Below, one piece after another: positions 1 through 64,000 of a stretch of 64,000 nt of DNA. A model generated the notes under the pieces. It was not told the DNA's origin and did no database searches. It was given only the letters and a program-made list of their open reading frames with translations. Each line of letters starts with the position of its first letter. The stretch's first letter is position 1. Made by a program: the position numbers and the translations under genes. The DNA is from Pedosphaera sp. (GTDB taxonomy: Bacteria; Verrucomicrobiota; Verrucomicrobiia; Limisphaerales; UBA9464): assembly GCA_009695205.1 (NCBI GenBank), contig SIBK01000016.1, positions 1 through 64,000 on the forward strand, written 5' to 3'.

Positions 1-2
1 AT

Positions 3-812
3 CCGCTGACCGCCCGCGTATTCGTGAACCGCGTCTGGGCGCATTCCTTCGGCGTTCCACTCGTGGCGACTTCAAGCGATTTCGGAGTGCGAAGCGATCC
101 GCCGAGCCACCCGGAGTTGCTCGACTGGCTGGCGGTGTGGTTCATGGATCATGACTGGTCCCAAAAGGAACTGCACCGCCTGATCGTGAAGAGCCGGACC
201 TACCAGCAAACCTCAGATCCGGCGGGTGAAACGGTGGCTGCAAACCAACGACAGGATTTGCAGAACGTGAATCTATGGCGGATGAACCGAAAACGCCTCG
301 ATTTTGAAGCCCTTCGCGACAGCCTGCTCGCGGTCGCCGGCAACCTCGATCTCACTGCCGGAGGCCAAGCTGTCCCTGAGTTCTCGGACAATTCCACGCC
401 GCGCCGGACGCTTTACGGATATATTGACCGTCAAAACTTGCCGGGATTACTGCGAGCCTTTGATTTCGCCAGTCCCGACGCCACCTCCGCAGGTCGATTT
501 CAGACGAGCGTCCCCCAGCAGGCATTGTACTTCATGAACAGTCCCTTTGCGGTGAACCAAGCCCGTGAACTGGCCCGGCGCGTTGCCAACGAAGGCAACA
601 CCGAGACCATTGACCGCGTTCAGCGGATGTATGAACTGGCATTTCAACGAAAACCGGATTCGCAGGAACTCGCAGGCTCCCTTGCGTTCATCGAACACTC
701 AGCCGTCGACTCACCGATGCCCACCGCATCAAACTCCGGGACCCGGCTCACTCAGTTGGAAAAACTCGCGCAGGTTTTGCTCGCAGCGAACGAATTCGTC
801 TTCATCGATTGA
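3..812 (+). CDS. DUF1553 (PSD1-type) protein, C-terminal part, 5' end outside window
   Basis: The reading frame is open from the left edge (first full codon at 3) and begins in the family's conserved block, PLTARVFVNRVW, followed by SDPPSHPELLDWLA. These are hallmarks of the DUF1553 domain, normally C-terminal to a DUF1549/cytochrome-like region in large secreted proteins of Planctomycetes and Verrucomicrobia. The end, AANEFVFID, is the usual DUF1553 terminus. The biochemical role is not established; these proteins are usually encoded before a DUF1501 sulfatase-like gene. Here guaA follows instead, so the usual partner is absent. An intact relative lies at 42437-45055. The start is beyond the window. 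Confidence 0.9.
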   Translation, partial: PLTARVFVNRVWAHSFGVPLVATSSDFGVRSDPPSHPELLDWLAVWFMDHDWSQKELHRLIVKSRTYQQTSDPAGETVAANQRQDLQNVNLWRMNRKRLDFEALRDSLLAVAGNLDLTAGGQAVPEFSDNSTPRRTLYGYIDRQNLPGLLRAFDFASPDATSAGRFQTSVPQQALYFMNSPFAVNQARELARRVANEGNTETIDRVQRMYELAFQRKPDSQELAGSLAFIEHSAVDSPMPTASNSGTRLTQLEKLAQVLLAANEFVFID

Positions 813-957
813 AGCTTTCCGGTCGAACGGCGACGCCGATCGCCTCCCTTTCCAACGCTCGACGTCCCGACAGACCTTCGGGAGAAGCGCCGACAGTAAA
901 AAACCGCTCGCCAAGTCGGTCTCGGGTCGGCACAAACTTGTTTTTCGTTAGACCTTC

Positions 958-2499
958 ATGAACGAACAGATCGTTATCCTCGACTTCGGATCGCAATATA
1001 CCCAAGTCATCGCGCGGCGAATCCGGGAATGCCAGGTCTTCTCGACCATCCTGCGCTTCGACACGCCGGCGGCTGAGATCGCCCGACTGGCTCCGCGGGG
1101 ACTTATTCTTTCCGGTGGACCAAACTCGGTGTATACCGCCGATGCTCCCCTTCCGGATGGTGACATTTTCAATCTTGGGATTCCTATATTGGGGATCTGT
1201 TATGGAGTGCAGATTTTCGCTCACTTTCTTGGGGGCAAGGTGGAAAAAGGCAACAAGCGGGAGTACGGGAAAGGAACGCTTACGCTGCGGGATGGGAAGT
1301 GTCCCTTATTTCGCAAGCTGCCGAAGACCCTGCAGGTCTGGAATTCCCACGGGGATAAGCTCACCCGAATGCCCCCCGGTTTTAAGACCGTGGCGGTCAC
1401 CGACAATTCCGAGTATGCCGCAATCGAAGATCGCGTCCGTCATCTCTACGGCATCCAGTTTCATCCAGAGGTGGCCCACACGCCGCGCGGACGGGAAATT
1501 ATCGCCAACTTCGTGCATGGAATTTGCCGGAGTGGCTCAGGTTGGACCATGCGGCACTACCGGGAACAGGCAATCGAGGAGATACGCACCCAGGTTGGGA
1601 AAGAGCGGGTTCTGCTGGGGCTCAGCGGCGGAGTCGACTCGAGCGTCGCGGCCGCCCTCCTTCACGAAGCGGTGGGGGATCAGTTAACGTGCATTTTTGT
1701 TAATAATGGATTGTTGCGCGCCCGGGAAGCGGAAGTTGTGCAGGAGGTTTTCGGACGCCATTTCAAAATCCGCCTTCAATATGAGGATGCATCGGATCTA
1801 TTCATGCGCCGGCTTCGGGGTATCACTGACCCCGAACGAAAGCGTAAGATTATCGGCCGGACGTTTATCGAAGTGTTCCAAGCCGCAACGCGCCGGGCAG
1901 GTCGGGCAAGATTCCTCGCTCAGGGAACCCTCTACCCGGACGTCATCGAATCTGTGCCAATCGCCGGAAATCCCGCCGCGATGATCAAATCTCACCACAA
2001 CGTGGGAGGCCTGCCGAAGAATATGAAATTCTCCCTGGTGGAACCGCTGAGGTACCTGTTCAAGGATGAGGTGCGGGCACTAGGCCTCGAACTCGGCCTC
2101 CCGGCCGAAATCGTCAACCGGCAACCCTTCCCAGGCCCTGGTCTGGCGGTCCGTATACTCGGTGAAGTGAGCCCCGAGAAATGTGAAATCCTTCGAAAGG
2201 CAGATGCCATCGTGGTTGAGGAAATGAAGGCCACTGGATGGTACTACAAGATCTGGCAGAGCTTCGCCGTCCTGCTGCCCATTCGGAGCGTCGGCGTCAT
2301 GGGCGACGAACGAACCTACGATTTTACGATCGCGTTACGGGCGGTGGAATCTCAAGACGGTATGACCGCCGACTGGGTCAAACTCCCGTACGACCTGCTA
2401 GAACGGCTCTCGAGCCGCATCATTAATGAAGTCAAGGGCGTCAACCGGTGCGTCTTCGATATCACAAGCAAGCCACCGGGAACCATTGAGTGGGAATGA
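958..2499 (+). CDS. guaA: GMP synthase (glutamine-hydrolysing)
   Basis: Cytoplasmic enzyme converting XMP, ATP and glutamine to GMP in the last step of guanine nucleotide synthesis. The 513-residue protein has the full architecture. The class I glutamine amidotransferase domain (about 1-195) carries the nucleophile Cys81 in GICYGVQ and His169/Glu171 in FHPEV. The ATP-pyrophosphatase domain has the PP-loop SGGVDSS at about 223-229. The C-terminal dimerisation domain ends in the family signature [11 protein letters not shown]. Length is normal for the family. It stands alone between unrelated genes, with 145 bp upstream where I see no clear promoter or riboswitch. Confidence 0.98.
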
Positions 2500-2563
2500 C
2501 AACGCACAGCCGTTGAAAATCCCGGGTCCGTGATTTCTCGCGGTTCACCCGGTCCAAATCGCC

Positions 2564-3490
2564 ATGTATCGCCTCCAGCTCGTCAGCGGCGAAGAATCCG
2601 GGCCACTCACCGCCGTACAGGTCTGCGGTTGGGTAATCACCGGCCGGGCGGATGCCGGCACGAGGGTCCAGAGAGGAAACCATGATGACTGGCAGGCGAT
2701 TGGGGACTTTGAGGAGTTCGCCGCCGCTTTCCAGAATGCGATAGCCGCTCCCACGTCGATGACAGATTTCGCCGCCCGTCCCTTTTCTGGACTCGCTGTG
2801 CTATCCATCACGGTGGCGGCTCTGTGCCTGCTTACCGCCGTGATCGCCGGCCTGCAATTGCCGTGGTTCTATAGTCGCGGCCTCGTGGCTGGCGTGCGGA
2901 CCTACAACTGGTTCGGGATCCTTGGCCTACTGAGCGCCTTCCTCGGCTTCGAACACGTTACAGGCGGGTCAAAGTCGCTCCGGGGGCGTAATCTCGCGCT
3001 GGCTGGCGGTCTGTGCTCCGTCCTGTGTGTCGCTGCGGGGGTCTACGCCAATGTCCACATCGTCTCCGAAGTGACTCGGAACTACCAGCAACGGCTCGCC
3101 GCCAATCCAAGGGTCCAGCGGTTCGGCGATCTTCCAGACAATCAACTGGCCGCAAAACAGTTGATCGTCACCGCCCGCACGCTGACCAATCTCCCGGCCG
3201 CCTCCAACTGGTTTGAAGCGCTCGGGCCCGATGTGGCCGATCTGGATGCTACAGGCCGCGGGTTGAATTTCGCATTAAACGCGAGCGTGGCAGGGCGTCG
3301 TCCCGCAGGGCTGCGGCGGGATACCGTCGTCTTTTTCGAAACGGGTCGGGTCGGGACCAATCTGGCGGGCGGTGCCGAGTTGCTGCGACGCACGACCGGC
3401 GCCAAAGATCGAATCTCGGTTGCACTGGCCGATGGTCGGGCGATGCTTATTCCCGGATCGCGGGCCGGGACATTGCGCTGGTCGCCATAA
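2564..3490 (+). CDS. GYF-domain membrane protein of unknown function
   Basis: 308 residues. The first 52 residues resemble the GYF_2/DUF4339 fold found at the start of many bacterial membrane proteins (GPLTAVQVCGWVITGR, then a W-containing end). Three hydrophobic segments follow at about 74-98, 115-130 and 143-163. A soluble C-terminal region of about 140 residues ends in short beta-like stretches (VVFFETGRVG, ISVALADGRAMLIPG) that I cannot assign. It probably sits in the inner membrane with the GYF module in the cytoplasm; the function is unknown. It lies 64 bp after guaA and converges on the ribosomal operon, sharing the terminator region at 3493-3521. Confidence 0.75.
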   Translation: MYRLQLVSGEESGPLTAVQVCGWVITGRADAGTRVQRGNHDDWQAIGDFEEFAAAFQNAIAAPTSMTDFAARPFSGLAVLSITVAALCLLTAVIAGLQLPWFYSRGLVAGVRTYNWFGILGLLSAFLGFEHVTGGSKSLRGRNLALAGGLCSVLCVAAGVYANVHIVSEVTRNYQQRLAANPRVQRFGDLPDNQLAAKQLIVTARTLTNLPAASNWFEALGPDVADLDATGRGLNFALNASVAGRRPAGLRRDTVVFFETGRVGTNLAGGAELLRRTTGAKDRISVALADGRAMLIPGSRAGTLRWSP

Positions 3491-3492
3491 AA

Positions 3493-3521
3493 AAGAACGC
3501 CCGCACAAGGCGGGCGTTCTT
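3493..3521 (-). terminator. Rho-independent terminator of the ribosomal operon
   Basis: A perfect 12-bp stem (3493-3504 with 3510-3521, core GAACGCCCGC/GCGGGCGTTC) with a 5-nt loop. Read on the minus strand it is followed by a run of T (the A run at 3488-3494 of the plus strand). It lies just beyond the rplQ stop codon. On the plus strand it is followed by TCAAAAAA rather than T, so it mainly serves the minus-strand operon. Confidence 0.9.
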
Positions 3522-3544
3522 CAAAAAATCAGCGCTTTTCGCGC

Positions 3545-4060
3545 TCAAGCTTCGGCGGTGCCAGCTTTTTCCTTCTCCGGCTCGGCGGGAATTGCGTCGA
3601 CAGACGCGACGGGCAGTTCGACAAGCTCCAGAATAGCCAACTGCGCGGAGTCTCCGTTTCTCTGTCCGAGCCGGATGATCCTCGTGTAACCACCCATGCG
3701 GTCCTTAAAAACGGGCGCAATCTTGTCAAAGAGGATATGAACAACGTCGTGTTCGTTGCGCCAAGCCTCACGGACCACCTTGCCCTTGCGAGTTGGTTTC
3801 CCGTGAAAGAGGCTCCGGGGCTGCTGACGGAGTTTCGCCGCCGCCAATCTCCGGGCGTGCACGTTATACTCCTTCTTCGCACCAATTGCCGCACGCCCTA
3901 GCGTGATCAGCTTTTCGACCACCGGCCGAAGGACCTTCGCCTTCGTCAGAGTAGTCGTGATGCGGTGATGTTTGATCAAGCTGCAGGCCATGTTGGCAAG
4001 CATCGCATTGCGATGGTCGCCTTTGCGGCCAAGTTTCGCGTTGCGCTTAAGGTGGCGCAT
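3545..4060 (-). CDS. rplQ: 50S ribosomal protein L17
   Basis: Large-subunit protein near the exit tunnel. The N-terminus MRHLKRNAKLGRK is the family signature and fixes the start at 4060; the frame is open 20 codons further upstream but that part overlaps the rpoA end region and is not L17-like. The protein has 171 residues, against about 120 for the core family. The extra C-terminal part is Glu/Ala/Pro-rich (AEPEKEKAGTAEA). It is the last gene of the operon, 13 bp after rpoA, and is followed by the terminator at 3493-3521. Confidence 0.96.
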   Translation of the reverse strand: MRHLKRNAKLGRKGDHRNAMLANMACSLIKHHRITTTLTKAKVLRPVVEKLITLGRAAIGAKKEYNVHARRLAAAKLRQQPRSLFHGKPTRKGKVVREAWRNEHDVVHILFDKIAPVFKDRMGGYTRIIRLGQRNGDSAQLAILELVELPVASVDAIPAEPEKEKAGTAEA

Positions 4061-4073
4061 GAGAGTTCGGAGT

Positions 4074-5090
4074 TTAGAGTTTCTTGGTTTCGCCGACCGG
4101 CTCCAGCAGAGCCGGATCAATATTCATGCCCAGTGTCAGGCCGAGAGCTTGGAGCTTTTCCTTGATCTCGTTCAGCGACTTCTTGCCGAAATTACGATAC
4201 TTGAGCATCTCCTGCTCGCTCTTCAAGGCCAATTGCCCAACGGAGGTGATGTTGGCGTTATTTAGGCAATTAGCGGCTCGGACACTCAACTCGATCTCAT
4301 TGACCGACATGTTGAGCAATTTGCGGAGCTTGGCCTTTTCATCATCCTGCGGTTTGATCTCCTCCTCGAATTCCACGGCATTTTTGTCGTAGCCAACAAA
4401 AACGTCCAAGTGATGCTGGAGAATCGCCGAAGCCTGCGTGAGCGCGTCGTCCGGAGAAATGCGGCCGTCCGTCCAGATTTCAAGAATCAACTTATCGTAG
4501 TCGGTCCGCTGCCCAACGCGCGCAGCCTCGACATTATACCGGACTCGGGAAACGGGAGAAAACAGAGAATCGATTGCGATGATGCCAATCGCCTGGTCGA
4601 CCTTCTTGTTTTCGTCCCACGGACAGAATCCGCGCCCCACCTTGATCTCAAACTCCATCTCGAGCTTCTTCTTTTTATCGAGAGTGCAGATGAGCTGGTC
4701 AGGGTTTACCAGTTCAATGTTCTGGTTGACCTGGATATCGGCGGCCGTTACGGCACCTTCCTTGTTCACCGAGAGCAGGAGCATCTGCGGTTCACGGCTG
4801 TGGGCCTTGAATTTGATTTTCTTAAGGTTGAGGACGATATCCGTGACATCCTCGACCACGCCATCCACCGTGGTGAACTCGTGCATGGCACCATCGATTT
4901 TGACTGAAGTAATTCCTGCGCCTTCCAGCGAGGATAGCAACAGGCGTCGGATGGAATTGCCGATGGTGTGACCAAAGCCCGTTTCAAAGGGTTCTGCCAC
5001 AAATTTTGCGTAAGTCTGTGTTGCCGTCGACTCGTCTTTCGCGAGTCGCTTCGGCATTTCAAATCGTCCAAGTCGGATAGGCATAGGCAT
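4074..5090 (-). CDS. rpoA: RNA polymerase alpha subunit
   Basis: 338 residues with the normal two-domain layout. The N-terminal assembly domain includes FGHTIGNSIRRLLLSSLEGA. After a flexible linker, the C-terminal helix-hairpin-helix domain (SVRAANCLNNANITSVGQL, then GKKSLNEIKEKL) contacts promoter UP elements and activators. ATG codons at 5090 and 5084 are both possible starts; the longer is given. It has the usual position between rpsD and rplQ. Confidence 0.98.
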   Translation of the reverse strand: MPMPIRLGRFEMPKRLAKDESTATQTYAKFVAEPFETGFGHTIGNSIRRLLLSSLEGAGITSVKIDGAMHEFTTVDGVVEDVTDIVLNLKKIKFKAHSREPQMLLLSVNKEGAVTAADIQVNQNIELVNPDQLICTLDKKKKLEMEFEIKVGRGFCPWDENKKVDQAIGIIAIDSLFSPVSRVRYNVEAARVGQRTDYDKLILEIWTDGRISPDDALTQASAILQHHLDVFVGYDKNAVEFEEEIKPQDDEKAKLRKLLNMSVNEIELSVRAANCLNNANITSVGQLALKSEQEMLKYRNFGKKSLNEIKEKLQALGLTLGMNIDPALLEPVGETKKL

Positions 5091-5190
5091 TCAGGATTGC
5101 AATTTTAAACTGGGCCGCTCGGAGTTTTACTCCCGGTTCCGAGCTTCCCCATATAATTGCGGCCAGCCGCGAACCGCGCGGCAGGATTGC

Positions 5191-5799
5191 TTAACGGGAG
5201 TAAAATTCGACGATAGCCTGTTCGTTGGCAATCGGTTGGATTTCGTCGCGAGAGGGAACGCGGAGCAGGGTCGCCTTGAGATGCTCACGATCCAGGGAAA
5301 CCCAATCAGGAATAACCCGCGCGGTGGATCCTTCGAGGTTTTTCGTGGCCATTTGCTTCGACTTTGGATGGTCCCGGATCTCGATCACGTCGTTGACCCG
5401 TACAGCAAAGCTTGCGATCCCGGCCTTGCGGCCATTCACCTTCACGTGCCCATGCGTTACCATCTGGCGGGCACCCGCTCGTGTCACACCGAACCCACTG
5501 TGGTAAACCAAATTGTCCAAACGTGACTCCAAAATCTGGAGCATCTTCTCGCCTGTGACACCCCGCATCCGAAGCGCCCGCTCATAGACGTTGCGGAATT
5601 GACGTTCCAGAAGGCCATAGTAATAGCGAAGTTTCTGCTTCTCGATCAACCCTACGGCGTAATCACTGTGCTTACGCCGGGACTTCGGGCCGTGAACGCC
5701 CGGAGGATAGTTGCGACGTTCGAGGTACTTCGAATTGCCAAAAATCGGCACACCAAAACGGCGGCTGATGCGGACACGCGGACCAGTATAACGAGCCAT
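5191..5799 (-). CDS. rpsD: 30S ribosomal protein S4
   Basis: Primary 16S rRNA-binding assembly protein, 202 residues, close to the usual length. The N-terminus MARYTGPRVRISRRFG and the internal S4 RNA-binding domain (LESRLDNLVYHSGFGVTRAGARQM, about residues 90-155, quoted in part) are typical. No Cys-rich zinc motif is seen at the N-terminus, so it is the zinc-free form. In many bacteria S4 represses the alpha operon translationally; I did not identify the target structure here. The 100 bp to rpoA is the longest gap in this part of the operon. Confidence 0.97.
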   Translation of the reverse strand: MARYTGPRVRISRRFGVPIFGNSKYLERRNYPPGVHGPKSRRKHSDYAVGLIEKQKLRYYYGLLERQFRNVYERALRMRGVTGEKMLQILESRLDNLVYHSGFGVTRAGARQMVTHGHVKVNGRKAGIASFAVRVNDVIEIRDHPKSKQMATKNLEGSTARVIPDWVSLDREHLKATLLRVPSRDEIQPIANEQAIVEFYSR

Positions 5800-5839
5800 G
5801 ACCGGAAAAAGATAAAAAAGGGTTGAAAGCGAGAATGAA

Positions 5840-6427
5840 CTAGACGCGGCGCTTCTTGCGCGGACGGCAGCCGTTGTGAGGGATGGGGGTCACGTCTTTA
5901 ATAGAAGTAATATCCATCCCGATGGCCTGAAGGGCGCGGATTGCAGATTCACGTCCAGATCCAGGCCCATTGACTCGAATTTCGATTTCACGCATGCCGT
6001 GCGACATCGCCTGGCGGGCGGCATCCTGGGCAGCCTGTTGGGCTGCGAACGCTGTGCTCTTTCGAGAGCCTTTGAACCCAACTCGACCGGCCGTGCTCCA
6101 GCCAATCGTGTTACCCTGCATGTCCGTGATGGTCACCTGGGTATTATTGAACGTAGCCAGGATATTCGCGACACCCGCGGTGATGTTTTTCGATCCCTTC
6201 GCCTTGACGATCTTCTTTGCGTTCGGATCGTCTCCCAACAACTCGGCGGCAGACGGCGCAGCCGCCGCCGCGGTGACTGCGGGAGCCGTGGCATTGGGCG
6301 CGGGCGCACCTGCAGCGGCAGCGGCGTTGACGGGCTTCTTCGCCCTTGCCGGTTTCTCAACCGCAGGTGCGGTTGCTTCGCCCTCTTTGTTAGCCGGGGC
6401 CTTCTTAGGCTTAATTTCTTCAGGCAT
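5840..6427 (-). CDS. rpsK: 30S ribosomal protein S11 with Ala/Pro/Lys-rich N-terminal extension
   Basis: The C-terminal 120 or so residues are a standard S11, a platform protein of the small subunit: [40 protein letters not shown] and the end [13 protein letters not shown]. The N-terminal 65 or so residues are an unusual low-complexity extension rich in Ala, Pro and Lys ([19 protein letters not shown] and onward), making 195 residues against about 130. The ATG at 6427 is the only start that precedes the extension. The extension is probably disordered and could touch rRNA or neighbours; its role is unknown. Confidence 0.95.
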
Positions 6428-6452
6428 GGTCTCGAATCAGGTGGTAAAAGTT

Positions 6453-6848
6453 TTAGTGTATGCCCGTTTTGGCGTTGGGATTCCGTTGCACACCCACCGT
6501 CCGGCGGGGACCTTTGCGGGTTCGGGAATTTGTCTGCGTCCGCTGCCCTCGCACCGGCAGGCTGCGAAGATGCCGTTGGCCGCGATACGATTTAATCGCC
6601 TGCAGGCGCTTCAGATTAAGGCCAAGTTCCCTGCGGAGGTCGCCCTCGATCACATATTTGCCTTCCTGGATCGCGTTAACGATCTGGGACAGCTGGTTTT
6701 CGGAAAGGTTCTTCGCTCGAACGGCCGGGTCGATGTTCGCTCGGGTCAGAATCTCGCGAGCGTTCACCGGGCCCAGCCCGTAGACGTATCGGAGGGCAAT
6801 GTCCACCCTCTTCTCTCCTGGAATATCAACACCTAAAATTCTTGGCAT
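6453..6848 (-). CDS. rpsM: 30S ribosomal protein S13
   Basis: Head protein of the small subunit forming bridges to the large subunit and contacting P-site tRNA. The 131-residue protein begins MPRILGVDIPGEKRVDIAL and has the helix-two-turn-helix region and the basic tail (RGQRTQTNSRTRKGPRRTV). Length and order (rpmJ-rpsM-rpsK) are normal. Confidence 0.97.
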   Translation of the reverse strand: MPRILGVDIPGEKRVDIALRYVYGLGPVNAREILTRANIDPAVRAKNLSENQLSQIVNAIQEGKYVIEGDLRRELGLNLKRLQAIKSYRGQRHLRSLPVRGQRTQTNSRTRKGPRRTVGVQRNPNAKTGIH

Positions 6849-6875
6849 ACTTTTCCTGTTTCCATGCTCTAAACC

Positions 6876-6989
6876 TTAGCCCTGCCGTTGTTTGTGCCGA
6901 GCGTTTGAACAAATCACTCGGATCACACCCTTCCGGCGGACTATCTTGCAGTTTACACAAAGTTTTTTGACTGATGCGCGCACTTTCAT
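6876..6989 (-). CDS. rpmJ: 50S ribosomal protein L36
   Basis: A 37-residue gene lying between map and rpsM. Translation of the minus strand from the ATG at 6987-6989 gives [20 protein letters not shown], continuing with [17 protein letters not shown] and a TAA stop. It has the zinc-ribbon residues of the C+ form (CVNC, then ICSNARH). L36 is the smallest large-subunit protein. In many bacteria infA lies just upstream; here only 28 bp separate map and rpmJ, so infA is not in this place. Confidence 0.97.
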
Positions 6990-7017
6990 CGTGTTTCCAA
7001 ATTATTACTCCGAACCC

Positions 7018-7791
7018 TCAGTACAGGTTCGGCAAATCATCTCTCGTCAATATTTCTGGATCCCCTTCGGTCACCAGAACCGTATGTTCAAAGTGGGCCG
7101 CAAACTGACGATCTTGCGTCACCACCGTCCAACCATCTTCCAAAATCTCTACTGCGGGCTTACCCGCGGTCACCATGGGCTCGATGGCGATGGTCATGCC
7201 CGGTTTCAGCCGAACACCACCCCGCCGGCCATCATCGTAATTCGGAACCTGCGGATCTTCGTGGACGGACCGACCAACACCGTGCCCGCAAAATTCTCGC
7301 ACCACTCCGAAACCGTTCGATTCCACCCATTCTTGCACCGCTCGACCTACCGTAGTAACACGGTTGCCCGCTCGAGCAAAAGAAACACCAGCATACAAAG
7401 CTTTTATGGTCACGTCTATCAGTTTCTGCGCTGCCGGGCTACAGCCCCCACACGCGACCGTCATTGCCACATCCCCGACCATACCCTCAAAACGCACGCC
7501 AACATCCAGTTTTACCAAGTCTCCCAACTGTACACGCCTCACACCACCAATCCCGTGGATCACACCTTCATTTACAGAAATGCAACACTGCCCAGGGAAA
7601 TCACGATACCTATGAAAGGCGCTAACGGCCCCGTGCCTTCGTATGATCTGACCCACTTGGACATCGAGATCCCCGGTACTCACCCCCGGTGTGACTAAGA
7701 GCGATGCTTCTCGCAAAACACGGGCTGCTACGGCCCCAGCCTTCCGCATGGATTCAATCTCGCGCGGACTCTTGAGCACAATCTTGCTCAT
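7018..7791 (-). CDS. map: Methionine aminopeptidase, type I
   Basis: Removes the initiator methionine from new proteins in the cytoplasm, as a metalloenzyme. I chose the start at 7791 (MSKIVLKSPREIESMRKAG) because family members begin there; the frame stays open 21 codons further upstream without similarity. 257 residues, normal for type I. Metal-ligand motifs are visible: LVKLDVGVRFEGMVGD (Asp pair), REFCGHGVGRSVHEDP (His), IAIEPMV (Glu) and the late FEHTVLVTEGDPEIL (Glu). It sits between secY and rpmJ as in many bacteria, but adk, commonly next to it, is absent. Confidence 0.96.
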   Translation of the reverse strand: MSKIVLKSPREIESMRKAGAVAARVLREASLLVTPGVSTGDLDVQVGQIIRRHGAVSAFHRYRDFPGQCCISVNEGVIHGIGGVRRVQLGDLVKLDVGVRFEGMVGDVAMTVACGGCSPAAQKLIDVTIKALYAGVSFARAGNRVTTVGRAVQEWVESNGFGVVREFCGHGVGRSVHEDPQVPNYDDGRRGGVRLKPGMTIAIEPMVTAGKPAVEILEDGWTVVTQDRQFAAHFEHTVLVTEGDPEILTRDDLPNLY

Positions 7792-7860
7792 AGCGTCAGC
7801 CGATAGCTTTCTCTGCGTTGTCCACGTCCCATTCGAATTACTGCCAAAGAACAATAAAAT

Positions 7861-9243
7861 TCACGCCCGCCCTCGAATTCGACCCTTCTGCAAAAATCCA
7901 TCGTAGTGTCGCATCAGCAGATGCGATTCCATCTGTCGCATGGTATCCAGAAGAACACCGACCGTAATCAGCAGCGACGTTCCTCCGAAGAAACTTGCGA
8001 CATTGGGATCAATTCGCAGAAATCGGGTTAAAAGCAAGGGGACCACTGCTATCAACACAAGGAAAATTGCACCCGCGAGAGTCACTCGGCTCATCGTATT
8101 GTGGAGAAAATCACTCGTGGCGCTGCCCGGTCGAATTCCAGGGATATAGCCACCGTACTTCTTAAGGTCATCCGCAACCTGCAATTCATTGAACTGCGTG
8201 GCAACCCAGAAGTACGAAAAGAACAGGATCATTAACGCATAGAGCGAAAGATAGATCCACCCGCCGTCCCCACGACTCAAGGAAGATCCGATATCCGTTA
8301 GCAGGTTCATCTTGGTGATCTGCCCGATCTTGGAGAGAATCATTCCTGGAAACATCAGGATCGCGGAGGCGAAAATGACCGGCATGACACCGGCATAATT
8401 CACACGCAACGGCATGAAGGAAGTACCTCCGGAGTACACCTTGCGTCCGACGGCCCGTTGGGCGTACTGAACCGGTATCTTACGCTGGCCCTGAGTCACC
8501 ATAATTACCCCCGCTATAACTACGATCAGAAGACCAACCAGCAAAACGGCATGCGTCCAGTTGTACTGGCGCAGTGAGGGATCCGGTGGAAAAAACATAA
8601 CCCGTAGGGCATGAAAGGCGAGCGGCAGGCTGGAGAGAATGCCGATTGTGATGATTAGCGAAACACCATTGCCTACGCCTCGCTCGGTGACCTGTTCCCC
8701 CAACCACATCATCACCAGCGTGCCCGTGGTGAGGATGATAACGGTTTGAATCCGGTATAACCACGCGTTGTCAATGGTGACGATCTTCTGATTGAATTCG
8801 AACACCTGGGGGTTTTCCCAGCTTAAGGCGAGAACGAGTCCCTGACCGACGCAGAGCAGCACGGTCAGATACCGTCCGTAAGCCACGATTTTCGCGCGCC
8901 CCCCCTCTTCACGGGCTAGTTTGCCAAGACCAGGAATGACCGCTGTGAGAAGTTGGATAATAATGGTCGCCGAGATATACGGCATGATACCCAAGGCACC
9001 GACTGCGCATTTTTCCAGACCCCCGCCGGTGAAAAGACTATAAAATCCGATGGCACCACTGCCACCCACCCGTTTGGCTTGCTCGTCAAAATGTTGCTGT
9101 AGTGCAGCGCCATCCAGGCCTGGAATGGGCACCAACATGATGAGTCGGGCTGCAGTCAGCAGCAACCCCGTGAAAAGTATTCGAGAACGGAGTTCCGGAA
9201 TCTTAAAGCAATTCGCAAGCGTTTGAAGGAGGCGGCCTATCAT
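7861..9243 (-). CDS. secY: Protein translocase subunit SecY
   Basis: Central channel of the Sec translocon in the inner membrane, 460 residues, with about ten hydrophobic segments. Recognisable are the plug region near LDGAALQQHF, SLFTGGGLEKCAVGALGIMP, the cytoplasmic loop with GQRKIPVQYAQRAVGRKVY, and the C-terminal LLMRHYDGFLQKGRIRGR. The basic C5-type loop near LQVADDLKKYGGYIPGIRPG is typical and contacts SecA and the ribosome. It follows rplO after 34 bp. Confidence 0.97.
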   Translation of the reverse strand: MIGRLLQTLANCFKIPELRSRILFTGLLLTAARLIMLVPIPGLDGAALQQHFDEQAKRVGGSGAIGFYSLFTGGGLEKCAVGALGIMPYISATIIIQLLTAVIPGLGKLAREEGGRAKIVAYGRYLTVLLCVGQGLVLALSWENPQVFEFNQKIVTIDNAWLYRIQTVIILTTGTLVMMWLGEQVTERGVGNGVSLIITIGILSSLPLAFHALRVMFFPPDPSLRQYNWTHAVLLVGLLIVVIAGVIMVTQGQRKIPVQYAQRAVGRKVYSGGTSFMPLRVNYAGVMPVIFASAILMFPGMILSKIGQITKMNLLTDIGSSLSRGDGGWIYLSLYALMILFFSYFWVATQFNELQVADDLKKYGGYIPGIRPGSATSDFLHNTMSRVTLAGAIFLVLIAVVPLLLTRFLRIDPNVASFFGGTSLLITVGVLLDTMRQMESHLLMRHYDGFLQKGRIRGRA

Positions 9244-9277
9244 GTTGAAAAAGGAGGAATGCGGCGAAGGGTCACGA

Positions 9278-9727
9278 TTACCGGGTGACCACTTCGGCGG
9301 TTCCGCCGAGCTTTTCGATGGCAGACCTAGCGGAGGCGGAGAACGCTGATGCCTTGACCGTTAGTTTCCGGGTGAGCGAACCAACGCCGAGTACTTTGAT
9401 CCCGGCGCTGCGGCCGTTGGCAAGCCCCGCCTTCCGGAGGGTTGCTTCATCAACAGTCGCGCCGTTCTCGAAAGTATTCAAGTCGGACAGATTCACCGGC
9501 AGGTAAACCGTTGTAAACCTGGCATTGTTGAATCCTCGCTTTGGCAAACGACGAATGAGGGGCATTTGTCCACCCTCGAAGCCGATGCGGATAGAGGAGC
9601 CGGACCGTGCGGTCTGGCCCTTACCACCTCGACCGGAAGTCTTGCCGTGTCCGCTGGATTCGCCAATACCGAGGCGTTTCCGCCGATGCTTGGATCCGGG
9701 ACGGGGTTTGAGATCGTGGAGTCGCAT
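9278..9727 (-). CDS. rplO: 50S ribosomal protein L15
   Basis: Large-subunit assembly protein, 149 residues, with the glycine/basic N-terminal half typical of L15 (MRLHDLKPRPGSKHRRKRLG, SGHGKTSGRGGKGQTARSG) and the C-terminal ISP domain. It begins only 4 bp after the rpsE stop, leaving no room for rpmD (L30), which usually sits between these two genes. Confidence 0.96.
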   Translation of the reverse strand: MRLHDLKPRPGSKHRRKRLGIGESSGHGKTSGRGGKGQTARSGSSIRIGFEGGQMPLIRRLPKRGFNNARFTTVYLPVNLSDLNTFENGATVDEATLRKAGLANGRSAGIKVLGVGSLTRKLTVKASAFSASARSAIEKLGGTAEVVTR

Positions 9728-9731
9728 AAAA

Positions 9732-10385
9732 TCAGGCAGTCTTCTTGAGTCGGTGTTCGAGGCCGCGCGCTTTGAAAATCTCCTCGCGGCGACGCAGTTG
9801 CTGGAGCGCGGTCAAGGTTGCCTTCGCAACATTGGCGGCATTCTTGGAACCGAGTGACTTGCTGAGGATATCTCGAATTCCGGCCGACTCGACTACCGCG
9901 CGCACCGTCTTGCCACAAATCAGTCCCGTTCCAGCGGAAGCGGGACGGAGCAGCACTTTAGCGCCGCCAAAATGAGCATATACTTCGTGGGGAATGGTGT
10001 TGTCATTGAGTGACACCATTTGCAGTTGAGTACGGGCGTTCTCGCCTCCTTTCTTGATGGCTTCACTTACCTCGGCACCCTTGCCAAGCCCCAACCCCAC
10101 CCTGCCCTTGCGATCGCCCATGACGACGAGAGCACTAAAGCTGAACCGCCGGCCGCCTTTTACCACCTTGGCAGAGCGATTGATATACAGCACTTTTTCA
10201 GCGAGATCGTCCCGCTTGCCATCACTTTCCGACTCCCGTCGGCGCCGGCCGCCCCGGTCACCTCGGTCATTACGGAAACCCCGTTCGGCGCTAGTTGCAG
10301 TCGCCGGTGCCCCCGCCGACGGTGCAGCCGTTGCCACGGCCGCCGACGACGAATAAGCATTGATTATTTCCTTCTCTTCAGCCAC
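9732..10385 (-). CDS. rpsE: 30S ribosomal protein S5 with extended N-terminus
   Basis: S5 helps decoding accuracy and lines the mRNA entry. The S5 core ([58 protein letters not shown]) covers about residues 60-200. A roughly 55-residue N-terminal extension rich in Ala, Ser, Arg and Gly precedes it, so the protein has 217 residues against about 165. Translation starts at a GTG (10383-10385). The extension is probably disordered and resembles in style that of S11 in this operon. Confidence 0.96.
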
Positions 10386-10405
10386 GATTGGATCCTCCGT
10401 CTGGT

Positions 10406-10768
10406 TTAAAAGTTAATACCGCCTTCGCGTGTCGCGTCCGCGAGAGCCTTCACCTTACCATGATACCGGGCGGAACCCCGATCGAAAACCACGGTGGTAA
10501 TATTGGCTGCCTTTGCAGCCTCCGCAGCAAGCTTACCGATTGCCACGGCGACTTCGACATTGGCCCGCGCGGGAGTCTTGGCCACGGACTTATCCCGGGT
10601 CGTTACGGCCGCCAAGGTTCGTCCCGCGGCGTCGTCGATGAACTGCACATAGATGTGCTGTCCACTGAACTTCACACTCATCCGAGGACGAGCGATCGTT
10701 CCGATCACCTTTTTGCGGACCCGCCATCGACGCTTGATGGCCAGTTCATGTTTCTTGTCCGTTCTCAT
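10406..10768 (-). CDS. rplR: 50S ribosomal protein L18
   Basis: 5S rRNA-binding protein of the central protuberance, 120 residues. Typical stretches are [40 protein letters not shown] and the closing [20 protein letters not shown]. Normal length and place between rplF and rpsE. Confidence 0.96.
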
Positions 10769-10818
10769 TTCGGAAGCTTTTGCAAATTGTATTACGCGGA
10801 GGGATACCCCGCCAAAAA

Positions 10819-11355
10819 TTACTGGACAGTCTTGCCTTCCTTGCGGACGACGTGTTCGCCGACGTAGCGAACGCCCTTGCCCTTATACGGCTCAGGCGGG
10901 TAATAGGCGCGAATCTCGGAGGCAACCCGTCCCACGAGTTCCTTGTCGACACCATCGATTGTCAATTTCGTATTCTCCTCGACGGTAATCTTAATGCCGG
11001 TGGGAATTGGGTAATGAACGGGATGGCTGTACCCGAGATTCAAGTTGATGATCGCTCCCTGGACAGCGGCCTTGAATCCGACGCCCTGAATTTCCAGTTT
11101 TTTCTGAAAACCATCGCTGACGCCTTTCACCATATTGTTCACAAGCGCACGGGCTAAACCGTGCATTGCGCGGGCCTCCGCGTTTTCACCACTGCGGCTG
11201 ACTCTTAGCAGGGCGCCCTCGACCACGGCGGCGGTATGCCGAGGCAAGGTAAGTTCCAGTTTCCCCTTCGGTCCTTCGACAGCGACATGGCTCCCGTTGA
11301 CGGTCACCTTGACCTTCACGGGAATCGTCACAGGATTTTTACCAATTCGAGACAT
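10819..11355 (-). CDS. rplF: 50S ribosomal protein L6
   Basis: Two-domain L6 protein near the factor-binding site of the large subunit. The start at 11355 (MSRIGKNPVTIPVKVKV) is the family start; seven further in-frame codons upstream are not conserved. 178 residues, normal. The C-terminal signature PEPYKGKGVRYVGEHVVRKE is present. Confidence 0.97.
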   Translation of the reverse strand: MSRIGKNPVTIPVKVKVTVNGSHVAVEGPKGKLELTLPRHTAAVVEGALLRVSRSGENAEARAMHGLARALVNNMVKGVSDGFQKKLEIQGVGFKAAVQGAIINLNLGYSHPVHYPIPTGIKITVEENTKLTIDGVDKELVGRVASEIRAYYPPEPYKGKGVRYVGEHVVRKEGKTVQ

Positions 11356-11388
11356 ATCCAAAAATTCCTTTACCAAAAATTCCTTTGG

Positions 11389-11781
11389 TTACCAAACGTA
11401 GCAGACCAACTCGCCACCAAGGTTTTGGCGACGCGCGTCGCCTCCGGTCATTAACCCCTTGGAAGTGGACAAGATGGAAATGCCCATTCCGCCAAGAACC
11501 CGAGGAATTTCGGTGCTACGTACATAGCGACGAAGTCCTGGGGTGCTGATCTGCCGAAGGCCAACGATCACGGGGCGACTCCCCTGGTACTTGAGACCGA
11601 GCTTGAGGCTTTTCTTGGCAGCCGTCCCCTCCGAGGTGACGTCGTGGATATAACCTTCCTGCTTGAGGATCACAGCAACCGCCTCCCTCATTTTGGAGTG
11701 CGGCATGGTAACGGCAGGATGTAGCGCCATTCCGGCGTTGCGAATCCGTGTGAGCAGATCAGAAATGGGATCAGCAGTCAT
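11389..11781 (-). CDS. rpsH: 30S ribosomal protein S8
   Basis: Primary 16S rRNA-binding protein, 130 residues: MTADPISDLLTRIRNAGMA at the start and the closing STSKGLMTGGDARRQNLGGE with the STS..G..T..A motif of the family. S8 represses the spc operon by binding the rplX-rplE region in E. coli; I did not find an obvious equivalent structure here. Confidence 0.97.
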   Translation of the reverse strand: MTADPISDLLTRIRNAGMALHPAVTMPHSKMREAVAVILKQEGYIHDVTSEGTAAKKSLKLGLKYQGSRPVIVGLRQISTPGLRRYVRSTEIPRVLGGMGISILSTSKGLMTGGDARRQNLGGELVCYVW

Positions 11782-11793
11782 GGGTGTAAAAAA

Positions 11794-12063
11794 TTACCAA
11801 CTCGCCTTGGTGACACCCGGGATCAAGCCATTCAGGGCAAGTTCGCGGAAGGTGAGGCGAGACACCCCGAATTTACGGATGTAAGCATGGCGTCGGCCCG
11901 TGATTTTGCACCGATTGACCACCCGTACAGGGCTGGCGTTCTTCGGCAGTTTCTGCATGCCGGCGTAGTCGCCCTTCGCCTTCAATTCGGCGCGGACCGC
12001 GGCGTATTTCATCACCGTTTGCAATTTACGCTGGTTCCGAGCCAGCCAGGCTTTAGTGGCCAT
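11794..12063 (-). CDS. rpsN: 30S ribosomal protein S14, zinc-free long form
   Basis: 89 residues ending in the S14 signature ([40 protein letters not shown]). The two CXXC pairs of the short zinc-binding form are missing, so this is the long C-minus form. Located between rplE and rpsH as usual. Confidence 0.96.
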
Positions 12064-12092
12064 AGTGTGGTAAAATAGAGAAATCCAGAGGT

Positions 12093-12632
12093 TTACTTAG
12101 AAAATGGCATGCCCATCAATTTGAGGAGATCGTAGGCTTCCTCATTTGTAGGAGCGGTCGTCACGATGGTAACATCCATCCCTTGCTGCCGTTTGATCTT
12201 GTCGAGCTCAATCTCAGGGAAGATTGTCTGGTCCGATAAACCGAGGGAGTAACTGCCTCGACCATCAAACTGGCGAGGACTGACGCCGCGAAAGTCACGG
12301 ATGCGCGGCAGTGCGGAAGCGACTAGGCGGTCAAAAAACTCATACATCACTTCGCGACGGAGCGTCACGCGGCAGCCAACGGACTGGCCTTGGCGCAGTT
12401 TGAAATTTGCGACGCTCTTTTTAGCCTTGGTGATCACAGGTTTCCGACCCGTGATCGAAGTAAGATCCTTGGCGGCATCCTCAACAGCTCCTTTTTCCAA
12501 GGAGGCACTGACGCCCATATTGATGACGATCTTCTCGATTCGCGGGATCTGGTGGACGTTCGTATAACCGCGCTTCTCCTTGAGAGCGGGGCCGACCTCT
12601 TCCTGATATTTTAGCTGCAAACGGGGCTTCAT
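12093..12632 (-). CDS. rplE: 50S ribosomal protein L5
   Basis: 5S rRNA-binding protein of the central protuberance, 179 residues. Visible signatures: [60 protein letters not shown] and [20 protein letters not shown]. Only 3 bp separate its start from the rplX stop, suggesting translational coupling. Confidence 0.97.
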
Positions 12633-12635
12633 AGC

Positions 12636-12941
12636 TTATGGCTTCTTCGATCGGCCGGCGTCGTACGCCTCAACCTTCATGACATTGGATATATGGATCG
12701 GGCCTTCAAGCCAGAGCACACCACCCTGCGGACTCTGCTGGCTTTTCCGGAGAAAATGCTGTACGGGACGTACCAATCGGTCCCGTTCATCCTTTCCCTC
12801 GTCCCGTGAACGCTCATCGGTGCCCTCGAGCACGACCGATCCGCGGGCGGGAAAAACACGGGTGATCTTGCCGCGACGGCCTTTGCCGGACCCGGCGATC
12901 ACCACTACTTCATCGCCCTTTTTAACGTGACACTTAGGCAT
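12636..12941 (-). CDS. rplX: 50S ribosomal protein L24
   Basis: Assembly initiator of the large subunit with an N-terminal KOW motif (KKGDEVVVIAGSGKGRRGKI). 101 residues. The loop after the KOW domain (EGTDERSRDEGKDERDRLVR) is more charged and slightly longer than in E. coli. The end SNVMKVEAYDAGRSKKP is acceptable for the family. Confidence 0.94.
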   Translation of the reverse strand: MPKCHVKKGDEVVVIAGSGKGRRGKITRVFPARGSVVLEGTDERSRDEGKDERDRLVRPVQHFLRKSQQSPQGGVLWLEGPIHISNVMKVEAYDAGRSKKP

Positions 12942-12976
12942 ACTCGTACGCTTCGTTACAAATTGTCGAATTTCTC

Positions 12977-13342
12977 TTAGATGACTTCGGGAGCCAGGGA
13001 AATGATCTTCATGAACTTCATGTCGCGCAACTCGCGGGCGACCGGTCCAAAAATTCGAGTTCCCCGGGGATTGTTTTCCTTGTCGATGATCACCACGGCG
13101 TTCCGGTCAAACCGAACGTAGGAACCATCGTTGCGACGGATCGGCGCCCTTGTGCGGACGATGACCGCGTTTTGGACTTCGCCCTTTTTGACGGTTCCAT
13201 CGGGAGCGGCTTCTTTGATGTGGACTTTGATGACGTCGCCAATGCGAGCGTACCGTTGATTGCGGCCGATGACGCCAATGGTCCATGCGACCTTGGCCCC
13301 GGTATTGTCAGCCACATCGATGCTAGAGCGAATTTGCAACAT
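12977..13342 (-). CDS. rplN: 50S ribosomal protein L14
   Basis: Highly conserved protein at the subunit interface. The start at 13342 ([17 protein letters not shown]) matches the family; 16 in-frame upstream codons are not conserved and overlap the end of rpsQ. 121 residues, one short of the common length. The signatures [20 protein letters not shown] and [20 protein letters not shown] are present. Confidence 0.97.
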
Positions 13343-13358
13343 ATAAATCGTCCCTGGT

Positions 13359-13646
13359 TCAGGCAGCGGCCCTGATCGAGCCGTCTGCATTCAGAATCTC
13401 GACCAACCTCCAGTTCTTTGTTTTTGAGAGCGGGCGGGTTTCCTGGATCCGTACCAGGTCGCCAACCTTTGCTTGGCTTTTTTCATCGTGGGCATAGAAC
13501 TTGGAAGAACTCGTCACGACCTTCTTGAATTTGGGATGGCGAAACCGGCGTTCGACACGCACCACGATTGTCTTGGTCATCTTATTGGAGACGACCTCGC
13601 CCATCCGATCTTTGCGGTGTCCTCGAGTTGGAATGGTTTCTGCCAT
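13359..13646 (-). CDS. rpsQ: 30S ribosomal protein S17
   Basis: Primary 16S rRNA-binding protein with an OB fold, 95 residues. [20 protein letters not shown] and [20 protein letters not shown] are the family blocks. It starts 6 bp after the rpmC stop and has about ten extra C-terminal residues. Confidence 0.96.
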
Positions 13647-13652
13647 ACGCGA

Positions 13653-13868
13653 TTAGGGCTTCTTTGCGGGGGGGGGCGACTTACGGACACTGCTAAGGCG
13701 GGTTTCGCAACGGGCGATATCCCGGCGCAACTGGCGCATCCGATGGGGTTTCTCCATACGTGCCGACGCCTGTTGCAGGCGAAGGTTGAATAACTCGTGG
13801 CGCATTTCGCGGCTTCGGGCCACGAGCTCCACCGGTGTCAGATCCTTAATTTGGATTTTTTTTGCCAT
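13653..13868 (-). CDS. rpmC: 50S ribosomal protein L29
   Basis: Two-helix protein next to the exit tunnel, 71 residues. The family pattern is visible: DLTPVELVARSREMRHELFN, LRLQQASARMEKPHRMRQLR and RRDIARCETRL. The tail is Pro/Lys-rich. Confidence 0.94.
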   Translation of the reverse strand: MAKKIQIKDLTPVELVARSREMRHELFNLRLQQASARMEKPHRMRQLRRDIARCETRLSSVRKSPPPAKKP

Positions 13869-13892
13869 GGAAATCAGCTTAAAGCTTTGGTG

Positions 13893-14312
13893 TTAGGCTA
13901 TCTTGTGACGAGAGACAAATTTGGACCTGATCGGCAACTTGGTTGCCGCCAGGCGCATGGACTCACGCGCCACCGCCTCGGTCACACCGTCCACTTCGAA
14001 TAATATGGTAGCAGGGCGAATAACCGCCACCCAGGATTCCACACCGCCCTTACCGGTACCCATACGCACTTCGAGAGGTTTCTTGGTGAAGCTCTTGTCC
14101 GGAAAAATCCGAATCCAAACTTTCCCACGGCGCTTCATGTGGCGGGTGACCGCCACACGAGCGGCTTCAATCTGCTTGGTATCCATCCAGCAACGTTCCA
14201 AGGCCTGGAGCCCGTATTCTCCGAAGGCCACGGTGTTGCCCCGCGAAGCCAACCCGGTTCGGTGACCTCGCTGCATCTTGCGGTACTTAACTCTTGCCGG
14301 CATCAACGCCAT
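13893..14312 (-). CDS. rplP: 50S ribosomal protein L16
   Basis: Large-subunit protein close to the A site, 139 residues, near the usual 137. Blocks: [60 protein letters not shown] and [20 protein letters not shown]. The ATG at 14312 gives three extra residues before the conserved MPARVKY; the ATG at 14301-14303 is an alternative start. Confidence 0.97.
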
Positions 14313-14348
14313 ACTGGGTATCTCCTAGAAAAAATTTGGTTGCTGCGG

Positions 14349-15053
14349 TTATTTGGCCGCCACGGTTTCTGGACGTCGTTCTGCCGGAGGACGTTCGGAG
14401 CGCTCAGGTCGATCCTGTTTTTCCGCCTTTTTCTGCTCTCCCTTACAAATCCAACACTTGATTCCCAACTTTCCGTAAACCGTGTTTGCCTCGGCGAAGC
14501 CGTAATCGATGTTGGCCCGAAGGGTATGCAGCGGGACGCTGCCTTCGTGGTATTTTTCCACCCGAGCGATTTCGGAACCGCCGAGCCGGCCAGCGCAACG
14601 GATCTTAATCCCGAGCGCACCGAAATCCATGGCGGTCTGCACCGACTTTTTCATGGCCCGTCGGAAGCTGATGCGACGCTCGAGTTGGAGCGCCACATTT
14701 TCCGCCACGAGTTGGGCATCCGTCTCCGGTTGCTTGACTTCCTGAATGTCGACGTAAATTTCTTTTCCGGTCATCTTCGACAGCTCTTCCTTTAGCTTGT
14801 CGATCTCCGACCCTTTGCGGCCAATGACGACACCGGGACGCGCGGTGAAAATTGTCACGCGACAGCGGTTGGCTGCCCGTTCAATCTCAATCTTGGGTAC
14901 GGCGGCGGATTCCAGTTTTTTCTTTAAGATGCGCCGAATCGTGGCGTCTTCTACAAGCAGGCCGGCGAAGTCCTTCTTCGTGGCATACCATCGGGAGCGC
15001 CATTCGCGGTTAACCGGAATGCGGAATCCAATCGGGTTGGTCTTCTGTCCCAT
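14349..15053 (-). CDS. rpsC: 30S ribosomal protein S3
   Basis: Forms the mRNA entry with S4 and S5. 234 residues with the start [20 protein letters not shown], the KH domain ([20 protein letters not shown]) and the C-terminal domain ([20 protein letters not shown]). The tail is rich in Arg, Glu and Pro ([18 protein letters not shown]) and longer than in E. coli. rplV ends 4 bp before it. Confidence 0.97.
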
Positions 15054-15057
15054 ATAA

Positions 15058-15390
15058 TCAGTTGTCGGTCAGAACGATCTTGATGTGGCTGCTGCGCTTG
15101 ATAATAGGTCCAGCGGAACCGCGGGCCTTCGGCTGGAAGCGCTTCAACGAGCCGGCTGTCTGAGCGAACGCTCCGGAAACCCGAAGCCGCTCCCGTTTCA
15201 ATCCGTGATTGTTTTCCGCATTGGCGATCGCAGACTGCAGAGTCTTCGCTACGGCCCGGGCGGATTTGCGTGGGACGACCTGCAGAACGGCAAGAGCCTG
15301 GACTGCATTCATTCCCTGCACTTGGCGAACGACCTCTCGCACCTTTTGCGGAGACATCCGGAAATTCTTGAGTATGGCCTGGACTTCCAT
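15058..15390 (-). CDS. rplV: 50S ribosomal protein L22
   Basis: Tunnel-lining protein, 110 residues, the standard length. Blocks: [40 protein letters not shown] and the hairpin/tail region [22 protein letters not shown] (quoted in two parts). It starts 7 bp after the rpsS stop. Confidence 0.97.
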
Positions 15391-15397
15391 GGGGATC

Positions 15398-15679
15398 CTA
15401 CTTCGCCTCCGCTTTCGCGGTGTGAGCTCCGTGTTTCTTGAAGGTCCTTGTGAACGAAAACTCGCCCACTTTGTGACCTACCATGTTTTCAGTGACGAAA
15501 ACCGGGGTGAAAATCTTTCCGTTATGCACGTTCAACGTTAGCCCGACAAAATCAGGCGTAATCGTCGACCGCCTCGACCAAGTCTTGATCGGTGTTTTTG
15601 ATTTGTTGGCCTTGGCTTTATCGACCTTCAACTGCAGGTGCAGGTCGATGAATGGCCCCTTCTTTAATGAACGTCCCAT
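15398..15679 (-). CDS. rpsS: 30S ribosomal protein S19
   Basis: Head protein of the small subunit partnering S13, 93 residues. [40 protein letters not shown] and [20 protein letters not shown] are classic S19 blocks. Normal position after rplB. Confidence 0.97.
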
Positions 15680-15691
15680 AAGCTTGATTAC

Positions 15692-16540
15692 TTACTTCAG
15701 TTTCATCGCCCGGCCATCGCGGCGCACCAGGATGAACCGATTGGAAATCTTGTGTTTGTTCCGGGTGCGCTTCCCCTTGGCAAGCAACCCCCACGGGGAG
15801 GTCAGATGCTGGCGGCCACCGCCGCCCTTGCTCTTGCCCTGGCCACCCCCGTTTGGGTGATCGACAGGATTGCGTACCATTCCGCGACTCATCGGCCGTT
15901 TGCCACGGTGAATGGACCGGCCGGCCTTCCCAAGAACCACATTCTCGTGCTGCCCATTACCCACCTGGCCAATCGTCGCCATGCAGTTCTCATGAATGCG
16001 CCGGATCTCACCCGAAGGGAGACGAACCTGCGCATAACCGGCATCGCGCGACATCAGCGTCGCAGCAGAGCCAGCCGAGCGAACCACCTGTCCGCCACGG
16101 CCGGGCACGAGCTCAATATTGTGAATCGAAAGCCCAACGGGAATGGAAGAAAGGGGGAGGGCATTGCCCACGGTCGGCGGCGCCTTGATCCCGTTGGAGA
16201 TTGCTGCACCCACCACCAGTCCGTCCGGGCAAATGATATAACGGCGTTCCTTGTCGGCGTACTCAACAAGGGCAAGACGGGCGCTACGAATCGGATCGTA
16301 CTCGACCGCGATGACCTTTGCCTCCTGATCGAGCTTGTTCCGCCGGAAATCGACGCAGCGAACCTTTTGCTTGTGGCCACCACCGATGGCCCGTGCCGTT
16401 ACCCGGCCATGGACATTGCGGCCACCGGTCTTCTTACGAGTATAGACCAACGCCTTCTCCGGACGAGTTTTCGTAATGTCCGAAAAATCGGCGTAGGTCA
16501 TATACCGCATCGACGGTGTTAATGGTCTAAACGTTTTCAC
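15692..16540 (-). CDS. rplB: 50S ribosomal protein L2
   Basis: Core peptidyl-transferase-region protein, 282 residues. Begins MKTFRPLTPSMRYMTYADFS from a GTG codon at 16538-16540. Conserved blocks include GGGHKQKVRCVDFRRNKLDQ and the C-terminal GMVRNPVDHPNGGGQGKSKG with the essential His of the family (NPVDHPNGG). It is the first gene of the operon here. The usual preceding genes rplW, rplD, rplC and rpsJ are absent; the region upstream is an 850-bp non-coding stretch. Confidence 0.98.
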   Translation of the reverse strand: MKTFRPLTPSMRYMTYADFSDITKTRPEKALVYTRKKTGGRNVHGRVTARAIGGGHKQKVRCVDFRRNKLDQEAKVIAVEYDPIRSARLALVEYADKERRYIICPDGLVVGAAISNGIKAPPTVGNALPLSSIPVGLSIHNIELVPGRGGQVVRSAGSAATLMSRDAGYAQVRLPSGEIRRIHENCMATIGQVGNGQHENVVLGKAGRSIHRGKRPMSRGMVRNPVDHPNGGGQGKSKGGGGRQHLTSPWGLLAKGKRTRNKHKISNRFILVRRDGRAMKLK

Positions 16541-17387
16541 TGTTAAAAATCAAGTTTCACGGGACTCGCATCCTCGTGCTGCCTGCCATCACTCTCAGTC
16601 GCGAGGAGCGACATGATTATCGGCCGGCATTTAATCCCCTCATCCCGAGGGACGAAAGGAGCGGAGAGACTATTGTTCAGGGAGTTTGATGCAAGAGTAT
16701 TTCGAATCTTTTTGAGGGTGGGGGTTGAAATTCACGGAATTCCCATATTATTTGAATGTTTTCATCCAGAAAGATTCGCCTATCCCACGGGACTTTCTGC
16801 GGACTTCCGCTTCTCGACCGACAAGAAATTCCCCTTCCGACCCGAATTTCACCCGAGTGGCTAGGAATCGTGGACGGGGTCGGGACGGTCGCGCAATTCC
16901 CCTAAATTGGGCTGAAACATCATGGAAACGACAATAAAAGGAGCTGTTTTCCAGATTCATCCGCCGCCTTTTTGTGTCGGCGCACGTCGGATTCTGAAGG
17001 ATCTGAAGGTTCCGTCGCCAATTTCTGGAAGGACATAGTTTCCGACGAAGGAACATCCGAGGGAGCAAAAATTCAGCACCACGCACGGCGGCCGAACGTC
17101 TCGAGGCTCTCGTCGTTACCAAATCCCCTACCCTTCTCGACTTTTGAAACTGAAAGGACACGTCGGGGCCAAGCGCATAAAAACCCGGGAAAAGCATTGC
17201 TTCAGCTTGTTCGCTTGCTACCGTTCCCGGCCCTTCCCGCCTTGCGGCAAGAAGGCAAAACGGCTCTGACAGTCCGGGGGCATGTGCTCCCGGCGGCCTT
17301 AACAACATCGGTACCCAATCCCGTTTTTCCGCGGGATGCCGCCCCAGAAAAGAGGGTCGGTGTAAGCCATTGGAAAATTGCAATCGC
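16541..17387. other. Large divergent intergenic region between rplB and rpsB
   Basis: About 850 bp with no convincing gene. The longest open frame in it (minus strand, 16748-17389) has no recognisable motif and a skewed Arg/Ser-rich composition. The region should hold the promoters and leaders of the ribosomal operon (leftward) and of rpsB-tsf (rightward). I found no clean -35/-10 pair; possible weak elements such as TTGAAA at 17144-17149 lack a partner at the right spacing. A small hairpin (16598-16602 with 16608-16612) lies in the presumed rplB leader, and several hairpins lie close to rpsB (see 17239-17337). Confidence 0.6.
17239..17337 (+). promoter_or_regulatory. Structured 5' leader candidate of rpsB
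   Basis: Three inverted repeats crowd the last 150 bp before rpsB: GCCTT/AAGGC at 17239-17256; an 8-bp stem (one G-U pair) with a tetraloop at 17274-17293 (CCGGGGGC/GCTCCCGG); and ATCCCG/CGGGAT at 17318-17337. Autoregulatory leaders before rpsB are known in several bacteria, where S2 binds its own mRNA. That this is one is inference from position and pairing only; I could not match it to a known leader family. Confidence 0.35.
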
Positions 17388-18173
17388 ATGTCGACAATTG
17401 GAGTTAAAGAGTTACTTGAAGCTGGCGTCCATTTTGGGCATCAGACTCGCCGTTGGAACCCGAAGATGAAGAAGTTCATTTTCGATGCGCGGAACGGCAT
17501 TCACATCATCGATCTTTCGAAAACGGTACCTCAATTGGACGCCGCTTTGAATTTCCTCGCTCAGACCGCAGCCAAGGGTGGAAACATCCTGTTTGTCGGC
17601 ACCAAGAAGCAGGCGCAAGCAGCAGTCAAAGAATCCGCCAAGATCTGCAGCCAGATGTTTGTAACCGAGAGGTGGCTCGGGGGCACCCTGACCAATCTCA
17701 AAACCGTCAAACGCTCGCTGAAGCGGATGAAGGAGATTGAGAAGATGGAGCAGGACGGCTCGATCAACAAGTACGTCAAGCAGGAGCAGTCGATGATCCG
17801 CCGCGAGCACGCCCGATTGTTCAAGAATCTCGACGGTCTGCGGACCATGGATGCCCTGCCCGATGTGATGTTCGTCATTGACATCAAACGGGAGCACAAC
17901 GCTGTGGCAGAAGCCCGCCGGTTGAAGATTCCCCTGGTTGCGATTGTCGACACCAATTGTGATCCGGATCTTGTCGATTTCCCAATTGCCGGTAACGACG
18001 ACGCCATCCGGTCCGTGAAACTTCTGCTGGGCGCGATTACGGATACAATTTCGAAGGCAAAAGCCGAATATGACGCAAAAAGGGCGCGCAAGCCGGCTGA
18101 AAAGACCGAGGTCCCCGCCGCCGAGGCGCCCGCCGCTCCAGACTTGGCTCCGTCGGCAAATCCTGCCGCCTAG
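17388..18173 (+). CDS. rpsB: 30S ribosomal protein S2
   Basis: Small-subunit protein needed for S1 binding. The start at 17388 (MSTIGVKELLEAGVHFGHQT) is the family start; six in-frame upstream codons are not conserved. 261 residues, with TNLKTVKRSLKRMKEIEKME and LPDVMFVIDIKREHNAVAEA typical. The C-terminal 40 residues are a Pro/Ala-rich tail. It forms the usual pair with tsf, about 95 bp downstream. Confidence 0.98.
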   Translation: MSTIGVKELLEAGVHFGHQTRRWNPKMKKFIFDARNGIHIIDLSKTVPQLDAALNFLAQTAAKGGNILFVGTKKQAQAAVKESAKICSQMFVTERWLGGTLTNLKTVKRSLKRMKEIEKMEQDGSINKYVKQEQSMIRREHARLFKNLDGLRTMDALPDVMFVIDIKREHNAVAEARRLKIPLVAIVDTNCDPDLVDFPIAGNDDAIRSVKLLLGAITDTISKAKAEYDAKRARKPAEKTEVPAAEAPAAPDLAPSANPAA

Positions 18174-18190
18174 GCCTCCTGAGTATTCAT

Positions 18191-18227
18191 CGCCCGCCAC
18201 CGACCCTCGCGGTCGCACCGGCGGGCG
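18191..18227 (+). terminator. Compound hairpin between rpsB and tsf (attenuator or weak terminator)
   Basis: Outer 8-bp stem CGCCCGCC (18191-18198) with GGCGGGCG (18220-18227) enclosing an inner 5-bp stem CGACC/GGTCG (18201-18215). It is followed by only TTT then CCTCTTCC, so termination would be partial. It could set the rpsB:tsf ratio or act in the tsf leader. Confidence 0.5.
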
Positions 18228-18268
18228 TTTCCTCTTCCTGCAGACACGAAACAGCTCCGAATCCACTT

Positions 18269-19111
18269 ATGTCAGAAATTACTCCAGCCCTGGTGGGCAA
18301 ACTCCGTGAAATGACCAATGCCGGTCTCATGGACTGCAAGAACGCTCTCGTTGACGCGAAGGGCAATCTCGACGGTGCCGTGGACATCCTCCGTAAGAAG
18401 GGGGCAGCCTCGGCTGCGAAAAAAGCTGGGCGCGATGCCAAAGAAGGACTTATCGCCCAAGCCGTGACGGCAAACGGAAAAGTGGGCGTTCTGGTTGAAG
18501 TGAATTGTGAGACGGATTTCGTCGCGCGCAATGACAGCTTCAAGGCTTTTTGCAGCGATTTGGCCAACAAGATCGCCGCCAGCCCAACCGCGAACTTCGA
18601 ACCGGACCGCGTTGCCGCCGTGGCGCGAATCGGAGAAAATATCCAGATTCGTCGCCATGAGAGACTTGAAGTCGGCGGTAGCGGCCTCGTGGCGGCCTAC
18701 ATCCATACGGGTGGCAAAGTCGGTGTGCTCGTTGAGGTGGGCGCCAGCCGGGATATCACGGTTCAGCAGGAGATTTTCAAGCAGCTCGTCCGCGACATTA
18801 CGCTTCAAATCGCCGCAGCCAGTCCCGTATCCGTCAGCCGTGCCGATGTGCCGGCCGTCCTTATTGAGAAGGAAAAAGAAATCGCAGCGCAAAGCGATGC
18901 GCTCAAGAATAAGCCGCCCCAGGCGATCGCAAAGATCATTGAAGGTAAGGTGAACAAGTTCTTTGAAACAGCCTGCCTCCTGGAACAAGGATTCGTGAAG
19001 AATCCAGAGCTCAAGGTCGAGGCCCATATTGGAGCCGTTGGGAAGCAGCTCAGCGATACGGTTACGGTGCGCCGCTTCCGACGATTCCAAATAGGCGAAG
19101 CTTTGGCTTGA
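18269..19111 (+). CDS. tsf: Elongation factor Ts
   Basis: Guanine nucleotide exchange factor for EF-Tu. 280 residues with the N-terminal UBA-like domain (LVGKLREMTNAGLMDCKNAL), the core TDFVARND motif inside VNCETDFVARNDSF that inserts into EF-Tu, and a second core subdomain containing HIGAVGKQLSDTVTV near the end. Length is typical for the longer bacterial form. It is followed by a strong terminator, so rpsB-tsf is a closed transcription unit. Confidence 0.97.
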   Translation: MSEITPALVGKLREMTNAGLMDCKNALVDAKGNLDGAVDILRKKGAASAAKKAGRDAKEGLIAQAVTANGKVGVLVEVNCETDFVARNDSFKAFCSDLANKIAASPTANFEPDRVAAVARIGENIQIRRHERLEVGGSGLVAAYIHTGGKVGVLVEVGASRDITVQQEIFKQLVRDITLQIAAASPVSVSRADVPAVLIEKEKEIAAQSDALKNKPPQAIAKIIEGKVNKFFETACLLEQGFVKNPELKVEAHIGAVGKQLSDTVTVRRFRRFQIGEALA

Positions 19112-19123
19112 ACCGCCTCCACC

Positions 19124-19155
19124 AAAAAGGCCTGCCATTTCCGGCAGGCCTTTTT
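19124..19155 (+). terminator. Rho-independent terminator after tsf
   Basis: Perfect 8-bp GC-rich stem GGCCTGCC (19129-19136) with GGCAGGCC (19143-19150) and a 6-nt loop, extended by an A5 run before and a T5 run after. The symmetry means it could work in both directions, but only tsf ends next to it. Confidence 0.92.
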
Positions 19156-19348
19156 GTTGTTCAAATTCCAACCAACGTTTGAGTTTCTACACATAAATCA
19201 AAGAAAGGGCAAAATCCGCTAAGTGAAGCACGGGGTGATTCATTTCGACCGGCACCGGGGATCGTTCGAGGCTGAACGGCCCCGCAGGCAGTCTCAGAGC
19301 GAAAGTGCCCAGAATTCTCCTCCATAAATCGAGTGTCGGGAAGGGAGG

Positions 19349-20509
19349 ATGCGGCGATTCCGACTTTCGTCGCATCGCGCGGCACTCCACTCTGGGCCGG
19401 TGCAAGTCCAATTCCGCGGCCGTCGCAAATCGTTCCGGACCGTGAGTTTTGATGCCGCAGCCAACTCTGTGGTTCTCATTGAACAGCGGTTGTTGCCCCA
19501 TCGTTTTCAACTGGTTTCGACACGGAATCACCGCGAAACCGCAGCGGCGATCCGCGACATGGTGGTGCGAGGGGCGGGTGCAATCGGTGCGACCGCCGCA
19601 TACGGACTCGCCCAAGGAGCCATCGCTTTCCGGGGAGAAAACCGCGTTTTTTTCAAAAGTCATTTGCTCCGGGTATTCGAAGACTTGATGAACGCGCGGC
19701 CGACCGCTGTCGATCCTTTGAATGCGATGCGTGGGGTTCTGGCAGCGACGGCCTTTGGAAAAACAGTCGCGCAAAAGCAGGCCCTTGCTCTTGCCGCGGC
19801 TGAGGAATTCGCGAACGAAGATACCGTGCATTGCCGGGAAATTGGCAGGCACGGAATGCCGTTGATCCGTAACGGTTGCACGGTGCTAACCCACTGCAAT
19901 GCGGGATGGCTGGCATTTGTCGATATCGGCTCGGCAACCGCCCCGTTGTATGCCGCCCACGCAGCGGGAAAGAAGTTTCTCGTGCTTTGTGACGAAACCC
20001 GCCCGCGATGCCAGGGCGCTTCCCTAACGGCCTGGGAACTGGCCCAACAGGGGGTCCCCCACAAGGTTATCGCCGACAACGCGGCCGGACACCTGATGCA
20101 GCGAGACCAGATTGACCTGGTGATCGTTGGAGCGGATCGGGTCCTGGGCCGCACCGGGGACATCGCGAACAAGATTGGCACCTATACGAAAGCCGTACTT
20201 GCGCACCGGCATCGAATACCGTTCTACGTGGCGATTCCGCTGTCCACAATCGACTGGAAGTTGTCCTCAGGATTTGAAATTCCGATTGAGGAGCGCGACG
20301 AGGCGGAGGTGTTGGGCGCCTGGGGCATTGCTGGCGGGGGACGACGGATATATGTCCGAACCGCGAATCCAACAAGCTCGGCATTGAATCCAGCGTTCGA
20401 CGTCACTCCTGCGGAATTGATCACCGGAATTATCACGCCGGTCGGAATCGTCCGACCGCAGGATTTGTGGCGTCGCCGGTCCGAGCTAGGATGGGCCGAC
20501 GACGAGTAG
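19349..20509 (+). CDS. mtnA: S-methyl-5-thioribose-1-phosphate isomerase
   Basis: Methionine salvage enzyme converting methylthioribose-1-phosphate to methylthioribulose-1-phosphate; the fold is shared with eIF2B-type initiation factors. Motifs seen: MVVRGAGAIGATAAYG, LTHCNAGWLAFVD (catalytic Cys), DETRPRCQGASLTAWEL, and VGADRVLGRTGDIANKIGTY with the catalytic Asp. 386 residues, about 30 more than usual at the N-terminus. A GGGAGG sequence touches the ATG at 19349, which is too close for an ideal ribosome site, so a later GTG (19400) is possible. No other methionine salvage gene is nearby, and no SAM riboswitch was recognised in the 190 bp upstream. Confidence 0.88.
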   Translation: MRRFRLSSHRAALHSGPVQVQFRGRRKSFRTVSFDAAANSVVLIEQRLLPHRFQLVSTRNHRETAAAIRDMVVRGAGAIGATAAYGLAQGAIAFRGENRVFFKSHLLRVFEDLMNARPTAVDPLNAMRGVLAATAFGKTVAQKQALALAAAEEFANEDTVHCREIGRHGMPLIRNGCTVLTHCNAGWLAFVDIGSATAPLYAAHAAGKKFLVLCDETRPRCQGASLTAWELAQQGVPHKVIADNAAGHLMQRDQIDLVIVGADRVLGRTGDIANKIGTYTKAVLAHRHRIPFYVAIPLSTIDWKLSSGFEIPIEERDEAEVLGAWGIAGGGRRIYVRTANPTSSALNPAFDVTPAELITGIITPVGIVRPQDLWRRRSELGWADDE

Positions 20510-20678
20510 GATGACCTGCGGCGAATCCGTGCAAATGATGGAGGGGCCGTCGCCACGTTACGCCGGGCTTCGTCAAACGTATCTTCCCCCACTTTGAGTA
20601 GATGGATTTTCAAAATCCCCTCGCGAATTGAGGATTTTCTAGCCCCCGGTGAGAGATCCCCCTACTCTGGGTGGCCAA

Positions 20679-22229
20679 ATGTTGCCCCTTCGCGAGGTCG
20701 CCCTTCGGTTGCATCCCGACGATGACGTCGCCGTTCTCCGGCGACCCGTCAAGGCCGGGCTGCGACTCTCCGACGGCTCCGAGTCACTTACGGTGGCCGC
20801 GGACCTTGCGGCGGGTCACAAGATCGGACTGCGTCTTCGCAAAGATGGAGATCCCATCCGCCGCTACGGTCAGGTCATCGGCTTCGTTCGGGGCACGATT
20901 CAGCCGGGCGACCACGTGCACACGCAGAACCTTGTGGTGCGCGATTTTTCCCGCGCCTATGAATTTGCGACGGAGATTCGAGAGCCTGTCCCGCTGACGG
21001 CGGCCGAATCGGCGCGGACCTTTCCTGGGTACTTGCGATCCGGGGGGAACGTAGGCACCCGGAATTACCTGGCGGTTATTTCTAGCGTCAATTGCTCCGC
21101 CGGAGTTTCGCAATATGTGCGGGCACGTTTCGATCCGGTGTCCCTTCGCCGGGATCATCCAAACGTGGATGGCATTCTGGCGTTTACACACAAGAGCGGC
21201 TGTTGTGTCCAACCGGGGGAACCCTACGCGATATTGCAGCGGGTACTTGCCGGCATCGCTCGCCATCCGAACATCGCGGGCTACGTCATGATCGGGTTGG
21301 GCTGCGAAGGGCACCAGATTTCACGGATTCGAGGGGAGGAAGGGCTGGATGCCGTTCGACCCGGGGAGGCGGCGGCGACATTTCTGACGATCCAGCAAAA
21401 GGGGGGTGTGCAGCGGACGGTGGAAGCGGCCACTCAGGCGGTTACGGGATTGCTGCCATACGCCGCAGCCCAGCGGCGATCACCCCAGCCATTGAGCCGG
21501 CTAATCCTCGCGATGAATTGTGGAGGATCCGACGGCGCGAGTGGAATTACGGCAAATCCAGCGCTCGGGATTGCCAGTGACGAACTGGTCCGGCACGGAG
21601 GCACGTCGGTGCTTGCCGAGACGCCGGAAATATATGGTGCCGAGCATTTGCTGACCCGGCGGGCGGTGACCCGGGAGATTGGCGAGCGACTACTCGCTCA
21701 TGTCCGATGGTGGGAAGAGCATGTCCGCAGCCACGGCGCATCGATCGATAACAATCCGAGTCCTGGAAATAAGGAAGGCGGGTTGACGACTATTTATGAG
21801 AAAAGCCTGGGGGCACTGGCAAAGGGAGGACAGTCACCGTTGCGTGCCGTGTATCGCTACGCGGAACCGATCAGCGGGCCGGGGTTCGTATTCATGGACA
21901 CGCCGGGATTTGATCCGGTGAGCATGACGGGGCTGGTGGCAGGGGGATGCACGCTGGGGGCATTTACAACCGGCCGAGGATCGGTCTACGGATGCAAGCC
22001 AGCACCCTGCCTCAAGATTGCCACCAACACAAAATTGTTCGAGTGGATGAACGACGACATGGATGTGAATGCGGGAACGATTTTGGACGGATCGGAGACC
22101 CTTGAGCAGGTGGGGCGGCGGATCTTCGAAGATCTGATAGCGGTGGCGGGAGGAAAGCAGACGAAGAGCGAATCCCAAGGTCTAGGGGACGAGGAATTCG
22201 CACCGTGGATACAAGGACCCACGTTTTGA
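20679..22229 (+). CDS. UxaA-family dehydratase (altronate dehydratase-like)
   Basis: 516 residues from the ATG at 20679, which is preceded by GGGTGG at good spacing; an in-frame GTG at 20649 would add ten residues. The N-terminal SAF-type domain (ALRLHPDDDVAVL, about 1-90) precedes the large UxaA/GarD domain: SGGNVGTRNYLAVISSVNCS, HKSGCCVQPGEPY, GLGCEGHQI, AMNCGGSDGASGITANPALG, and near the end MDVNAGTILDGSETLEQVGR. These enzymes dehydrate sugar acids such as altronate or galactarate to 2-keto-3-deoxy acids. The exact substrate cannot be told from sequence alone, and no other hexuronate gene lies beside it. Confidence 0.85.
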   Translation: MLPLREVALRLHPDDDVAVLRRPVKAGLRLSDGSESLTVAADLAAGHKIGLRLRKDGDPIRRYGQVIGFVRGTIQPGDHVHTQNLVVRDFSRAYEFATEIREPVPLTAAESARTFPGYLRSGGNVGTRNYLAVISSVNCSAGVSQYVRARFDPVSLRRDHPNVDGILAFTHKSGCCVQPGEPYAILQRVLAGIARHPNIAGYVMIGLGCEGHQISRIRGEEGLDAVRPGEAAATFLTIQQKGGVQRTVEAATQAVTGLLPYAAAQRRSPQPLSRLILAMNCGGSDGASGITANPALGIASDELVRHGGTSVLAETPEIYGAEHLLTRRAVTREIGERLLAHVRWWEEHVRSHGASIDNNPSPGNKEGGLTTIYEKSLGALAKGGQSPLRAVYRYAEPISGPGFVFMDTPGFDPVSMTGLVAGGCTLGAFTTGRGSVYGCKPAPCLKIATNTKLFEWMNDDMDVNAGTILDGSETLEQVGRRIFEDLIAVAGGKQTKSESQGLGDEEFAPWIQGPTF

Positions 22230-22255
22230 GCCAGAGACGAGTTGTTGCCGGCTCC

Positions 22256-23104
22256 TTACCTGGCAGCCATGCGACGCAGGCGCTCGATATTGGCTTCGAC
22301 GCACCGAAGATAATAGTTCGGACCATCCGGAAGCGGATTGGCGAGAAAGTGGAATAGCCCCTGAAAATCCCGCTCGATCTTTGGGCGGACATATTTTTCC
22401 CAAAAGCCAGGCGTCTTGCGGATGAGGTCCTCCGCGCTGCTGAAGCCGCCAACCATTTTGCTGGTCTGTCCTGTGAAGCGAGCAGCCTCGACAAATTCTT
22501 CGTACAGCACCGGCAGTTTCTCCACGTAATCGGGTGCGGCCATCTGCCCGAGGAGATCCGCTGTGCCCAGCGCGTGGCCAAGGATCCGTTCCTCTTCGCT
22601 CAGAAACTGAATCGACTTGAGATCCGTAGCGACGCCGGTACAGCGAATCATGTTTTGCGCGGAACGGACCTGCTCGGGCAAGTAGCCTTTGGAACGGAGA
22701 AACGCAGCAGCAAAATCGCAACTGCGCGCCACGTGGATAAGGGTATACTTCGCACCAGTCCCGTCGGGATCGCTCCGGTGTTTCAGATAGCCCGTGTCGT
22801 GAAGAAGCATTGCCAGCAACCCAAGCTTAAATCCTTCCCTTGATAGCACCGGCTCGACTCCCGTCTGGAACCGCCCTCGCAATAAGCTGGAGAAGCAGAG
22901 CGTCCCTTGCAGTGTGTGCTCGAAATCATGGTACTGCGCATCATTCGCGAGGTAGTCGGGAAAATTCCCGGAAAAACAATCGATAGCCCAGCCGAAGGCT
23001 TGTGCGACAAATAACCGGTCGGTGGACCCAAACATGACGCGGTAGTGGGCCTGAACTTGCTTCGCCACGGCCAGAGGATCCCGAGTGTCTACGCGGAGAA
23101 GCAT
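22256..23104 (-). CDS. HD-domain metal-dependent phosphohydrolase
   Basis: 282 residues from the ATG at 23104, which has GGAAG a few bases upstream. A TTG at 23158 would add 18 residues but has no such site. The HD superfamily residues are visible: YHDFEHTLQ (His59/His63), LAMLLHDTGY (His102-Asp103) and a further His124 in LIHVARSCD. This superfamily hydrolyses phosphate esters, including cyclic nucleotides, (p)ppGpp and nucleotides. The spacing resembles phosphodiesterase-like HD proteins, but no GAF or PAS sensor domain is present and the substrate is unknown. It converges on the UxaA gene with a 26-bp gap. Confidence 0.8.
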   Translation of the reverse strand: MLLRVDTRDPLAVAKQVQAHYRVMFGSTDRLFVAQAFGWAIDCFSGNFPDYLANDAQYHDFEHTLQGTLCFSSLLRGRFQTGVEPVLSREGFKLGLLAMLLHDTGYLKHRSDPDGTGAKYTLIHVARSCDFAAAFLRSKGYLPEQVRSAQNMIRCTGVATDLKSIQFLSEEERILGHALGTADLLGQMAAPDYVEKLPVLYEEFVEAARFTGQTSKMVGGFSSAEDLIRKTPGFWEKYVRPKIERDFQGLFHFLANPLPDGPNYYLRCVEANIERLRRMAAR

Positions 23105-23207
23105 CGTCTTCCAGCCTATCAAAGATTGCGTTAGCTGCACGGCTTTTTTAGATTGCAACTGGAAGAAGTCTCTAATATTCCGTCGGAAAATCCAGTACTT
23201 TCTTGAA

Positions 23208-25760
23208 CTACATGCGGTTCAATAACTCCCGGGCGATTGGGCGCTCCGGCCGGATACGCTCCAATTCCTGCAAAAGATGTCGCGCAGCCGTGGGATTCGC
23301 TCGAATCAGAGAAGTTGCTCGCGTGAGAACCTGAGCATAAGCGCTCGAGAAGTCCAAACTCACCCGCGCACTTTCGAGAAAAAGCGCCTCAGCCTCGGAG
23401 TTACGTCCTGCACTCTCCGCAATCAGCCCCCGGAGATACAGATCGCGGGCGGAGCGAAAATCGTCAAACCGCCTCTGCCACGGTTCCCCGGCCATCGGGG
23501 TCAATCGGCGAACGGGCGGACGCTGCCGGTCGAGGAGATGCCGGAGAAGTGCCGACGGATCGGCCTCCCGGCGGAATGCCACGCGTGGGGCTCCGAAGAG
23601 TACGACGGGACGATCGTCTGTGTTCTCGGGGGCGCCCTTGGAAAACTCCCGCAACCACTGAGCGTCCCCCATCCATAACCCGAATACCTGCATGTCTTCG
23701 GTCAGCAAGAGGGGCCGCAATGCCTCGCGCAGCCGCATGTCGGCGGTGCGGACCGACCACTCGCCCGGATGAAATTCGGGCGGCTGCGTCCAGCCGGTCA
23801 AGCCGAGCACGGGAACCTCGGCAGTCCAACGGAGCAGCCAAGCGTGCGAATGGGGGAATACCTCAACAAACGTCTGCACGACGCTCTTCAGCATCGGTTC
23901 ATCCAGCTGGAAGAGGGGCAGCCACTGACAAAAGAGCCCGCCCGGTTCCAGGCGGTCCCGGATCGCCTGGAAATGTTCCCGTGTATACAGGAAACCGGCG
24001 CCGTCGCGGGCAGGGTGAAAAAGATCGGCGATGACCACATCGTAGCAATTCGGCGTGATCCGCACATACCGGCGGGCGTCCGCGGTCACGACACGGAGAT
24101 CCGAAGTGAAAATATTGTGCGGGGCAAAACTTGGGAGCACCTCCAGCACTTCGGGGACCAGTTCGATTCCTTCCGCCATCAAACCCGGATGGGATCCGAT
24201 GGAGGCGAAGGAAATGCCGGTGCCGACTCCGATGAAGAGAGCCTTGTGAGGATTCGGATGGAGGAGCAGGGGGATGAGTCCGTGCCGGCGTTCGGCTGAG
24301 GCAGCGGCGGTGCCGCCCATCAAAAAACGGTTGTTGATCCGCAAGGATCGTGCCCCACCGGACTGCTCAATCACAGCCACGGTGTCTCCCGCCCCTTCGC
24401 GCACGGTGATGAGCCGGGAATTAGGTCCCACCCGCTGTAACGACAATTCCGGGAGCAGCATCGCGAGCCCGGCCGGTAATCCCAGCCACGACCATCCCCA
24501 CGCCCGCCATCCCCGCACAAGCAGCAGGTATCCTGCCGCGAGCGCCAGCAGAGTTCCACGCCCTCCCAGGATCGGAAAAACTGCCGCTCCGACTACGGCG
24601 GGAGCAAGGGCGGATCCCAACAAGTTCAGCGCCAGCGCCCGCCCCTGTTGAACCCGGCCGTGGACTGCCTCCATCAACTCCGCAAAGAGCGCGCCCATGA
24701 GGCAGCTCGGCACCAGAAGGACCGCCCCGGCGATCACCCACTCGACAGCTAGAACACGGATGGCCGTATCTCCCCACGCGTACCGAAGCCGCAGGCTCCA
24801 GTCCGCGCTGCGCGGAAGAATTAATCCTCCGAGCAGGCACGCCACGGAAAGTCCGAAAAGCAGAACCGGGCGCTTTCGAGACAGCGACCATCGCGGGCCG
24901 AAGGCGGCACCGAAGGCGTTCCCCAGCAGAAACACGCCGAGGGCGGTGGCGAAACTGAAGACGGTATTCTCCAGAAGTTGGCTCAATTCCCGCACAGCCC
25001 AACATTCAAAGCCGACAGCGAGAAAACCGGTCACCGCGAGCAACCACGGCGAAGTCGCCATCCGCGATTCTCTCCATAGAATACCGCGCCCGGCCGGAGG
25101 ATCCATGGAATTTAGCCGCCCGGCCTTGCATCCAAAAAATAGTGCGGCGAGAGCGAGGAGATTGAAGGCCGCGAAGACTAAAGACGCAGCGATGAATCCC
25201 ATCGCAGGAAGAATTAATCCGATCGACCCAAGGACTCCAAACAGTGCTCCGGCGGTATTGGCAGCGTAAAGCGACGCCGTCGAAATTCGGTGGTCAGGAG
25301 AAGACGCAAACCGTGTTGCGACGGCGGGAAAGACGGCTCCCATGGCGGCCGTGGCCGGGAGAAGAATCAAGCCCGGGATCCAGAAGCAAACAAGGGCCCG
25401 GCGGAGCCCAGACCCCTCAGCCCCCACCAATCCATGGACCCAATCGTTCGCGAGGGGGATCAGCGGGATGAGGAGCACTGCCCACATTGCGACAATAGCC
25501 TCTAGCCGTACAGCGGTGCGAATGGAATCGAGGCCTCGCGTTCGCGAAAACCCGATCGCGCCCGCCGCATTGCCGAGGAAGAAAGCGGAGACGACGGCAA
25601 GCACGGCGGGAAGCTCATGGCCGATGCCGGTGGAGAGGCGGCGCACCCAAACCAGTTGATGTCCGAGGGCTGCAAACCCGGACAAAGCGAGGGCGACATG
25701 CGGTGCGATCCGAACCCAAAGTGGCTGCTGTTGAAACGCGGTCCGGCTCATTTGAGGCAT
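23208..25760 (-). CDS. Membrane protein fused to a spermidine synthase-like domain
   Basis: 850 residues from the ATG at 25760; the frame is open further upstream but there overlaps trpD. The first 440 or so residues form two similar hydrophobic blocks (for example FFLGNAAGAIGF and VFLLGNAFGAAFG), giving about 12-14 membrane segments. From about 450 to 640 comes a methyltransferase-fold domain of the spermidine synthase family with the nucleotide-binding loop FIGVGTGISFASIG and the acidic strand EGIELVPEVLEVL. The last 100 residues are helical and TPR-like. Such membrane-fused spermidine synthase homologues are common in bacteria, mostly without proven function. Whether it transfers aminopropyl groups is unknown. 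It starts 10 bp after the trpD stop. Confidence 0.82.
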   Translation of the reverse strand: MPQMSRTAFQQQPLWVRIAPHVALALSGFAALGHQLVWVRRLSTGIGHELPAVLAVVSAFFLGNAAGAIGFSRTRGLDSIRTAVRLEAIVAMWAVLLIPLIPLANDWVHGLVGAEGSGLRRALVCFWIPGLILLPATAAMGAVFPAVATRFASSPDHRISTASLYAANTAGALFGVLGSIGLILPAMGFIAASLVFAAFNLLALAALFFGCKAGRLNSMDPPAGRGILWRESRMATSPWLLAVTGFLAVGFECWAVRELSQLLENTVFSFATALGVFLLGNAFGAAFGPRWSLSRKRPVLLFGLSVACLLGGLILPRSADWSLRLRYAWGDTAIRVLAVEWVIAGAVLLVPSCLMGALFAELMEAVHGRVQQGRALALNLLGSALAPAVVGAAVFPILGGRGTLLALAAGYLLLVRGWRAWGWSWLGLPAGLAMLLPELSLQRVGPNSRLITVREGAGDTVAVIEQSGGARSLRINNRFLMGGTAAASAERRHGLIPLLLHPNPHKALFIGVGTGISFASIGSHPGLMAEGIELVPEVLEVLPSFAPHNIFTSDLRVVTADARRYVRITPNCYDVVIADLFHPARDGAGFLYTREHFQAIRDRLEPGGLFCQWLPLFQLDEPMLKSVVQTFVEVFPHSHAWLLRWTAEVPVLGLTGWTQPPEFHPGEWSVRTADMRLREALRPLLLTEDMQVFGLWMGDAQWLREFSKGAPENTDDRPVVLFGAPRVAFRREADPSALLRHLLDRQRPPVRRLTPMAGEPWQRRFDDFRSARDLYLRGLIAESAGRNSEAEALFLESARVSLDFSSAYAQVLTRATSLIRANPTAARHLLQELERIRPERPIARELLNRM

Positions 25761-25770
25761 TTCGGCCGGT

Positions 25771-26826
25771 TCAAACAATGGGTTCTTGCAAGGCGGCAAG
25801 CTTCTCGGAGGCAGCACCCGAGTCGATGGTACGGCCGGCCAAATCCCATCCTTCGACGAGATTGCGAACGCGGCCGGCGAGAAATAACCCGGCGGCAGCA
25901 TTGAGCAGCACGGCATCTCGTCGCGGGCCCCTGTCGTCGCCTCGCACCAGTCGTCGGATTATCTCGGCGTTCGCAATGCGGTCACCCCCAGCGATATCGG
26001 CGAGCGTGGCGATCTGCAGGGGAAAATCGGAAGCCGTCCAGGTGGAGGTTGAGAAACCGCGATCGTGGTGAAATTCCGCCACATGATTGCTACCGAGCGT
26101 CGAAAGCTCGTCCAGATACCGACCGCCGGGAACCTCGCCGCAAACAACCATCGCCCGGCGAAGCCCGAGAGACTGAAGGGTTCGAGCAAGAGGATCGCAC
26201 AGGTCCGGACGCGCCACACCGAGCAACTGCACGGAGGGACGCGCTGGGTTTAAAAGCGGGCCGAGATAATTGAAAATCGTCCGCTGTCCCCGTTCCGCAC
26301 AAAGCTTGCGGGCTGCTGCGACATGACGGAACGCGGGGTGATATTTTGGAGCAAAGAAGAAGGCGAAGCCGTGACGTTGCAACGATCGCACGGCCTCTTC
26401 TGGCGACAGGTCCACTGAGATACCGAGTGCTTCGAGAACGTCGGCGCTGCCCGATTGGGAAGTGACCGCCCGGTTGCCGTGTTTCGCGACGACTACACCC
26501 GCCGCAGCGCACAGGATGCCGACGGTGGTGGAAATGTTGAAAGTGTTTAGCCGATCCCCACCGGTCCCGCAGACGTCGAGTATCTCCCGGCTCGCACGCC
26601 ATCGCGGGTCCACGGGGAGCTCGATAGCGCGGCTGCGCACTTCGGAAGCAAAGGCGCTGATTTCGTTTGGAGTCTCCCCCTTGCGGGCCAGGGCGACAAG
26701 GAAGGCAACCTTCGCCTCGGTGGGGACCGTTTCATCAAGTAACGCCACCACCGACTGTTTCAACTCGTCAGGAGTAAGGTCCTTTCGGTCCGCCAGGCGC
26801 ATGTTCCATTCGAAAAACATGGCCAC
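25771..26826 (-). CDS. trpD: Anthranilate phosphoribosyltransferase
   Basis: Second step of tryptophan synthesis: anthranilate plus PRPP gives phosphoribosyl-anthranilate. 351 residues with the PRPP-binding loop DVCGTGGDRLNTFNISTTV, the KHGNRAVTSQSGSADVLEALG block and FAPKYHPAFRHVAAARK. All are intact. Start is GTG at 26826 or ATG at 26820. No other trp genes are near, so the pathway is dispersed in this genome. Confidence 0.96.
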   Translation of the reverse strand: MAMFFEWNMRLADRKDLTPDELKQSVVALLDETVPTEAKVAFLVALARKGETPNEISAFASEVRSRAIELPVDPRWRASREILDVCGTGGDRLNTFNISTTVGILCAAAGVVVAKHGNRAVTSQSGSADVLEALGISVDLSPEEAVRSLQRHGFAFFFAPKYHPAFRHVAAARKLCAERGQRTIFNYLGPLLNPARPSVQLLGVARPDLCDPLARTLQSLGLRRAMVVCGEVPGGRYLDELSTLGSNHVAEFHHDRGFSTSTWTASDFPLQIATLADIAGGDRIANAEIIRRLVRGDDRGPRRDAVLLNAAAGLFLAGRVRNLVEGWDLAGRTIDSGAASEKLAALQEPIV

Positions 26827-27071
26827 AGCTTACCCGTAACGGTGCGGGCGGATACCACGAATAAACCGGAGAGCACCGATTTACGCGCCTCTCACGAAAA
26901 GGCTGTTGGCACGGCAACACCACGAATTCTCAAAAACGATGAGCATTTCTGCCTGGCATACATTGTGCTCATCTCAAATCTGTCAGGGCGTTTGGCAGAT
27001 TCTCTTGAATCGGTTAAGGAGCCTAGACGCGCCAGAAAACGATAAACAATAACCACTAAATCACTAATTCT

Positions 27072-27257
27072 ATGAGCGACAACACAAAGAAATCCCACGA
27101 ACTCAGCGATGAACAGTTGGAGAAAATTGCAGGCGGCGAGCGGGCGGCGAGTTCAGCGTCCGGCGGAAGCCACAAGATCCCTGCCAGGGTTCCGCTTGGT
27201 TCCAGCTCGCGCAGCAGCGCCGGCCACTACTCTTCGTCTTCGAGCAGCCATCGATAA
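27072..27257 (+). CDS. Small peptide with double-glycine leader (candidate RiPP or secreted-peptide precursor)
   Basis: 61 residues. Residues 10-22 read ELSDEQLEKIAGG, a clear match to the double-glycine leader pattern of bacteriocin/RiPP precursors (LSDEELExVAGG type), cut after GG by peptidase-containing ABC exporters. The remaining 39 residues (from ERAASSASGG) hold 15 Ser, several Arg and His, no Cys and no Thr, and end in a Ser6-His-Arg tail. It is Ser-rich in the way that serine-modified peptides can be, but no modifying enzyme or C39 peptidase transporter is in the window. No Shine-Dalgarno sequence precedes the ATG. A strong terminator follows at 27341-27371, supporting a real short transcript. 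The opposite strand also has an open frame, which I consider a shadow. Confidence 0.65.
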   Translation: MSDNTKKSHELSDEQLEKIAGGERAASSASGGSHKIPARVPLGSSSRSSAGHYSSSSSSHR

Positions 27258-27340
27258 CAGCGGTGCAGCGGAGGCGAAGGTCATCCAGAAAAAGATTCGC
27301 CGGCTCTAAAATCAAAGATTTACAGTCGACGTCAATCCGA

Positions 27341-27371
27341 TGCGCGCTTTCAAAAAAAGCGCGCATTTTTT
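27341..27371 (+). terminator. Rho-independent terminator of the small peptide gene
   Basis: Perfect 10-bp stem TGCGCGCTTT (27341-27350) with AAAGCGCGCA (27356-27365), 5-nt loop, followed by T6-G-T4. It is directional for the plus strand and lies about 85 bp after the 61-residue gene. Confidence 0.92.
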
Positions 27372-27397
27372 GTTTTCCCCCGCTCGCCCCAGGCCGT

Positions 27398-27913
27398 TCA
27401 GCGCCGTGGAACTGGAGAATTCGTCGGTAGGGGTAAGGTGATCTGCGAGCTGAGGGTCGTCGCCCGGTAGAGGCCGTTGCCAAGCCGGGAGTACGGATCC
27501 CCCTTCGGCTGCGAGGTTCGCAGGGCAAGAATGCCGTAATAGATTGCTCCACCCACCACCAAGACAAGGATAAGCGGAATTACCAGCTGCCACTTCACTC
27601 GGGAAATCTGGAGCATGACGAAATCCAACGGTCCTCGGTGACTTCCGGTCAGGCTCGGCGGCTCAGCATAGTCACGAGTTCGGGCAAGCTCCGTCTCCAA
27701 TTCCTGCACGACCCGAGGCACATCGAGTTTTAGGTGCCCGGCGTAGCTTCGCACGAAGCCCCGGATGTACACCGGCGCACTGAACGTCTTCCAGTTGCTG
27801 TCCTCCAGAGCTCGGATGTGGTCGGTCTTGATTTTTGTGCTGTCGGCCACCTGATGAATCGTGAGATTGAGGCGTTCACGGGCGGAGCGAAGTTGTTCAC
27901 CAACGGTAGGCAT
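27398..27913 (-). CDS. RodZ-like helix-turn-helix membrane protein
   Basis: 171 residues. The N-terminal Cro/CI-type helix-turn-helix (VGEQLRSARERLNLTIHQVA, then IRALEDSNW and VYIRGFVRSYAGHLKLD, about residues 4-70) is the HTH_25 domain of RodZ, which binds MreB. A single membrane segment follows at about 108-130 (LVIPLILVLVVGGAIYYGIL), then only about 40 periplasmic residues rich in Ser, Thr and Pro. The usual periplasmic DUF4115 beta domain of RodZ is missing. It may be a short RodZ or a relative with another role. It lies 160 bp after folB on the same strand. Confidence 0.78.
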   Translation of the reverse strand: MPTVGEQLRSARERLNLTIHQVADSTKIKTDHIRALEDSNWKTFSAPVYIRGFVRSYAGHLKLDVPRVVQELETELARTRDYAEPPSLTGSHRGPLDFVMLQISRVKWQLVIPLILVLVVGGAIYYGILALRTSQPKGDPYSRLGNGLYRATTLSSQITLPLPTNSPVPRR

Positions 27914-28073
27914 GTGCGGGTGATAATCGAACCATACCCGTCAGCGCAATGCCGGACCGCTGGATTATAGCAGTTCTTATTCTGAATCGTCGGACGCAAA
28001 CGAAGAACAGCAGAGCATCGATGTGTGTCGCAGAGCAGCCCCCGCACGAAGAAAGGTCGAGTTTGGCTGAATC

Positions 28074-28427
28074 CTACCCTATCACTGGCCGGGTGGTCCG
28101 TACCGACACATAGCGAGCCTCCGGGAGAATGAATTTTCGAATCTCGACCGTGACTTGCCCCGCTCCGAATTCGTGCCGGATTCCTTCTGCCAATTCGACG
28201 GCGAGCGTTTCAATGAGCTTCCAACTACGGCCTTCCCCCCAATGCAGCACGCGGCGGCTCACGGCGAAGTAGTCGACGGTCTCGTGCAATTCATCCGTGG
28301 CCGCAGCTCTCGAAAAATCCCGGCTCATTTCCACAGAGATCAGAAGGCGCTGCGGTTGTGCCCGCTCCACATCGGGCACTCCCACGTGGTAAGAGACCTC
28401 AAGATCCCGGATGACGATGGTGTCCAT
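28074..28427 (-). CDS. folB: Dihydroneopterin aldolase family protein (FolB)
   Basis: 117 residues, normal length. FolB cleaves 7,8-dihydroneopterin to 6-hydroxymethyl-dihydropterin in folate synthesis. Family features: VGVPDVERAQPQRLLISVEM with Glu21, the TVDYFAVSRRV block, LIETLAVELAEGI, and the EIRKF strand carrying the Lys that is catalytic in the family. It lies 128 bp downstream of the HAD-Nudix fusion gene, same strand, which suggests a functional link (see findings). Confidence 0.85.
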   Translation of the reverse strand: MDTIVIRDLEVSYHVGVPDVERAQPQRLLISVEMSRDFSRAAATDELHETVDYFAVSRRVLHWGEGRSWKLIETLAVELAEGIRHEFGAGQVTVEIRKFILPEARYVSVRTTRPVIG

Positions 28428-28555
28428 GGAGACTTATTGGTTGAGCATTCAACATTTGCCCTCACCCGGGCCCTCGCCCGTAGGGAAAAGGGTTCAGCCA
28501 TCCTGCGTCGGTGGGAAATTCGCTCGTCACAACTGCAATCGCCGCCTCAACAGTG

Positions 28556-29716
28556 CTATTCGGTCCGGGCTAGCGCGGGCCGCGATGTCACCGCATCCAG
28601 CAGCATACGGGTCGGGGTGTTGAGCGAAAGGCGCCGCGCATCATCCGTCCGAGCCCACTGAAACTCCTGAGCTTCCTCGTTGAGAATGACTAGTTTTTTC
28701 CCGACGGCCCGACAAGTGTAGTTCAGGAGGAGGAAATGGGCGGGGCGGTGAAATTCTGGGGGCTGGATGCAGTCCTGTACCATGACAAATCGAATGTCCG
28801 CGATATCCTGGCCGGTCTCTTCTTTCACTTCGCGCCGCAGAGCCTGTTCGCAGGTTTCGCCCCCTTCGATCTTGCCACCGGGAATTCCCCAACGATTGGA
28901 CCATTTGTTCGTTCGCATCAAAAGCACGCGCCCGGCGTCATCAAAGATGAGAGCCCCTACGGTCGCGATCGGACGTCCAAGTACGGCGGGGCCTGCCTCC
29001 AGCTTCGGAGTGGGAGTAGGAGTGGAAGTCGGGGTTGGCTTCGGCGACAACGGCTCAGTAACCGGGGGGGCCATCGGCGCCGGCGCGAGAAGCTGTTGTA
29101 GCTCTCCCAGATGTTGGACAACAAAATCCGGGCGGGCATTCTTCAGCTGGCGGAGGGATTGGTACCCGGTCAGCACGGCCGCGCTGCGAATGCCTCCCAC
29201 GCGGGCCGCCTCGATGTCGTGCGCCATGTCACCGACGAGCAAAGTCTCCGCGGGATCCAGTGAATTCTCCCGAAGGATGTCCGCGACAGCCGCACGTTTG
29301 TCCCGGACGCTCGTATAACATTTCTCGAAGAGCACACGGAACCCGTTCCGGTCTGATTGCGTCGCGAAATGTTCGGGATGAATGGAGCTGATGACGAAGA
29401 GCCGCATGTTCCGCTCGCGTGCGCGGAGGAGAAAATCGCGAGCATGCGGCAATTCCGTCACCTGAGTCTGGACCTGCTCAAAGCGGTACATGAACCATTT
29501 TTCCAGTTGATCGGGCGCCACCTTCGGTGCCACCCGCTGGTAAAAGCGCTCGAAGGGCAGCTCAAAATCGATGCGAAACTGCTCCAGGGACATCGGCGGC
29601 AGTCCGGCTTGGTCCAGGCAGTAGTTGCTGGCTGCCCAGACCGCCACCAAGTCGTCCACCAGTGTTCCAGACCAATCCAACAGAAGATTACGTACCCGAG
29701 TCATGGTGTCCACCAT
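28556..29716 (-). CDS. HAD-family phosphatase fused to a Nudix hydrolase
   Basis: 386 residues in two modules. HAD domain (about 5-210): nucleophile Asp14 in LLLDWSGTLVDD, motif II VISS (about 108-111), Lys140, motif IV GDMAHDIEAA with Asp163/Asp167. The residue two after the nucleophile is Ser instead of the Asp usual in phosphatases. A Pro/Thr linker (PKPTPTSTPTPTPK, about 225-238) leads to the Nudix domain (about 245-386) with the box G281x5E287x7REVxEETG (WGIPGGKIEGGETCEQALRR). Nudix enzymes cut nucleoside diphosphate-X bonds. A combined pyrophosphohydrolase/phosphatase next to folB could dephosphorylate dihydroneopterin triphosphate; this is inference. ATG at 29704 is an alternative start. 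Confidence 0.85.
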   Translation of the reverse strand: MVDTMTRVRNLLLDWSGTLVDDLVAVWAASNYCLDQAGLPPMSLEQFRIDFELPFERFYQRVAPKVAPDQLEKWFMYRFEQVQTQVTELPHARDFLLRARERNMRLFVISSIHPEHFATQSDRNGFRVLFEKCYTSVRDKRAAVADILRENSLDPAETLLVGDMAHDIEAARVGGIRSAAVLTGYQSLRQLKNARPDFVVQHLGELQQLLAPAPMAPPVTEPLSPKPTPTSTPTPTPKLEAGPAVLGRPIATVGALIFDDAGRVLLMRTNKWSNRWGIPGGKIEGGETCEQALRREVKEETGQDIADIRFVMVQDCIQPPEFHRPAHFLLLNYTCRAVGKKLVILNEEAQEFQWARTDDARRLSLNTPTRMLLDAVTSRPALARTE

Positions 29717-29744
29717 CGCACGCCCACAGGGAAAGGCGAATGAT

Positions 29745-30992
29745 TCACAACTTCGTCATAATCGAAGCGGGATCGACGATCTGTTCCTCGCGGGTCGCCA
29801 GTGTCTTCAATCGAGCTTGGATCACTCCCAGCGGATCGCGCTCCAGTCGAAGGGTGTGCCGGGCTCCCAGTTCCACGGCCCGCTTGAACTGCCGGTCGCT
29901 CTTCGCCGCCGTGAGCGAGTATTCCGTCGTACGCCCCGCTTCACGGAGCCGTTGCACCAGCGCGAGCGAGTCGGCGCGCAGCGTTTCATCCTCAATCAGA
30001 ACCACCACCTCGACCCCGGCTGAAAACCTTGGCAACCGGCCCCGGTCCTTCAGCAAGTCCGTCAGCACCACGTCCCCCATTCCAAACCCAAGAGCCGGCA
30101 TATCCACGCGCCCGCCACTCACCAGCTTTACCAACCCGTCGTACCGGCCTCCGCCGGCGATCGCTCGAAATTCCCCTCCGCGATCAAATGCTTCAAACAC
30201 GACGCCGGTGTAGTACGCGAGCCCGCGAATCACGTTGTAGTCAATCTTGACGTACTCCCGAAGTCCTCGTGCGGCCAAGTTTTCAACCACCGCCGCCAAA
30301 TCCTCCGTAGGTTCGCCGGCCGTGATAAAGGCCTCCACGGCATCCGAAGACAACCCGAGGTCCGCCAGTTTTCGTGTGGTCACTTCGGGTTGCTCCCGTT
30401 CAATCTTGTCGACGATCTGATAGAATTCGTAGGCCCGAGCGGGATCGCCGCGGTGTTTTTCGAAAAACTGCTGCCACGCTTGGCGGCTGCTGAGGCGGAT
30501 GACGAAATCCGATGCCGTTAGGCCGAGTGCACGAAGTTGATCAATGAGCAGTGCAATGATCTCGGCGTCCGCAGCGCGGTCCGCCTCCCCGAAAATGTCG
30601 CAGTTGAGCTGGAAATGCTCTCGAAGTCGCCCCTTCTGTTGCTTTTCGTACCGGTACAATTGTGGAACGCTGAACCACTTGATCGGTTTCTTGTAAGCCC
30701 GAGCCCCGGCCGCAACCATTCGGGCGACGGTCGGGGTAATCTCCGGACGGAGGGCCACGGCACGGTCGCCCTTATCCACGAAGTTGAAAAGTTGACCTAC
30801 GATTTCTTCACCTGACTTCGCGGTGTAAAGCTCGAGAGGCTCGAGCGCAGGGCCGTCGTATTCACGGAAACCATATCGGTGAGCCACCGATCTCCATGAA
30901 TCAAAGATGTGCTGACGTGCATCGCAACTCCAGTCCTCGGGACTTGGCAGCGGCTCGGGAAAGAAATCGCGAAAACCAGGAAGGCGCTCCAT
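29745..30992 (-). CDS. hisS: Histidyl-tRNA synthetase
   Basis: Class II aminoacyl-tRNA synthetase charging tRNA-His. 415 residues from the ATG at 30992 (MERLPGFRDFFPEP); an upstream TTG at 31031 would add 13. Motif 1 is near ALEPLELYTAKSGEE, motif 2 is RYEKQQKGRLREHFQLNCDI, the histidine-binding signature is GLAYYTGVVFE, and motif 3 is near MPALGFGMGDVVL. The C-terminal anticodon domain follows (VVVLIEDETLRADSLALVQ). It has the usual layout and length, and lies 28 bp upstream of the HAD-Nudix gene. Confidence 0.97.
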   Translation of the reverse strand: MERLPGFRDFFPEPLPSPEDWSCDARQHIFDSWRSVAHRYGFREYDGPALEPLELYTAKSGEEIVGQLFNFVDKGDRAVALRPEITPTVARMVAAGARAYKKPIKWFSVPQLYRYEKQQKGRLREHFQLNCDIFGEADRAADAEIIALLIDQLRALGLTASDFVIRLSSRQAWQQFFEKHRGDPARAYEFYQIVDKIEREQPEVTTRKLADLGLSSDAVEAFITAGEPTEDLAAVVENLAARGLREYVKIDYNVIRGLAYYTGVVFEAFDRGGEFRAIAGGGRYDGLVKLVSGGRVDMPALGFGMGDVVLTDLLKDRGRLPRFSAGVEVVVLIEDETLRADSLALVQRLREAGRTTEYSLTAAKSDRQFKRAVELGARHTLRLERDPLGVIQARLKTLATREEQIVDPASIMTKL

Positions 30993-31069
30993 AGGCAGCG
31001 AAGTGAAGCGGAAATGCCTCCGGGTCGGCAAGTGCCGAGCAGCGGGTCAATGGATCGAGATGGGAGTCC

Positions 31070-31363
31070 TCAGCGCTTCGGAGTCAACCGCAGGACGGCT
31101 TCGCGCATTTCCTTGCCGGGCTTAAATTTCACGACCGCGCGGGCCGGAATGGGAACATCGCGGTTGGGCTGGTTGGGATTTCGCCCAACGCGGGCCTTGC
31201 GAATCTTCACTTCGAAGACGCCGAAATTGCGCAACTCAACCGTGGCACCTTCCGCGACAGCCGCAGAGATGTGGTCGAGCGTCCGTTGGATCACTTCGAG
31301 AACTTGCTCCTGAATGAGGTCAGTCTCCTGGCTGATCCGTACCACCAAGTCACGCTTGGTCAT
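31070..31363 (-). CDS. HU/IHF-family DNA-binding protein
   Basis: 97 residues from the ATG at 31363 (an adjacent TTG is in frame). HU/IHF proteins bend DNA as dimers and structure the nucleoid. Signatures: MTKRDLVVRISQETDLIQEQ at the start, VELRNFGVFEVKIRKARVGR with the Gly-Val-Phe core, the RNPNQP tip of the DNA-inserting arm, and VVKFKPGKEMREAV at the end. The long C-terminal helix is closer to IHF than to E. coli HU; the subtype is not certain. It precedes hisS by about 80 bp. Confidence 0.92.
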   Translation of the reverse strand: MTKRDLVVRISQETDLIQEQVLEVIQRTLDHISAAVAEGATVELRNFGVFEVKIRKARVGRNPNQPNRDVPIPARAVVKFKPGKEMREAVLRLTPKR

Positions 31364-31428
31364 CAATAGCCTGTGGGTTAGGGGTTCTGGCTGAACAGTA
31401 TGTAGCTGTAGTATGCCCTAGTTAATTT

Positions 31429-33585
31429 GTGGTCAAGACTCCATTTTGCTGTATGAACAAGGCCGAACAGTCGAAATCGTACTCGCGAAATGGAACTTTC
31501 TCGACCCAACGAGCTCTATCATCCTGTCATACCTTTGTGATCTACCCACAGCCTGAATCCTCCCGCCTGACGCGCGGCAGCCCAACTCCACGGGGTCGCC
31601 CGCTATTTTTTCCCCTCATTGTCCGGACCCGCCCGATCCTCGGATCGCTGTTCGTGGTGATGCTCGGGGTTGTAGGGAGCGTCAGCGGCTGGGGCGCAAC
31701 TTGGCAAAAGCTATTTGATGGAAAAAGTCACACAGGTTGGCGCCCGACGGAATTCGCAGGCGGCGGTGCTATCGAGATTGAGGAAGGCGCCATGATCTTA
31801 AATCAGGGCGCGCTCACCGGCGTGAACTACACCAACTCAGTTCCTAAGCTGGACTATGAAATTGAGCTTGAGGCGAAGCGAGTCGTTGGCAGCGATTTCT
31901 TCTGCGGCCTGACGTTTCCCGTCGACAACAGTTTCTGCACTTGGATCGTGGGTGGCTGGGGTGGGTCCGTGGTCGGTTTGTCCTCCATCGACGGCGAGGA
32001 TGCCGCGAATAATTCGACCACTCGCTTTCTTCGCTTTGAACAAGACCAGTGGTACCGACTCCGACTCCGGGTTTCGGGAACGAATATCTCCGCGTGGATT
32101 GACGGGGACCGGATGATTGATGCCGACATTCGGGAGCGCACCATCGGCTTGCGACCCGGCGACATTGAACTCTCGAAGCCCTTGGGAATCGCGGCATACA
32201 GCACCACCGCCGCCCTCCGAAATATCCAACTCCGATCTCTCGACTCCGGTTCGACCCGCCCGTCCCCACCTCCGGCACCCTCTGTTCCTCAGCCTTCCGC
32301 CTCGTCGGACATTCCAGGTCAACTCATCACCGCCGCTTTGGAAACACACGTCGCCTGGCCGCGTCTCGCTCAATTGTGTGACACGTTTGGTCCTCGGTTT
32401 TCTGGGAGTACAAATCTCGAACTCGCCATTGATTGGATCCTTGCAGAAATGAAACGGGACGGTTTGTCCAACGTCCACGGCGAGCCCGTCTCGGTGCCAC
32501 GATGGGTCCGCGGACGGGAGTCTGCCGCGCTGCTCGAACCTAAGTCGGAAACACTGCCCATGCTCGGCCTCGGAGGAAGTATCGGGACGGGACCCGACGG
32601 AATTCGTGCCGAGGTTCTCGTGGTCCAGAGCTACGAAGAATTGAAAACCCGCGCCGCGGATGCACGCGGGCGGATCGTGGTATTCAATGCACCCTATACG
32701 GATTACGGTGAATCCGTGCGTTTCCGAGTGACCGGAGCGGTGGAGGCGGCCCGGGCCGGGGCCGTGGCAAGCCTGATTCGTTCCGTGACGGATTTTAGCC
32801 TGCAGACCCCGCACACCGGAATGATGCAGTACGACCCGGCGGTGCCAAAGATTCCCCATGCCGCGCTCAGTTCCGAGGATACGGATCGTTTGGCACGCTG
32901 GCAGAAGGAGGGCCGGACCCTTCGAATCCATCTCAAAATGGAAGCACGTCAGGAGGCGGACGTTCTCTCGCGAAACATTATCGCTGAAATTCCAGGGCGC
33001 GAGCGGCCGGAGGAATTTGTCATCGTGGGAGGGCACATCGACAGCTGGGATGTCGGTCAGGGTGCCCAGGATGACGGCGGGAATTGTGTCGCTGCATGGG
33101 AAGTATTGCGCCTGATTCGGGAGCGGGGACTGCAGCCACGGCGGACGATTCGCTGCGTTCTATGGACGAACGAAGAAAACGGGCTTCGCGGGGCGCGGGC
33201 GTATCGAGATCAGCATCGACCGGAATTGGCCAGGCATGTGGTGGCCATTGAAGCGGACAGTGGTACCTACGCGCCTTTGGGATTTGGGTTTACGGGCAGC
33301 GACGCCGCCTTTGGCGAGTTGGGATCCATCAGCCGACTGCTCGAAAGTCGACTCAAGGCAGGAAAATTGACCCGGGGTGGTGGCGAGTCAGACCTCGGGC
33401 CATTGCTGGAAGAAGGCGTGCCCATTTTGGGGTTGCGCGTTGACGGCACTCGTTACTTCTGGTTTCACCACACCTCTGCCGACACAGTCGACAAGGTCTC
33501 GCCGAAAGATCTAGCGGCCTGCACCGCTGCTCTCGCGGCCATGGTCTGGCAGCTTGCGGACGCCGAAGTCCGTTTGCCGCGATGA
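31429..33585 (+). CDS. Secreted DUF1080-like / M28 metallopeptidase fusion
   Basis: Up to 718 residues from a GTG at 31429; the true start is probably further in, before the hydrophobic stretch ILGSLFVVMLGVVGSVSGWGA, which looks like a signal peptide. Next comes a DUF1080-like lectin-type beta domain (WQKLFDGKSHTGWRPTEF, about 93-270), then after a Pro/Ser linker an M28 aminopeptidase domain. Its zinc ligands are visible: GGHIDSWDVGQGAQDDGG (His, Asp), WTNEENGLRGARAY (Glu-Glu), EADSGTY (Asp) and FHHTSADTVDKV (His). A PA-like insert may lie around IVVFNAPYTDYGES. It is probably a periplasmic or surface peptidase; the added beta domain could bind carbohydrate or protein. Confidence 0.85.
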   Translation: MVKTPFCCMNKAEQSKSYSRNGTFSTQRALSSCHTFVIYPQPESSRLTRGSPTPRGRPLFFPLIVRTRPILGSLFVVMLGVVGSVSGWGATWQKLFDGKSHTGWRPTEFAGGGAIEIEEGAMILNQGALTGVNYTNSVPKLDYEIELEAKRVVGSDFFCGLTFPVDNSFCTWIVGGWGGSVVGLSSIDGEDAANNSTTRFLRFEQDQWYRLRLRVSGTNISAWIDGDRMIDADIRERTIGLRPGDIELSKPLGIAAYSTTAALRNIQLRSLDSGSTRPSPPPAPSVPQPSASSDIPGQLITAALETHVAWPRLAQLCDTFGPRFSGSTNLELAIDWILAEMKRDGLSNVHGEPVSVPRWVRGRESAALLEPKSETLPMLGLGGSIGTGPDGIRAEVLVVQSYEELKTRAADARGRIVVFNAPYTDYGESVRFRVTGAVEAARAGAVASLIRSVTDFSLQTPHTGMMQYDPAVPKIPHAALSSEDTDRLARWQKEGRTLRIHLKMEARQEADVLSRNIIAEIPGRERPEEFVIVGGHIDSWDVGQGAQDDGGNCVAAWEVLRLIRERGLQPRRTIRCVLWTNEENGLRGARAYRDQHRPELARHVVAIEADSGTYAPLGFGFTGSDAAFGELGSISRLLESRLKAGKLTRGGGESDLGPLLEEGVPILGLRVDGTRYFWFHHTSADTVDKVSPKDLAACTAALAAMVWQLADAEVRLPR

Positions 33586-33599
33586 GTTAGCCAACCCAC

Positions 33600-34751
33600 A
33601 TGCCCTCCGGAATGCTTGCCCGCCCCCCGTCTCACCACGTGTCAGCCTGCCGTGCGCGCCGGGTCGCGGCTTTGATCACCGTTGTATTCGTGGCGGTCAC
33701 CGCGACAATCAGGTGCCTCGCTGCCCCACAGTTGGAGATACGAGAGGAAACCACCACGTTCTATCTGGCGTGCACCAGCGACATCGCGGGTGGGATGTTG
33801 TATGTCCGTGGGGCGACGGAAATCGCTGACATTCGCTTTGGCCGGCTCCTAGACATCCGACCCGGAGAAGTCACGGGATACCGAGTGCCGCTCGACACCA
33901 ACACTCTTCCGAGCGGCTCGGCGATCGCTTTTTTCCGACTGGAGCATGTCGTTCCGCCACCCGCGCCTTCGTCGAATCTGGTATGGATTCCCCCAGGCAC
34001 CTACACCTTGGGGAGTCCACCCACCGAGTCCAATCGGGACGAAAACGAAGGACCGGAAACAGTGGTAACGTTGACCCAGGATTTTTGGATGGCACGTCAC
34101 GAAACGACCCAGGGTGAGTTTCTTGAAATCATGGAAACAAATCCCAGCTTCTATTCGACCAACAATGGGTTCGCCGACGATAGGAGTCGCCCCGTCGAAT
34201 CGGTGAGCTGGCACATGGCAACAAACTATTGCGGCCGGCTCACCGCGCTTCACGACGCGGCGGGCATTCTCCCGCCGGGAATGGTTTACCGCCTGCCTAC
34301 CGAGATGGAATGGGAATATGCCTGCCGGGCAGGAACCACCACCACGTACTCGTTCGGGTGGACGCTCCGGAAGTCGATGGCGAATTTCAACTGGAGTTGG
34401 GAACATGACGGCCGCACCGGTTGGATCAATCGCTTCGACCAGAGGTCATCGGCGGGCACGGTTCCAGTCGAACAGTACGCCCCCAACGCCTTCGGCCTTT
34501 ATGACATGCATGGCAATGTTTTCGAATGGGTTTCAAACGGACATTTCAACCCGCTCCCTGGCGGTCACATCACTGATTTTGCGGGTCCCACCAATCGGAT
34601 CTACCGCGTCTCCCGGGGAGGCAGCTGGTTCAATGAAGCCTGGCATTCCCGTTCGGCCAACCGGTCCATCAGCATTCAGCCATTTGACCAGGAACCCTAC
34701 TCCGGATTTCGCGTGGTCCTCGCGCGTCCGCTGCCCCCAACCGTTTACTGA
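33600..34751 (+). CDS. FGE/sulfatase-modifying-factor-like secreted protein without the catalytic Cys
   Basis: 383 residues. A hydrophobic N-terminal signal (ALITVVFVAVTATIRCLA) is followed by a 70-residue beta region and an FGE-sulfatase (SUMF1) domain from about 125. Blocks: VWIPPGTYTLGSPPTESNRD, WMARHETTQGEF, RPVESVSWHMATNYCGRL, YRLPTEMEWEYACRAGT, NAFGLYDMHGNVFEW and RVSRGGSWFNEAWHSRSANR. In formylglycine-generating enzymes the last block has Cys before RSA; here it is Ser (HSRSA), so enzyme activity is unlikely. Such domains often serve as binding or structural modules in this phylum. It starts 15 bp after the DUF1080-M28 gene and is probably in the same operon. Confidence 0.85.
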   Translation: MPSGMLARPPSHHVSACRARRVAALITVVFVAVTATIRCLAAPQLEIREETTTFYLACTSDIAGGMLYVRGATEIADIRFGRLLDIRPGEVTGYRVPLDTNTLPSGSAIAFFRLEHVVPPPAPSSNLVWIPPGTYTLGSPPTESNRDENEGPETVVTLTQDFWMARHETTQGEFLEIMETNPSFYSTNNGFADDRSRPVESVSWHMATNYCGRLTALHDAAGILPPGMVYRLPTEMEWEYACRAGTTTTYSFGWTLRKSMANFNWSWEHDGRTGWINRFDQRSSAGTVPVEQYAPNAFGLYDMHGNVFEWVSNGHFNPLPGGHITDFAGPTNRIYRVSRGGSWFNEAWHSRSANRSISIQPFDQEPYSGFRVVLARPLPPTVY

Positions 34752-34911
34752 GTCGTCCAGAACCAGGCTCCCAGCAGACCCCTGGCGCGAACCCTCCATC
34801 GTTCCGGGTGCATCTCACCGAATGGCCGACCTTCCCAGGATCGATTTCTATAATTCGCGGCCCAGGCGACGGCATGCTTCCCAAGCCGCCCGATGACGGT
34901 ATTGTCGCCGC

Positions 34912-36369
34912 ATGAAGTCCTACACCAACTGGATCGGCGGCCAGCCCCTGCCCGCCATGAACAACGCGCGATTCACGACGCACAATCCTGCTGATGCCCG
35001 TGAAATTGTTGCTGAATACCCGCAAAGCGGTCAGGCCGAGGCCACGGCAGCCATTGCGGCCGCCAAGGAGGCTTTTGGGAAATGGGCAGCTCTCACGCCG
35101 GTGGCCCGCGGACGGATCCTTGCCAAGGCGGGCCAAATAATCGAAGCACGGAAGGGCGACCTAGCGGAATTACTCACACGGGAGGAGGGAAAAACTCTCG
35201 CCGAAGCGACCGGTGAGGTGCAACGGGCAGCCGACATCTTTCGATTTTTTGGCGGCGTGGGTTACACGCACGGCGGCCAAGTGATTCCTCATGATCTCCC
35301 CGGTAACTTGCTCTACACCCGCCGTGAGCCACTCGGGGTCGTGGCACTCATCACTCCCTGGAATTTTCCAATTGCAATTCCTGCGTGGAAAATTGCGCCA
35401 GCGCTGCTCGCGGGAAATTCAGTGGTCATTAAGCCGGCCTCCGCCGCCCCGGCGATGACCTTCGAACTCGCCCGCGCCCTGGACGACGCCGGCCTGCCCA
35501 AGGGCGTCCTAAATGTGGTGGTGGGTCAAGGCCGCCCCTTTGGTGCCGAGCTTGCCAGCAATCCCACCATCGCCGCCTTGAGCTTCACCGGCTCCTACGC
35601 GGTCGGTTCAAGCCTCTATCAAGCTCTCGCCCCGCGGATGGTCCGTACTCAACTCGAAATGGGAGGGAAGAACCCGACGATCGTCCTGGCAGATGCCGAC
35701 CTCGATCTCGCCGCAAACCTCGTCGCCCGGGCGGGCTTCGGTCTCACCGGCCAGGCCTGCACTGCCACCAGCCGCGTGATCGTCGAACAATCTGTTCTAG
35801 GGCCGTTCCTCGAAAGACTGGTTAACAAGGCACGTGCGTGGAAGGTAGGCCCCGGACTCGCTTCCGGCGTAGACATGGGCCCTGCCGTGAACGAGGCCGA
35901 GCTCCAAGGAAATCTGGACGCCATCAAACAGGCGCTCGGCGACGGGGCCCACCTTGCGTGGGGAGGCGCCCGGCTCACAGACGGAGATCTCGCCCATGGC
36001 TGGTTTCTCCAGCCGGCCGTCCTTACCGATGTCACGCCTGCCATGAGAATCGCCCGCGAGGAAGTCTTCGGCCCCGTCGTCGCAGTGATGGCTGTGGAGG
36101 ATTTCGAACAGGCACTTGCCGTCGCCAACGGTGTTGACGTCGGACTCAGTGCGACGCTCGTCACTCGCGATCTCAAGAAAGCTCTCGTATACGCCGAGCG
36201 AATTGAAGCGGGGGTCGTCAAGATCAACCAGATCAGCACCGGACTTGCCCTGCAGGCTCCGTTCGGTGGAGTAAAAAAATCGAGCACCGACTCTTTCAAA
36301 GAGCAAGGTGTGGGTGCTCTGGACTTCTATTGCCGCACCAAGACCATCTATCTTGATTATTCGGCCTGA
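34912..36369 (+). CDS. NAD(P)-dependent aldehyde dehydrogenase (semialdehyde type)
   Basis: 485 residues with the intact ALDH fold. It has the oxyanion Asn151 (PWNFPIAIPAWK), the cofactor-loop GS in SFTGSYAVG, general base Glu249 (QLEMGGKNP) and nucleophile Cys283 (GQACTATSR). The C-terminus FGGVKKSSTDSFKEQGVGAL with YCRTKTIYLDY is most like 2-ketoglutarate-semialdehyde or succinate-semialdehyde dehydrogenases. A role in sugar-acid breakdown would fit the UxaA-like gene elsewhere in the window, but the substrate is not fixed by sequence. It is single, preceded by a 160-bp gap. Confidence 0.88.
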   Translation: MKSYTNWIGGQPLPAMNNARFTTHNPADAREIVAEYPQSGQAEATAAIAAAKEAFGKWAALTPVARGRILAKAGQIIEARKGDLAELLTREEGKTLAEATGEVQRAADIFRFFGGVGYTHGGQVIPHDLPGNLLYTRREPLGVVALITPWNFPIAIPAWKIAPALLAGNSVVIKPASAAPAMTFELARALDDAGLPKGVLNVVVGQGRPFGAELASNPTIAALSFTGSYAVGSSLYQALAPRMVRTQLEMGGKNPTIVLADADLDLAANLVARAGFGLTGQACTATSRVIVEQSVLGPFLERLVNKARAWKVGPGLASGVDMGPAVNEAELQGNLDAIKQALGDGAHLAWGGARLTDGDLAHGWFLQPAVLTDVTPAMRIAREEVFGPVVAVMAVEDFEQALAVANGVDVGLSATLVTRDLKKALVYAERIEAGVVKINQISTGLALQAPFGGVKKSSTDSFKEQGVGALDFYCRTKTIYLDYSA

Positions 36370-36405
36370 AATCGTCCGGGGCGCCCAGCGGATGAGCGAC
36401 ACACA

Positions 36406-38874
36406 ATGAGGATCGAGGACCCGCCGTCCACCCGCGTTTCGCAACTCTCGCTGCGAGGATCCCGGCGGCGGACCGCGGGCTGGCTGCTGGCCTTGGCTGT
36501 GCTCGTCAGCGTGTTTTTTGCAGAACACGTTTTCTTCGGCCGATCGCTCCTGCCGCTGGATGTTCTGAATGAATTCCTGCTGCCGCGGAATTCGAGAGAA
36601 TCGGTCGACGTTCAAACCCATTATCCCATCGATGAAGTCACGCAACTGGCGCCAAACGCCATGTTGTGGCGTGACTCGGTGATGAATGGACGACTGCCGT
36701 TGTGGAATCCGTTTATCCTCGGTGGCCAGCCGCATTTCGCCAATTCTATATGGGGAATCTTAACCCCCTTCAAACTCCCGCTCCTGCTGTTCGGAATTGA
36801 ACGCGGCTATACGCTGGGTTTGGTGTTTCAATTCTGGCTCGCTGGGGCGCTGATGTTTGCATTCCTCCGCGAAATTGGCCGCACACGATCCGCTGCATTC
36901 TTGGGCGGAGCGACTTGGTGCCTCTGTTCCAACTTTGTGATGTTCCATTGGCTCTTCCTGAACGTGTTTCTGTGGATGCCCTTGGTGTTACTGTGCTGGG
37001 AACGGGGGGTTGGCTCCCCAGAATTCACGTCAGCCACAGGCGAACTCCGGAAGCCTGGACCGCGGCCCCGCTGGTTCCTCGCCTGCGCCGCCGTGCTCTC
37101 CCTCGCGTTCCTGGGTGGCAGCATCCAATTCGCAGCCGTGGCCGGTTTGTGGTGGACCCTCTACGCCCTGGCGGGTAGGCCGCCTGAGGGCCGGAATGGT
37201 GCCCGGCTCCGGCTGGGCTGGATGGCAGCGGTCGCCTTTCTCGCCGCCCTGCTCGCCGCCGTGCAGTTAATACCCCTCCTGGAATTCCTCCCACGCGAAA
37301 CTCAGCGCCTTCAATACCTCGATCCCGGCTCTTTCGGTTGGAAAAACTCCCTGTTCGGGCCGCTCGCCATGGTTGCAACTTTTATATTCCCAGGACTCGC
37401 CGGCTCACCGCAGTCTTTCGATGTCCTCAAGGTCTTTCGCGCCAGCCAGATCGATTTCAACGGATACCTCGGCGCGACCGGTTGGATGCTCGCTTTTGTC
37501 GGCGCGTTCCATTGGAGAAATCCCCGCCGCCGCCTCTTCTTCGTCCTTGCCACAGTCGCCGTCGTTCTCGTTTTTTTTACTCCATTACAACGATTCTTAT
37601 ATCACCGCTTTCTATTACTTGCCGTATTCGCAGGCGCTGCTCTCGCCGCAGCGGGACTCGACATTTTGCGGGGTTGCCCGGCCGAAGACCGCCGGCGGAT
37701 CAGCCAGTTGTTCAGACTCGGTGGAATCGTGGCGGTCGCCCTTGCAGCGTTCCTCATTGCCGGATCGATTTACGTGAAATCGCGCCGAGCACAGCTAACC
37801 ATTCCACTGACCCAACGCATTGAATCCGCCGCCGGAGACAACGCGTTCCGCGACCAACCCGACTGGTTGCGCAGCCGCGTGCCCCGATTTCTAGATCATT
37901 ATCGGCTCACGAATCCGGTGTTCTTGTTCCCTATTTTTTCCCTGCTCAGCGCCGCCGCAGCTGCCCACGCATGGCGAAGAGGCCGTCTCGCCGACAGCGG
38001 CTTTCAAAGTATCTTGGTCGCCTTGTGTGTGATCGAACTTTCAACCTCATTGCGCGACCGCGTGCCACGGATCGATACCGCCCAACATCCATTCTATCCC
38101 GTGCCCGCCGTGTATGTCCCCATTCTCCAAGATCCTGACGTGTTCCGCGTTCACCGTTGGATGCCCGACAATTCCCTGCTGCTGCGCGACAATATCCCCT
38201 GGGCGTACGGACTTTCCACGGTCACCGGCTACGATTCCCTGGCACCCAACGGCCTACGCAATCTGCCTCTGGGTGAAACCAACGGCTTTAACCATGTGCT
38301 GGATCTGATCAACGTGAAGTATGTTCTCACGTCCGCAACGCACCCCCTGCCGGAACCAAGATTTACCCGGCTAATCGCTGATTCTACTGTGCAGGTGTGG
38401 CATAATCGAGACTGGCTGCCGCGCATACAGGTCGTCACAAATGGAATTTTCCTCCCGGCTAGTGTCGACCTGATGACTCAGTTCGCTTCACTGGAATTCG
38501 ATCCCCGGCGAGATGTCTATCTGGATACGGTGCCAACTCCCATCGTTGATCTCAAATCGCAAACCGCTCCCCCTACCGTTTCAAGCCGCGTGATCCGCCA
38601 GTCTCCTGGGCAAATCACGGCGGACATTGCAAGCCCGGTCCCAGGCTTTGCCGTCTTCGCCGAAACCTATTACCCAGGATGGACAGCCACTCTGGACGGT
38701 AGAGCTCTGCCGATCCTCCGCGCCAACGGCGTGATGCAGGCCGTGGCCATTCCTGCCGGACGCCACCAATTGGAATTTCGGTTCACTCCGAAATCGTTTC
38801 GCTTCGGGGCGGGTCTCTCCGCGATCACCCTATTATTCATCGGGTGGCTCGCCAGAAAACTCCCGGCTACGTAA
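36406..38874 (+). CDS. YfhO-family polytopic membrane protein
   Basis: 822 residues. After a basic N-terminus, about 12 hydrophobic segments extend to roughly residue 530. The first periplasmic loop is typical of YfhO/GT-C-like proteins (QLAPNAMLWRDSVMNGRLPL, WNPFILGGQPHFANS). The C-terminal periplasmic part contains VKYVLTSATHPLPEPRF and GFAVFAETYYPGWTATLDGR, also family blocks, and a final membrane segment. YfhO proteins are GT-C-fold, implicated in glycosylation of cell-wall polymers in Firmicutes; the substrate in this lineage is unknown. It starts 36 bp after the dehydrogenase, though the functional link is unclear. Confidence 0.85.
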   Translation: MRIEDPPSTRVSQLSLRGSRRRTAGWLLALAVLVSVFFAEHVFFGRSLLPLDVLNEFLLPRNSRESVDVQTHYPIDEVTQLAPNAMLWRDSVMNGRLPLWNPFILGGQPHFANSIWGILTPFKLPLLLFGIERGYTLGLVFQFWLAGALMFAFLREIGRTRSAAFLGGATWCLCSNFVMFHWLFLNVFLWMPLVLLCWERGVGSPEFTSATGELRKPGPRPRWFLACAAVLSLAFLGGSIQFAAVAGLWWTLYALAGRPPEGRNGARLRLGWMAAVAFLAALLAAVQLIPLLEFLPRETQRLQYLDPGSFGWKNSLFGPLAMVATFIFPGLAGSPQSFDVLKVFRASQIDFNGYLGATGWMLAFVGAFHWRNPRRRLFFVLATVAVVLVFFTPLQRFLYHRFLLLAVFAGAALAAAGLDILRGCPAEDRRRISQLFRLGGIVAVALAAFLIAGSIYVKSRRAQLTIPLTQRIESAAGDNAFRDQPDWLRSRVPRFLDHYRLTNPVFLFPIFSLLSAAAAAHAWRRGRLADSGFQSILVALCVIELSTSLRDRVPRIDTAQHPFYPVPAVYVPILQDPDVFRVHRWMPDNSLLLRDNIPWAYGLSTVTGYDSLAPNGLRNLPLGETNGFNHVLDLINVKYVLTSATHPLPEPRFTRLIADSTVQVWHNRDWLPRIQVVTNGIFLPASVDLMTQFASLEFDPRRDVYLDTVPTPIVDLKSQTAPPTVSSRVIRQSPGQITADIASPVPGFAVFAETYYPGWTATLDGRALPILRANGVMQAVAIPAGRHQLEFRFTPKSFRFGAGLSAITLLFIGWLARKLPAT

Positions 38875-39282
38875 CACTTTCTAATGAGAATCGGGACGGC
38901 CAACCGCGGGTCAATACATCAAAATCTGAAAACCAGCGGCGGCCCGGCAAATTGCTGTGGCCGAATTACAAAGCCTGCTGTTTCGAGTGTCTAAACAACG
39001 ATCGGCGTCCAGGGAGCACGTCCCGCGCGGATTCCGCGAGCAGGTTTAGCGCAGCGAGCTCTGCAGAGACTCGTGTCGTGTCTTGCAACCTTTTGTTGCA
39101 TATGCAACAAAAGGTTGTTGTTGCCGTGTACCGCAAACTGAGAGGGTTTATTCCTGCGCACCGGAGCTGTGACGGTGCAGTGGGGGGCTGGCGGCCAGTC
39201 CACCCGCAGAACACCAAATAGGCCGCTCCTGTCCATACCGGGAGCCGCCGCTGCTTCGCTTCGACTGGATGTTTCCTGGAGA
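38875..39282. other. Intergenic region with a perfect palindrome
   Basis: About 400 bp between the YfhO gene and the DUF6797 gene. Open frames crossing it on both strands lack recognisable motifs. The only structure I see is the perfect 32-bp palindrome at 39086-39117. The ribosome site GGAG before 39283 belongs to the next gene. Confidence 0.6.
39086..39117. repeat. Perfect 32-bp palindrome
   Basis: The half-site CAACCTTTTGTTGCAT (39086-39101) is followed directly by its exact reverse complement to 39117, with no spacer. Neither flank has a T run, so it is not a standard terminator. The core TTGTTGCATATGCAACAA looks like an operator for a dimeric winged-helix repressor (MarR-like), but that is inference. 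It could also form a cruciform or an mRNA hairpin 165 bp before the next gene. Confidence 0.85.
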
Positions 39283-41631
39283 ATGATATTAGACTGCGGC
39301 GTGCTTCCATCGCGACTCTTCCCCTTCGTCCTCGGACTGATCACTCTATTCACCGCCGTCACCGCCGGGCCTACGTCGTTTGAAACCCGCAATGAGCTCT
39401 ATTTCAAAAAGTCTGCGAGAGTGGCACAAGGCACCAGTGCCACCCGCAAGCTGGTTGCCCAGGCCGCCCTATCCCCACGCACGGCCGGTGAGCCCCCGAT
39501 GTCCGGCCGCGAACCCGCGAGCCAGGGGGAGCAAGACTGGGTCGACAACCGGTGGCAACAAACGGAAATCGGCCCATTCCTCGCTTCCGTGGTCGGCCTT
39601 CCCGCTGGCCCAATCGCCAAGGGACTCACTGTCCGAGTGCCCGGTGAACTAAACGGTGCCGTTTGTTACGACACCCACTCCCTCACCGCCAGGGCGGTAT
39701 GGACTGGTGGATTTCTTCAGTTGGACCCGAGTCGCTTTGGACTGACCGTCGCGCCCCGGCCCGCCTCACCGCCGTTCATCGAATTGCCGACTGGCCCGGA
39801 CTGGCTGGAGGCAACGTCTCGCTTTTTGGGAATCCGCCCACTCGCGTCCGGAGTCGTGCTGGAGTTTGAAATTGACGGCGCCCGCGTCTCGGAAACTCCC
39901 TCCCTCCTTCGCGTCGCACAAGGACATCAGTTCGTCCGGAGCTTTGAGGTCAGCCCACACTCGCGTCCGCTGCAGCTCCGAGTCGCGGCAGGACCCGGCT
40001 GGCTTGCGTCGAAGCCGGGGCTTGAATCGGAGAATCGCTTCGAATGGACCCGACAAGGAGACTCCCTCGTCGCCTCTGCCACGTTTGGCCGCCTCGCGCC
40101 TGTGGAATCAACCCCGGGACAAGGGGTCCTGATTCTCCCAGCCGACACCGAGGTCCGGCGATTCGACCTTCGACTATGGCGCGGCCCCGCAACTCAACAG
40201 ATCGCCTATGTCGACGGCGATCGCGCCAATCGCATCCCAATCTCGGCATCAATTTTTCACGGACCCAATCCCCCCCGATGGCTTCCGTCTTTGACCACTT
40301 CCGGTCAGCGGAGCACCGACAACAACTTCCTCTCCGTGGACACACTGACACTCCCCTATGACAACCCATGGAAGGCGCTCTTATTCGGTGCCGGGATCGA
40401 TTTCACTCGCGACGGCACGGGGTACTTTTGCACGATTCACGGCGACGTCTGGCAGGTTCGCGGCATCAACGATTCCCTCCGCACTCTGACATGGAAACGC
40501 TTCGCAACCGGACTATTCCAACCCCTCGGACTCAAGGTGCGAGACGATCAGGTGTTCGTGCTCGGCCGTGACCGCATCACTCGGCTGGTTGATGAAAACG
40601 GCGATGGCGAAGCGGACTTCTACGAAAGCTTTCACGACGGCATCGACACCTCGGTCGGCGGACACAACTACGTTACTTCCCTGGAACGGGACGACGCAGG
40701 CTATTTTTATTATGTCGATCCAAAAGGTGTGCATCGGGTGGCCCGCGATGGACGTTCCCAGGAAACCCTGGCAACCGGATGGCGAAATCCAAATGGGATG
40801 GGGGTTTCTCCGGACGGAACGGTAGTGACCGTCGCTCCTCAGCAGGGCAATTGGACTCCATCCTCGGCGATTTCCGAAGTGAAACGCGGCGGCTATTACG
40901 GTTATCCCGGCTCGAATGTCACGGCAACGCGGCCGTTGGGTTACGATCCTCATCTCTGCTGGATCCCGCATTCGGTCGACAATTCGAGCGGTGGACAAGT
41001 CTGGGTACCTCGCGACAGCTGGGGACCTTTGGGCGGGCAAATGCTTCACCTCCTGTGGGGCCGTTGTTCGATGATGCTGGTGTTACGCGATGTTTCCTCG
41101 GGTGCTTCGCAGGGAGCTGTTCTACCGCTTCCGGTTAGGTTTCTTTCCGGACCAAACCGCGGCTCTTTTCATCCAACCGACGGCAGCCTGTACGTGGCAG
41201 GGTCGACTGGGTGGCAGACCAGTTCGCTCAAGGACGGTTGTCTGCAACGAGTGCGTTATACCGGACGACGGGTCGGATTGCCGGTCCAGTGGAAGGTAAG
41301 GTCCGACGGCTTGGACCTCACCTTTAGTGTCCCCTTGGATCCGAAAACCGCCGAAGACGTTGGCAGTTTTGCGGTGAAGCGTTGGAACTACCGGTACACA
41401 TCGGCCTACGGTTCCAAAGACTGGTCTGTCACCCGCAAGGACGCCGAAGGTCGCGACGAGGTGGATGTCCTGAAGACGGAACTGCTGCCCGACGAGCGAA
41501 CGGTCCGGTTTCGATTGCGAGATCACCGTCCGGCGATGCAAGTGGAGATCAAGTATAACCTGGATGGAGCCGACGGACGGCCCGTGAAAGGCAGCCTTTG
41601 GCTTACGATCAATGACGTGCCACAGAGCTGA
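39283..41631 (+). CDS. Secreted DUF6797 / sorbosone dehydrogenase-like beta-propeller protein
   Basis: 782 residues from the ATG at 39283, which has GGAGA just upstream; the frame extends 38 codons further without support. A signal peptide (LFPFVLGLITLFTAVTAG) is followed by a beta-rich DUF6797-type region (CYDTHSLTARAVWTGGFLQL). A PQQ/glucose-sorbosone dehydrogenase-like propeller begins near TLPYDNPWKALLFGAGIDFT and contains TWKRFATGLFQPLGLKVRDD, LVDENGDGEADFY and GGYYGYPGSN. This is a frequent family in Planctomycetes and Verrucomicrobia. The C-terminal cytochrome c domain (CXXCH) found in many relatives is missing here. Catalytic activity is unproven. Confidence 0.8.
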   Translation: MILDCGVLPSRLFPFVLGLITLFTAVTAGPTSFETRNELYFKKSARVAQGTSATRKLVAQAALSPRTAGEPPMSGREPASQGEQDWVDNRWQQTEIGPFLASVVGLPAGPIAKGLTVRVPGELNGAVCYDTHSLTARAVWTGGFLQLDPSRFGLTVAPRPASPPFIELPTGPDWLEATSRFLGIRPLASGVVLEFEIDGARVSETPSLLRVAQGHQFVRSFEVSPHSRPLQLRVAAGPGWLASKPGLESENRFEWTRQGDSLVASATFGRLAPVESTPGQGVLILPADTEVRRFDLRLWRGPATQQIAYVDGDRANRIPISASIFHGPNPPRWLPSLTTSGQRSTDNNFLSVDTLTLPYDNPWKALLFGAGIDFTRDGTGYFCTIHGDVWQVRGINDSLRTLTWKRFATGLFQPLGLKVRDDQVFVLGRDRITRLVDENGDGEADFYESFHDGIDTSVGGHNYVTSLERDDAGYFYYVDPKGVHRVARDGRSQETLATGWRNPNGMGVSPDGTVVTVAPQQGNWTPSSAISEVKRGGYYGYPGSNVTATRPLGYDPHLCWIPHSVDNSSGGQVWVPRDSWGPLGGQMLHLLWGRCSMMLVLRDVSSGASQGAVLPLPVRFLSGPNRGSFHPTDGSLYVAGSTGWQTSSLKDGCLQRVRYTGRRVGLPVQWKVRSDGLDLTFSVPLDPKTAEDVGSFAVKRWNYRYTSAYGSKDWSVTRKDAEGRDEVDVLKTELLPDERTVRFRLRDHRPAMQVEIKYNLDGADGRPVKGSLWLTINDVPQS

Positions 41632-41715
41632 CGCTGCCTCTACCGCTACGATGCGGCAGGGTGACCCTTCCCCCGCTCTGCCCCGCGCTGGAGAGGCGAT
41701 AGGATCCCATCGAGT

Positions 41716-42210
41716 TCAAATCTTCTGCCGACTATCGGATCGGGGGGTCGGTCCAAAAGTGGGTCGATCATTCATGAACCGGATCCGAATCCGAGGGGCC
41801 TCCTCCTCAGATGCAACCTCTATTGGAACCTCGGCGACGGGCGGCCAGTTCAGCCACGCAGCCAGACATCCGAGCAGCCCTCCCACCATGATCAAGATCG
41901 TGGCGATTAGGAATCGAATGGGCTGATGAACGCTCAAGACCGCCCAAGCGGCAACCGCCACCATTACCGCATCCGCCACCCACAACAGCGGAACGGCCAA
42001 ATGCAATAATTCGAAATGGCCAGCCATCGCGCGTTCATGCTCGCGTTCCCGCTGATTCGTAATGTGTTCTGCGATGAATCCGCTCAGGAGCAACTGCACA
42101 CCAGCTGGGTCTGGAGACGACGTGGAATCGTTCGCGGGCAAGGCCCGATTATTCCGCTCAGGTGAATTGAGCAGCGAGCCAAGTCCGCGTCCGAGGGCCG
42201 ATTTCGACAT
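41716..42210 (-). CDS. Small membrane protein with ParB-like N-terminal motif
   Basis: 164 residues from the ATG at 42210. The N-terminus MSKSALGRGLGSLLNSPER matches the start of chromosomal ParB/Spo0J proteins (GLGRGLxALL), a segment known to stimulate the ParA ATPase. The ParB CTPase and DNA-binding domains are absent. Instead come a charged stretch (EHITNQREREHERAM, about 48-62), two membrane segments (about 68-94 and 98-121) and a short hydrophilic tail. The body is not a family I recognise. The frame extends 28 codons upstream without similarity. It converges on the preceding gene across an 84-bp gap and is divergent from the DUF1549 gene. Confidence 0.7.
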   Translation of the reverse strand: MSKSALGRGLGSLLNSPERNNRALPANDSTSSPDPAGVQLLLSGFIAEHITNQREREHERAMAGHFELLHLAVPLLWVADAVMVAVAAWAVLSVHQPIRFLIATILIMVGGLLGCLAAWLNWPPVAEVPIEVASEEEAPRIRIRFMNDRPTFGPTPRSDSRQKI

Positions 42211-42436
42211 AGATTGATAACTACCGCCCAAACGATGGCGCAGCGCCGCAAGAGGGCAACCGAAAACCGAACGAGAACACCGCTCCGGCGGCACGCGTCA
42301 CCAAACCATAGGTCTGGAACTCAAAATGAACATGCGACGGGGTGGAAACTCACTTGTTTCTAAATTGCTCTGAACAACATGCTCAGGGGTGTCGTCAAGT
42401 GTACTGTCCTCCGCGACATCGTCTCATAAGGAACCC

Positions 42437-45055
42437 ATGCACCTGCGCGCCAACTTTGATCCTACGCCATCGCGCGAATTCTCTGCGCAAGTTCTCCCGG
42501 CGCCGGCACCGGTTGGGATCGGCCGGGGTCTTGTTGCCCTGCTGGTGGGAGCGTGGTTAGTCGGAGGGATGAGTCGCACGGAGGTCGCTGCGGGCGAATC
42601 GCCCCCTAATTCACGCCAGCCACCCGTCGCCCATTGGTCGTTCCAGCCCCTCCGATCGGCCAAGCCGCCGCCGGTGAAGAATGTCCGTTGGTCGAAGACC
42701 GCCCTGGACCCGTTCATACTCGCAAAGTTGGAGCAAAGCGGAATTGAGCCGGCACCGGAGGCGGACAAACGAACCCTCATTCGTCGCGCCACCTTTGACC
42801 TTATCGGGCTGCCACCGACCCCGGAGGAAGTGACTACCTTTCTCTCGGATACCGCTCCCGATGCTTTTCCACGGGTGGTCGATCGACTCTTGGAGTCACC
42901 CCATTATGGGGAGCGTTGGGGTCGGTACTGGCTGGATGTCGCGCGCTACGCGGACAATAAAGGCTACGTCTTTTTCGAAGAGAAGAGTTATCCTTGGGCC
43001 TGGGTCTATCGCGACTACGTGGTGCGCTCGTTCAACGAGGACAAACCCTTCCACCGGTTTGTGCTCGAGCAACTCGCGGCGGACCAACTCGATCTTGGGG
43101 GCGACTCTCGCACGCTCGCCGCGATGGGTTTTCTGACCGTGGGAGATCATTTTTCCAACAACATCCACGATATTTTGGACGACCGGATTGATGTCGTTTC
43201 CCGCGGCTTGCTCGGACTGACGGTTGGATGCGCGCGATGTCATGACCACAAGTTTGATCCAGTGACGACGGCGGATTACTACGCGCTCTACGGCGTATTT
43301 CGGAGTTCCAGTGAACCGTTGGTTCCGCCTATGATCGGCGAACCTGGGTTGAGCGAGACCTACGAAGGCTTCGATTTGGAATTGATCCAGCGCCAACGGA
43401 CGTTGCGTGATTTCGTTGAGAATAAGCACCGCGAAATTGTTCAAACCTCGCGCACGCGCATCGCGGATTCCCTGATGGCGGTTTATGCTCAGCGCAATCA
43501 GCCGGCCACCGAGAGTTTCATGCTCATCACCGATCCAGGCGACATCAACCCAGTGGTGATTTCGCGTTGGCGCACGCTTTTGGAGCAGGCTGGGGCGACG
43601 AACGGGATCTGGGCCCCGTGGAATGCATTCGCGGAGTTGAACGAGACGAATTTTACAGCGCTGTCGCCCGCCGCCAACACGTCGCTGCTCAAGGCCAATG
43701 GCCTCAATTCTCGCGTGCGGTCCGCCTTTTCAAATGCGCCGCCGGCTTCGATGAAAGACGTAGCCGAGCGTTACGCCTCCGTGCTGAGAGCCGTGGACAA
43801 ACAATCGCGTGAATCGCTCCCGCCCGCCGGCCTCAACTCTGGACCCGCCGTGCAACACCTTCCCGATGCGGACGACGATGACTTGCTACGGGTGCTTTAT
43901 GGTCCCGAGGCGCCCCCCGACGTGCCGGCACAGATGGACTGGGGTTTTCTTTCACTGCTGCCGGACCGGGCAAGTCAGGGCGAGTTCCAGAAGCTTCTGA
44001 AAGCCCTGGAGCAATGGCTCATGCATGGACCGGAGGCACCCGCGCGGGCGATGGTCTTGCGGGATCTGCCGGTGGCGTACGAGCCCCGCATTTTTCAACG
44101 AGGCAATCCAAGTCGCCTCGGAGCGTCCGTACCACGACGGTTTCTGCAACTGATCGAGCCGACGGGTCGGCCTTTTTCGCGAGGCAGCGGGCGGCTTGAA
44201 CTCGCGCAAGCCATCGTCGATCCGAAGAATCCACTCACGGCTCGCGTGCTGGTGAACCGGGTCTGGCTGCATCACTTTGGCGCCGGGCTCGTCACAACAC
44301 CGAGTGATTTGGGTCGGCGCAGCGATCCTCCATCGCATCCGGAACTTCTCGATTGGCTCGCGGATGAGTTCATTCGTAGCGGTTGGCGCGTGAAACATCT
44401 GCATCGACTAATCATGAACAGCGCCGTGTATCAACAAGCCTGTCAATCTCCCGTAGCCCAAAACCGATCGCCCATGGAACAGAAGGCGGCGACATTGAAC
44501 AACCAACACCCATCATCGAATACGAATCGTTCTCGACCCGCCGCCATGGATCCAGAGAATCGCCTTCTGTCACACATGAGCCGACGCCGACATGATTTCG
44601 AAACCCAACGCGACGCCATCCTGACCGTGGCCGGCCAGCTCGACCCGACGCCGGGCGGATCGCCCGTCGAGTACGCAACGCCGCGCCGGACTCTCTATAC
44701 CTTCGTCAATCGGATGGATGTGCCGCCGGTGAGGACAACATTCGACTTCCCGAGTCCGTCCGCAAGTTGTCCGCAGCGTTTGGAGACAACCGTTGCGCCG
44801 CAGGCGCTTTATTTGATGAACAATGAATTCGTCGCCGACTGCGCGGCGGCCGTCTTGCGCCGACCCGACGTGGCCGGGCTCCAATCGACGGCCGCAAAAA
44901 TTGATCGGCTCCATTCTCTCCTCTTCAGTCGTCCGCCGGCGAAATTGGAACAGGGCTCAGCTGAGAGATTTCTTGGCGATTCACCGAGCGAGAAGGCGTG
45001 GCAGCAGTACGCTCACGCGTTGATGATGGCCAATGAGTTTTCATTCGTAGACTGA
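42437..45055 (+). CDS. Secreted DUF1549/DUF1553 protein
   Basis: 872 residues from the ATG at 42437, preceded by AAGGA at ideal spacing. A signal-like segment (GRGLVALLVGAWLVGG) precedes the DUF1549 domain: ALDPFILAKLEQSGIEPAP, RATFDLIGLPPTPEEV, YGERWGRYWLDVARYADNKG and GCARCHDHKFDPVT, a CXXCH haem-type motif. The C-terminal DUF1553 domain has NPLTARVLVNRVWLHHFGAG, SDPPSHPELLDWLADEF and ends ANEFSFVD. The N-terminal cytochrome domain of the longest relatives is missing. Paired with DUF1501 in the usual order. The role is unknown; such pairs are thought to act in polysaccharide or sulfated-glycan use, which is not proven. Confidence 0.92.
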   Translation: MHLRANFDPTPSREFSAQVLPAPAPVGIGRGLVALLVGAWLVGGMSRTEVAAGESPPNSRQPPVAHWSFQPLRSAKPPPVKNVRWSKTALDPFILAKLEQSGIEPAPEADKRTLIRRATFDLIGLPPTPEEVTTFLSDTAPDAFPRVVDRLLESPHYGERWGRYWLDVARYADNKGYVFFEEKSYPWAWVYRDYVVRSFNEDKPFHRFVLEQLAADQLDLGGDSRTLAAMGFLTVGDHFSNNIHDILDDRIDVVSRGLLGLTVGCARCHDHKFDPVTTADYYALYGVFRSSSEPLVPPMIGEPGLSETYEGFDLELIQRQRTLRDFVENKHREIVQTSRTRIADSLMAVYAQRNQPATESFMLITDPGDINPVVISRWRTLLEQAGATNGIWAPWNAFAELNETNFTALSPAANTSLLKANGLNSRVRSAFSNAPPASMKDVAERYASVLRAVDKQSRESLPPAGLNSGPAVQHLPDADDDDLLRVLYGPEAPPDVPAQMDWGFLSLLPDRASQGEFQKLLKALEQWLMHGPEAPARAMVLRDLPVAYEPRIFQRGNPSRLGASVPRRFLQLIEPTGRPFSRGSGRLELAQAIVDPKNPLTARVLVNRVWLHHFGAGLVTTPSDLGRRSDPPSHPELLDWLADEFIRSGWRVKHLHRLIMNSAVYQQACQSPVAQNRSPMEQKAATLNNQHPSSNTNRSRPAAMDPENRLLSHMSRRRHDFETQRDAILTVAGQLDPTPGGSPVEYATPRRTLYTFVNRMDVPPVRTTFDFPSPSASCPQRLETTVAPQALYLMNNEFVADCAAAVLRRPDVAGLQSTAAKIDRLHSLLFSRPPAKLEQGSAERFLGDSPSEKAWQQYAHALMMANEFSFVD

Positions 45056-45065
45056 CGAATCGCCT

Positions 45066-46505
45066 ATGAATCCAATTGAACTCAACGCGAACCCGTTTCT
45101 CTCCCGCCGCCAAATGCTCGCTCGGTGCGGAACCGGCTTTGGGATGATGGCGCTGGCACCTTTACTCGACCAGGCGGGTTGGCTCGGCCTGCGCGCCGCT
45201 GCTTCCGAAACGGCGACATCGCTGCCGCAGGTGGCGCGCCCGCCTCATTTCACGCCCAAAGCGAAACATGTCGTCCACCTCTTCATGAACGGCGGGCCAT
45301 CGCAGGTGGATACCTTCGATCCCAAGCCGACCCTCGACCGCTACCACGGAAAGCCGCTTCCCCTGAACAATCTTCGGACCGAGCGCAAGACGGGCGCGGC
45401 GATGCGGTCGCCGTTCAAGTTTCAGCGCTACGGAAAGTCGGGACTTGAGATTAGCGAATTGTTTAGAAAGACGGCGAGTCTGCACGCCGACGACATGGCA
45501 ATTATCCGTTCGATGCGGGCGGAAGTCCCGAATCACGAGCCATCGCTGATGCTGATGAATTGCGGCGACTCGCGGCTGCCGCGGCCAAGCATGGGCTCAT
45601 GGATTAACTATGGTCTCGGCAGCGAGAACCAGAATCTGCCCGGCTTCATCGTGCTGTGCCCGGGCGGCTACCCGATTGTCTCGACACAGAATTGGCGGTC
45701 CGCCTTTCTGCCGGGTGCGTTTCAGGGGACGTACATCGACACGCAGCACACGGATGTCGAAAAGTTGATCGCCAACATTCGCAATAAGCGGATGACGATC
45801 GACGAGCAACGCCGCCAACTCGACTTGGTGCGCACGCTGAATGAAGACCACGCCGAGCAACGTTCCCACGACTCCCCGCTTGAAGCCCGCATTGCCACGT
45901 TTGAACTGGCTTACCGGATGCAGACGGAAGCAACCGATGCCTTCGACATAACCAGGGAACCGGAGGAGATTCGAAACGCTTACGGCAGCGGCACGCACGG
46001 GCGGCAATTGCTGATCACGCGCCGCCTGATTGAGCGGGGTGTGCGTTTCATCCAGGTTTGGTCTGGCGAAGGCCAGCCGTGGGACAACCACGAGAATCTC
46101 GAAAAAGGTCACCAGAAGCTCGCAGGGGAATGGGATCAGCCGATCGCTGCCTTCATGGCGGACCTGAAAGAGCGCGGGCTCTTCGACCAAACTCTTGTCC
46201 TGTGGAGTGGCGAGTTCGGCCGGACGCCGGTGGCCGAATTGCCCGCGCTGAACGGGCGGGACCACAATCACTATGGCTTCAGCGTATGGATGGCCGGCGG
46301 CGGCGTGAAAGGCGGCACGACTTACGGTGCGACCGACGAATTCGGCTTTCGAGCAACGGAAAGCCCGGTTCATGTCCATGATCTCCACGCGACCATTCTC
46401 CATTTGCTCGGACTGGACCATGAGAAGCTAACCTATCGCTACGCCGGGCGTGATTTTCGACTCACCGATGTGGCGGGAAATGTCGTGACCGGAATTCTGG
46501 CATGA
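45066..46505 (+). CDS. DUF1501 (sulfatase-like) protein, Tat-exported
   Basis: 479 residues, 10 bp after the DUF1549/1553 gene and therefore co-transcribed. The N-terminus FLSRRQMLARCGTGFGMMAL has a twin-arginine signal. The DUF1501 fold belongs to the alkaline phosphatase/sulfatase superfamily. Blocks: KHVVHLFMNGGPSQVDTFDP, MRAEVPNHEPSLMLMNCGD, RLIERGVRFIQVWSGEG, WDNHENLEKGHQK, LVLWSGEFGRTPVAE, and GRDHNHYGFSVWMAGGGVKG. Metal-binding Asp and His residues are present in these blocks. The substrate is unknown. Confidence 0.93.
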   Translation: MNPIELNANPFLSRRQMLARCGTGFGMMALAPLLDQAGWLGLRAAASETATSLPQVARPPHFTPKAKHVVHLFMNGGPSQVDTFDPKPTLDRYHGKPLPLNNLRTERKTGAAMRSPFKFQRYGKSGLEISELFRKTASLHADDMAIIRSMRAEVPNHEPSLMLMNCGDSRLPRPSMGSWINYGLGSENQNLPGFIVLCPGGYPIVSTQNWRSAFLPGAFQGTYIDTQHTDVEKLIANIRNKRMTIDEQRRQLDLVRTLNEDHAEQRSHDSPLEARIATFELAYRMQTEATDAFDITREPEEIRNAYGSGTHGRQLLITRRLIERGVRFIQVWSGEGQPWDNHENLEKGHQKLAGEWDQPIAAFMADLKERGLFDQTLVLWSGEFGRTPVAELPALNGRDHNHYGFSVWMAGGGVKGGTTYGATDEFGFRATESPVHVHDLHATILHLLGLDHEKLTYRYAGRDFRLTDVAGNVVTGILA

Positions 46506-46753
46506 GGGGCGACAATTCGCAGCCAACTCCCCCTCACCAAGCCCTGCGCTTCGCGGGGAACTGTCCTCCCCACCGCTTAGGACTGGGAATCGCACACCGC
46601 AGACACAAATTACACAGTTTTCCACAAGAAATGCGGCTCGACCTTGCCCCCGCCCCTGAGCATTAATGTAGTGCTTTCCGCTCCGGGCGATGTGCTGAGG
46701 ACGGTTTCAAGGGTCCTGCAGGGTGTGTTTGGAGAGAAAGCACGGGATATTTT

Positions 46754-49700
46754 ATGAGCCGCTTTTTGCACAACATCGCGTGGACCGCATGGATCGCCAG
46801 CATTGCCGCTGCCCGAATTTATGCGGAGGAAACGAATCTTTCCCTCCCGACAGCGCCAATCCCTATAGCCGCCGTCGCGTCGACATCCGCAACCACCCCC
46901 GTCGCGGCGGTGACAGCGTCGGCAACCACCCCCGTCGCGGCGGTGACAAACAGTGACAAAGCCCCGGAGATCCTGGTGACCGCACGCGCCGCGACGTCCA
47001 ATAACACGATCCGATTTCAGTTCGATGGGATACCTTACAGCGATGTCCTGGAACGATTCGCGCAAATGGCAAACAAGCCTCTTCTTGCTGCAACGAATGT
47101 CGCCGGCACCCTTACCTACAACGATCCGAATCCTTATTCCTACGTGGAGGCGTTGGATACCCTGAACCTGGTTCTTTCGATGAAAGGCCTGGCAATCGTG
47201 GAAACCGAACACAACCTGCGTCTCGTCCCGTTCAAGGAACTGCCTTCCCTTCCTCATCGCATCCTGCACGGCACCGATTCAACCGGGGATGTCCGTCCAG
47301 GTGAGGTTGTCACCGTCGTCCTGGAAGTGACCAATCTCGATGCAAAGGAGGTCGCTGATTCCGTCTCTCCGATGCTCTCAAGCGCCGGTTCCGCCGCTCC
47401 ACTTTCCCGCGGACGCGGACTCATTATCACGGACCGATTGACCAACATTCAACGGATCCGATCATTGCTCCGGACGATTGACATCGCCGCCATCGCAGAA
47501 CGGCAGATGAAAACGTACACGCTGACGCACGCTTCCGGAGGAATTGTCGCCGACCTGCTCAACCGGACCTTTGGCGCCGCCACCGCGCCGAAGCGGACCC
47601 AGTTCAATGCGAATAGCAAGGCCCTGGAGGTGCTTCCGGCCGATCCGAACGAATACATCACCGCAGTGTACGACGACGCTTCACGAACGCTCGTCCTGTT
47701 TGGCCCGTCCGACCGGCTGGCACTCGCCGAAGACCTGATCAATCGCTTCGAGCAAAAGGAAGGTTCCGCCGGCGACGTTCGCATCTACTACCCTCAATCT
47801 ATCAAGGCGGATGAGCTCGCTACGATTCTCCGCCAGGCAATCCCCGGAGTCGCCGGGGAAAAGGAACCCGCGGCAAGCGCCGTAATGAAAGCGCGCGTGA
47901 TCAGTGACCCAACGCAGAACCGACTGATCGTCGCTGCCCCCACCTCCGCCCAGTTGGAGGAAATTGAACAACTCGTAAACCGCGTCGACAAACCCGGCAG
48001 CGGTTCCAGCGTCACCAACCCTGGCCTCATACCGGTGCGGTCACAGACGATCCAACTGACTCGCATCTTCCGTCCTCGCACCACGGATGCAACGAACGTC
48101 GCTCACATCATCACTCAGGCTCTCACCCGCCGACAGCCGAACGGGCGAGTCATCATCACCGCCAGTGTGAGTCACGATGTCGGAAGCCAGAGCGTGATTG
48201 TCAGCGGTTCGCCGGACGACATCCAGACTGCGAGCGATATTGTCAGCCAACTCGAGACGGGCACCACGCAACCGACACCGCTCCAGACCCGCTTCCTAGA
48301 TGTCGGGACTCCAGGGGAAGCCCGTCGACTTCAGCCCCTGGTCGATCAGTTGTATCGGAACCAGGTGAGCGACGGAGGACTCGGTGTTGCCGCGCACGCG
48401 AAGATTCTGGCAGACACCGAATCCGGCCGATTGATCGTGACCGCCAGCGAGGAGCACCTCACTCGAATCGAGGCGCTAGTGAAGCAACTCCGGGCGAACA
48501 AACCCCTCACACAAGACCGCCATCTGCGCATCCTCACTCTGAAGAACGCCCGAGTTGATTCCGCAGTGCAAAACCTCCAGAACCTCCTGAAGGAGGCAAT
48601 GACCGCGCGCCAGTTTATCGGGGTGCCGACTCCGTCCGTCCTGCCGGACGCCCCGAATAATCGGCTGCTCGTGACGGCCACGGACGATCAATTGGAAGTC
48701 GTGGAAAGACTATTGGGTGTGATTGACGTCGCTCCTGCCGCCAATAGCGTGCGTGAATTCAGGGGAATCGAGTTATTCGGACGGACGGCGGCGGAATTTG
48801 CCCCCATCGTCCAGCAGCTTTACGCCGAGCAACTGCGTGGACAGCTGGAACCTTCCGGTGGACCGGCCTCAGTGATTCCAGATCCACGCAACAACCGCTT
48901 AATGGTGAGCGGCGCAGCGAGTGAAATCGCCCGGGTCGAATCCATCGTCCGTCAGCTCGATTCGACCGATCGCAAAGCCACAAAAGAGGAAACGCGAGTG
49001 CTGCGATTGCAGGCTGCCTCGGCGCCGGAACTCGTGGGTCTCATCGAGAAATCGCTGAACGCGCGCCAAGTGCAGGTACGGGTTCTGGTCGATGCCCGCA
49101 GCAATAGCCTCATTGTAACTGGGGACGCTTCAGCCGTGGAAGCCGCCGCTCAGATGGTGCAGCAGCTCGACACACAATCTGGCCTTTCTCCCCGGGAAAT
49201 CCGAATCCTGGAATTAAAAACAACCGACGCCGCCACACTCTCGCCCATGGTCAGCGGGTTGTTCGCCGATCAAGTCAAAGCGCAGCGAGGCGTGGAATAT
49301 AACTCCCCCACCAAGCTGGTTCCCGACGCCGTGGGCAATCGAATCATTGTCACAGGCATTCGTAGCGAAATCGATCAGGTCGCGAGCTTGGTGCAACGTC
49401 TCGATACCGTCCCCGATCAGGCCCAAGGCGCGCGTGTGTTCAAGCTCAACCTCGCCGACGCCATTACTCTGGCACCCGTCGTCTCCAATTCACTCGTCCG
49501 CTTCGGACCCCAGGGCCAGGCAATCCACCGGGCAACCGTTTCCGTGGATGAAAAATCTAATTCACTCGTCGTGTCCGGATCCCGGGCGGATTTGCAGGAT
49601 GCCGAATCCGTGATTGAAAAGCTCGACGGCTCCTCCGCTGCGAAGGAACGCGTCTTGCGAATCTTTGAAGTGAAATCCGATGCCGACGCTCTTGCCGCCC

Positions 49701-52700
49701 TGGCGATGCGAGTTTTCGCCGCACAAAACCCCGGACGGAATCCCACCTCACTTCTCAACCTCACACCCGAGCCGGGGAGTCATCGGATCATCGCCCTCGC
49801 ACCCGCTTCCATAATCGCCCAACTCGAAACCGTTCTCCGGTCACTGGATGAAGCCCCGGATCAGGCCGCCCGCGAGTTGCATCCGGTTGAGTTGAAAAAC
49901 GCCATCGCCTCGGAAGTGCTGCCCCGTCTCACTAAGATCTACGCCGATCAATCCCTGGGCAAGACTCTCAAGCCCGCCACCATCCAGGCGGACGCCTCCG
50001 GTTCGCGACTGCTCGTGTTCGGCACGACCGAACAGGCCGAGACCATCCGGCAGATCGCCCAAACCCTCGAGTCTCAGTCCCGACCCGCCCGCAACACTCG
50101 AGTTTTTGATGTCGGCCGCTTGACCGAAGCCCAACGAATCCTGCCGCTCGCTCAACAATTGTATAAGGATCAACTGGGCACTGATCCCCAAGCAGGTCCA
50201 CCCGATGCCCAGATGGTCTCCGACGGCCGTACGGGTCGGATCATCGTGTCGGCTCGGACGAATCAGCTCTCCCGCCTGGATGAGATTTTCTCACGGTTAC
50301 TGGAGAGTACGCCCACAAACACGGTCCGTGAAACCCGAGCTCTGGAGGTCGGCACTGCGGGGGACGTCCAACGACTACTGCCACTCGTTCAGAAGCTCTA
50401 CCAAGATCAATGGAAAGACCGGGGGGAATCGGATCCGGCCGATGCACAAATTCTTCCCGACCCCGCTGCCGGCCGTTTCCTAATCACCGGGAAACCGGCC
50501 CACCTGACATCCATCGAGTCCATCCTTCGTCAACTCGGTGCCAGCTCTGCTCGTTCTGGAGCACGCGAAACCCGCATCTATGACCTCTCCACAGCCAGTG
50601 CCCTCGAACTCGCAACAACCGTCCGCACTCTCTACATGGAGGAAGCAAAATCCCGCTTTGGCCCCGCCACTCCAGACACACTCATAACCCCTGACACGGG
50701 TGGCAACCGTTTGATCGTGGTAGGCGACACCAATGAACTCGCCTTGGTCGGTGATCTCATCCAGAAACTCGACAAGGTAGGCACCCAAAGCGCCAGCACA
50801 CGCGTCTTCAAACTCAAATCAGCCGATCCAGACAAGGTGATGGAAATTCTCGCCACAGCCCTTATTCGGTTCGACGCCTACGGCCGTCCCCAAAAACGCG
50901 TAAGCGTGGTAGCCGATTCCAAGACACGCACGCTAATCGCCACCGGGGACCCGAAGGAGTTGCAATCCGCGTCCGTCATCATCGAACAACTCGATACCTC
51001 GCTGGGTACTTCCGCCGGGCGCAGCATGCGCGTCCTCCAGGTCCCTCAGCGCAAACTCGGAGCGCTGGCCGTTCGTGTTCGTCAGGTTTTCCAGGACCAG
51101 ATTCGTAGCCAGCCCGAACTCGGTACCAGCGAGACGCTGATCCTCGAAGATATCCCCAGCAAACAGCTGATCCTGGCCGGCACTGAGAAGCAACTGGCGG
51201 CCATCGAAGAGATCGTCACCCTATTGCAGCGCGGCACGGATGACTCGGGTCGTGAGCTACGGGTTGTCTCGGTTGAAAAAACTTCCGCCGCTGCCGTCTC
51301 GAGTCTGTTGAGTCAAATCTTCGCAAAGCAAATCTCCAGCACGGACCCCGCGGAACGTCTCCTGCTAAGCGTCGGCACCGATGACCACAGACTGGTCATC
51401 GAGGCCCCCACCAATTCGTGGAGCAAGATCCTGCCGCTCGTTCAAACCCTCGACCAGGCCGACACCGCCGGCGACTCGGTCGTGCGTGCCGTTCATCTGA
51501 CCCGCGGACGAGCCGAAGATCTCGCAGAGGCGGTAAACAAATCGATGATTTCACGCAACGCACCCCTGAAGACAAAACAAGTTACCGTCACTCCGGTCAG
51601 TGGCGCAAATAGCCTGCTGATCAACGGCGCAAGCGAAGGCGTTGAGGAAGTTCTCAAGTTGATCCATGAATTGGATTCCAGCGGCAGCGGCAACGATGAA
51701 ATTGAGGTGCGCATCTTCAAACTAGAAAATGGCGCCGCAAAGGAAGTGTCCGCCATTCTGCAACAGCTCCTGCAGTCTGTCACCCGGTCTCGCTCCCGCA
51801 GCGGCGAGCGAATCGTCCCCGCCAGCCTCTCCGTCGACGATCGCTCCAACAGCCTTATCATCTCCGGATCGCCAGCTCATTTTAAGGTGATCGAAAAAAT
51901 CCTGCCAACCCTTGACCGCCTGCCGGAACGGAGTGATCGGGAGGTGCAGTTTGTCTGGTTGCGCAAGGCTCGTGCGTATGACGTCGTCAGCAAACTCGAG
52001 GCCGTGTTCACCAGTCGAGGCGAAGGCGAACGACCGGTCATCGAAGCCGATTCACTCAACAATTCGTTGACCATCATCGCGAAACGCGCCGACCTCGCCC
52101 AAATCCAGGACCTCATCAACCGCCTCGATGAACAGAGCAAAGACAGCAGCATCCAGGTCCGACTCCGCCCGCTCGACCGGGTCGCCGCTGAACAAATGGC
52201 GAAGATGCTGCAAAATCTTTATCCACAGATGTCCCGCGGCCAACTCCGCATCGTCGATCAATTGCCGCCTATAAAACCGGACTCCAACCGGATTCCGAAC
52301 GACGCGGCGACCAATGCCCCAGGGACCGCCGCGGCACCTACCAATACCCCCTCGCCCGTCCCTCAGCCGGAAACCACGAGCCCCGAAGTCGTGATCGCCG
52401 TCGACAAGAATGCCAACGCCCTGGTGCTGTCCGGACCTGCCCAAGAACTGGATAACATCGACCGGATCATCACCGACCTCACACACAACTTCTACGGTAG
52501 TGAAGCCGAGTTCCGTCTCTTCCCAATACGCGACGCCGACCCCGTCATCGTGGCACGCACGCTCATGGAATTGTTGAAGCAGGAACCGACAGCCGCGGGG
52601 GGGGCAGGACAGCCCCCTCGAGCCGCTAATTCGCAGCCGCGCATCACGGTTGTGGCTGAGCCCCGGAGCCGAACAGTCATTGCCCGCGGGCGGCCTACCG

Positions 52701-55700
52701 ACTTCGCATTCCTGGAATCACTGATCCGACAGCTCGACGCGGCAGGCGTCGCCTCTCAGCTCGAATTCCGGATAGTTCCCCTAACGAATGCTCCCCCGGA
52801 AAAAGTGCTTCCCCTGGTTCAACAGATGGTCACCCAGCTGAATCTTGCCCGCCCCGGCGAGCCACTCACCGTGGCCGCCGACTCGCGCTCACGTGGGCTG
52901 CTCGTCGTGGCCCGTGGCAATCTTCTCGCACAGGTCGAGAAAATGATTGTCTCGCTGGATCAGCCGACTCCCAACGTCGAAGTCCAGGTACAAATGGTCG
53001 CCCTCAAACAAGCCAACGCCACCCAGCTTGCAGCCATTCTGCAAACCATGCTCAAACCCGGCGCAGCCGGTGAACTCACCGCCGACGCCCGCGAATTGCA
53101 GGAGCAGATCCGACGATTAAAAATCCGGAGTGAAGATGGCCGGGAGGTGCTGCTCGACTTGTCGCACCCAATCAAGATCTCCGCAGATCCAGCCTCCACC
53201 CAGGGAGGGGGTAACCGGCTCATTCTCACGTCCACTCCGGATAATTTGAAAGCCCTCACTGCCGTGATTGAGGTCATGGATTCCACGCCTCTGGCTGAAG
53301 GCGTGTTCGTGAAATTCATCAAATTGCAACACGCCGACGCTGTCACTGTTGCACAGACGCTCAGTTCGATTTTCGCCCAAGGCCGGTTGCTCGGCGCCGG
53401 CCCCAATACCCCGAATGCGCGCCCGGAAGGCGAAACAGGAAAGAGCCTCGCCGGCCCGCTCAACGTGGCTCCCGATTCGCGAGCCAATACTCTCGTCCTC
53501 AGCGGACGAGCCGAAACCCTCGAACTCGCAGCCCGCCTGATCAATGACCTCGACCGGCCCGTCGATCGACTCGTTACCGAAGTCAAATTGTTCCGCCTAA
53601 AACATGCGTCCGCGACGCGCCTGCTCCCGCTCCTCCAAGCCGTGTTCGCGGAAGGAACACCGGTTCCCGGCGCCGAAGGATTGAATACTCAGGTCACCCG
53701 ACTCCGGACACTGCGTGAGAAACAGACGCCGAAAACCACGGAGGCACCCAAGAACCGCGCAGCACTGGTCCTGCAGGCCGATGATCTCTCCAACATTCTT
53801 ATCGTAGCGACACGAAGTGACACGCTGCCGCTAATCGAGGATGTTATCGAACAGCTCGATATCCCCGCCGCGTCCGGACTCGAATCGATCCGGGTCTACC
53901 CCCTCAATCATTCGGACCCGGCAATCGTGCAAAAGATTCTGAGCGATCTCACCAGCGGCCAAAAGTCCGCCAATCTGCGCAATGAGGACAGGCCTGTCAT
54001 CACAATCGATTCGCGAACCAGCGCCCTGGTCGTCGCGGGCAACGGGAAAAGTTTTGCGATGATTGAGGCACTGCTTCAACAACTGGATCAGCAGTTGCCG
54101 TTCAACCTTCGCGATATCCGCATCCTTCCACTCGAAAATGCCGACGCCAATGTGGTGGGTCCTACGCTCCAAAAACTCATGGACGCACGATTGACCCAAC
54201 GGGCGAGTCTGAATCCGGGACAGGCTGACGTGCTGAAGGTGATCATTCTCACGGACCCGCGCAGTAATTCACTGCTCATCGGCGGCTCGAAAGACGGTTT
54301 CGAAACGGTCGAATCGCTCGCCCGACAATTGGATCACGCTGGCCCCGCACTGAGCGGCCGACTTCGCCTGCTGCCCCTCCAATATGCAGACGCACACCTC
54401 ATCGCCAACACCTTGACAACGCTATTTGAACAACGGTACGCCGCAGGCCGCACGTCAGATGTTCAGCGAAACAAGCCTGTCATCTTGGCGGACCCGCGCA
54501 GCAACAGTCTCCTCATTACTGCAAACCAGGAGGACAACGGTGCCATCGACGATCTGCTCCGAAAACTCGACACCAAGATGGAGAACCCCGGACTGTTGCT
54601 GACGGTTGTCCCTTTGAAACACAACGACGCCGCGCGCGTTGCCACGCAGATCGAAAGTCTCTTCGCCGCACGACTCAAAGCGCAAGCCCTCCCCGGCCAG
54701 CCACCGTCGCCTTCCGAACAGATCAAGATTGAGCCCGACTCCCTCAACAACGCGCTCATCGTGTCGTCCAGCAAGGAGAACCTCGATCTAATCCGAGCGC
54801 TACTGGAAAAAATCGACGTGGAACCTCAGATTTCCGGTGGGCAATTACAATTGTTCAAACTCGAATTCGCCGATGCCCAGCGCGTCGCCACCCTGCTGAA
54901 GTCCCTCGTCAGTCAGGGGCTCTATCGGCCGGGCCACCTGCCCGGTGCGGCCAAGAGTGCGTCCCCTCAAGACGCCCTCGCCGTAAGCGTCGATCCACGA
55001 AGCAACACGCTCATCATTAGCGCCAGCCCCGAAAATATCGGCCTCGTAAAGGAGCTCATCAAACGCCTCGACAACCCGGACCTCGCCGCCAACGGCGACG
55101 TCCGGCTTTACCCTCTGAAAAACGCCAAAGCCGGGACTCTCGCCACCACCCTGGAGCAGTTTTTTCGAGCCAAGCGTACAGCCGATGCGGTGGCGGTAAA
55201 CGCGAATGAACGGACGCCTCCTGTCTCGGTCATTCCCGATGAACGGATGAATACCCTGCTGGTCACGGGCGGCAAAGAGGCGTTCGATCTCGCGGACCGC
55301 ATTATTGCTCAACTCGATGGCGACGGGGCATTCGCCCGTCTCAACTTTCGCGTCTTCCCACTCAAGAGGGCAACCGCCGCCAAACTGCAGTCCACCCTCC
55401 AACCCATTTTCGCCAACCGTCCGGCCAAGGCAAAAGGCGAACCCATAGATCCCATCACCCTTGTCGCGGATCGTTGGGTCAACGCCCTGCTTGTCGGCGC
55501 CTCGGTGGAAGACATGTCTACCGTCGCATCTCTCATTGAGCAACTCGACAGCGAGCCGAGTGACACCGGCCTCGCGATACATGTGTTCCCGCTCGCCAAA
55601 GCCGATGCCCGACGCGTGGCCCTAACCGTGCAAAGCCTTTTCCGCGACTCATCTCCAAACCAAGTCGCTCCGGTCTCGGTCTCCGCAGACGAGCGGATCA

Positions 55701-57574
55701 ACGCCATTGTCGTCTCCTGCGGAGAGACCGACGCGAAACGAATTGATGATCTTGTCCGCAAACTCGATACCGAACAGGTGGCGCGCGTCAGCGAAATCCG
55801 AGTGTTCCCACTCCAGTATGCTCGAGCCGAATCACTCTCCACCATTCTCAATACCGCTCTCAATACCAAGCCCCCAGCATTGACCGAACAAAGCCCGAAT
55901 GCCCAATCGGTCCTTCAGTTCATCAGCCATGTTCCCGGCGGTCGAGAATTCGTCAGCGCCGCCCTCAAAGAGGCCGTCCTTATCACCTCAGACGCCCGGA
56001 TGAATTCTCTCATTGTATCCGGACCGGTGGATTACATGGGCCTCATCGAGCAGATTATCACTCGACTCGACGCCAGTTCGCCTCAGGAGGCCAAAATCAA
56101 AGTGTTCACGCTGGTGAATGCCGATGCGCGTCAGATGGCGGAATTGCTCACTCAGCTGTTCAAGATGTCCGCGACCGCGTCCTCAACCTCGCCCCGATCG
56201 GTTCAATATACTCTCGTTCGCCCAGCCACCGGGCCCGACGGCTCAACGGTCGAAGAATCGATGGCCTCTGCCACACTCGGCACCGCCGAACAAAGTGCCC
56301 TTACCGTGACCATCGATCCCCGAACCAATAGTCTGCTCATCGGTGGCACCGAGCACTATGTCCTGCTCGTGTCGCAGATCATCGAATCCCTGGACGCCAG
56401 CCCGGCGAACGAACGAAAAACTGAAGTTATCCGCCTGAAAAACTCTGTGGCTCTCGATGTTGCCGCTGCAATTCGCACGTTCCTTGACCAGGAACGGATG
56501 CGCGTCTCTCAAGTGCTCGGCACCGCCGCCATCGGCACAACTCAGAGACTCCTCGACCATGAAATCGCTGTCGTCGCCGAACAGGCCAGCAACACGTTGC
56601 TCGTCTCTGCGAATCCCCGGTACTTCGAACAAATCCGCATTCTAATTGACGAACTCGACACAGCTCAACCTCAGGTTCAAATCCAAGTGCTCCTCGCGGA
56701 GGTCACACTCGACGCTTCCACGGCATTAGGCATCGAATGGACCCAGACCGGAAGGAAGGGGGACGTCAATCTCAAAACCGGAACAGATTTCGGCGTCGCT
56801 CAGCAACTCAAAAACTTCGGCGGCTACTCAACCGCCGTCACCGGCTCCGACTTCACTTTTCTGCTCCGCGCCCTCAAGGACGAGGGCCGCCTCGAAGTCC
56901 TCAGCCGACCGCAAATCGTCACGGCCGACAACAAACCCGCCTCCATCAACATCGGCCAGCGCGTGCCGCTGATCACCGACAGCCGCGTCACCGAACGCGG
57001 TGACACGATTAACTCGTTCCGTTATGAAGATATCGGAGTCAACCTTACCGTCACCCCAAAGATAAGCCCCGACGGTTTCGTCAAAATGGAAATCGGAACC
57101 ACCAATTCTTCCCTCAGCAGCTCAAACATCGAAATTAATAAGTCCGCCTCAGTCCCCATTATCAATCAACGCAAGGCCAACACCACCGTCAGCGTCCAAA
57201 GCGGACAGACGGTCGTCATTGGAGGCCTCATAGGAACCGTCGAAGATCGCCGGATCAAGAAGACGCCCGTGCTCGGCACCATCCCCGTCATCGGCGCCCT
57301 CTTCCGCAGTACCCACACGTCCCGGAATCGCAAGGAACTTCTCATCCTGCTGACTCCCCAGATCCTGACCCAGGCCCGCACAACCCATCCGCTGATCCGC
57401 AGCATCGAAAACGTCACCCGGGAACAACTGGATCAGTCTCAGATAAAGGACGAATTCAAGCGGGATAAGCTCCAGAAGAGGATCCTCGACCCGTTGTATC
57501 CAAATTCCGGAAAAGAGCCGACCGAACCCGAAAAAAATCGCCGCCCTCTCGGCCGGGATGGGGTCGGAATCTAA
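46754..57574 (+). CDS. Giant secretin with about 38 N-domain repeats
   Basis: 3,606 residues (roughly 390 kDa) in one uninterrupted frame. Signal peptide about 1-24; Ala/Thr/Pro linker 35-68 with a duplicated SATTPVAAVT; N0/STN-like domain about 84-160 (IRFQFDGIPYSDVLERFAQM). From about 180 to 3303 there are about 38 units of about 82 residues, each with an opening strand-helix (such as VRIFKLENGAAKEVSAIL), a D.RSNSLIISG core, and a helix ending in LIxQLD; this is the secretin N1/NolW module. Residues 3304-3606 are a complete secretin pore domain (VQIQVLLAEVTLDASTALGI, LSRPQIVTADNKPASINIGQ, VVIGGLIGTVEDRRIKKTPV, LGTIPVIGALFRS, LLILLTPQIL). Ordinary secretins have 1-4 N modules in 400-800 residues. 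It probably forms an outer-membrane multimer. Cys is almost absent (one noticed, in VVSCGET). Confidence 0.9.
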   Translation: MSRFLHNIAWTAWIASIAAARIYAEETNLSLPTAPIPIAAVASTSATTPVAAVTASATTPVAAVTNSDKAPEILVTARAATSNNTIRFQFDGIPYSDVLERFAQMANKPLLAATNVAGTLTYNDPNPYSYVEALDTLNLVLSMKGLAIVETEHNLRLVPFKELPSLPHRILHGTDSTGDVRPGEVVTVVLEVTNLDAKEVADSVSPMLSSAGSAAPLSRGRGLIITDRLTNIQRIRSLLRTIDIAAIAERQMKTYTLTHASGGIVADLLNRTFGAATAPKRTQFNANSKALEVLPADPNEYITAVYDDASRTLVLFGPSDRLALAEDLINRFEQKEGSAGDVRIYYPQSIKADELATILRQAIPGVAGEKEPAASAVMKARVISDPTQNRLIVAAPTSAQLEEIEQLVNRVDKPGSGSSVTNPGLIPVRSQTIQLTRIFRPRTTDATNVAHIITQALTRRQPNGRVIITASVSHDVGSQSVIVSGSPDDIQTASDIVSQLETGTTQPTPLQTRFLDVGTPGEARRLQPLVDQLYRNQVSDGGLGVAAHAKILADTESGRLIVTASEEHLTRIEALVKQLRANKPLTQDRHLRILTLKNARVDSAVQNLQNLLKEAMTARQFIGVPTPSVLPDAPNNRLLVTATDDQLEVVERLLGVIDVAPAANSVREFRGIELFGRTAAEFAPIVQQLYAEQLRGQLEPSGGPASVIPDPRNNRLMVSGAASEIARVESIVRQLDSTDRKATKEETRVLRLQAASAPELVGLIEKSLNARQVQVRVLVDARSNSLIVTGDASAVEAAAQMVQQLDTQSGLSPREIRILELKTTDAATLSPMVSGLFADQVKAQRGVEYNSPTKLVPDAVGNRIIVTGIRSEIDQVASLVQRLDTVPDQAQGARVFKLNLADAITLAPVVSNSLVRFGPQGQAIHRATVSVDEKSNSLVVSGSRADLQDAESVIEKLDGSSAAKERVLRIFEVKSDADALAALAMRVFAAQNPGRNPTSLLNLTPEPGSHRIIALAPASIIAQLETVLRSLDEAPDQAARELHPVELKNAIASEVLPRLTKIYADQSLGKTLKPATIQADASGSRLLVFGTTEQAETIRQIAQTLESQSRPARNTRVFDVGRLTEAQRILPLAQQLYKDQLGTDPQAGPPDAQMVSDGRTGRIIVSARTNQLSRLDEIFSRLLESTPTNTVRETRALEVGTAGDVQRLLPLVQKLYQDQWKDRGESDPADAQILPDPAAGRFLITGKPAHLTSIESILRQLGASSARSGARETRIYDLSTASALELATTVRTLYMEEAKSRFGPATPDTLITPDTGGNRLIVVGDTNELALVGDLIQKLDKVGTQSASTRVFKLKSADPDKVMEILATALIRFDAYGRPQKRVSVVADSKTRTLIATGDPKELQSASVIIEQLDTSLGTSAGRSMRVLQVPQRKLGALAVRVRQVFQDQIRSQPELGTSETLILEDIPSKQLILAGTEKQLAAIEEIVTLLQRGTDDSGRELRVVSVEKTSAAAVSSLLSQIFAKQISSTDPAERLLLSVGTDDHRLVIEAPTNSWSKILPLVQTLDQADTAGDSVVRAVHLTRGRAEDLAEAVNKSMISRNAPLKTKQVTVTPVSGANSLLINGASEGVEEVLKLIHELDSSGSGNDEIEVRIFKLENGAAKEVSAILQQLLQSVTRSRSRSGERIVPASLSVDDRSNSLIISGSPAHFKVIEKILPTLDRLPERSDREVQFVWLRKARAYDVVSKLEAVFTSRGEGERPVIEADSLNNSLTIIAKRADLAQIQDLINRLDEQSKDSSIQVRLRPLDRVAAEQMAKMLQNLYPQMSRGQLRIVDQLPPIKPDSNRIPNDAATNAPGTAAAPTNTPSPVPQPETTSPEVVIAVDKNANALVLSGPAQELDNIDRIITDLTHNFYGSEAEFRLFPIRDADPVIVARTLMELLKQEPTAAGGAGQPPRAANSQPRITVVAEPRSRTVIARGRPTDFAFLESLIRQLDAAGVASQLEFRIVPLTNAPPEKVLPLVQQMVTQLNLARPGEPLTVAADSRSRGLLVVARGNLLAQVEKMIVSLDQPTPNVEVQVQMVALKQANATQLAAILQTMLKPGAAGELTADARELQEQIRRLKIRSEDGREVLLDLSHPIKISADPASTQGGGNRLILTSTPDNLKALTAVIEVMDSTPLAEGVFVKFIKLQHADAVTVAQTLSSIFAQGRLLGAGPNTPNARPEGETGKSLAGPLNVAPDSRANTLVLSGRAETLELAARLINDLDRPVDRLVTEVKLFRLKHASATRLLPLLQAVFAEGTPVPGAEGLNTQVTRLRTLREKQTPKTTEAPKNRAALVLQADDLSNILIVATRSDTLPLIEDVIEQLDIPAASGLESIRVYPLNHSDPAIVQKILSDLTSGQKSANLRNEDRPVITIDSRTSALVVAGNGKSFAMIEALLQQLDQQLPFNLRDIRILPLENADANVVGPTLQKLMDARLTQRASLNPGQADVLKVIILTDPRSNSLLIGGSKDGFETVESLARQLDHAGPALSGRLRLLPLQYADAHLIANTLTTLFEQRYAAGRTSDVQRNKPVILADPRSNSLLITANQEDNGAIDDLLRKLDTKMENPGLLLTVVPLKHNDAARVATQIESLFAARLKAQALPGQPPSPSEQIKIEPDSLNNALIVSSSKENLDLIRALLEKIDVEPQISGGQLQLFKLEFADAQRVATLLKSLVSQGLYRPGHLPGAAKSASPQDALAVSVDPRSNTLIISASPENIGLVKELIKRLDNPDLAANGDVRLYPLKNAKAGTLATTLEQFFRAKRTADAVAVNANERTPPVSVIPDERMNTLLVTGGKEAFDLADRIIAQLDGDGAFARLNFRVFPLKRATAAKLQSTLQPIFANRPAKAKGEPIDPITLVADRWVNALLVGASVEDMSTVASLIEQLDSEPSDTGLAIHVFPLAKADARRVALTVQSLFRDSSPNQVAPVSVSADERINAIVVSCGETDAKRIDDLVRKLDTEQVARVSEIRVFPLQYARAESLSTILNTALNTKPPALTEQSPNAQSVLQFISHVPGGREFVSAALKEAVLITSDARMNSLIVSGPVDYMGLIEQIITRLDASSPQEAKIKVFTLVNADARQMAELLTQLFKMSATASSTSPRSVQYTLVRPATGPDGSTVEESMASATLGTAEQSALTVTIDPRTNSLLIGGTEHYVLLVSQIIESLDASPANERKTEVIRLKNSVALDVAAAIRTFLDQERMRVSQVLGTAAIGTTQRLLDHEIAVVAEQASNTLLVSANPRYFEQIRILIDELDTAQPQVQIQVLLAEVTLDASTALGIEWTQTGRKGDVNLKTGTDFGVAQQLKNFGGYSTAVTGSDFTFLLRALKDEGRLEVLSRPQIVTADNKPASINIGQRVPLITDSRVTERGDTINSFRYEDIGVNLTVTPKISPDGFVKMEIGTTNSSLSSSNIEINKSASVPIINQRKANTTVSVQSGQTVVIGGLIGTVEDRRIKKTPVLGTIPVIGALFRSTHTSRNRKELLILLTPQILTQARTTHPLIRSIENVTREQLDQSQIKDEFKRDKLQKRILDPLYPNSGKEPTEPEKNRRPLGRDGVGI
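46889..46948 (+). repeat. Tandem 33-bp direct repeat in the secretin linker
   Basis: Two identical 27-bp copies (46889-46915 and 46922-46948) spaced 33 bp apart, i.e. 11 codons, encoding SATTPVAAVT twice. In-frame, so copy number can change without breaking the gene. It lies in the linker between the signal peptide and the N0 domain. Confidence 0.9.
47291..56662 (+). repeat. Protein-level array of about 38 secretin N-domain units
   Basis: The 9.4-kb stretch codes for about 38 consecutive N1-like modules averaging 82 residues (3,124 residues in total). The DNA copies are clearly divergent, so it is an old expansion rather than a fresh tandem duplication. Each module is marked by its core: for example DARSNSLIVTG, DDRSNSLIISG, DPRSNSLLIGG, DPRSNTLIISA, DERMNTLLVTG, DPRTNSLLIGG. 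Some modules carry insertions: a Pro/Thr/Asn-rich loop of about 50 residues near the middle (52260-52390), an extra charged helix near 53080-53170, and longer loops in the last three modules. Confidence 0.85.
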
Positions 57575-57588
57575 CCCGGGGGTATCGA

Positions 57589-58254
57589 TTGATTCGCTCA
57601 TCATTCACGGAAGTGATCGCTTCAATTTTCACATATTTGATAAACCCAAGATCTCGACCCGACAGCGCTTTATGTCGGAATGTGGATACCGTTGAGGGGA
57701 CGTCGCTACGCCATCGTCCACGCCGGGAGTTCCTGATTCGGACAGCCACGGCAGGCAAACTGGCGCTGCTATGGATCGGGCTTTCCACCTTTCTGTCGGC
57801 GGGTTGCACGACGAGCGGGCACCCGGCCTCACCTTCGGCACTCCGCTCAACGTCTCGTCCCGACGAACTTCACCTGTTCGGAATGCCCCTGGCCCTCAAT
57901 CTGGACGACGTGCCGGGTCTGGATGGTTTTGCGGTCCGTGTATTCTATAGCCGTAGCACCCGCGCACACGGGATTCCAATCACTTCAGGAACGCTGGAAA
58001 TACTGATGTTTGACGGCGCTCCAGTCGGCACAACGGCGGCCTTCCCTGTGCCCCTCCGCATCTGGCCTTTCACCGCAGAACAACTAAAACAGTTTTCAAC
58101 CCGCACGTCGCTCGGAGTGGGCTACCAGCTAGTCCTCTGTTGGGGCGACAGCCAACCCACGGGGGATCACCTGACGGTCGTCGCCCGATATCGTCCATCA
58201 ACGGGCCCTGCCCTTCTCTCCCCGCCGAGCAGCATTTCCACCGGGATGAACTAA
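57589..58254 (+). CDS. Tat-type lipoprotein of unknown function
   Basis: Up to 221 residues from a TTG at 57589; a GTG at 57682 would give 190 and is as plausible. The signal has a twin-arginine motif (RPRREFLIRTA), a hydrophobic core and the lipobox FLSAGC followed by Thr-Thr, which predicts export folded and lipid anchoring, by default to the outer membrane. The mature part (about 145 residues) is beta-rich: DELHLFGMPLALNLDDVPGL, AVRVFYSRSTRAHGIPITSG, TLEILMFDGAPVGTT. I do not recognise a family. It follows the giant secretin by about 15-110 bp. Secretins commonly need a small lipoprotein (pilotin) for outer-membrane targeting, so a pilotin-like role is possible, but this is inference. Confidence 0.7.
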   Translation: MIRSSFTEVIASIFTYLINPRSRPDSALCRNVDTVEGTSLRHRPRREFLIRTATAGKLALLWIGLSTFLSAGCTTSGHPASPSALRSTSRPDELHLFGMPLALNLDDVPGLDGFAVRVFYSRSTRAHGIPITSGTLEILMFDGAPVGTTAAFPVPLRIWPFTAEQLKQFSTRTSLGVGYQLVLCWGDSQPTGDHLTVVARYRPSTGPALLSPPSSISTGMN

Positions 58255-58419
58255 TGAGATGAATCAATTCACATCAAAAAAGAGCTTTCCAAGTTAATTT
58301 TGTTTGATGCCCGTTTTATGGCCCCTGCCTCATGAGCCGGGATGCTGATCTTTCCCTGTGAATAACCCTGCATTGCGCTGGATTGCTCCCGCCGACGGTG
58401 TCCTGTTAGGGTCGGAGCA

Positions 58420-59358
58420 ATGTTCGTCTCTGCCACCCGTCGTCAACGCCGAGTGAACCTGCTCGTCTTGGCGCTGTTGCTCGGATTTGCCGCAGGTTGC
58501 GATTTCCTGAATCGCCCCGGCCCAAGCGAGGAAACGGATCCGCATTATCTCGACGGAATGACGGCCAAAAAGCTTTACGATTGGGATGCTGCGATCGCCC
58601 ATTTCGAGAATGCACTCCACGCGAATCCCAATTCCGGCGCCGCCCACCGGGAACTGGGTTTCCTTTTCGACGAAAAACGGACCAATTTCATCCGGGCGCT
58701 CTACCATTACGAACGATTTAAGGAGTTGCACGTCACAGATACCAATCGCCTCGTCGCGGACCGCGTCTTCTATTGTCGTGTCAAACTGGCCAGCGAATAC
58801 GCGACCTACCTGGATCGCATGCAAAATCAGACGGAGATTGACCGCTGGCGGGCGGCCGTCGGGCAGCGCGATCAGGAAATTGCCAGGCGGGAGCAGGAAA
58901 TTGCCAACCTGCGCAGCTGGATCACTCAGATTTCACGCCTCACGAACCAAGTCATCGCCTCTTCCTCCGGCCTGATGATCACGGCGGTCACGGGTCCCGA
59001 GGTGAGCAATTCCCCACTCGTCCTCCCAGCACGCAATCAGCTAACTCCGGCGACGTCTCCGCCGGGAGGCACGAACTCATCGGCCGCTCCACGCTCTCCG
59101 GAGAGCACTCCGCAAGGCGCCTCAACGCCATTGAAACCGGCGCCGATCGCCGAACGCCTCCGGAAACAGGGATTCCCGCCCAAATCCACGCCTCCTGTGG
59201 CCTCGAAACGACAGCACACGATCCGGTCCGGCGATACTCTTGTCCGAATTGCGAAGCAGTACGGGGTGAGCCTTTCACGTCTTCAAGCTGCAAATCCACA
59301 TCTTGATCCTCGCCAGCTAAAAGTCGGAAAACTGGTGGTAATTCCAGATTCTTATTAA
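58420..59358 (+). CDS. Lipoprotein with TPR, coiled coil and LysM domain
   Basis: 312 residues; GGAG lies just before the ATG. Lipobox LLLGFAAGC with lipidated Cys27 followed by Asp28, a residue that in E. coli keeps lipoproteins in the inner membrane. TPR-like repeats (DWDAAIAHFENALHANPNSG and RALYHYERFKELHV, about 50-105) precede a coiled coil (QRDQEIARREQEIANLRSWI, about 150-190). After a Pro/Ser/Thr linker, a LysM peptidoglycan-binding module (HTIRSGDTLVRIAKQYGVSL through KVGKLVVIP) forms the C-terminus. It could tether the inner membrane to peptidoglycan around the secretin complex, in the manner of FimV/TsaP-like LysM partners of secretins; that is inference. Confidence 0.85.
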   Translation: MFVSATRRQRRVNLLVLALLLGFAAGCDFLNRPGPSEETDPHYLDGMTAKKLYDWDAAIAHFENALHANPNSGAAHRELGFLFDEKRTNFIRALYHYERFKELHVTDTNRLVADRVFYCRVKLASEYATYLDRMQNQTEIDRWRAAVGQRDQEIARREQEIANLRSWITQISRLTNQVIASSSGLMITAVTGPEVSNSPLVLPARNQLTPATSPPGGTNSSAAPRSPESTPQGASTPLKPAPIAERLRKQGFPPKSTPPVASKRQHTIRSGDTLVRIAKQYGVSLSRLQAANPHLDPRQLKVGKLVVIPDSY

Positions 59359-59406
59359 TGGCTGGGAGTCGCTTCCGGGTTATCCTTTGCGAAGTCTGCC
59401 CACTCG

Positions 59407-60216
59407 ATGCCGATGAGTCTTAATGTATCAACAATACCGACTTCAGATTCGACGGACGATTCGACTCCGCGACGCTACGTGCTGCAAGACAGGTTGACGC
59501 AGTACTCTCTACCCAACTCCCATCACGATCCGCTCCGTAAGGTCACCTGGACAAACACGCTCTGCGCCTGCGTCCTTGCGGCAGGGTTGCTCGGAGTTCA
59601 AAAGCCGGTGCAGGTTTTGATGCACCGGACGAGCGAGGAACCCACTCTGATTCCGATTGAGGAGATTCAGCCCACGCCACCACCGACACGCCAGGCGTTT
59701 CAGCCGGCGGAACAATCGCCAACCGACGATTCCGACACGCAACCTCCGGAGCCTCCGCCGGTCGCCCCTTCCGTTGCACCCATAACCGCCAATTCGAATT
59801 TTGTGATTCCCGTGGAAGGCCCGGTCAATATCGTCAAAGAAATCTTGAACGCGGCTCCCCCACCTCGGAATCCCACGCCGGCCAACGCGGTCGTGGGTTC
59901 CCCCAAGGCCGCTCCACCGGCGAGGCCGTCGGGGCTGGCGAAGTTCAACAGTGGCAGTTTCAAGGGTGATTTTCCTGACATGGAGTTCGATGATTTTTCC
60001 AAGGAATTTCGAAGCCGCAACCGCGGAAAAGCACTTTCGGCCCGGATTCAGTGGAATCTCACTCCGGAGGGAATGGTCACGAATTTTGTTGTCCTAAAGG
60101 CTTCCGGGACGCCCGAGTTCGAGCGTGAAGTCATTCGCTGGATGAAACGAAAGTACCGATTTGACCCGCCCGGCCAACCCTTCATCCTCTTCCAAGATAT
60201 CGAGCAATCGGACTAG
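59407..60216 (+). CDS. TonB-like energy transducer
   Basis: 269 residues. A cytoplasmic N-terminus of about 48 residues, one membrane anchor (about 49-66, NTLCACVLAAGLLGV), a Pro-rich periplasmic spacer (about 85-190, IQPTPPPTRQAFQPAEQ, PPEPPPVAPSVAPI) and a C-terminal TonB_C-type domain (ALSARIQWNLTPEGMVTNFV, FEREVIRWMKRKYRFDP). TonB proteins carry proton-motive energy from ExbB/ExbD to outer-membrane channels. The unusually long cytoplasmic head differs from E. coli TonB. Followed directly by exbB and exbD. An ATG at 59413 is an alternative start. Confidence 0.82.
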   Translation: MPMSLNVSTIPTSDSTDDSTPRRYVLQDRLTQYSLPNSHHDPLRKVTWTNTLCACVLAAGLLGVQKPVQVLMHRTSEEPTLIPIEEIQPTPPPTRQAFQPAEQSPTDDSDTQPPEPPPVAPSVAPITANSNFVIPVEGPVNIVKEILNAAPPPRNPTPANAVVGSPKAAPPARPSGLAKFNSGSFKGDFPDMEFDDFSKEFRSRNRGKALSARIQWNLTPEGMVTNFVVLKASGTPEFEREVIRWMKRKYRFDPPGQPFILFQDIEQSD

Positions 60217-60261
60217 TCCGAAAGTCCACAATTCTCCCCTCTTTCAGCACCACTCCCTCTC

Positions 60262-60927
60262 ATGTTCGCAAACATACTGGTCAAATTCTTCGAAAGAGGC
60301 GGCCCGATCATGTGGCCGATTCTCGTCGTGGCTCTCATTGCGGTCGCCGTCGTGGGCGAACGCGTTTTCTGGTGGGTCCGGGAAAGTCGGAAGCGGGATC
60401 CGTCCCGGTTGGAAGGGGTTTTTGCTGCGTTGGAGAATGGCGATTTTGCCGCTGCAACCCGCGATTCCAAAGACTCCGAGGACCCCATCCTCCGCATGAT
60501 CTGGCATGGATTAAACCACGTGAACTCGTCCCTACGCGGGGCACTAACCGTCGCCGCTGGCGGTGAAATCAAGCGAGCCGGCCGATTTTTGGTCCTGATG
60601 GATACCTGTATCACCGTCGCGCCGCTGCTCGGTTTGTTGGGCACCGTCACGGGCATCATGGGTGCCTTCGGATCGATCGGTAAAAATGAATTCGGCGTCG
60701 AGACCGTTTCCGGAAGTATTGGCGAAGCGTTGATCGCCACCGCCTGTGGCTTGGGCATCGCCATTTTCTGTCTCCTGCCGTTTAACTACCTCAACGAACG
60801 GCTGACAAAACTCCAATTCGATCTCGAAACGGCTGCAACCAATGTCGAGGTGTTGGTCGACAAGGCGAAGGCCCACGGTGCAGACACCATGGAATTCCGC
60901 CGTGAGCGAGGCACTCAGAATCAGTAG
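60262..60927 (+). CDS. exbB: MotA/TolQ/ExbB proton channel protein
   Basis: 221 residues. Three membrane segments: about 10-32 (PIMWPILVVALIAVAVVGER), about 112-135 (CITVAPLLGLLGTVTGIMGA) and about 152-175 (IGEALIATACGLGIAIFCLL). The conserved ExbB block from VAPLLGLLGTVTGIM through GSIGEALIATACGLGIA is intact. It forms the pentameric stator with ExbD in the inner membrane. TolQ is an alternative name for the same fold; the TonB-like gene next door favours ExbB. Confidence 0.93.
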   Translation: MFANILVKFFERGGPIMWPILVVALIAVAVVGERVFWWVRESRKRDPSRLEGVFAALENGDFAAATRDSKDSEDPILRMIWHGLNHVNSSLRGALTVAAGGEIKRAGRFLVLMDTCITVAPLLGLLGTVTGIMGAFGSIGKNEFGVETVSGSIGEALIATACGLGIAIFCLLPFNYLNERLTKLQFDLETAATNVEVLVDKAKAHGADTMEFRRERGTQNQ

Positions 60928-60987
60928 GCGACCCCAGCCTCGTCACACCGGGGCCGCCAATGATTTCAGGATTTATTCGGCTTTGCC

Positions 60988-61401
60988 ATGCACTTCAATT
61001 CACCCCTACCCCGCAAGAAGGCCCGCATCGAAATCATCCCCCTGATCGATGTCATGTTTTTCCTGCTCGCCGCCTTCATGATGGTCAGCCTCACCCTCCA
61101 GAAAGCCCAGACGATCAAAATGAACCTTCCGACGGCGGTCGCTGCTCAGAAAGATTTTAAGCCCGAGATTTTCAACATTGGCGTCGACAAACTCGGCGAC
61201 CTCTACGTGGGCAAGGAACGCATACTGTTGGCGGACATGCGGGGTATGCTGACAAACCGACTGGCAGGCAATACCAACCTCGCGGTCTACATCACCGGCG
61301 ACAAACTGGCGACGCATGGGCGCGTAATCGAGGTGCTGGACCTAGTCCACCGGTCGGGTGTGCAGAAAGTGTCCTTCGCCATAGAACCCGTAAATGAATA
61401 A
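60988..61401 (+). CDS. exbD: ExbD/TolR biopolymer transport protein
   Basis: 137 residues. One membrane helix at about 12-35 (IEIIPLIDVMFFLLAAFMMV) with the proton-carrying Asp in PLIDVMF, then a periplasmic domain (LGDLYVGKERILLADMRGML, ending DLVHRSGVQKVSFAIEP). Partner of the ExbB protein 60 bp upstream. The basic cytoplasmic start (LPRKKARIEI) is typical. Confidence 0.94.
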   Translation: MHFNSPLPRKKARIEIIPLIDVMFFLLAAFMMVSLTLQKAQTIKMNLPTAVAAQKDFKPEIFNIGVDKLGDLYVGKERILLADMRGMLTNRLAGNTNLAVYITGDKLATHGRVIEVLDLVHRSGVQKVSFAIEPVNE

Positions 61402-61412
61402 GTGTCTACCCC

Positions 61413-62672
61413 ATGCAACTCAAACATCTACTCCCCCGTACCAATCAACCGTACGCAGTCCTTTGCCGGTCATGGGGTTACCCGTTGTTATGCCTTCTTG
61501 CCATCAACATCCGCGGAGCCGATTGGCCACAGTTTCGAGGAATGCATCGGGACGGAATCTCCTCGGAATCCATCACCAACACCTGGCCCAAGGACGGTCC
61601 GTCGGTAATCTGGAAGGCGGCGGTTGGGCAGGGCTACAGCGGACCGGTCGTTGTGGATGGCCGAATGCTCCTGCACCATCGCCCCGGCGACGAAGATGTC
61701 GTCGAAGCGTGGGATGCATCAACGGGTAAACGACTGTGGCGACACTCGCGTCCGGCGACCTATACGGACGATTTCGGATCCGACGACGGTCCGCGAGCAA
61801 CGCCAGCAGTCCATGATAACCGCGTATTCACCTTCAGTGCAGACGGTCGTCTGACTGCGTTGAGTCTGGTGGATGGTCACGTCATCTGGGAAGTGGATAC
61901 CGCCAAAGATCTCAAGGCGGACAAGGGATTCTTTGGATTTGCCTGTTCCCCGTTGGTGCTGGGGGGTGTCGTGGTTCTACAGATTGGAGGAGCCAACGGT
62001 GCGGGTATTGTCGGGTTCGATCGGGAATCAGGCCATGTTCGTTGGAAGGCGACAGATCATGAAGCGGGTTATGCAGCTCCCATCGCCGCCGAGTTCAAAG
62101 GGCATTCGCGAGTGGTGTGCTTCGACCGGGCTGGATTGGTCGTGTTAGATCCCGCACAGGGCCGAGTGGTCACCGAATTCCCGTGGAGAGCGCAGATGCA
62201 CGCTTCCGTGAACGCGGCGTCTCCGGTGGTAATGGGGAATCAAATACTCCTGACAACGAGCTATGGTACCGGGGCAGTCTTGCTAAAGTTGAGCGATGCG
62301 AAAGCCACCCCTGTTTGGTCGGGCGATGAGATGCTTTCAGCCCACTTTGCGACGCCCCTCCTGCGCCAGGGATCCCTGTATGGGTTCCATGGGCGGCAGG
62401 AGCAGAGTCCATCCCTCCGGTGTGTGGAGTGGGCGACCGGTCGCGTGCGATGGGACGCCGCCCTTGGGGCCGGCAACATTTTCGCCGCTGACGACAAGCT
62501 TCTGATCCTCCTGGAGAAGGGCGAACTGATCCTGGCTGCGGCGGACCCCAAGGAATTCCGAACCCTTGCGCGGGCGCAGGTACTGGGAAGTAATGCCCGG
62601 GCCATTCCCGCTTTCGCTAATGGAAAGTGGTATGGTCGCGACAAGTCGAAATTAGTCTGCCTCGGTCTCTAG
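61413..62672 (+). CDS. PQQ-type beta-propeller repeat protein
   Basis: 419 residues, 11 bp after exbD and so probably in the same transcript. After a signal-like N-terminus (GYPLLCLLAINIRGA), the family start DWPQFRGMHRDGISSESI is followed by repeats of the PQQ/BamB-like type: EAWDASTGKRLWRHSRP, LTALSLVDGHVIWEVDTA, VGFDRESGHVRWKAT, CVEWATGRVRWDAALG. It probably sits in the periplasm. No quinoprotein catalytic residues are obvious, so a scaffold or binding role is as likely as an enzyme. Similar proteins are numerous in Verrucomicrobia, so its link to the secretin cluster rests only on adjacency. Confidence 0.85.
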   Translation: MQLKHLLPRTNQPYAVLCRSWGYPLLCLLAINIRGADWPQFRGMHRDGISSESITNTWPKDGPSVIWKAAVGQGYSGPVVVDGRMLLHHRPGDEDVVEAWDASTGKRLWRHSRPATYTDDFGSDDGPRATPAVHDNRVFTFSADGRLTALSLVDGHVIWEVDTAKDLKADKGFFGFACSPLVLGGVVVLQIGGANGAGIVGFDRESGHVRWKATDHEAGYAAPIAAEFKGHSRVVCFDRAGLVVLDPAQGRVVTEFPWRAQMHASVNAASPVVMGNQILLTTSYGTGAVLLKLSDAKATPVWSGDEMLSAHFATPLLRQGSLYGFHGRQEQSPSLRCVEWATGRVRWDAALGAGNIFAADDKLLILLEKGELILAAADPKEFRTLARAQVLGSNARAIPAFANGKWYGRDKSKLVCLGL

Positions 62673-62729
62673 CCCGCATTTCGCCGACGTCGTCGCGAAG
62701 CGCTGCGCAACGCTCGCAGTGCCGCTGCC

Positions 62730-63950
62730 TTACTCGAAGCGAAGCGCATCAATTGGATCTAATTTGGCAGCCTTGCGCGCCGGATAAAATCCGAAAAAAA
62801 TCCCGATCGCCGCGCTGACAAGAAAGGCGCCCACCACCGCTGAATTCGAAACGAGCGTTGGGAATCCGTATAGTCTGGTCAGCAGATGGGCGCACCCGAT
62901 TCCTGCGAGAACTCCCAGGCCCCCCCCCACCACACTCAACACAACCGCCTCCGTCAGAAACTGCATCAGGACATCGCCACCGCGGGCACCGACCGCCAAA
63001 CGGACCCCGATCTCACGCGTTCGTTCGGTGACACTCACCAGCATAATGTTCATGATGCCAATGCCACCCACCAGCAGCGAGACACTGGCAATGACCCCCA
63101 ACACAATGGTCATGATCCGAGAGGTCTCGCTCATCGTGTCAGACAATTCCTGCTGGGTCATCACCATGAAATCCGGATCTTTACCTTCCGCAATCTTGTG
63201 ACGGTCCCGCAGGAGTTCACCGACCTGCGCCTTCACATTGTCAAGCAAAGCCGGAGAGCTCGCCTGCAAATAGAACATCCGAAAGGTCGTCTGCCCAGAC
63301 AACCGTTTCATCGCACTCGTATACGGGACCAGGATCGTGTCGTCCTGATCGCTGCCAAATCCGCTCGTGCCCTTGGCCGCCAACTCCCCGATGATCGTAA
63401 ACGGGGCGTTCTTGATCCGAATGATCTGCCCCACGGGATTGCCACCGTCCCCGAACAAAGTCTTTGAAGCAGTCTTACCTATCAGGGCCACCTTCCCCGC
63501 GTTGCGAATATCTGCCTCCGAAAAATTCACTCCGTTGATGATAGGCCAGGAACGGATCTCAACAAAGGGCACATCAACGCCCTGGACCTGTATATTGTTG
63601 TTTTGATTGCCAGCGGCGACCTGGGCAAAAGCACGCACTTCGGGGCTTACGCCATTAATGCCATTAACATCGGCACGGATCGACTCAAAGTCGGATTGGG
63701 TGAGAGTCGGGGCGCTGCCGAAGCCCATTCGGAATCCGCCTCGACTTACATTGCCCGACATTACCTGCACGACATTCTGCCCCAACCCGGCAATCCGCGC
63801 CTCCACCTGCGCCTTGGCGCCCGCGCCCATGCTGACGCCAGCGATGACCGCCAGGATGCCGAAGATAATTCCCAGCATGGTCAGCAGGGTCCGCATCAAA
63901 TTCCGGCGGAGAGCCCGGAATGCAATCTTGAGAATGGCGAAAAAGCGCAT
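62730..63950 (-). CDS. MacB-type ABC transporter permease
   Basis: 406 residues from the ATG at 63950 (MRFFAILKIAFRALRRNLMR); a TTG at 63986 would add 12. Four membrane segments in the MacB layout: one N-terminal (about 22-45, LLTMLGIIFGILAVIAGVSM), a large periplasmic MacB-PCD domain (about 50-270), and three C-terminal, with SLLVGGIGIMNIMLVSVTER, TREIGVRLAVGARGGDV and AAIGIFFGFYPARKAAKLDP as signatures. It forms mechanotransmission-type exporters with a MacB ATPase, which is presumably encoded upstream on this strand beyond the window. It converges on the propeller gene. Confidence 0.92.
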   Translation of the reverse strand: MRFFAILKIAFRALRRNLMRTLLTMLGIIFGILAVIAGVSMGAGAKAQVEARIAGLGQNVVQVMSGNVSRGGFRMGFGSAPTLTQSDFESIRADVNGINGVSPEVRAFAQVAAGNQNNNIQVQGVDVPFVEIRSWPIINGVNFSEADIRNAGKVALIGKTASKTLFGDGGNPVGQIIRIKNAPFTIIGELAAKGTSGFGSDQDDTILVPYTSAMKRLSGQTTFRMFYLQASSPALLDNVKAQVGELLRDRHKIAEGKDPDFMVMTQQELSDTMSETSRIMTIVLGVIASVSLLVGGIGIMNIMLVSVTERTREIGVRLAVGARGGDVLMQFLTEAVVLSVVGGGLGVLAGIGCAHLLTRLYGFPTLVSNSAVVGAFLVSAAIGIFFGFYPARKAAKLDPIDALRFE

Positions 63951-64000
63951 GGGAGGACTCAGTGTTAAGTGATTTGAGACGCTCAAGCGAGCTTCACGGC

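Follow-up and report, generated by a model that had tools for sequence, protein, structure and literature searches.

What is the purpose of a gate subunit that carries ring modules enough for about 100 nm? The window, a stretch of 64,000 nucleotides of DNA from Pedosphaera sp., raises this question because it contains a secretin frame of 3606 aa with 38 N-domain modules. In the type II secretion system (T2SS), known GspD secretins consist of about 15 subunits, each with an N0 and three N1-type domains; the N0 is located at the inner-membrane platform, the pore is in the outer membrane, and the machine normally spans a few tens of nanometers. N-domain rings are few in secretins whose structures have been described, and the six of Thermus PilQ were called unusual (PMC5745081). 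Our literature searches found no prior description of such a giant secretin; most subscription journals and preprints were outside their coverage, and novelty is unproven.

Domains of the giant secretin

The features of the locus are as follows.

46754..57574 (+): giant GspD-type secretin, 3606 aa, about 389 kDa
46754..46828 (+): N-terminal signal peptide MSRFLHNIAWTAWIASIAAARIYAEE, judged by eye, cleavage site uncomputed
47042..47215 (+): N0 domain, GspD type, residues 97-154 (Pfam and N0-N1 profile)
47321..56659 (+): 38 secretin N1-type modules, array of residues 190-3302 (Pfam, repeat profile, AlphaFold, Foldseek)
50360..52480 (+): variable zone, about modules 14-22, in which whole modules are gained or lost among orthologues, some of them as two- or four-module blocks
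56870..57367 (+): secretin pore domain, residues 3373-3538 (Pfam)
57589..58254 (+): small lipoprotein with a conserved lipobox Cys (codon 57805-57807); its true start is uncertain and likely near 57700

The giant frame begins with ATG and has no internal stops. The original prediction, made from the sequence alone, of one intact secretin frame with a signal peptide and an N0 was borne out, and both Pfam and an N0-N1 profile place the N0 in the GspD type. The Pfam model type_II_gspD_N0 scored 26.7 bits against a cut-off of 27 (E = 5.1e-6) and matched 20 of 22 orthologues at E ≤ 0.01; the best match of the N0-N1 profile was the solved N0-N1 of GspD (5wq7, E = 7.8e-13). Secretin_N matched 37 stretches in Pfam (E = 0), and a profile built from the giant's own repeats found 38 modules, 37 of them at i-E < 1e-3. 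Their mean start-to-start spacing was 82.05 aa, in agreement with the predicted array of about 38 modules averaging 82 residues. A full pore domain had been placed at residues 3304-3606. The pore is indeed complete, but the single Pfam Secretin domain (E = 2.4e-49) is bounded at 3373-3538, and residues 3304-3372 precede it. KH-domain Pfam matches in the array are look-alikes of the N1 fold. AMIN domains, which are present in many PilQ, were absent from the giant in the Pfam scan. Rfam and tRNA scans of the 64-kb window were empty.

AlphaFold modeling of five modules with 51 aligned sequences gave a beta-alpha-beta-beta-alpha fold five times, at moderate confidence (pLDDT 72.6, pTM 0.54). The top solved matches of this block in Foldseek were secretins, mostly GspD. 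The first was the Deinococcus secretin DR_0774 (8co1), a type IV piliation protein by name, with a solved chain of 740 aa and far fewer modules than the giant. Pfam Secretin_N, AlphaFold, and Foldseek thus agree on the N-domain fold that had been proposed for the modules. The five-module monomer reproduced none of the known stacks and had low TM-scores to them.

Relationship to type II secretion

A profile of the giant's pore matched GspD first among solved structures (5wq7, E = 1.5e-54; 6hcg, E = 7.1e-54), ahead of PilQ (E = 4e-36) and the type III secretion secretins (E = 2e-21), and the best solved relatives of the pore domain were all GspD. The profile of the modules also had GspD as its best match (N1-N3 of 5wq7, E = 9.6e-18). 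The NCBIfam model TIGR02517 gave 1104 bits (cut-off 351), a score summed over 19 stretches and inflated by the repeats.

A GspM-like gene lies directly upstream of the giant in 16 of 19 relatives' loci with untruncated frames, and the upstream order in relatives is GspG-H-I-J-K-L-M, often preceded by GspE-F. The relatives' GspG scores above the NCBIfam equivalog cut-off (100.6 versus 88.85 bits). For GspE and GspF the T2SS model is the best match, with scores under the cut-off (609.9 versus 630 and 324 versus 424, respectively). GspH, J, and K are pseudopilin-like and GspL is PilM/PilN-like; GspI and GspM had no Pfam matches and were named from position and sequence character. The C-terminal half of the GspM-like protein appears by eye to be GspC/PilP-like, and it had no match in a PDB profile search. 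In six genomes of one family of the order (G035, G094, G126, G166, G216, and G274), the match to GspM is divided within a longer frame (538-552 aa), and the protein seems to bear an insertion of ~190 residues.

Other arrangements also occur. L103 has a complete set after the giant, running lipoprotein, E, F, G, H, I, J, K, L, M; in L115 most of such a set is present with it; and in L043, from another family, the lipoprotein, GspE, and GspF lie downstream. In Phycisphaerae, GspF, G, K, and L are upstream of the giant, as are I and J in some. Downstream of the giant and the small lipoprotein, three Phycisphaerae loci (L128, L131, and L138) encode a PstS-like protein and Pst-type permeases. Neither in the window nor in its two congeners does the giant adjoin the T2SS genes. 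The window's genome has the set distributed over three contigs, with GspG-M on C5, GspE-F on C115 (74% and 72% identical to those of the family), and the giant and lipoprotein in the window. Upstream of the giant in the window (42389-46505) are PSCyt2/PSD1 (DUF1549/DUF1553) and DUF1501 genes.

Co-occurrence was counted from lists over one common set of 293 genomes of the order. The giant was present in 87 of these; the lipoprotein was found in 86 of the 87 and GspM in 83. Genomes of the set that had no giant match included 5 with the lipoprotein and 10 with GspM. The lipoprotein is the only window neighbor tested that adjoins the giant in relatives (19 of 20 loci), and it is a candidate pilotin or secretin cap. 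It had no matches among Pfam and PDB sequences or known pilotins; its predicted structure is a beta sandwich (pLDDT 81), for which Foldseek returned generic immunoglobulin folds only and no specific match. A pilotin lipoprotein is not universal in T2SSs.

Like GspD (PulD, XcpQ, EpsD; TIGR02517), the giant has an N0, N1-type modules, a pore, linkage to GspE-M, and a neighboring lipoprotein. It differs in having about 38 N1-type modules where GspD has 3 and a mass of about 389 kDa against about 70 kDa, and in that its lipoprotein belongs to no known family. Module number (38 versus three, N1-N3) is a size character that does not define the family, and so we take the giant to be a variant of T2SS GspD. 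Because its pore, N0, and modules are homologous to those of GspD and its gene is linked to T2SS genes, the giant is almost certainly the GspD of a T2SS.

The original prediction had instead offered a giant pore, a fiber-bearing crater, or a macromolecule-uptake channel. These found no support: gene order and co-occurrence over two phyla indicate a T2SS GspD, and the operon and the distribution fit neither a crater nor an uptake reading. That the giant is a PilQ-like secretin of a type IV pilus-like or fiber-extruding machine, e.g., for the fibers of crateriform structures, is favored by the PilM/PilN-like GspL, and other planctomycetes do have crateriform structures with 12-nm pili-like fibers (PMC5394234). 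However, the GspG equivalog, the pseudopilins resembling GspH, J, and K, a pore nearer to GspD than to PilQ, and the presence of the giant in 7 of 294 sampled Planctomycetota genomes make such a machine very unlikely.

On the same strand after the giant in the window (58420-61401) lie genes for a TPR/LysM lipoprotein, TonB, ExbB, and an ExbD-like protein, which are absent beside the giant in relatives. The TonB_C, ExbB, and ExbD-like genes (59407-61401) would suit a TonB-coupled channel for the uptake of macromolecules, but they adjoin the giant in none of 20 relatives' loci, whereas T2SS genes do. We rejected TonB/ExbBD coupling, these genes being adjacent to the giant in the window only, and give an uptake channel next to no credence.

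In a sample of 388 genomes of the phylum, the giant was found in the window's own genome alone (E ≤ 1e-75). Among sampled Verrucomicrobiota, only part of one order carries it. This restriction, together with the 7 of 294 Planctomycetota genomes, means that the giant is not a general feature of the superphylum, with no demonstrated link to crateriform structures, which are known from other planctomycetes (PMC5394234). The Planctomycetota giants (4,217-5,073 aa) are clearly separate from ordinary secretins (at most 1,341 aa). Where giant records are named, they come from Pedosphaera or Limisphaerales-type Verrucomicrobia and from Phycisphaerae. Five public records of metagenome-assembled genomes with the verrucomicrobial giant locus (L067, L070, L079, L080, and L082) bear the titles Akkermansia muciniphila, Klebsiella pneumoniae, or Proteobacteria, and these titles look wrong. 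In a pore-domain tree with four ordinary secretins, the giants formed a single group (support 90/91); the tree is not decisive, two of the four being on very long branches.

Conservation of the module array

Intact giant frames of 3,600-5,155 aa occur in many independent genomes, and most genomes of the window's family have one secretin frame of 3,600-4,500 aa. The longest giant frame seen in the order is 5,155 aa (G073:C60). A survey of module number in related genomes had been proposed. In nineteen relatives whose frames are untruncated, the count is 40-47, compared to 38 in the window's giant, and in a wider set that includes Phycisphaerae (frames of 2,381-4,979 aa) it is about 20-52. Module number differs even among close relatives of one family (38, 40, about 43, and about 47). 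Within the family, a module nearly always finds its best match in a relative at the corresponding position; the register shifts after modules 15-18, where relatives carry additional modules.

Identity between modules inside the giant reaches at most about 46%, whereas orthologous modules within the genus are 76-97% identical, which rules out a recent amplification of the whole array. Recent block duplications are confined to the middle zone of some relatives: blocks of four modules in L051, L054, and L047 (up to 98% identity) and a block of two in L056 (93-98%). The four-module duplications possibly reflect rapid change in length. The array between N0 and pore grew from the usual three N1-type domains to 38 via duplication.

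Comparing the giant to a congener's gene gave a dN/dS of 0.09 (dS 0.88, dN 0.078), with values of 0.007 to 0.22 for single modules. Every module is under purifying selection, and thus the whole array is maintained by selection. The independent intact orthologues, the colinearity of the modules, and the dN/dS values dispose of an assembly artefact, which had been named as what would refute the prediction, and of a pseudogene.

Arrangement of the modules

In the giant, N0 and pore are kept at opposite ends, so that the chain must still connect the platform with the outer membrane. The N0-N2 rings of XcpQ measure 80 Å for three domains (PMC5646246), or about 2.7 nm each, giving about 100 nm for 38 modules. 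With a module count far above that of known secretins, the paradox of stacked length raised in the original prediction is genuine. A stack of about 100 nm is deeper than an ordinary periplasm.

The mechanism that we infer, including the oligomer, its coaxial stacking and length, the pilotin role, and the secretion of exoproteins, would be as follows. About 15 giant subunits, which together would amount to about 5.8 MDa (computed), would stack their modules as coaxial rings and build a tunnel through the periplasm, about 100 nm in length (38 modules × about 2.7 nm). The N0 would be seated on the inner-membrane platform (GspL/M), to which a possible GspC-like domain in the C-terminal half of the GspM-like protein may also belong. 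The C-terminal barrel would lie in the outer membrane, aided by the downstream lipoprotein. A pseudopilus (GspG-K, powered by GspE) would drive exoproteins outward through the giant.

Stacking is favored by the one-to-one colinearity of the modules, the constant inter-module linkers (11-13 aa in the C-terminal part of the array), the gain and loss of whole modules, and a precedent. Thermus thermophilus PilQ, which like the giant has an extended array of beta-alpha-beta-beta-alpha N domains, shows that ring number can match periplasm width, its complex with six stacked rings being 350 Å long and described as spanning most of a wide periplasm (PMC5745081). This PilQ differs in serving a type IV pilus and DNA uptake and in having six rings (N0-N5), versus N0 plus about 38 modules in the giant. 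In planctomycetes the periplasm can be greatly enlarged (PMC5394234); the host order here is verrucomicrobial.

The same genomes also have ordinary secretins, with frames mostly of 500-1,200 aa, some of which adjoin other GspE-F-G genes. Two genomes with a giant T2SS (L221 and L222) possess another GspE-F-G-K set, whose secretin is of ordinary size. Since the ordinary secretins indicate that few rings can cross the envelope, we hold stacking with caution. It could be that only a few modules by the N0 and the pore of the T2SS GspD form rings, giving a complex of ordinary length, while the middle modules fold back, splay, or form a flexible periplasmic cage, e.g., one that binds peptidoglycan or holds large substrates. 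That arrangement would agree with the ordinary periplasm depth and the ordinary-sized secretins, with the concentration of module gain and loss in the middle zone, and with the AlphaFold model, which gives no confident arrangement between modules. However, the middle modules are kept one-to-one in the family under purifying selection like that of the ends, they retain the N-domain core, and the Pfam scan found no extra binding domain in the array. We regard the few-ring arrangement as a serious possibility whose chance is below even. Coaxial stacking of most modules is somewhat more probable than not, and for the whole statement, a T2SS GspD with most of its modules stacked coaxially into a ~100-nm conduit, the balance is slightly in favor.

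More tentatively, and with a chance a little short of even, the family may build T2SS tunnels of about 100-140 nm from 38-52 stacked rings, ring number being the length setting for envelope depth. If true, this would be by far the longest secretin, used where inner and outer membranes lie far apart. Because module number varies among close relatives, ring count versus envelope depth is directly testable. A roughly tenfold-expanded GspD is common to some environmental Verrucomicrobia and Planctomycetes. This conserved family of about 20-52 modules, tied to T2SSs in two phyla of the PVC superphylum, lends itself to asking whether the machine's reach is set by the number of N-rings, and how T2SSs operate where the periplasm may be enlarged or variable.
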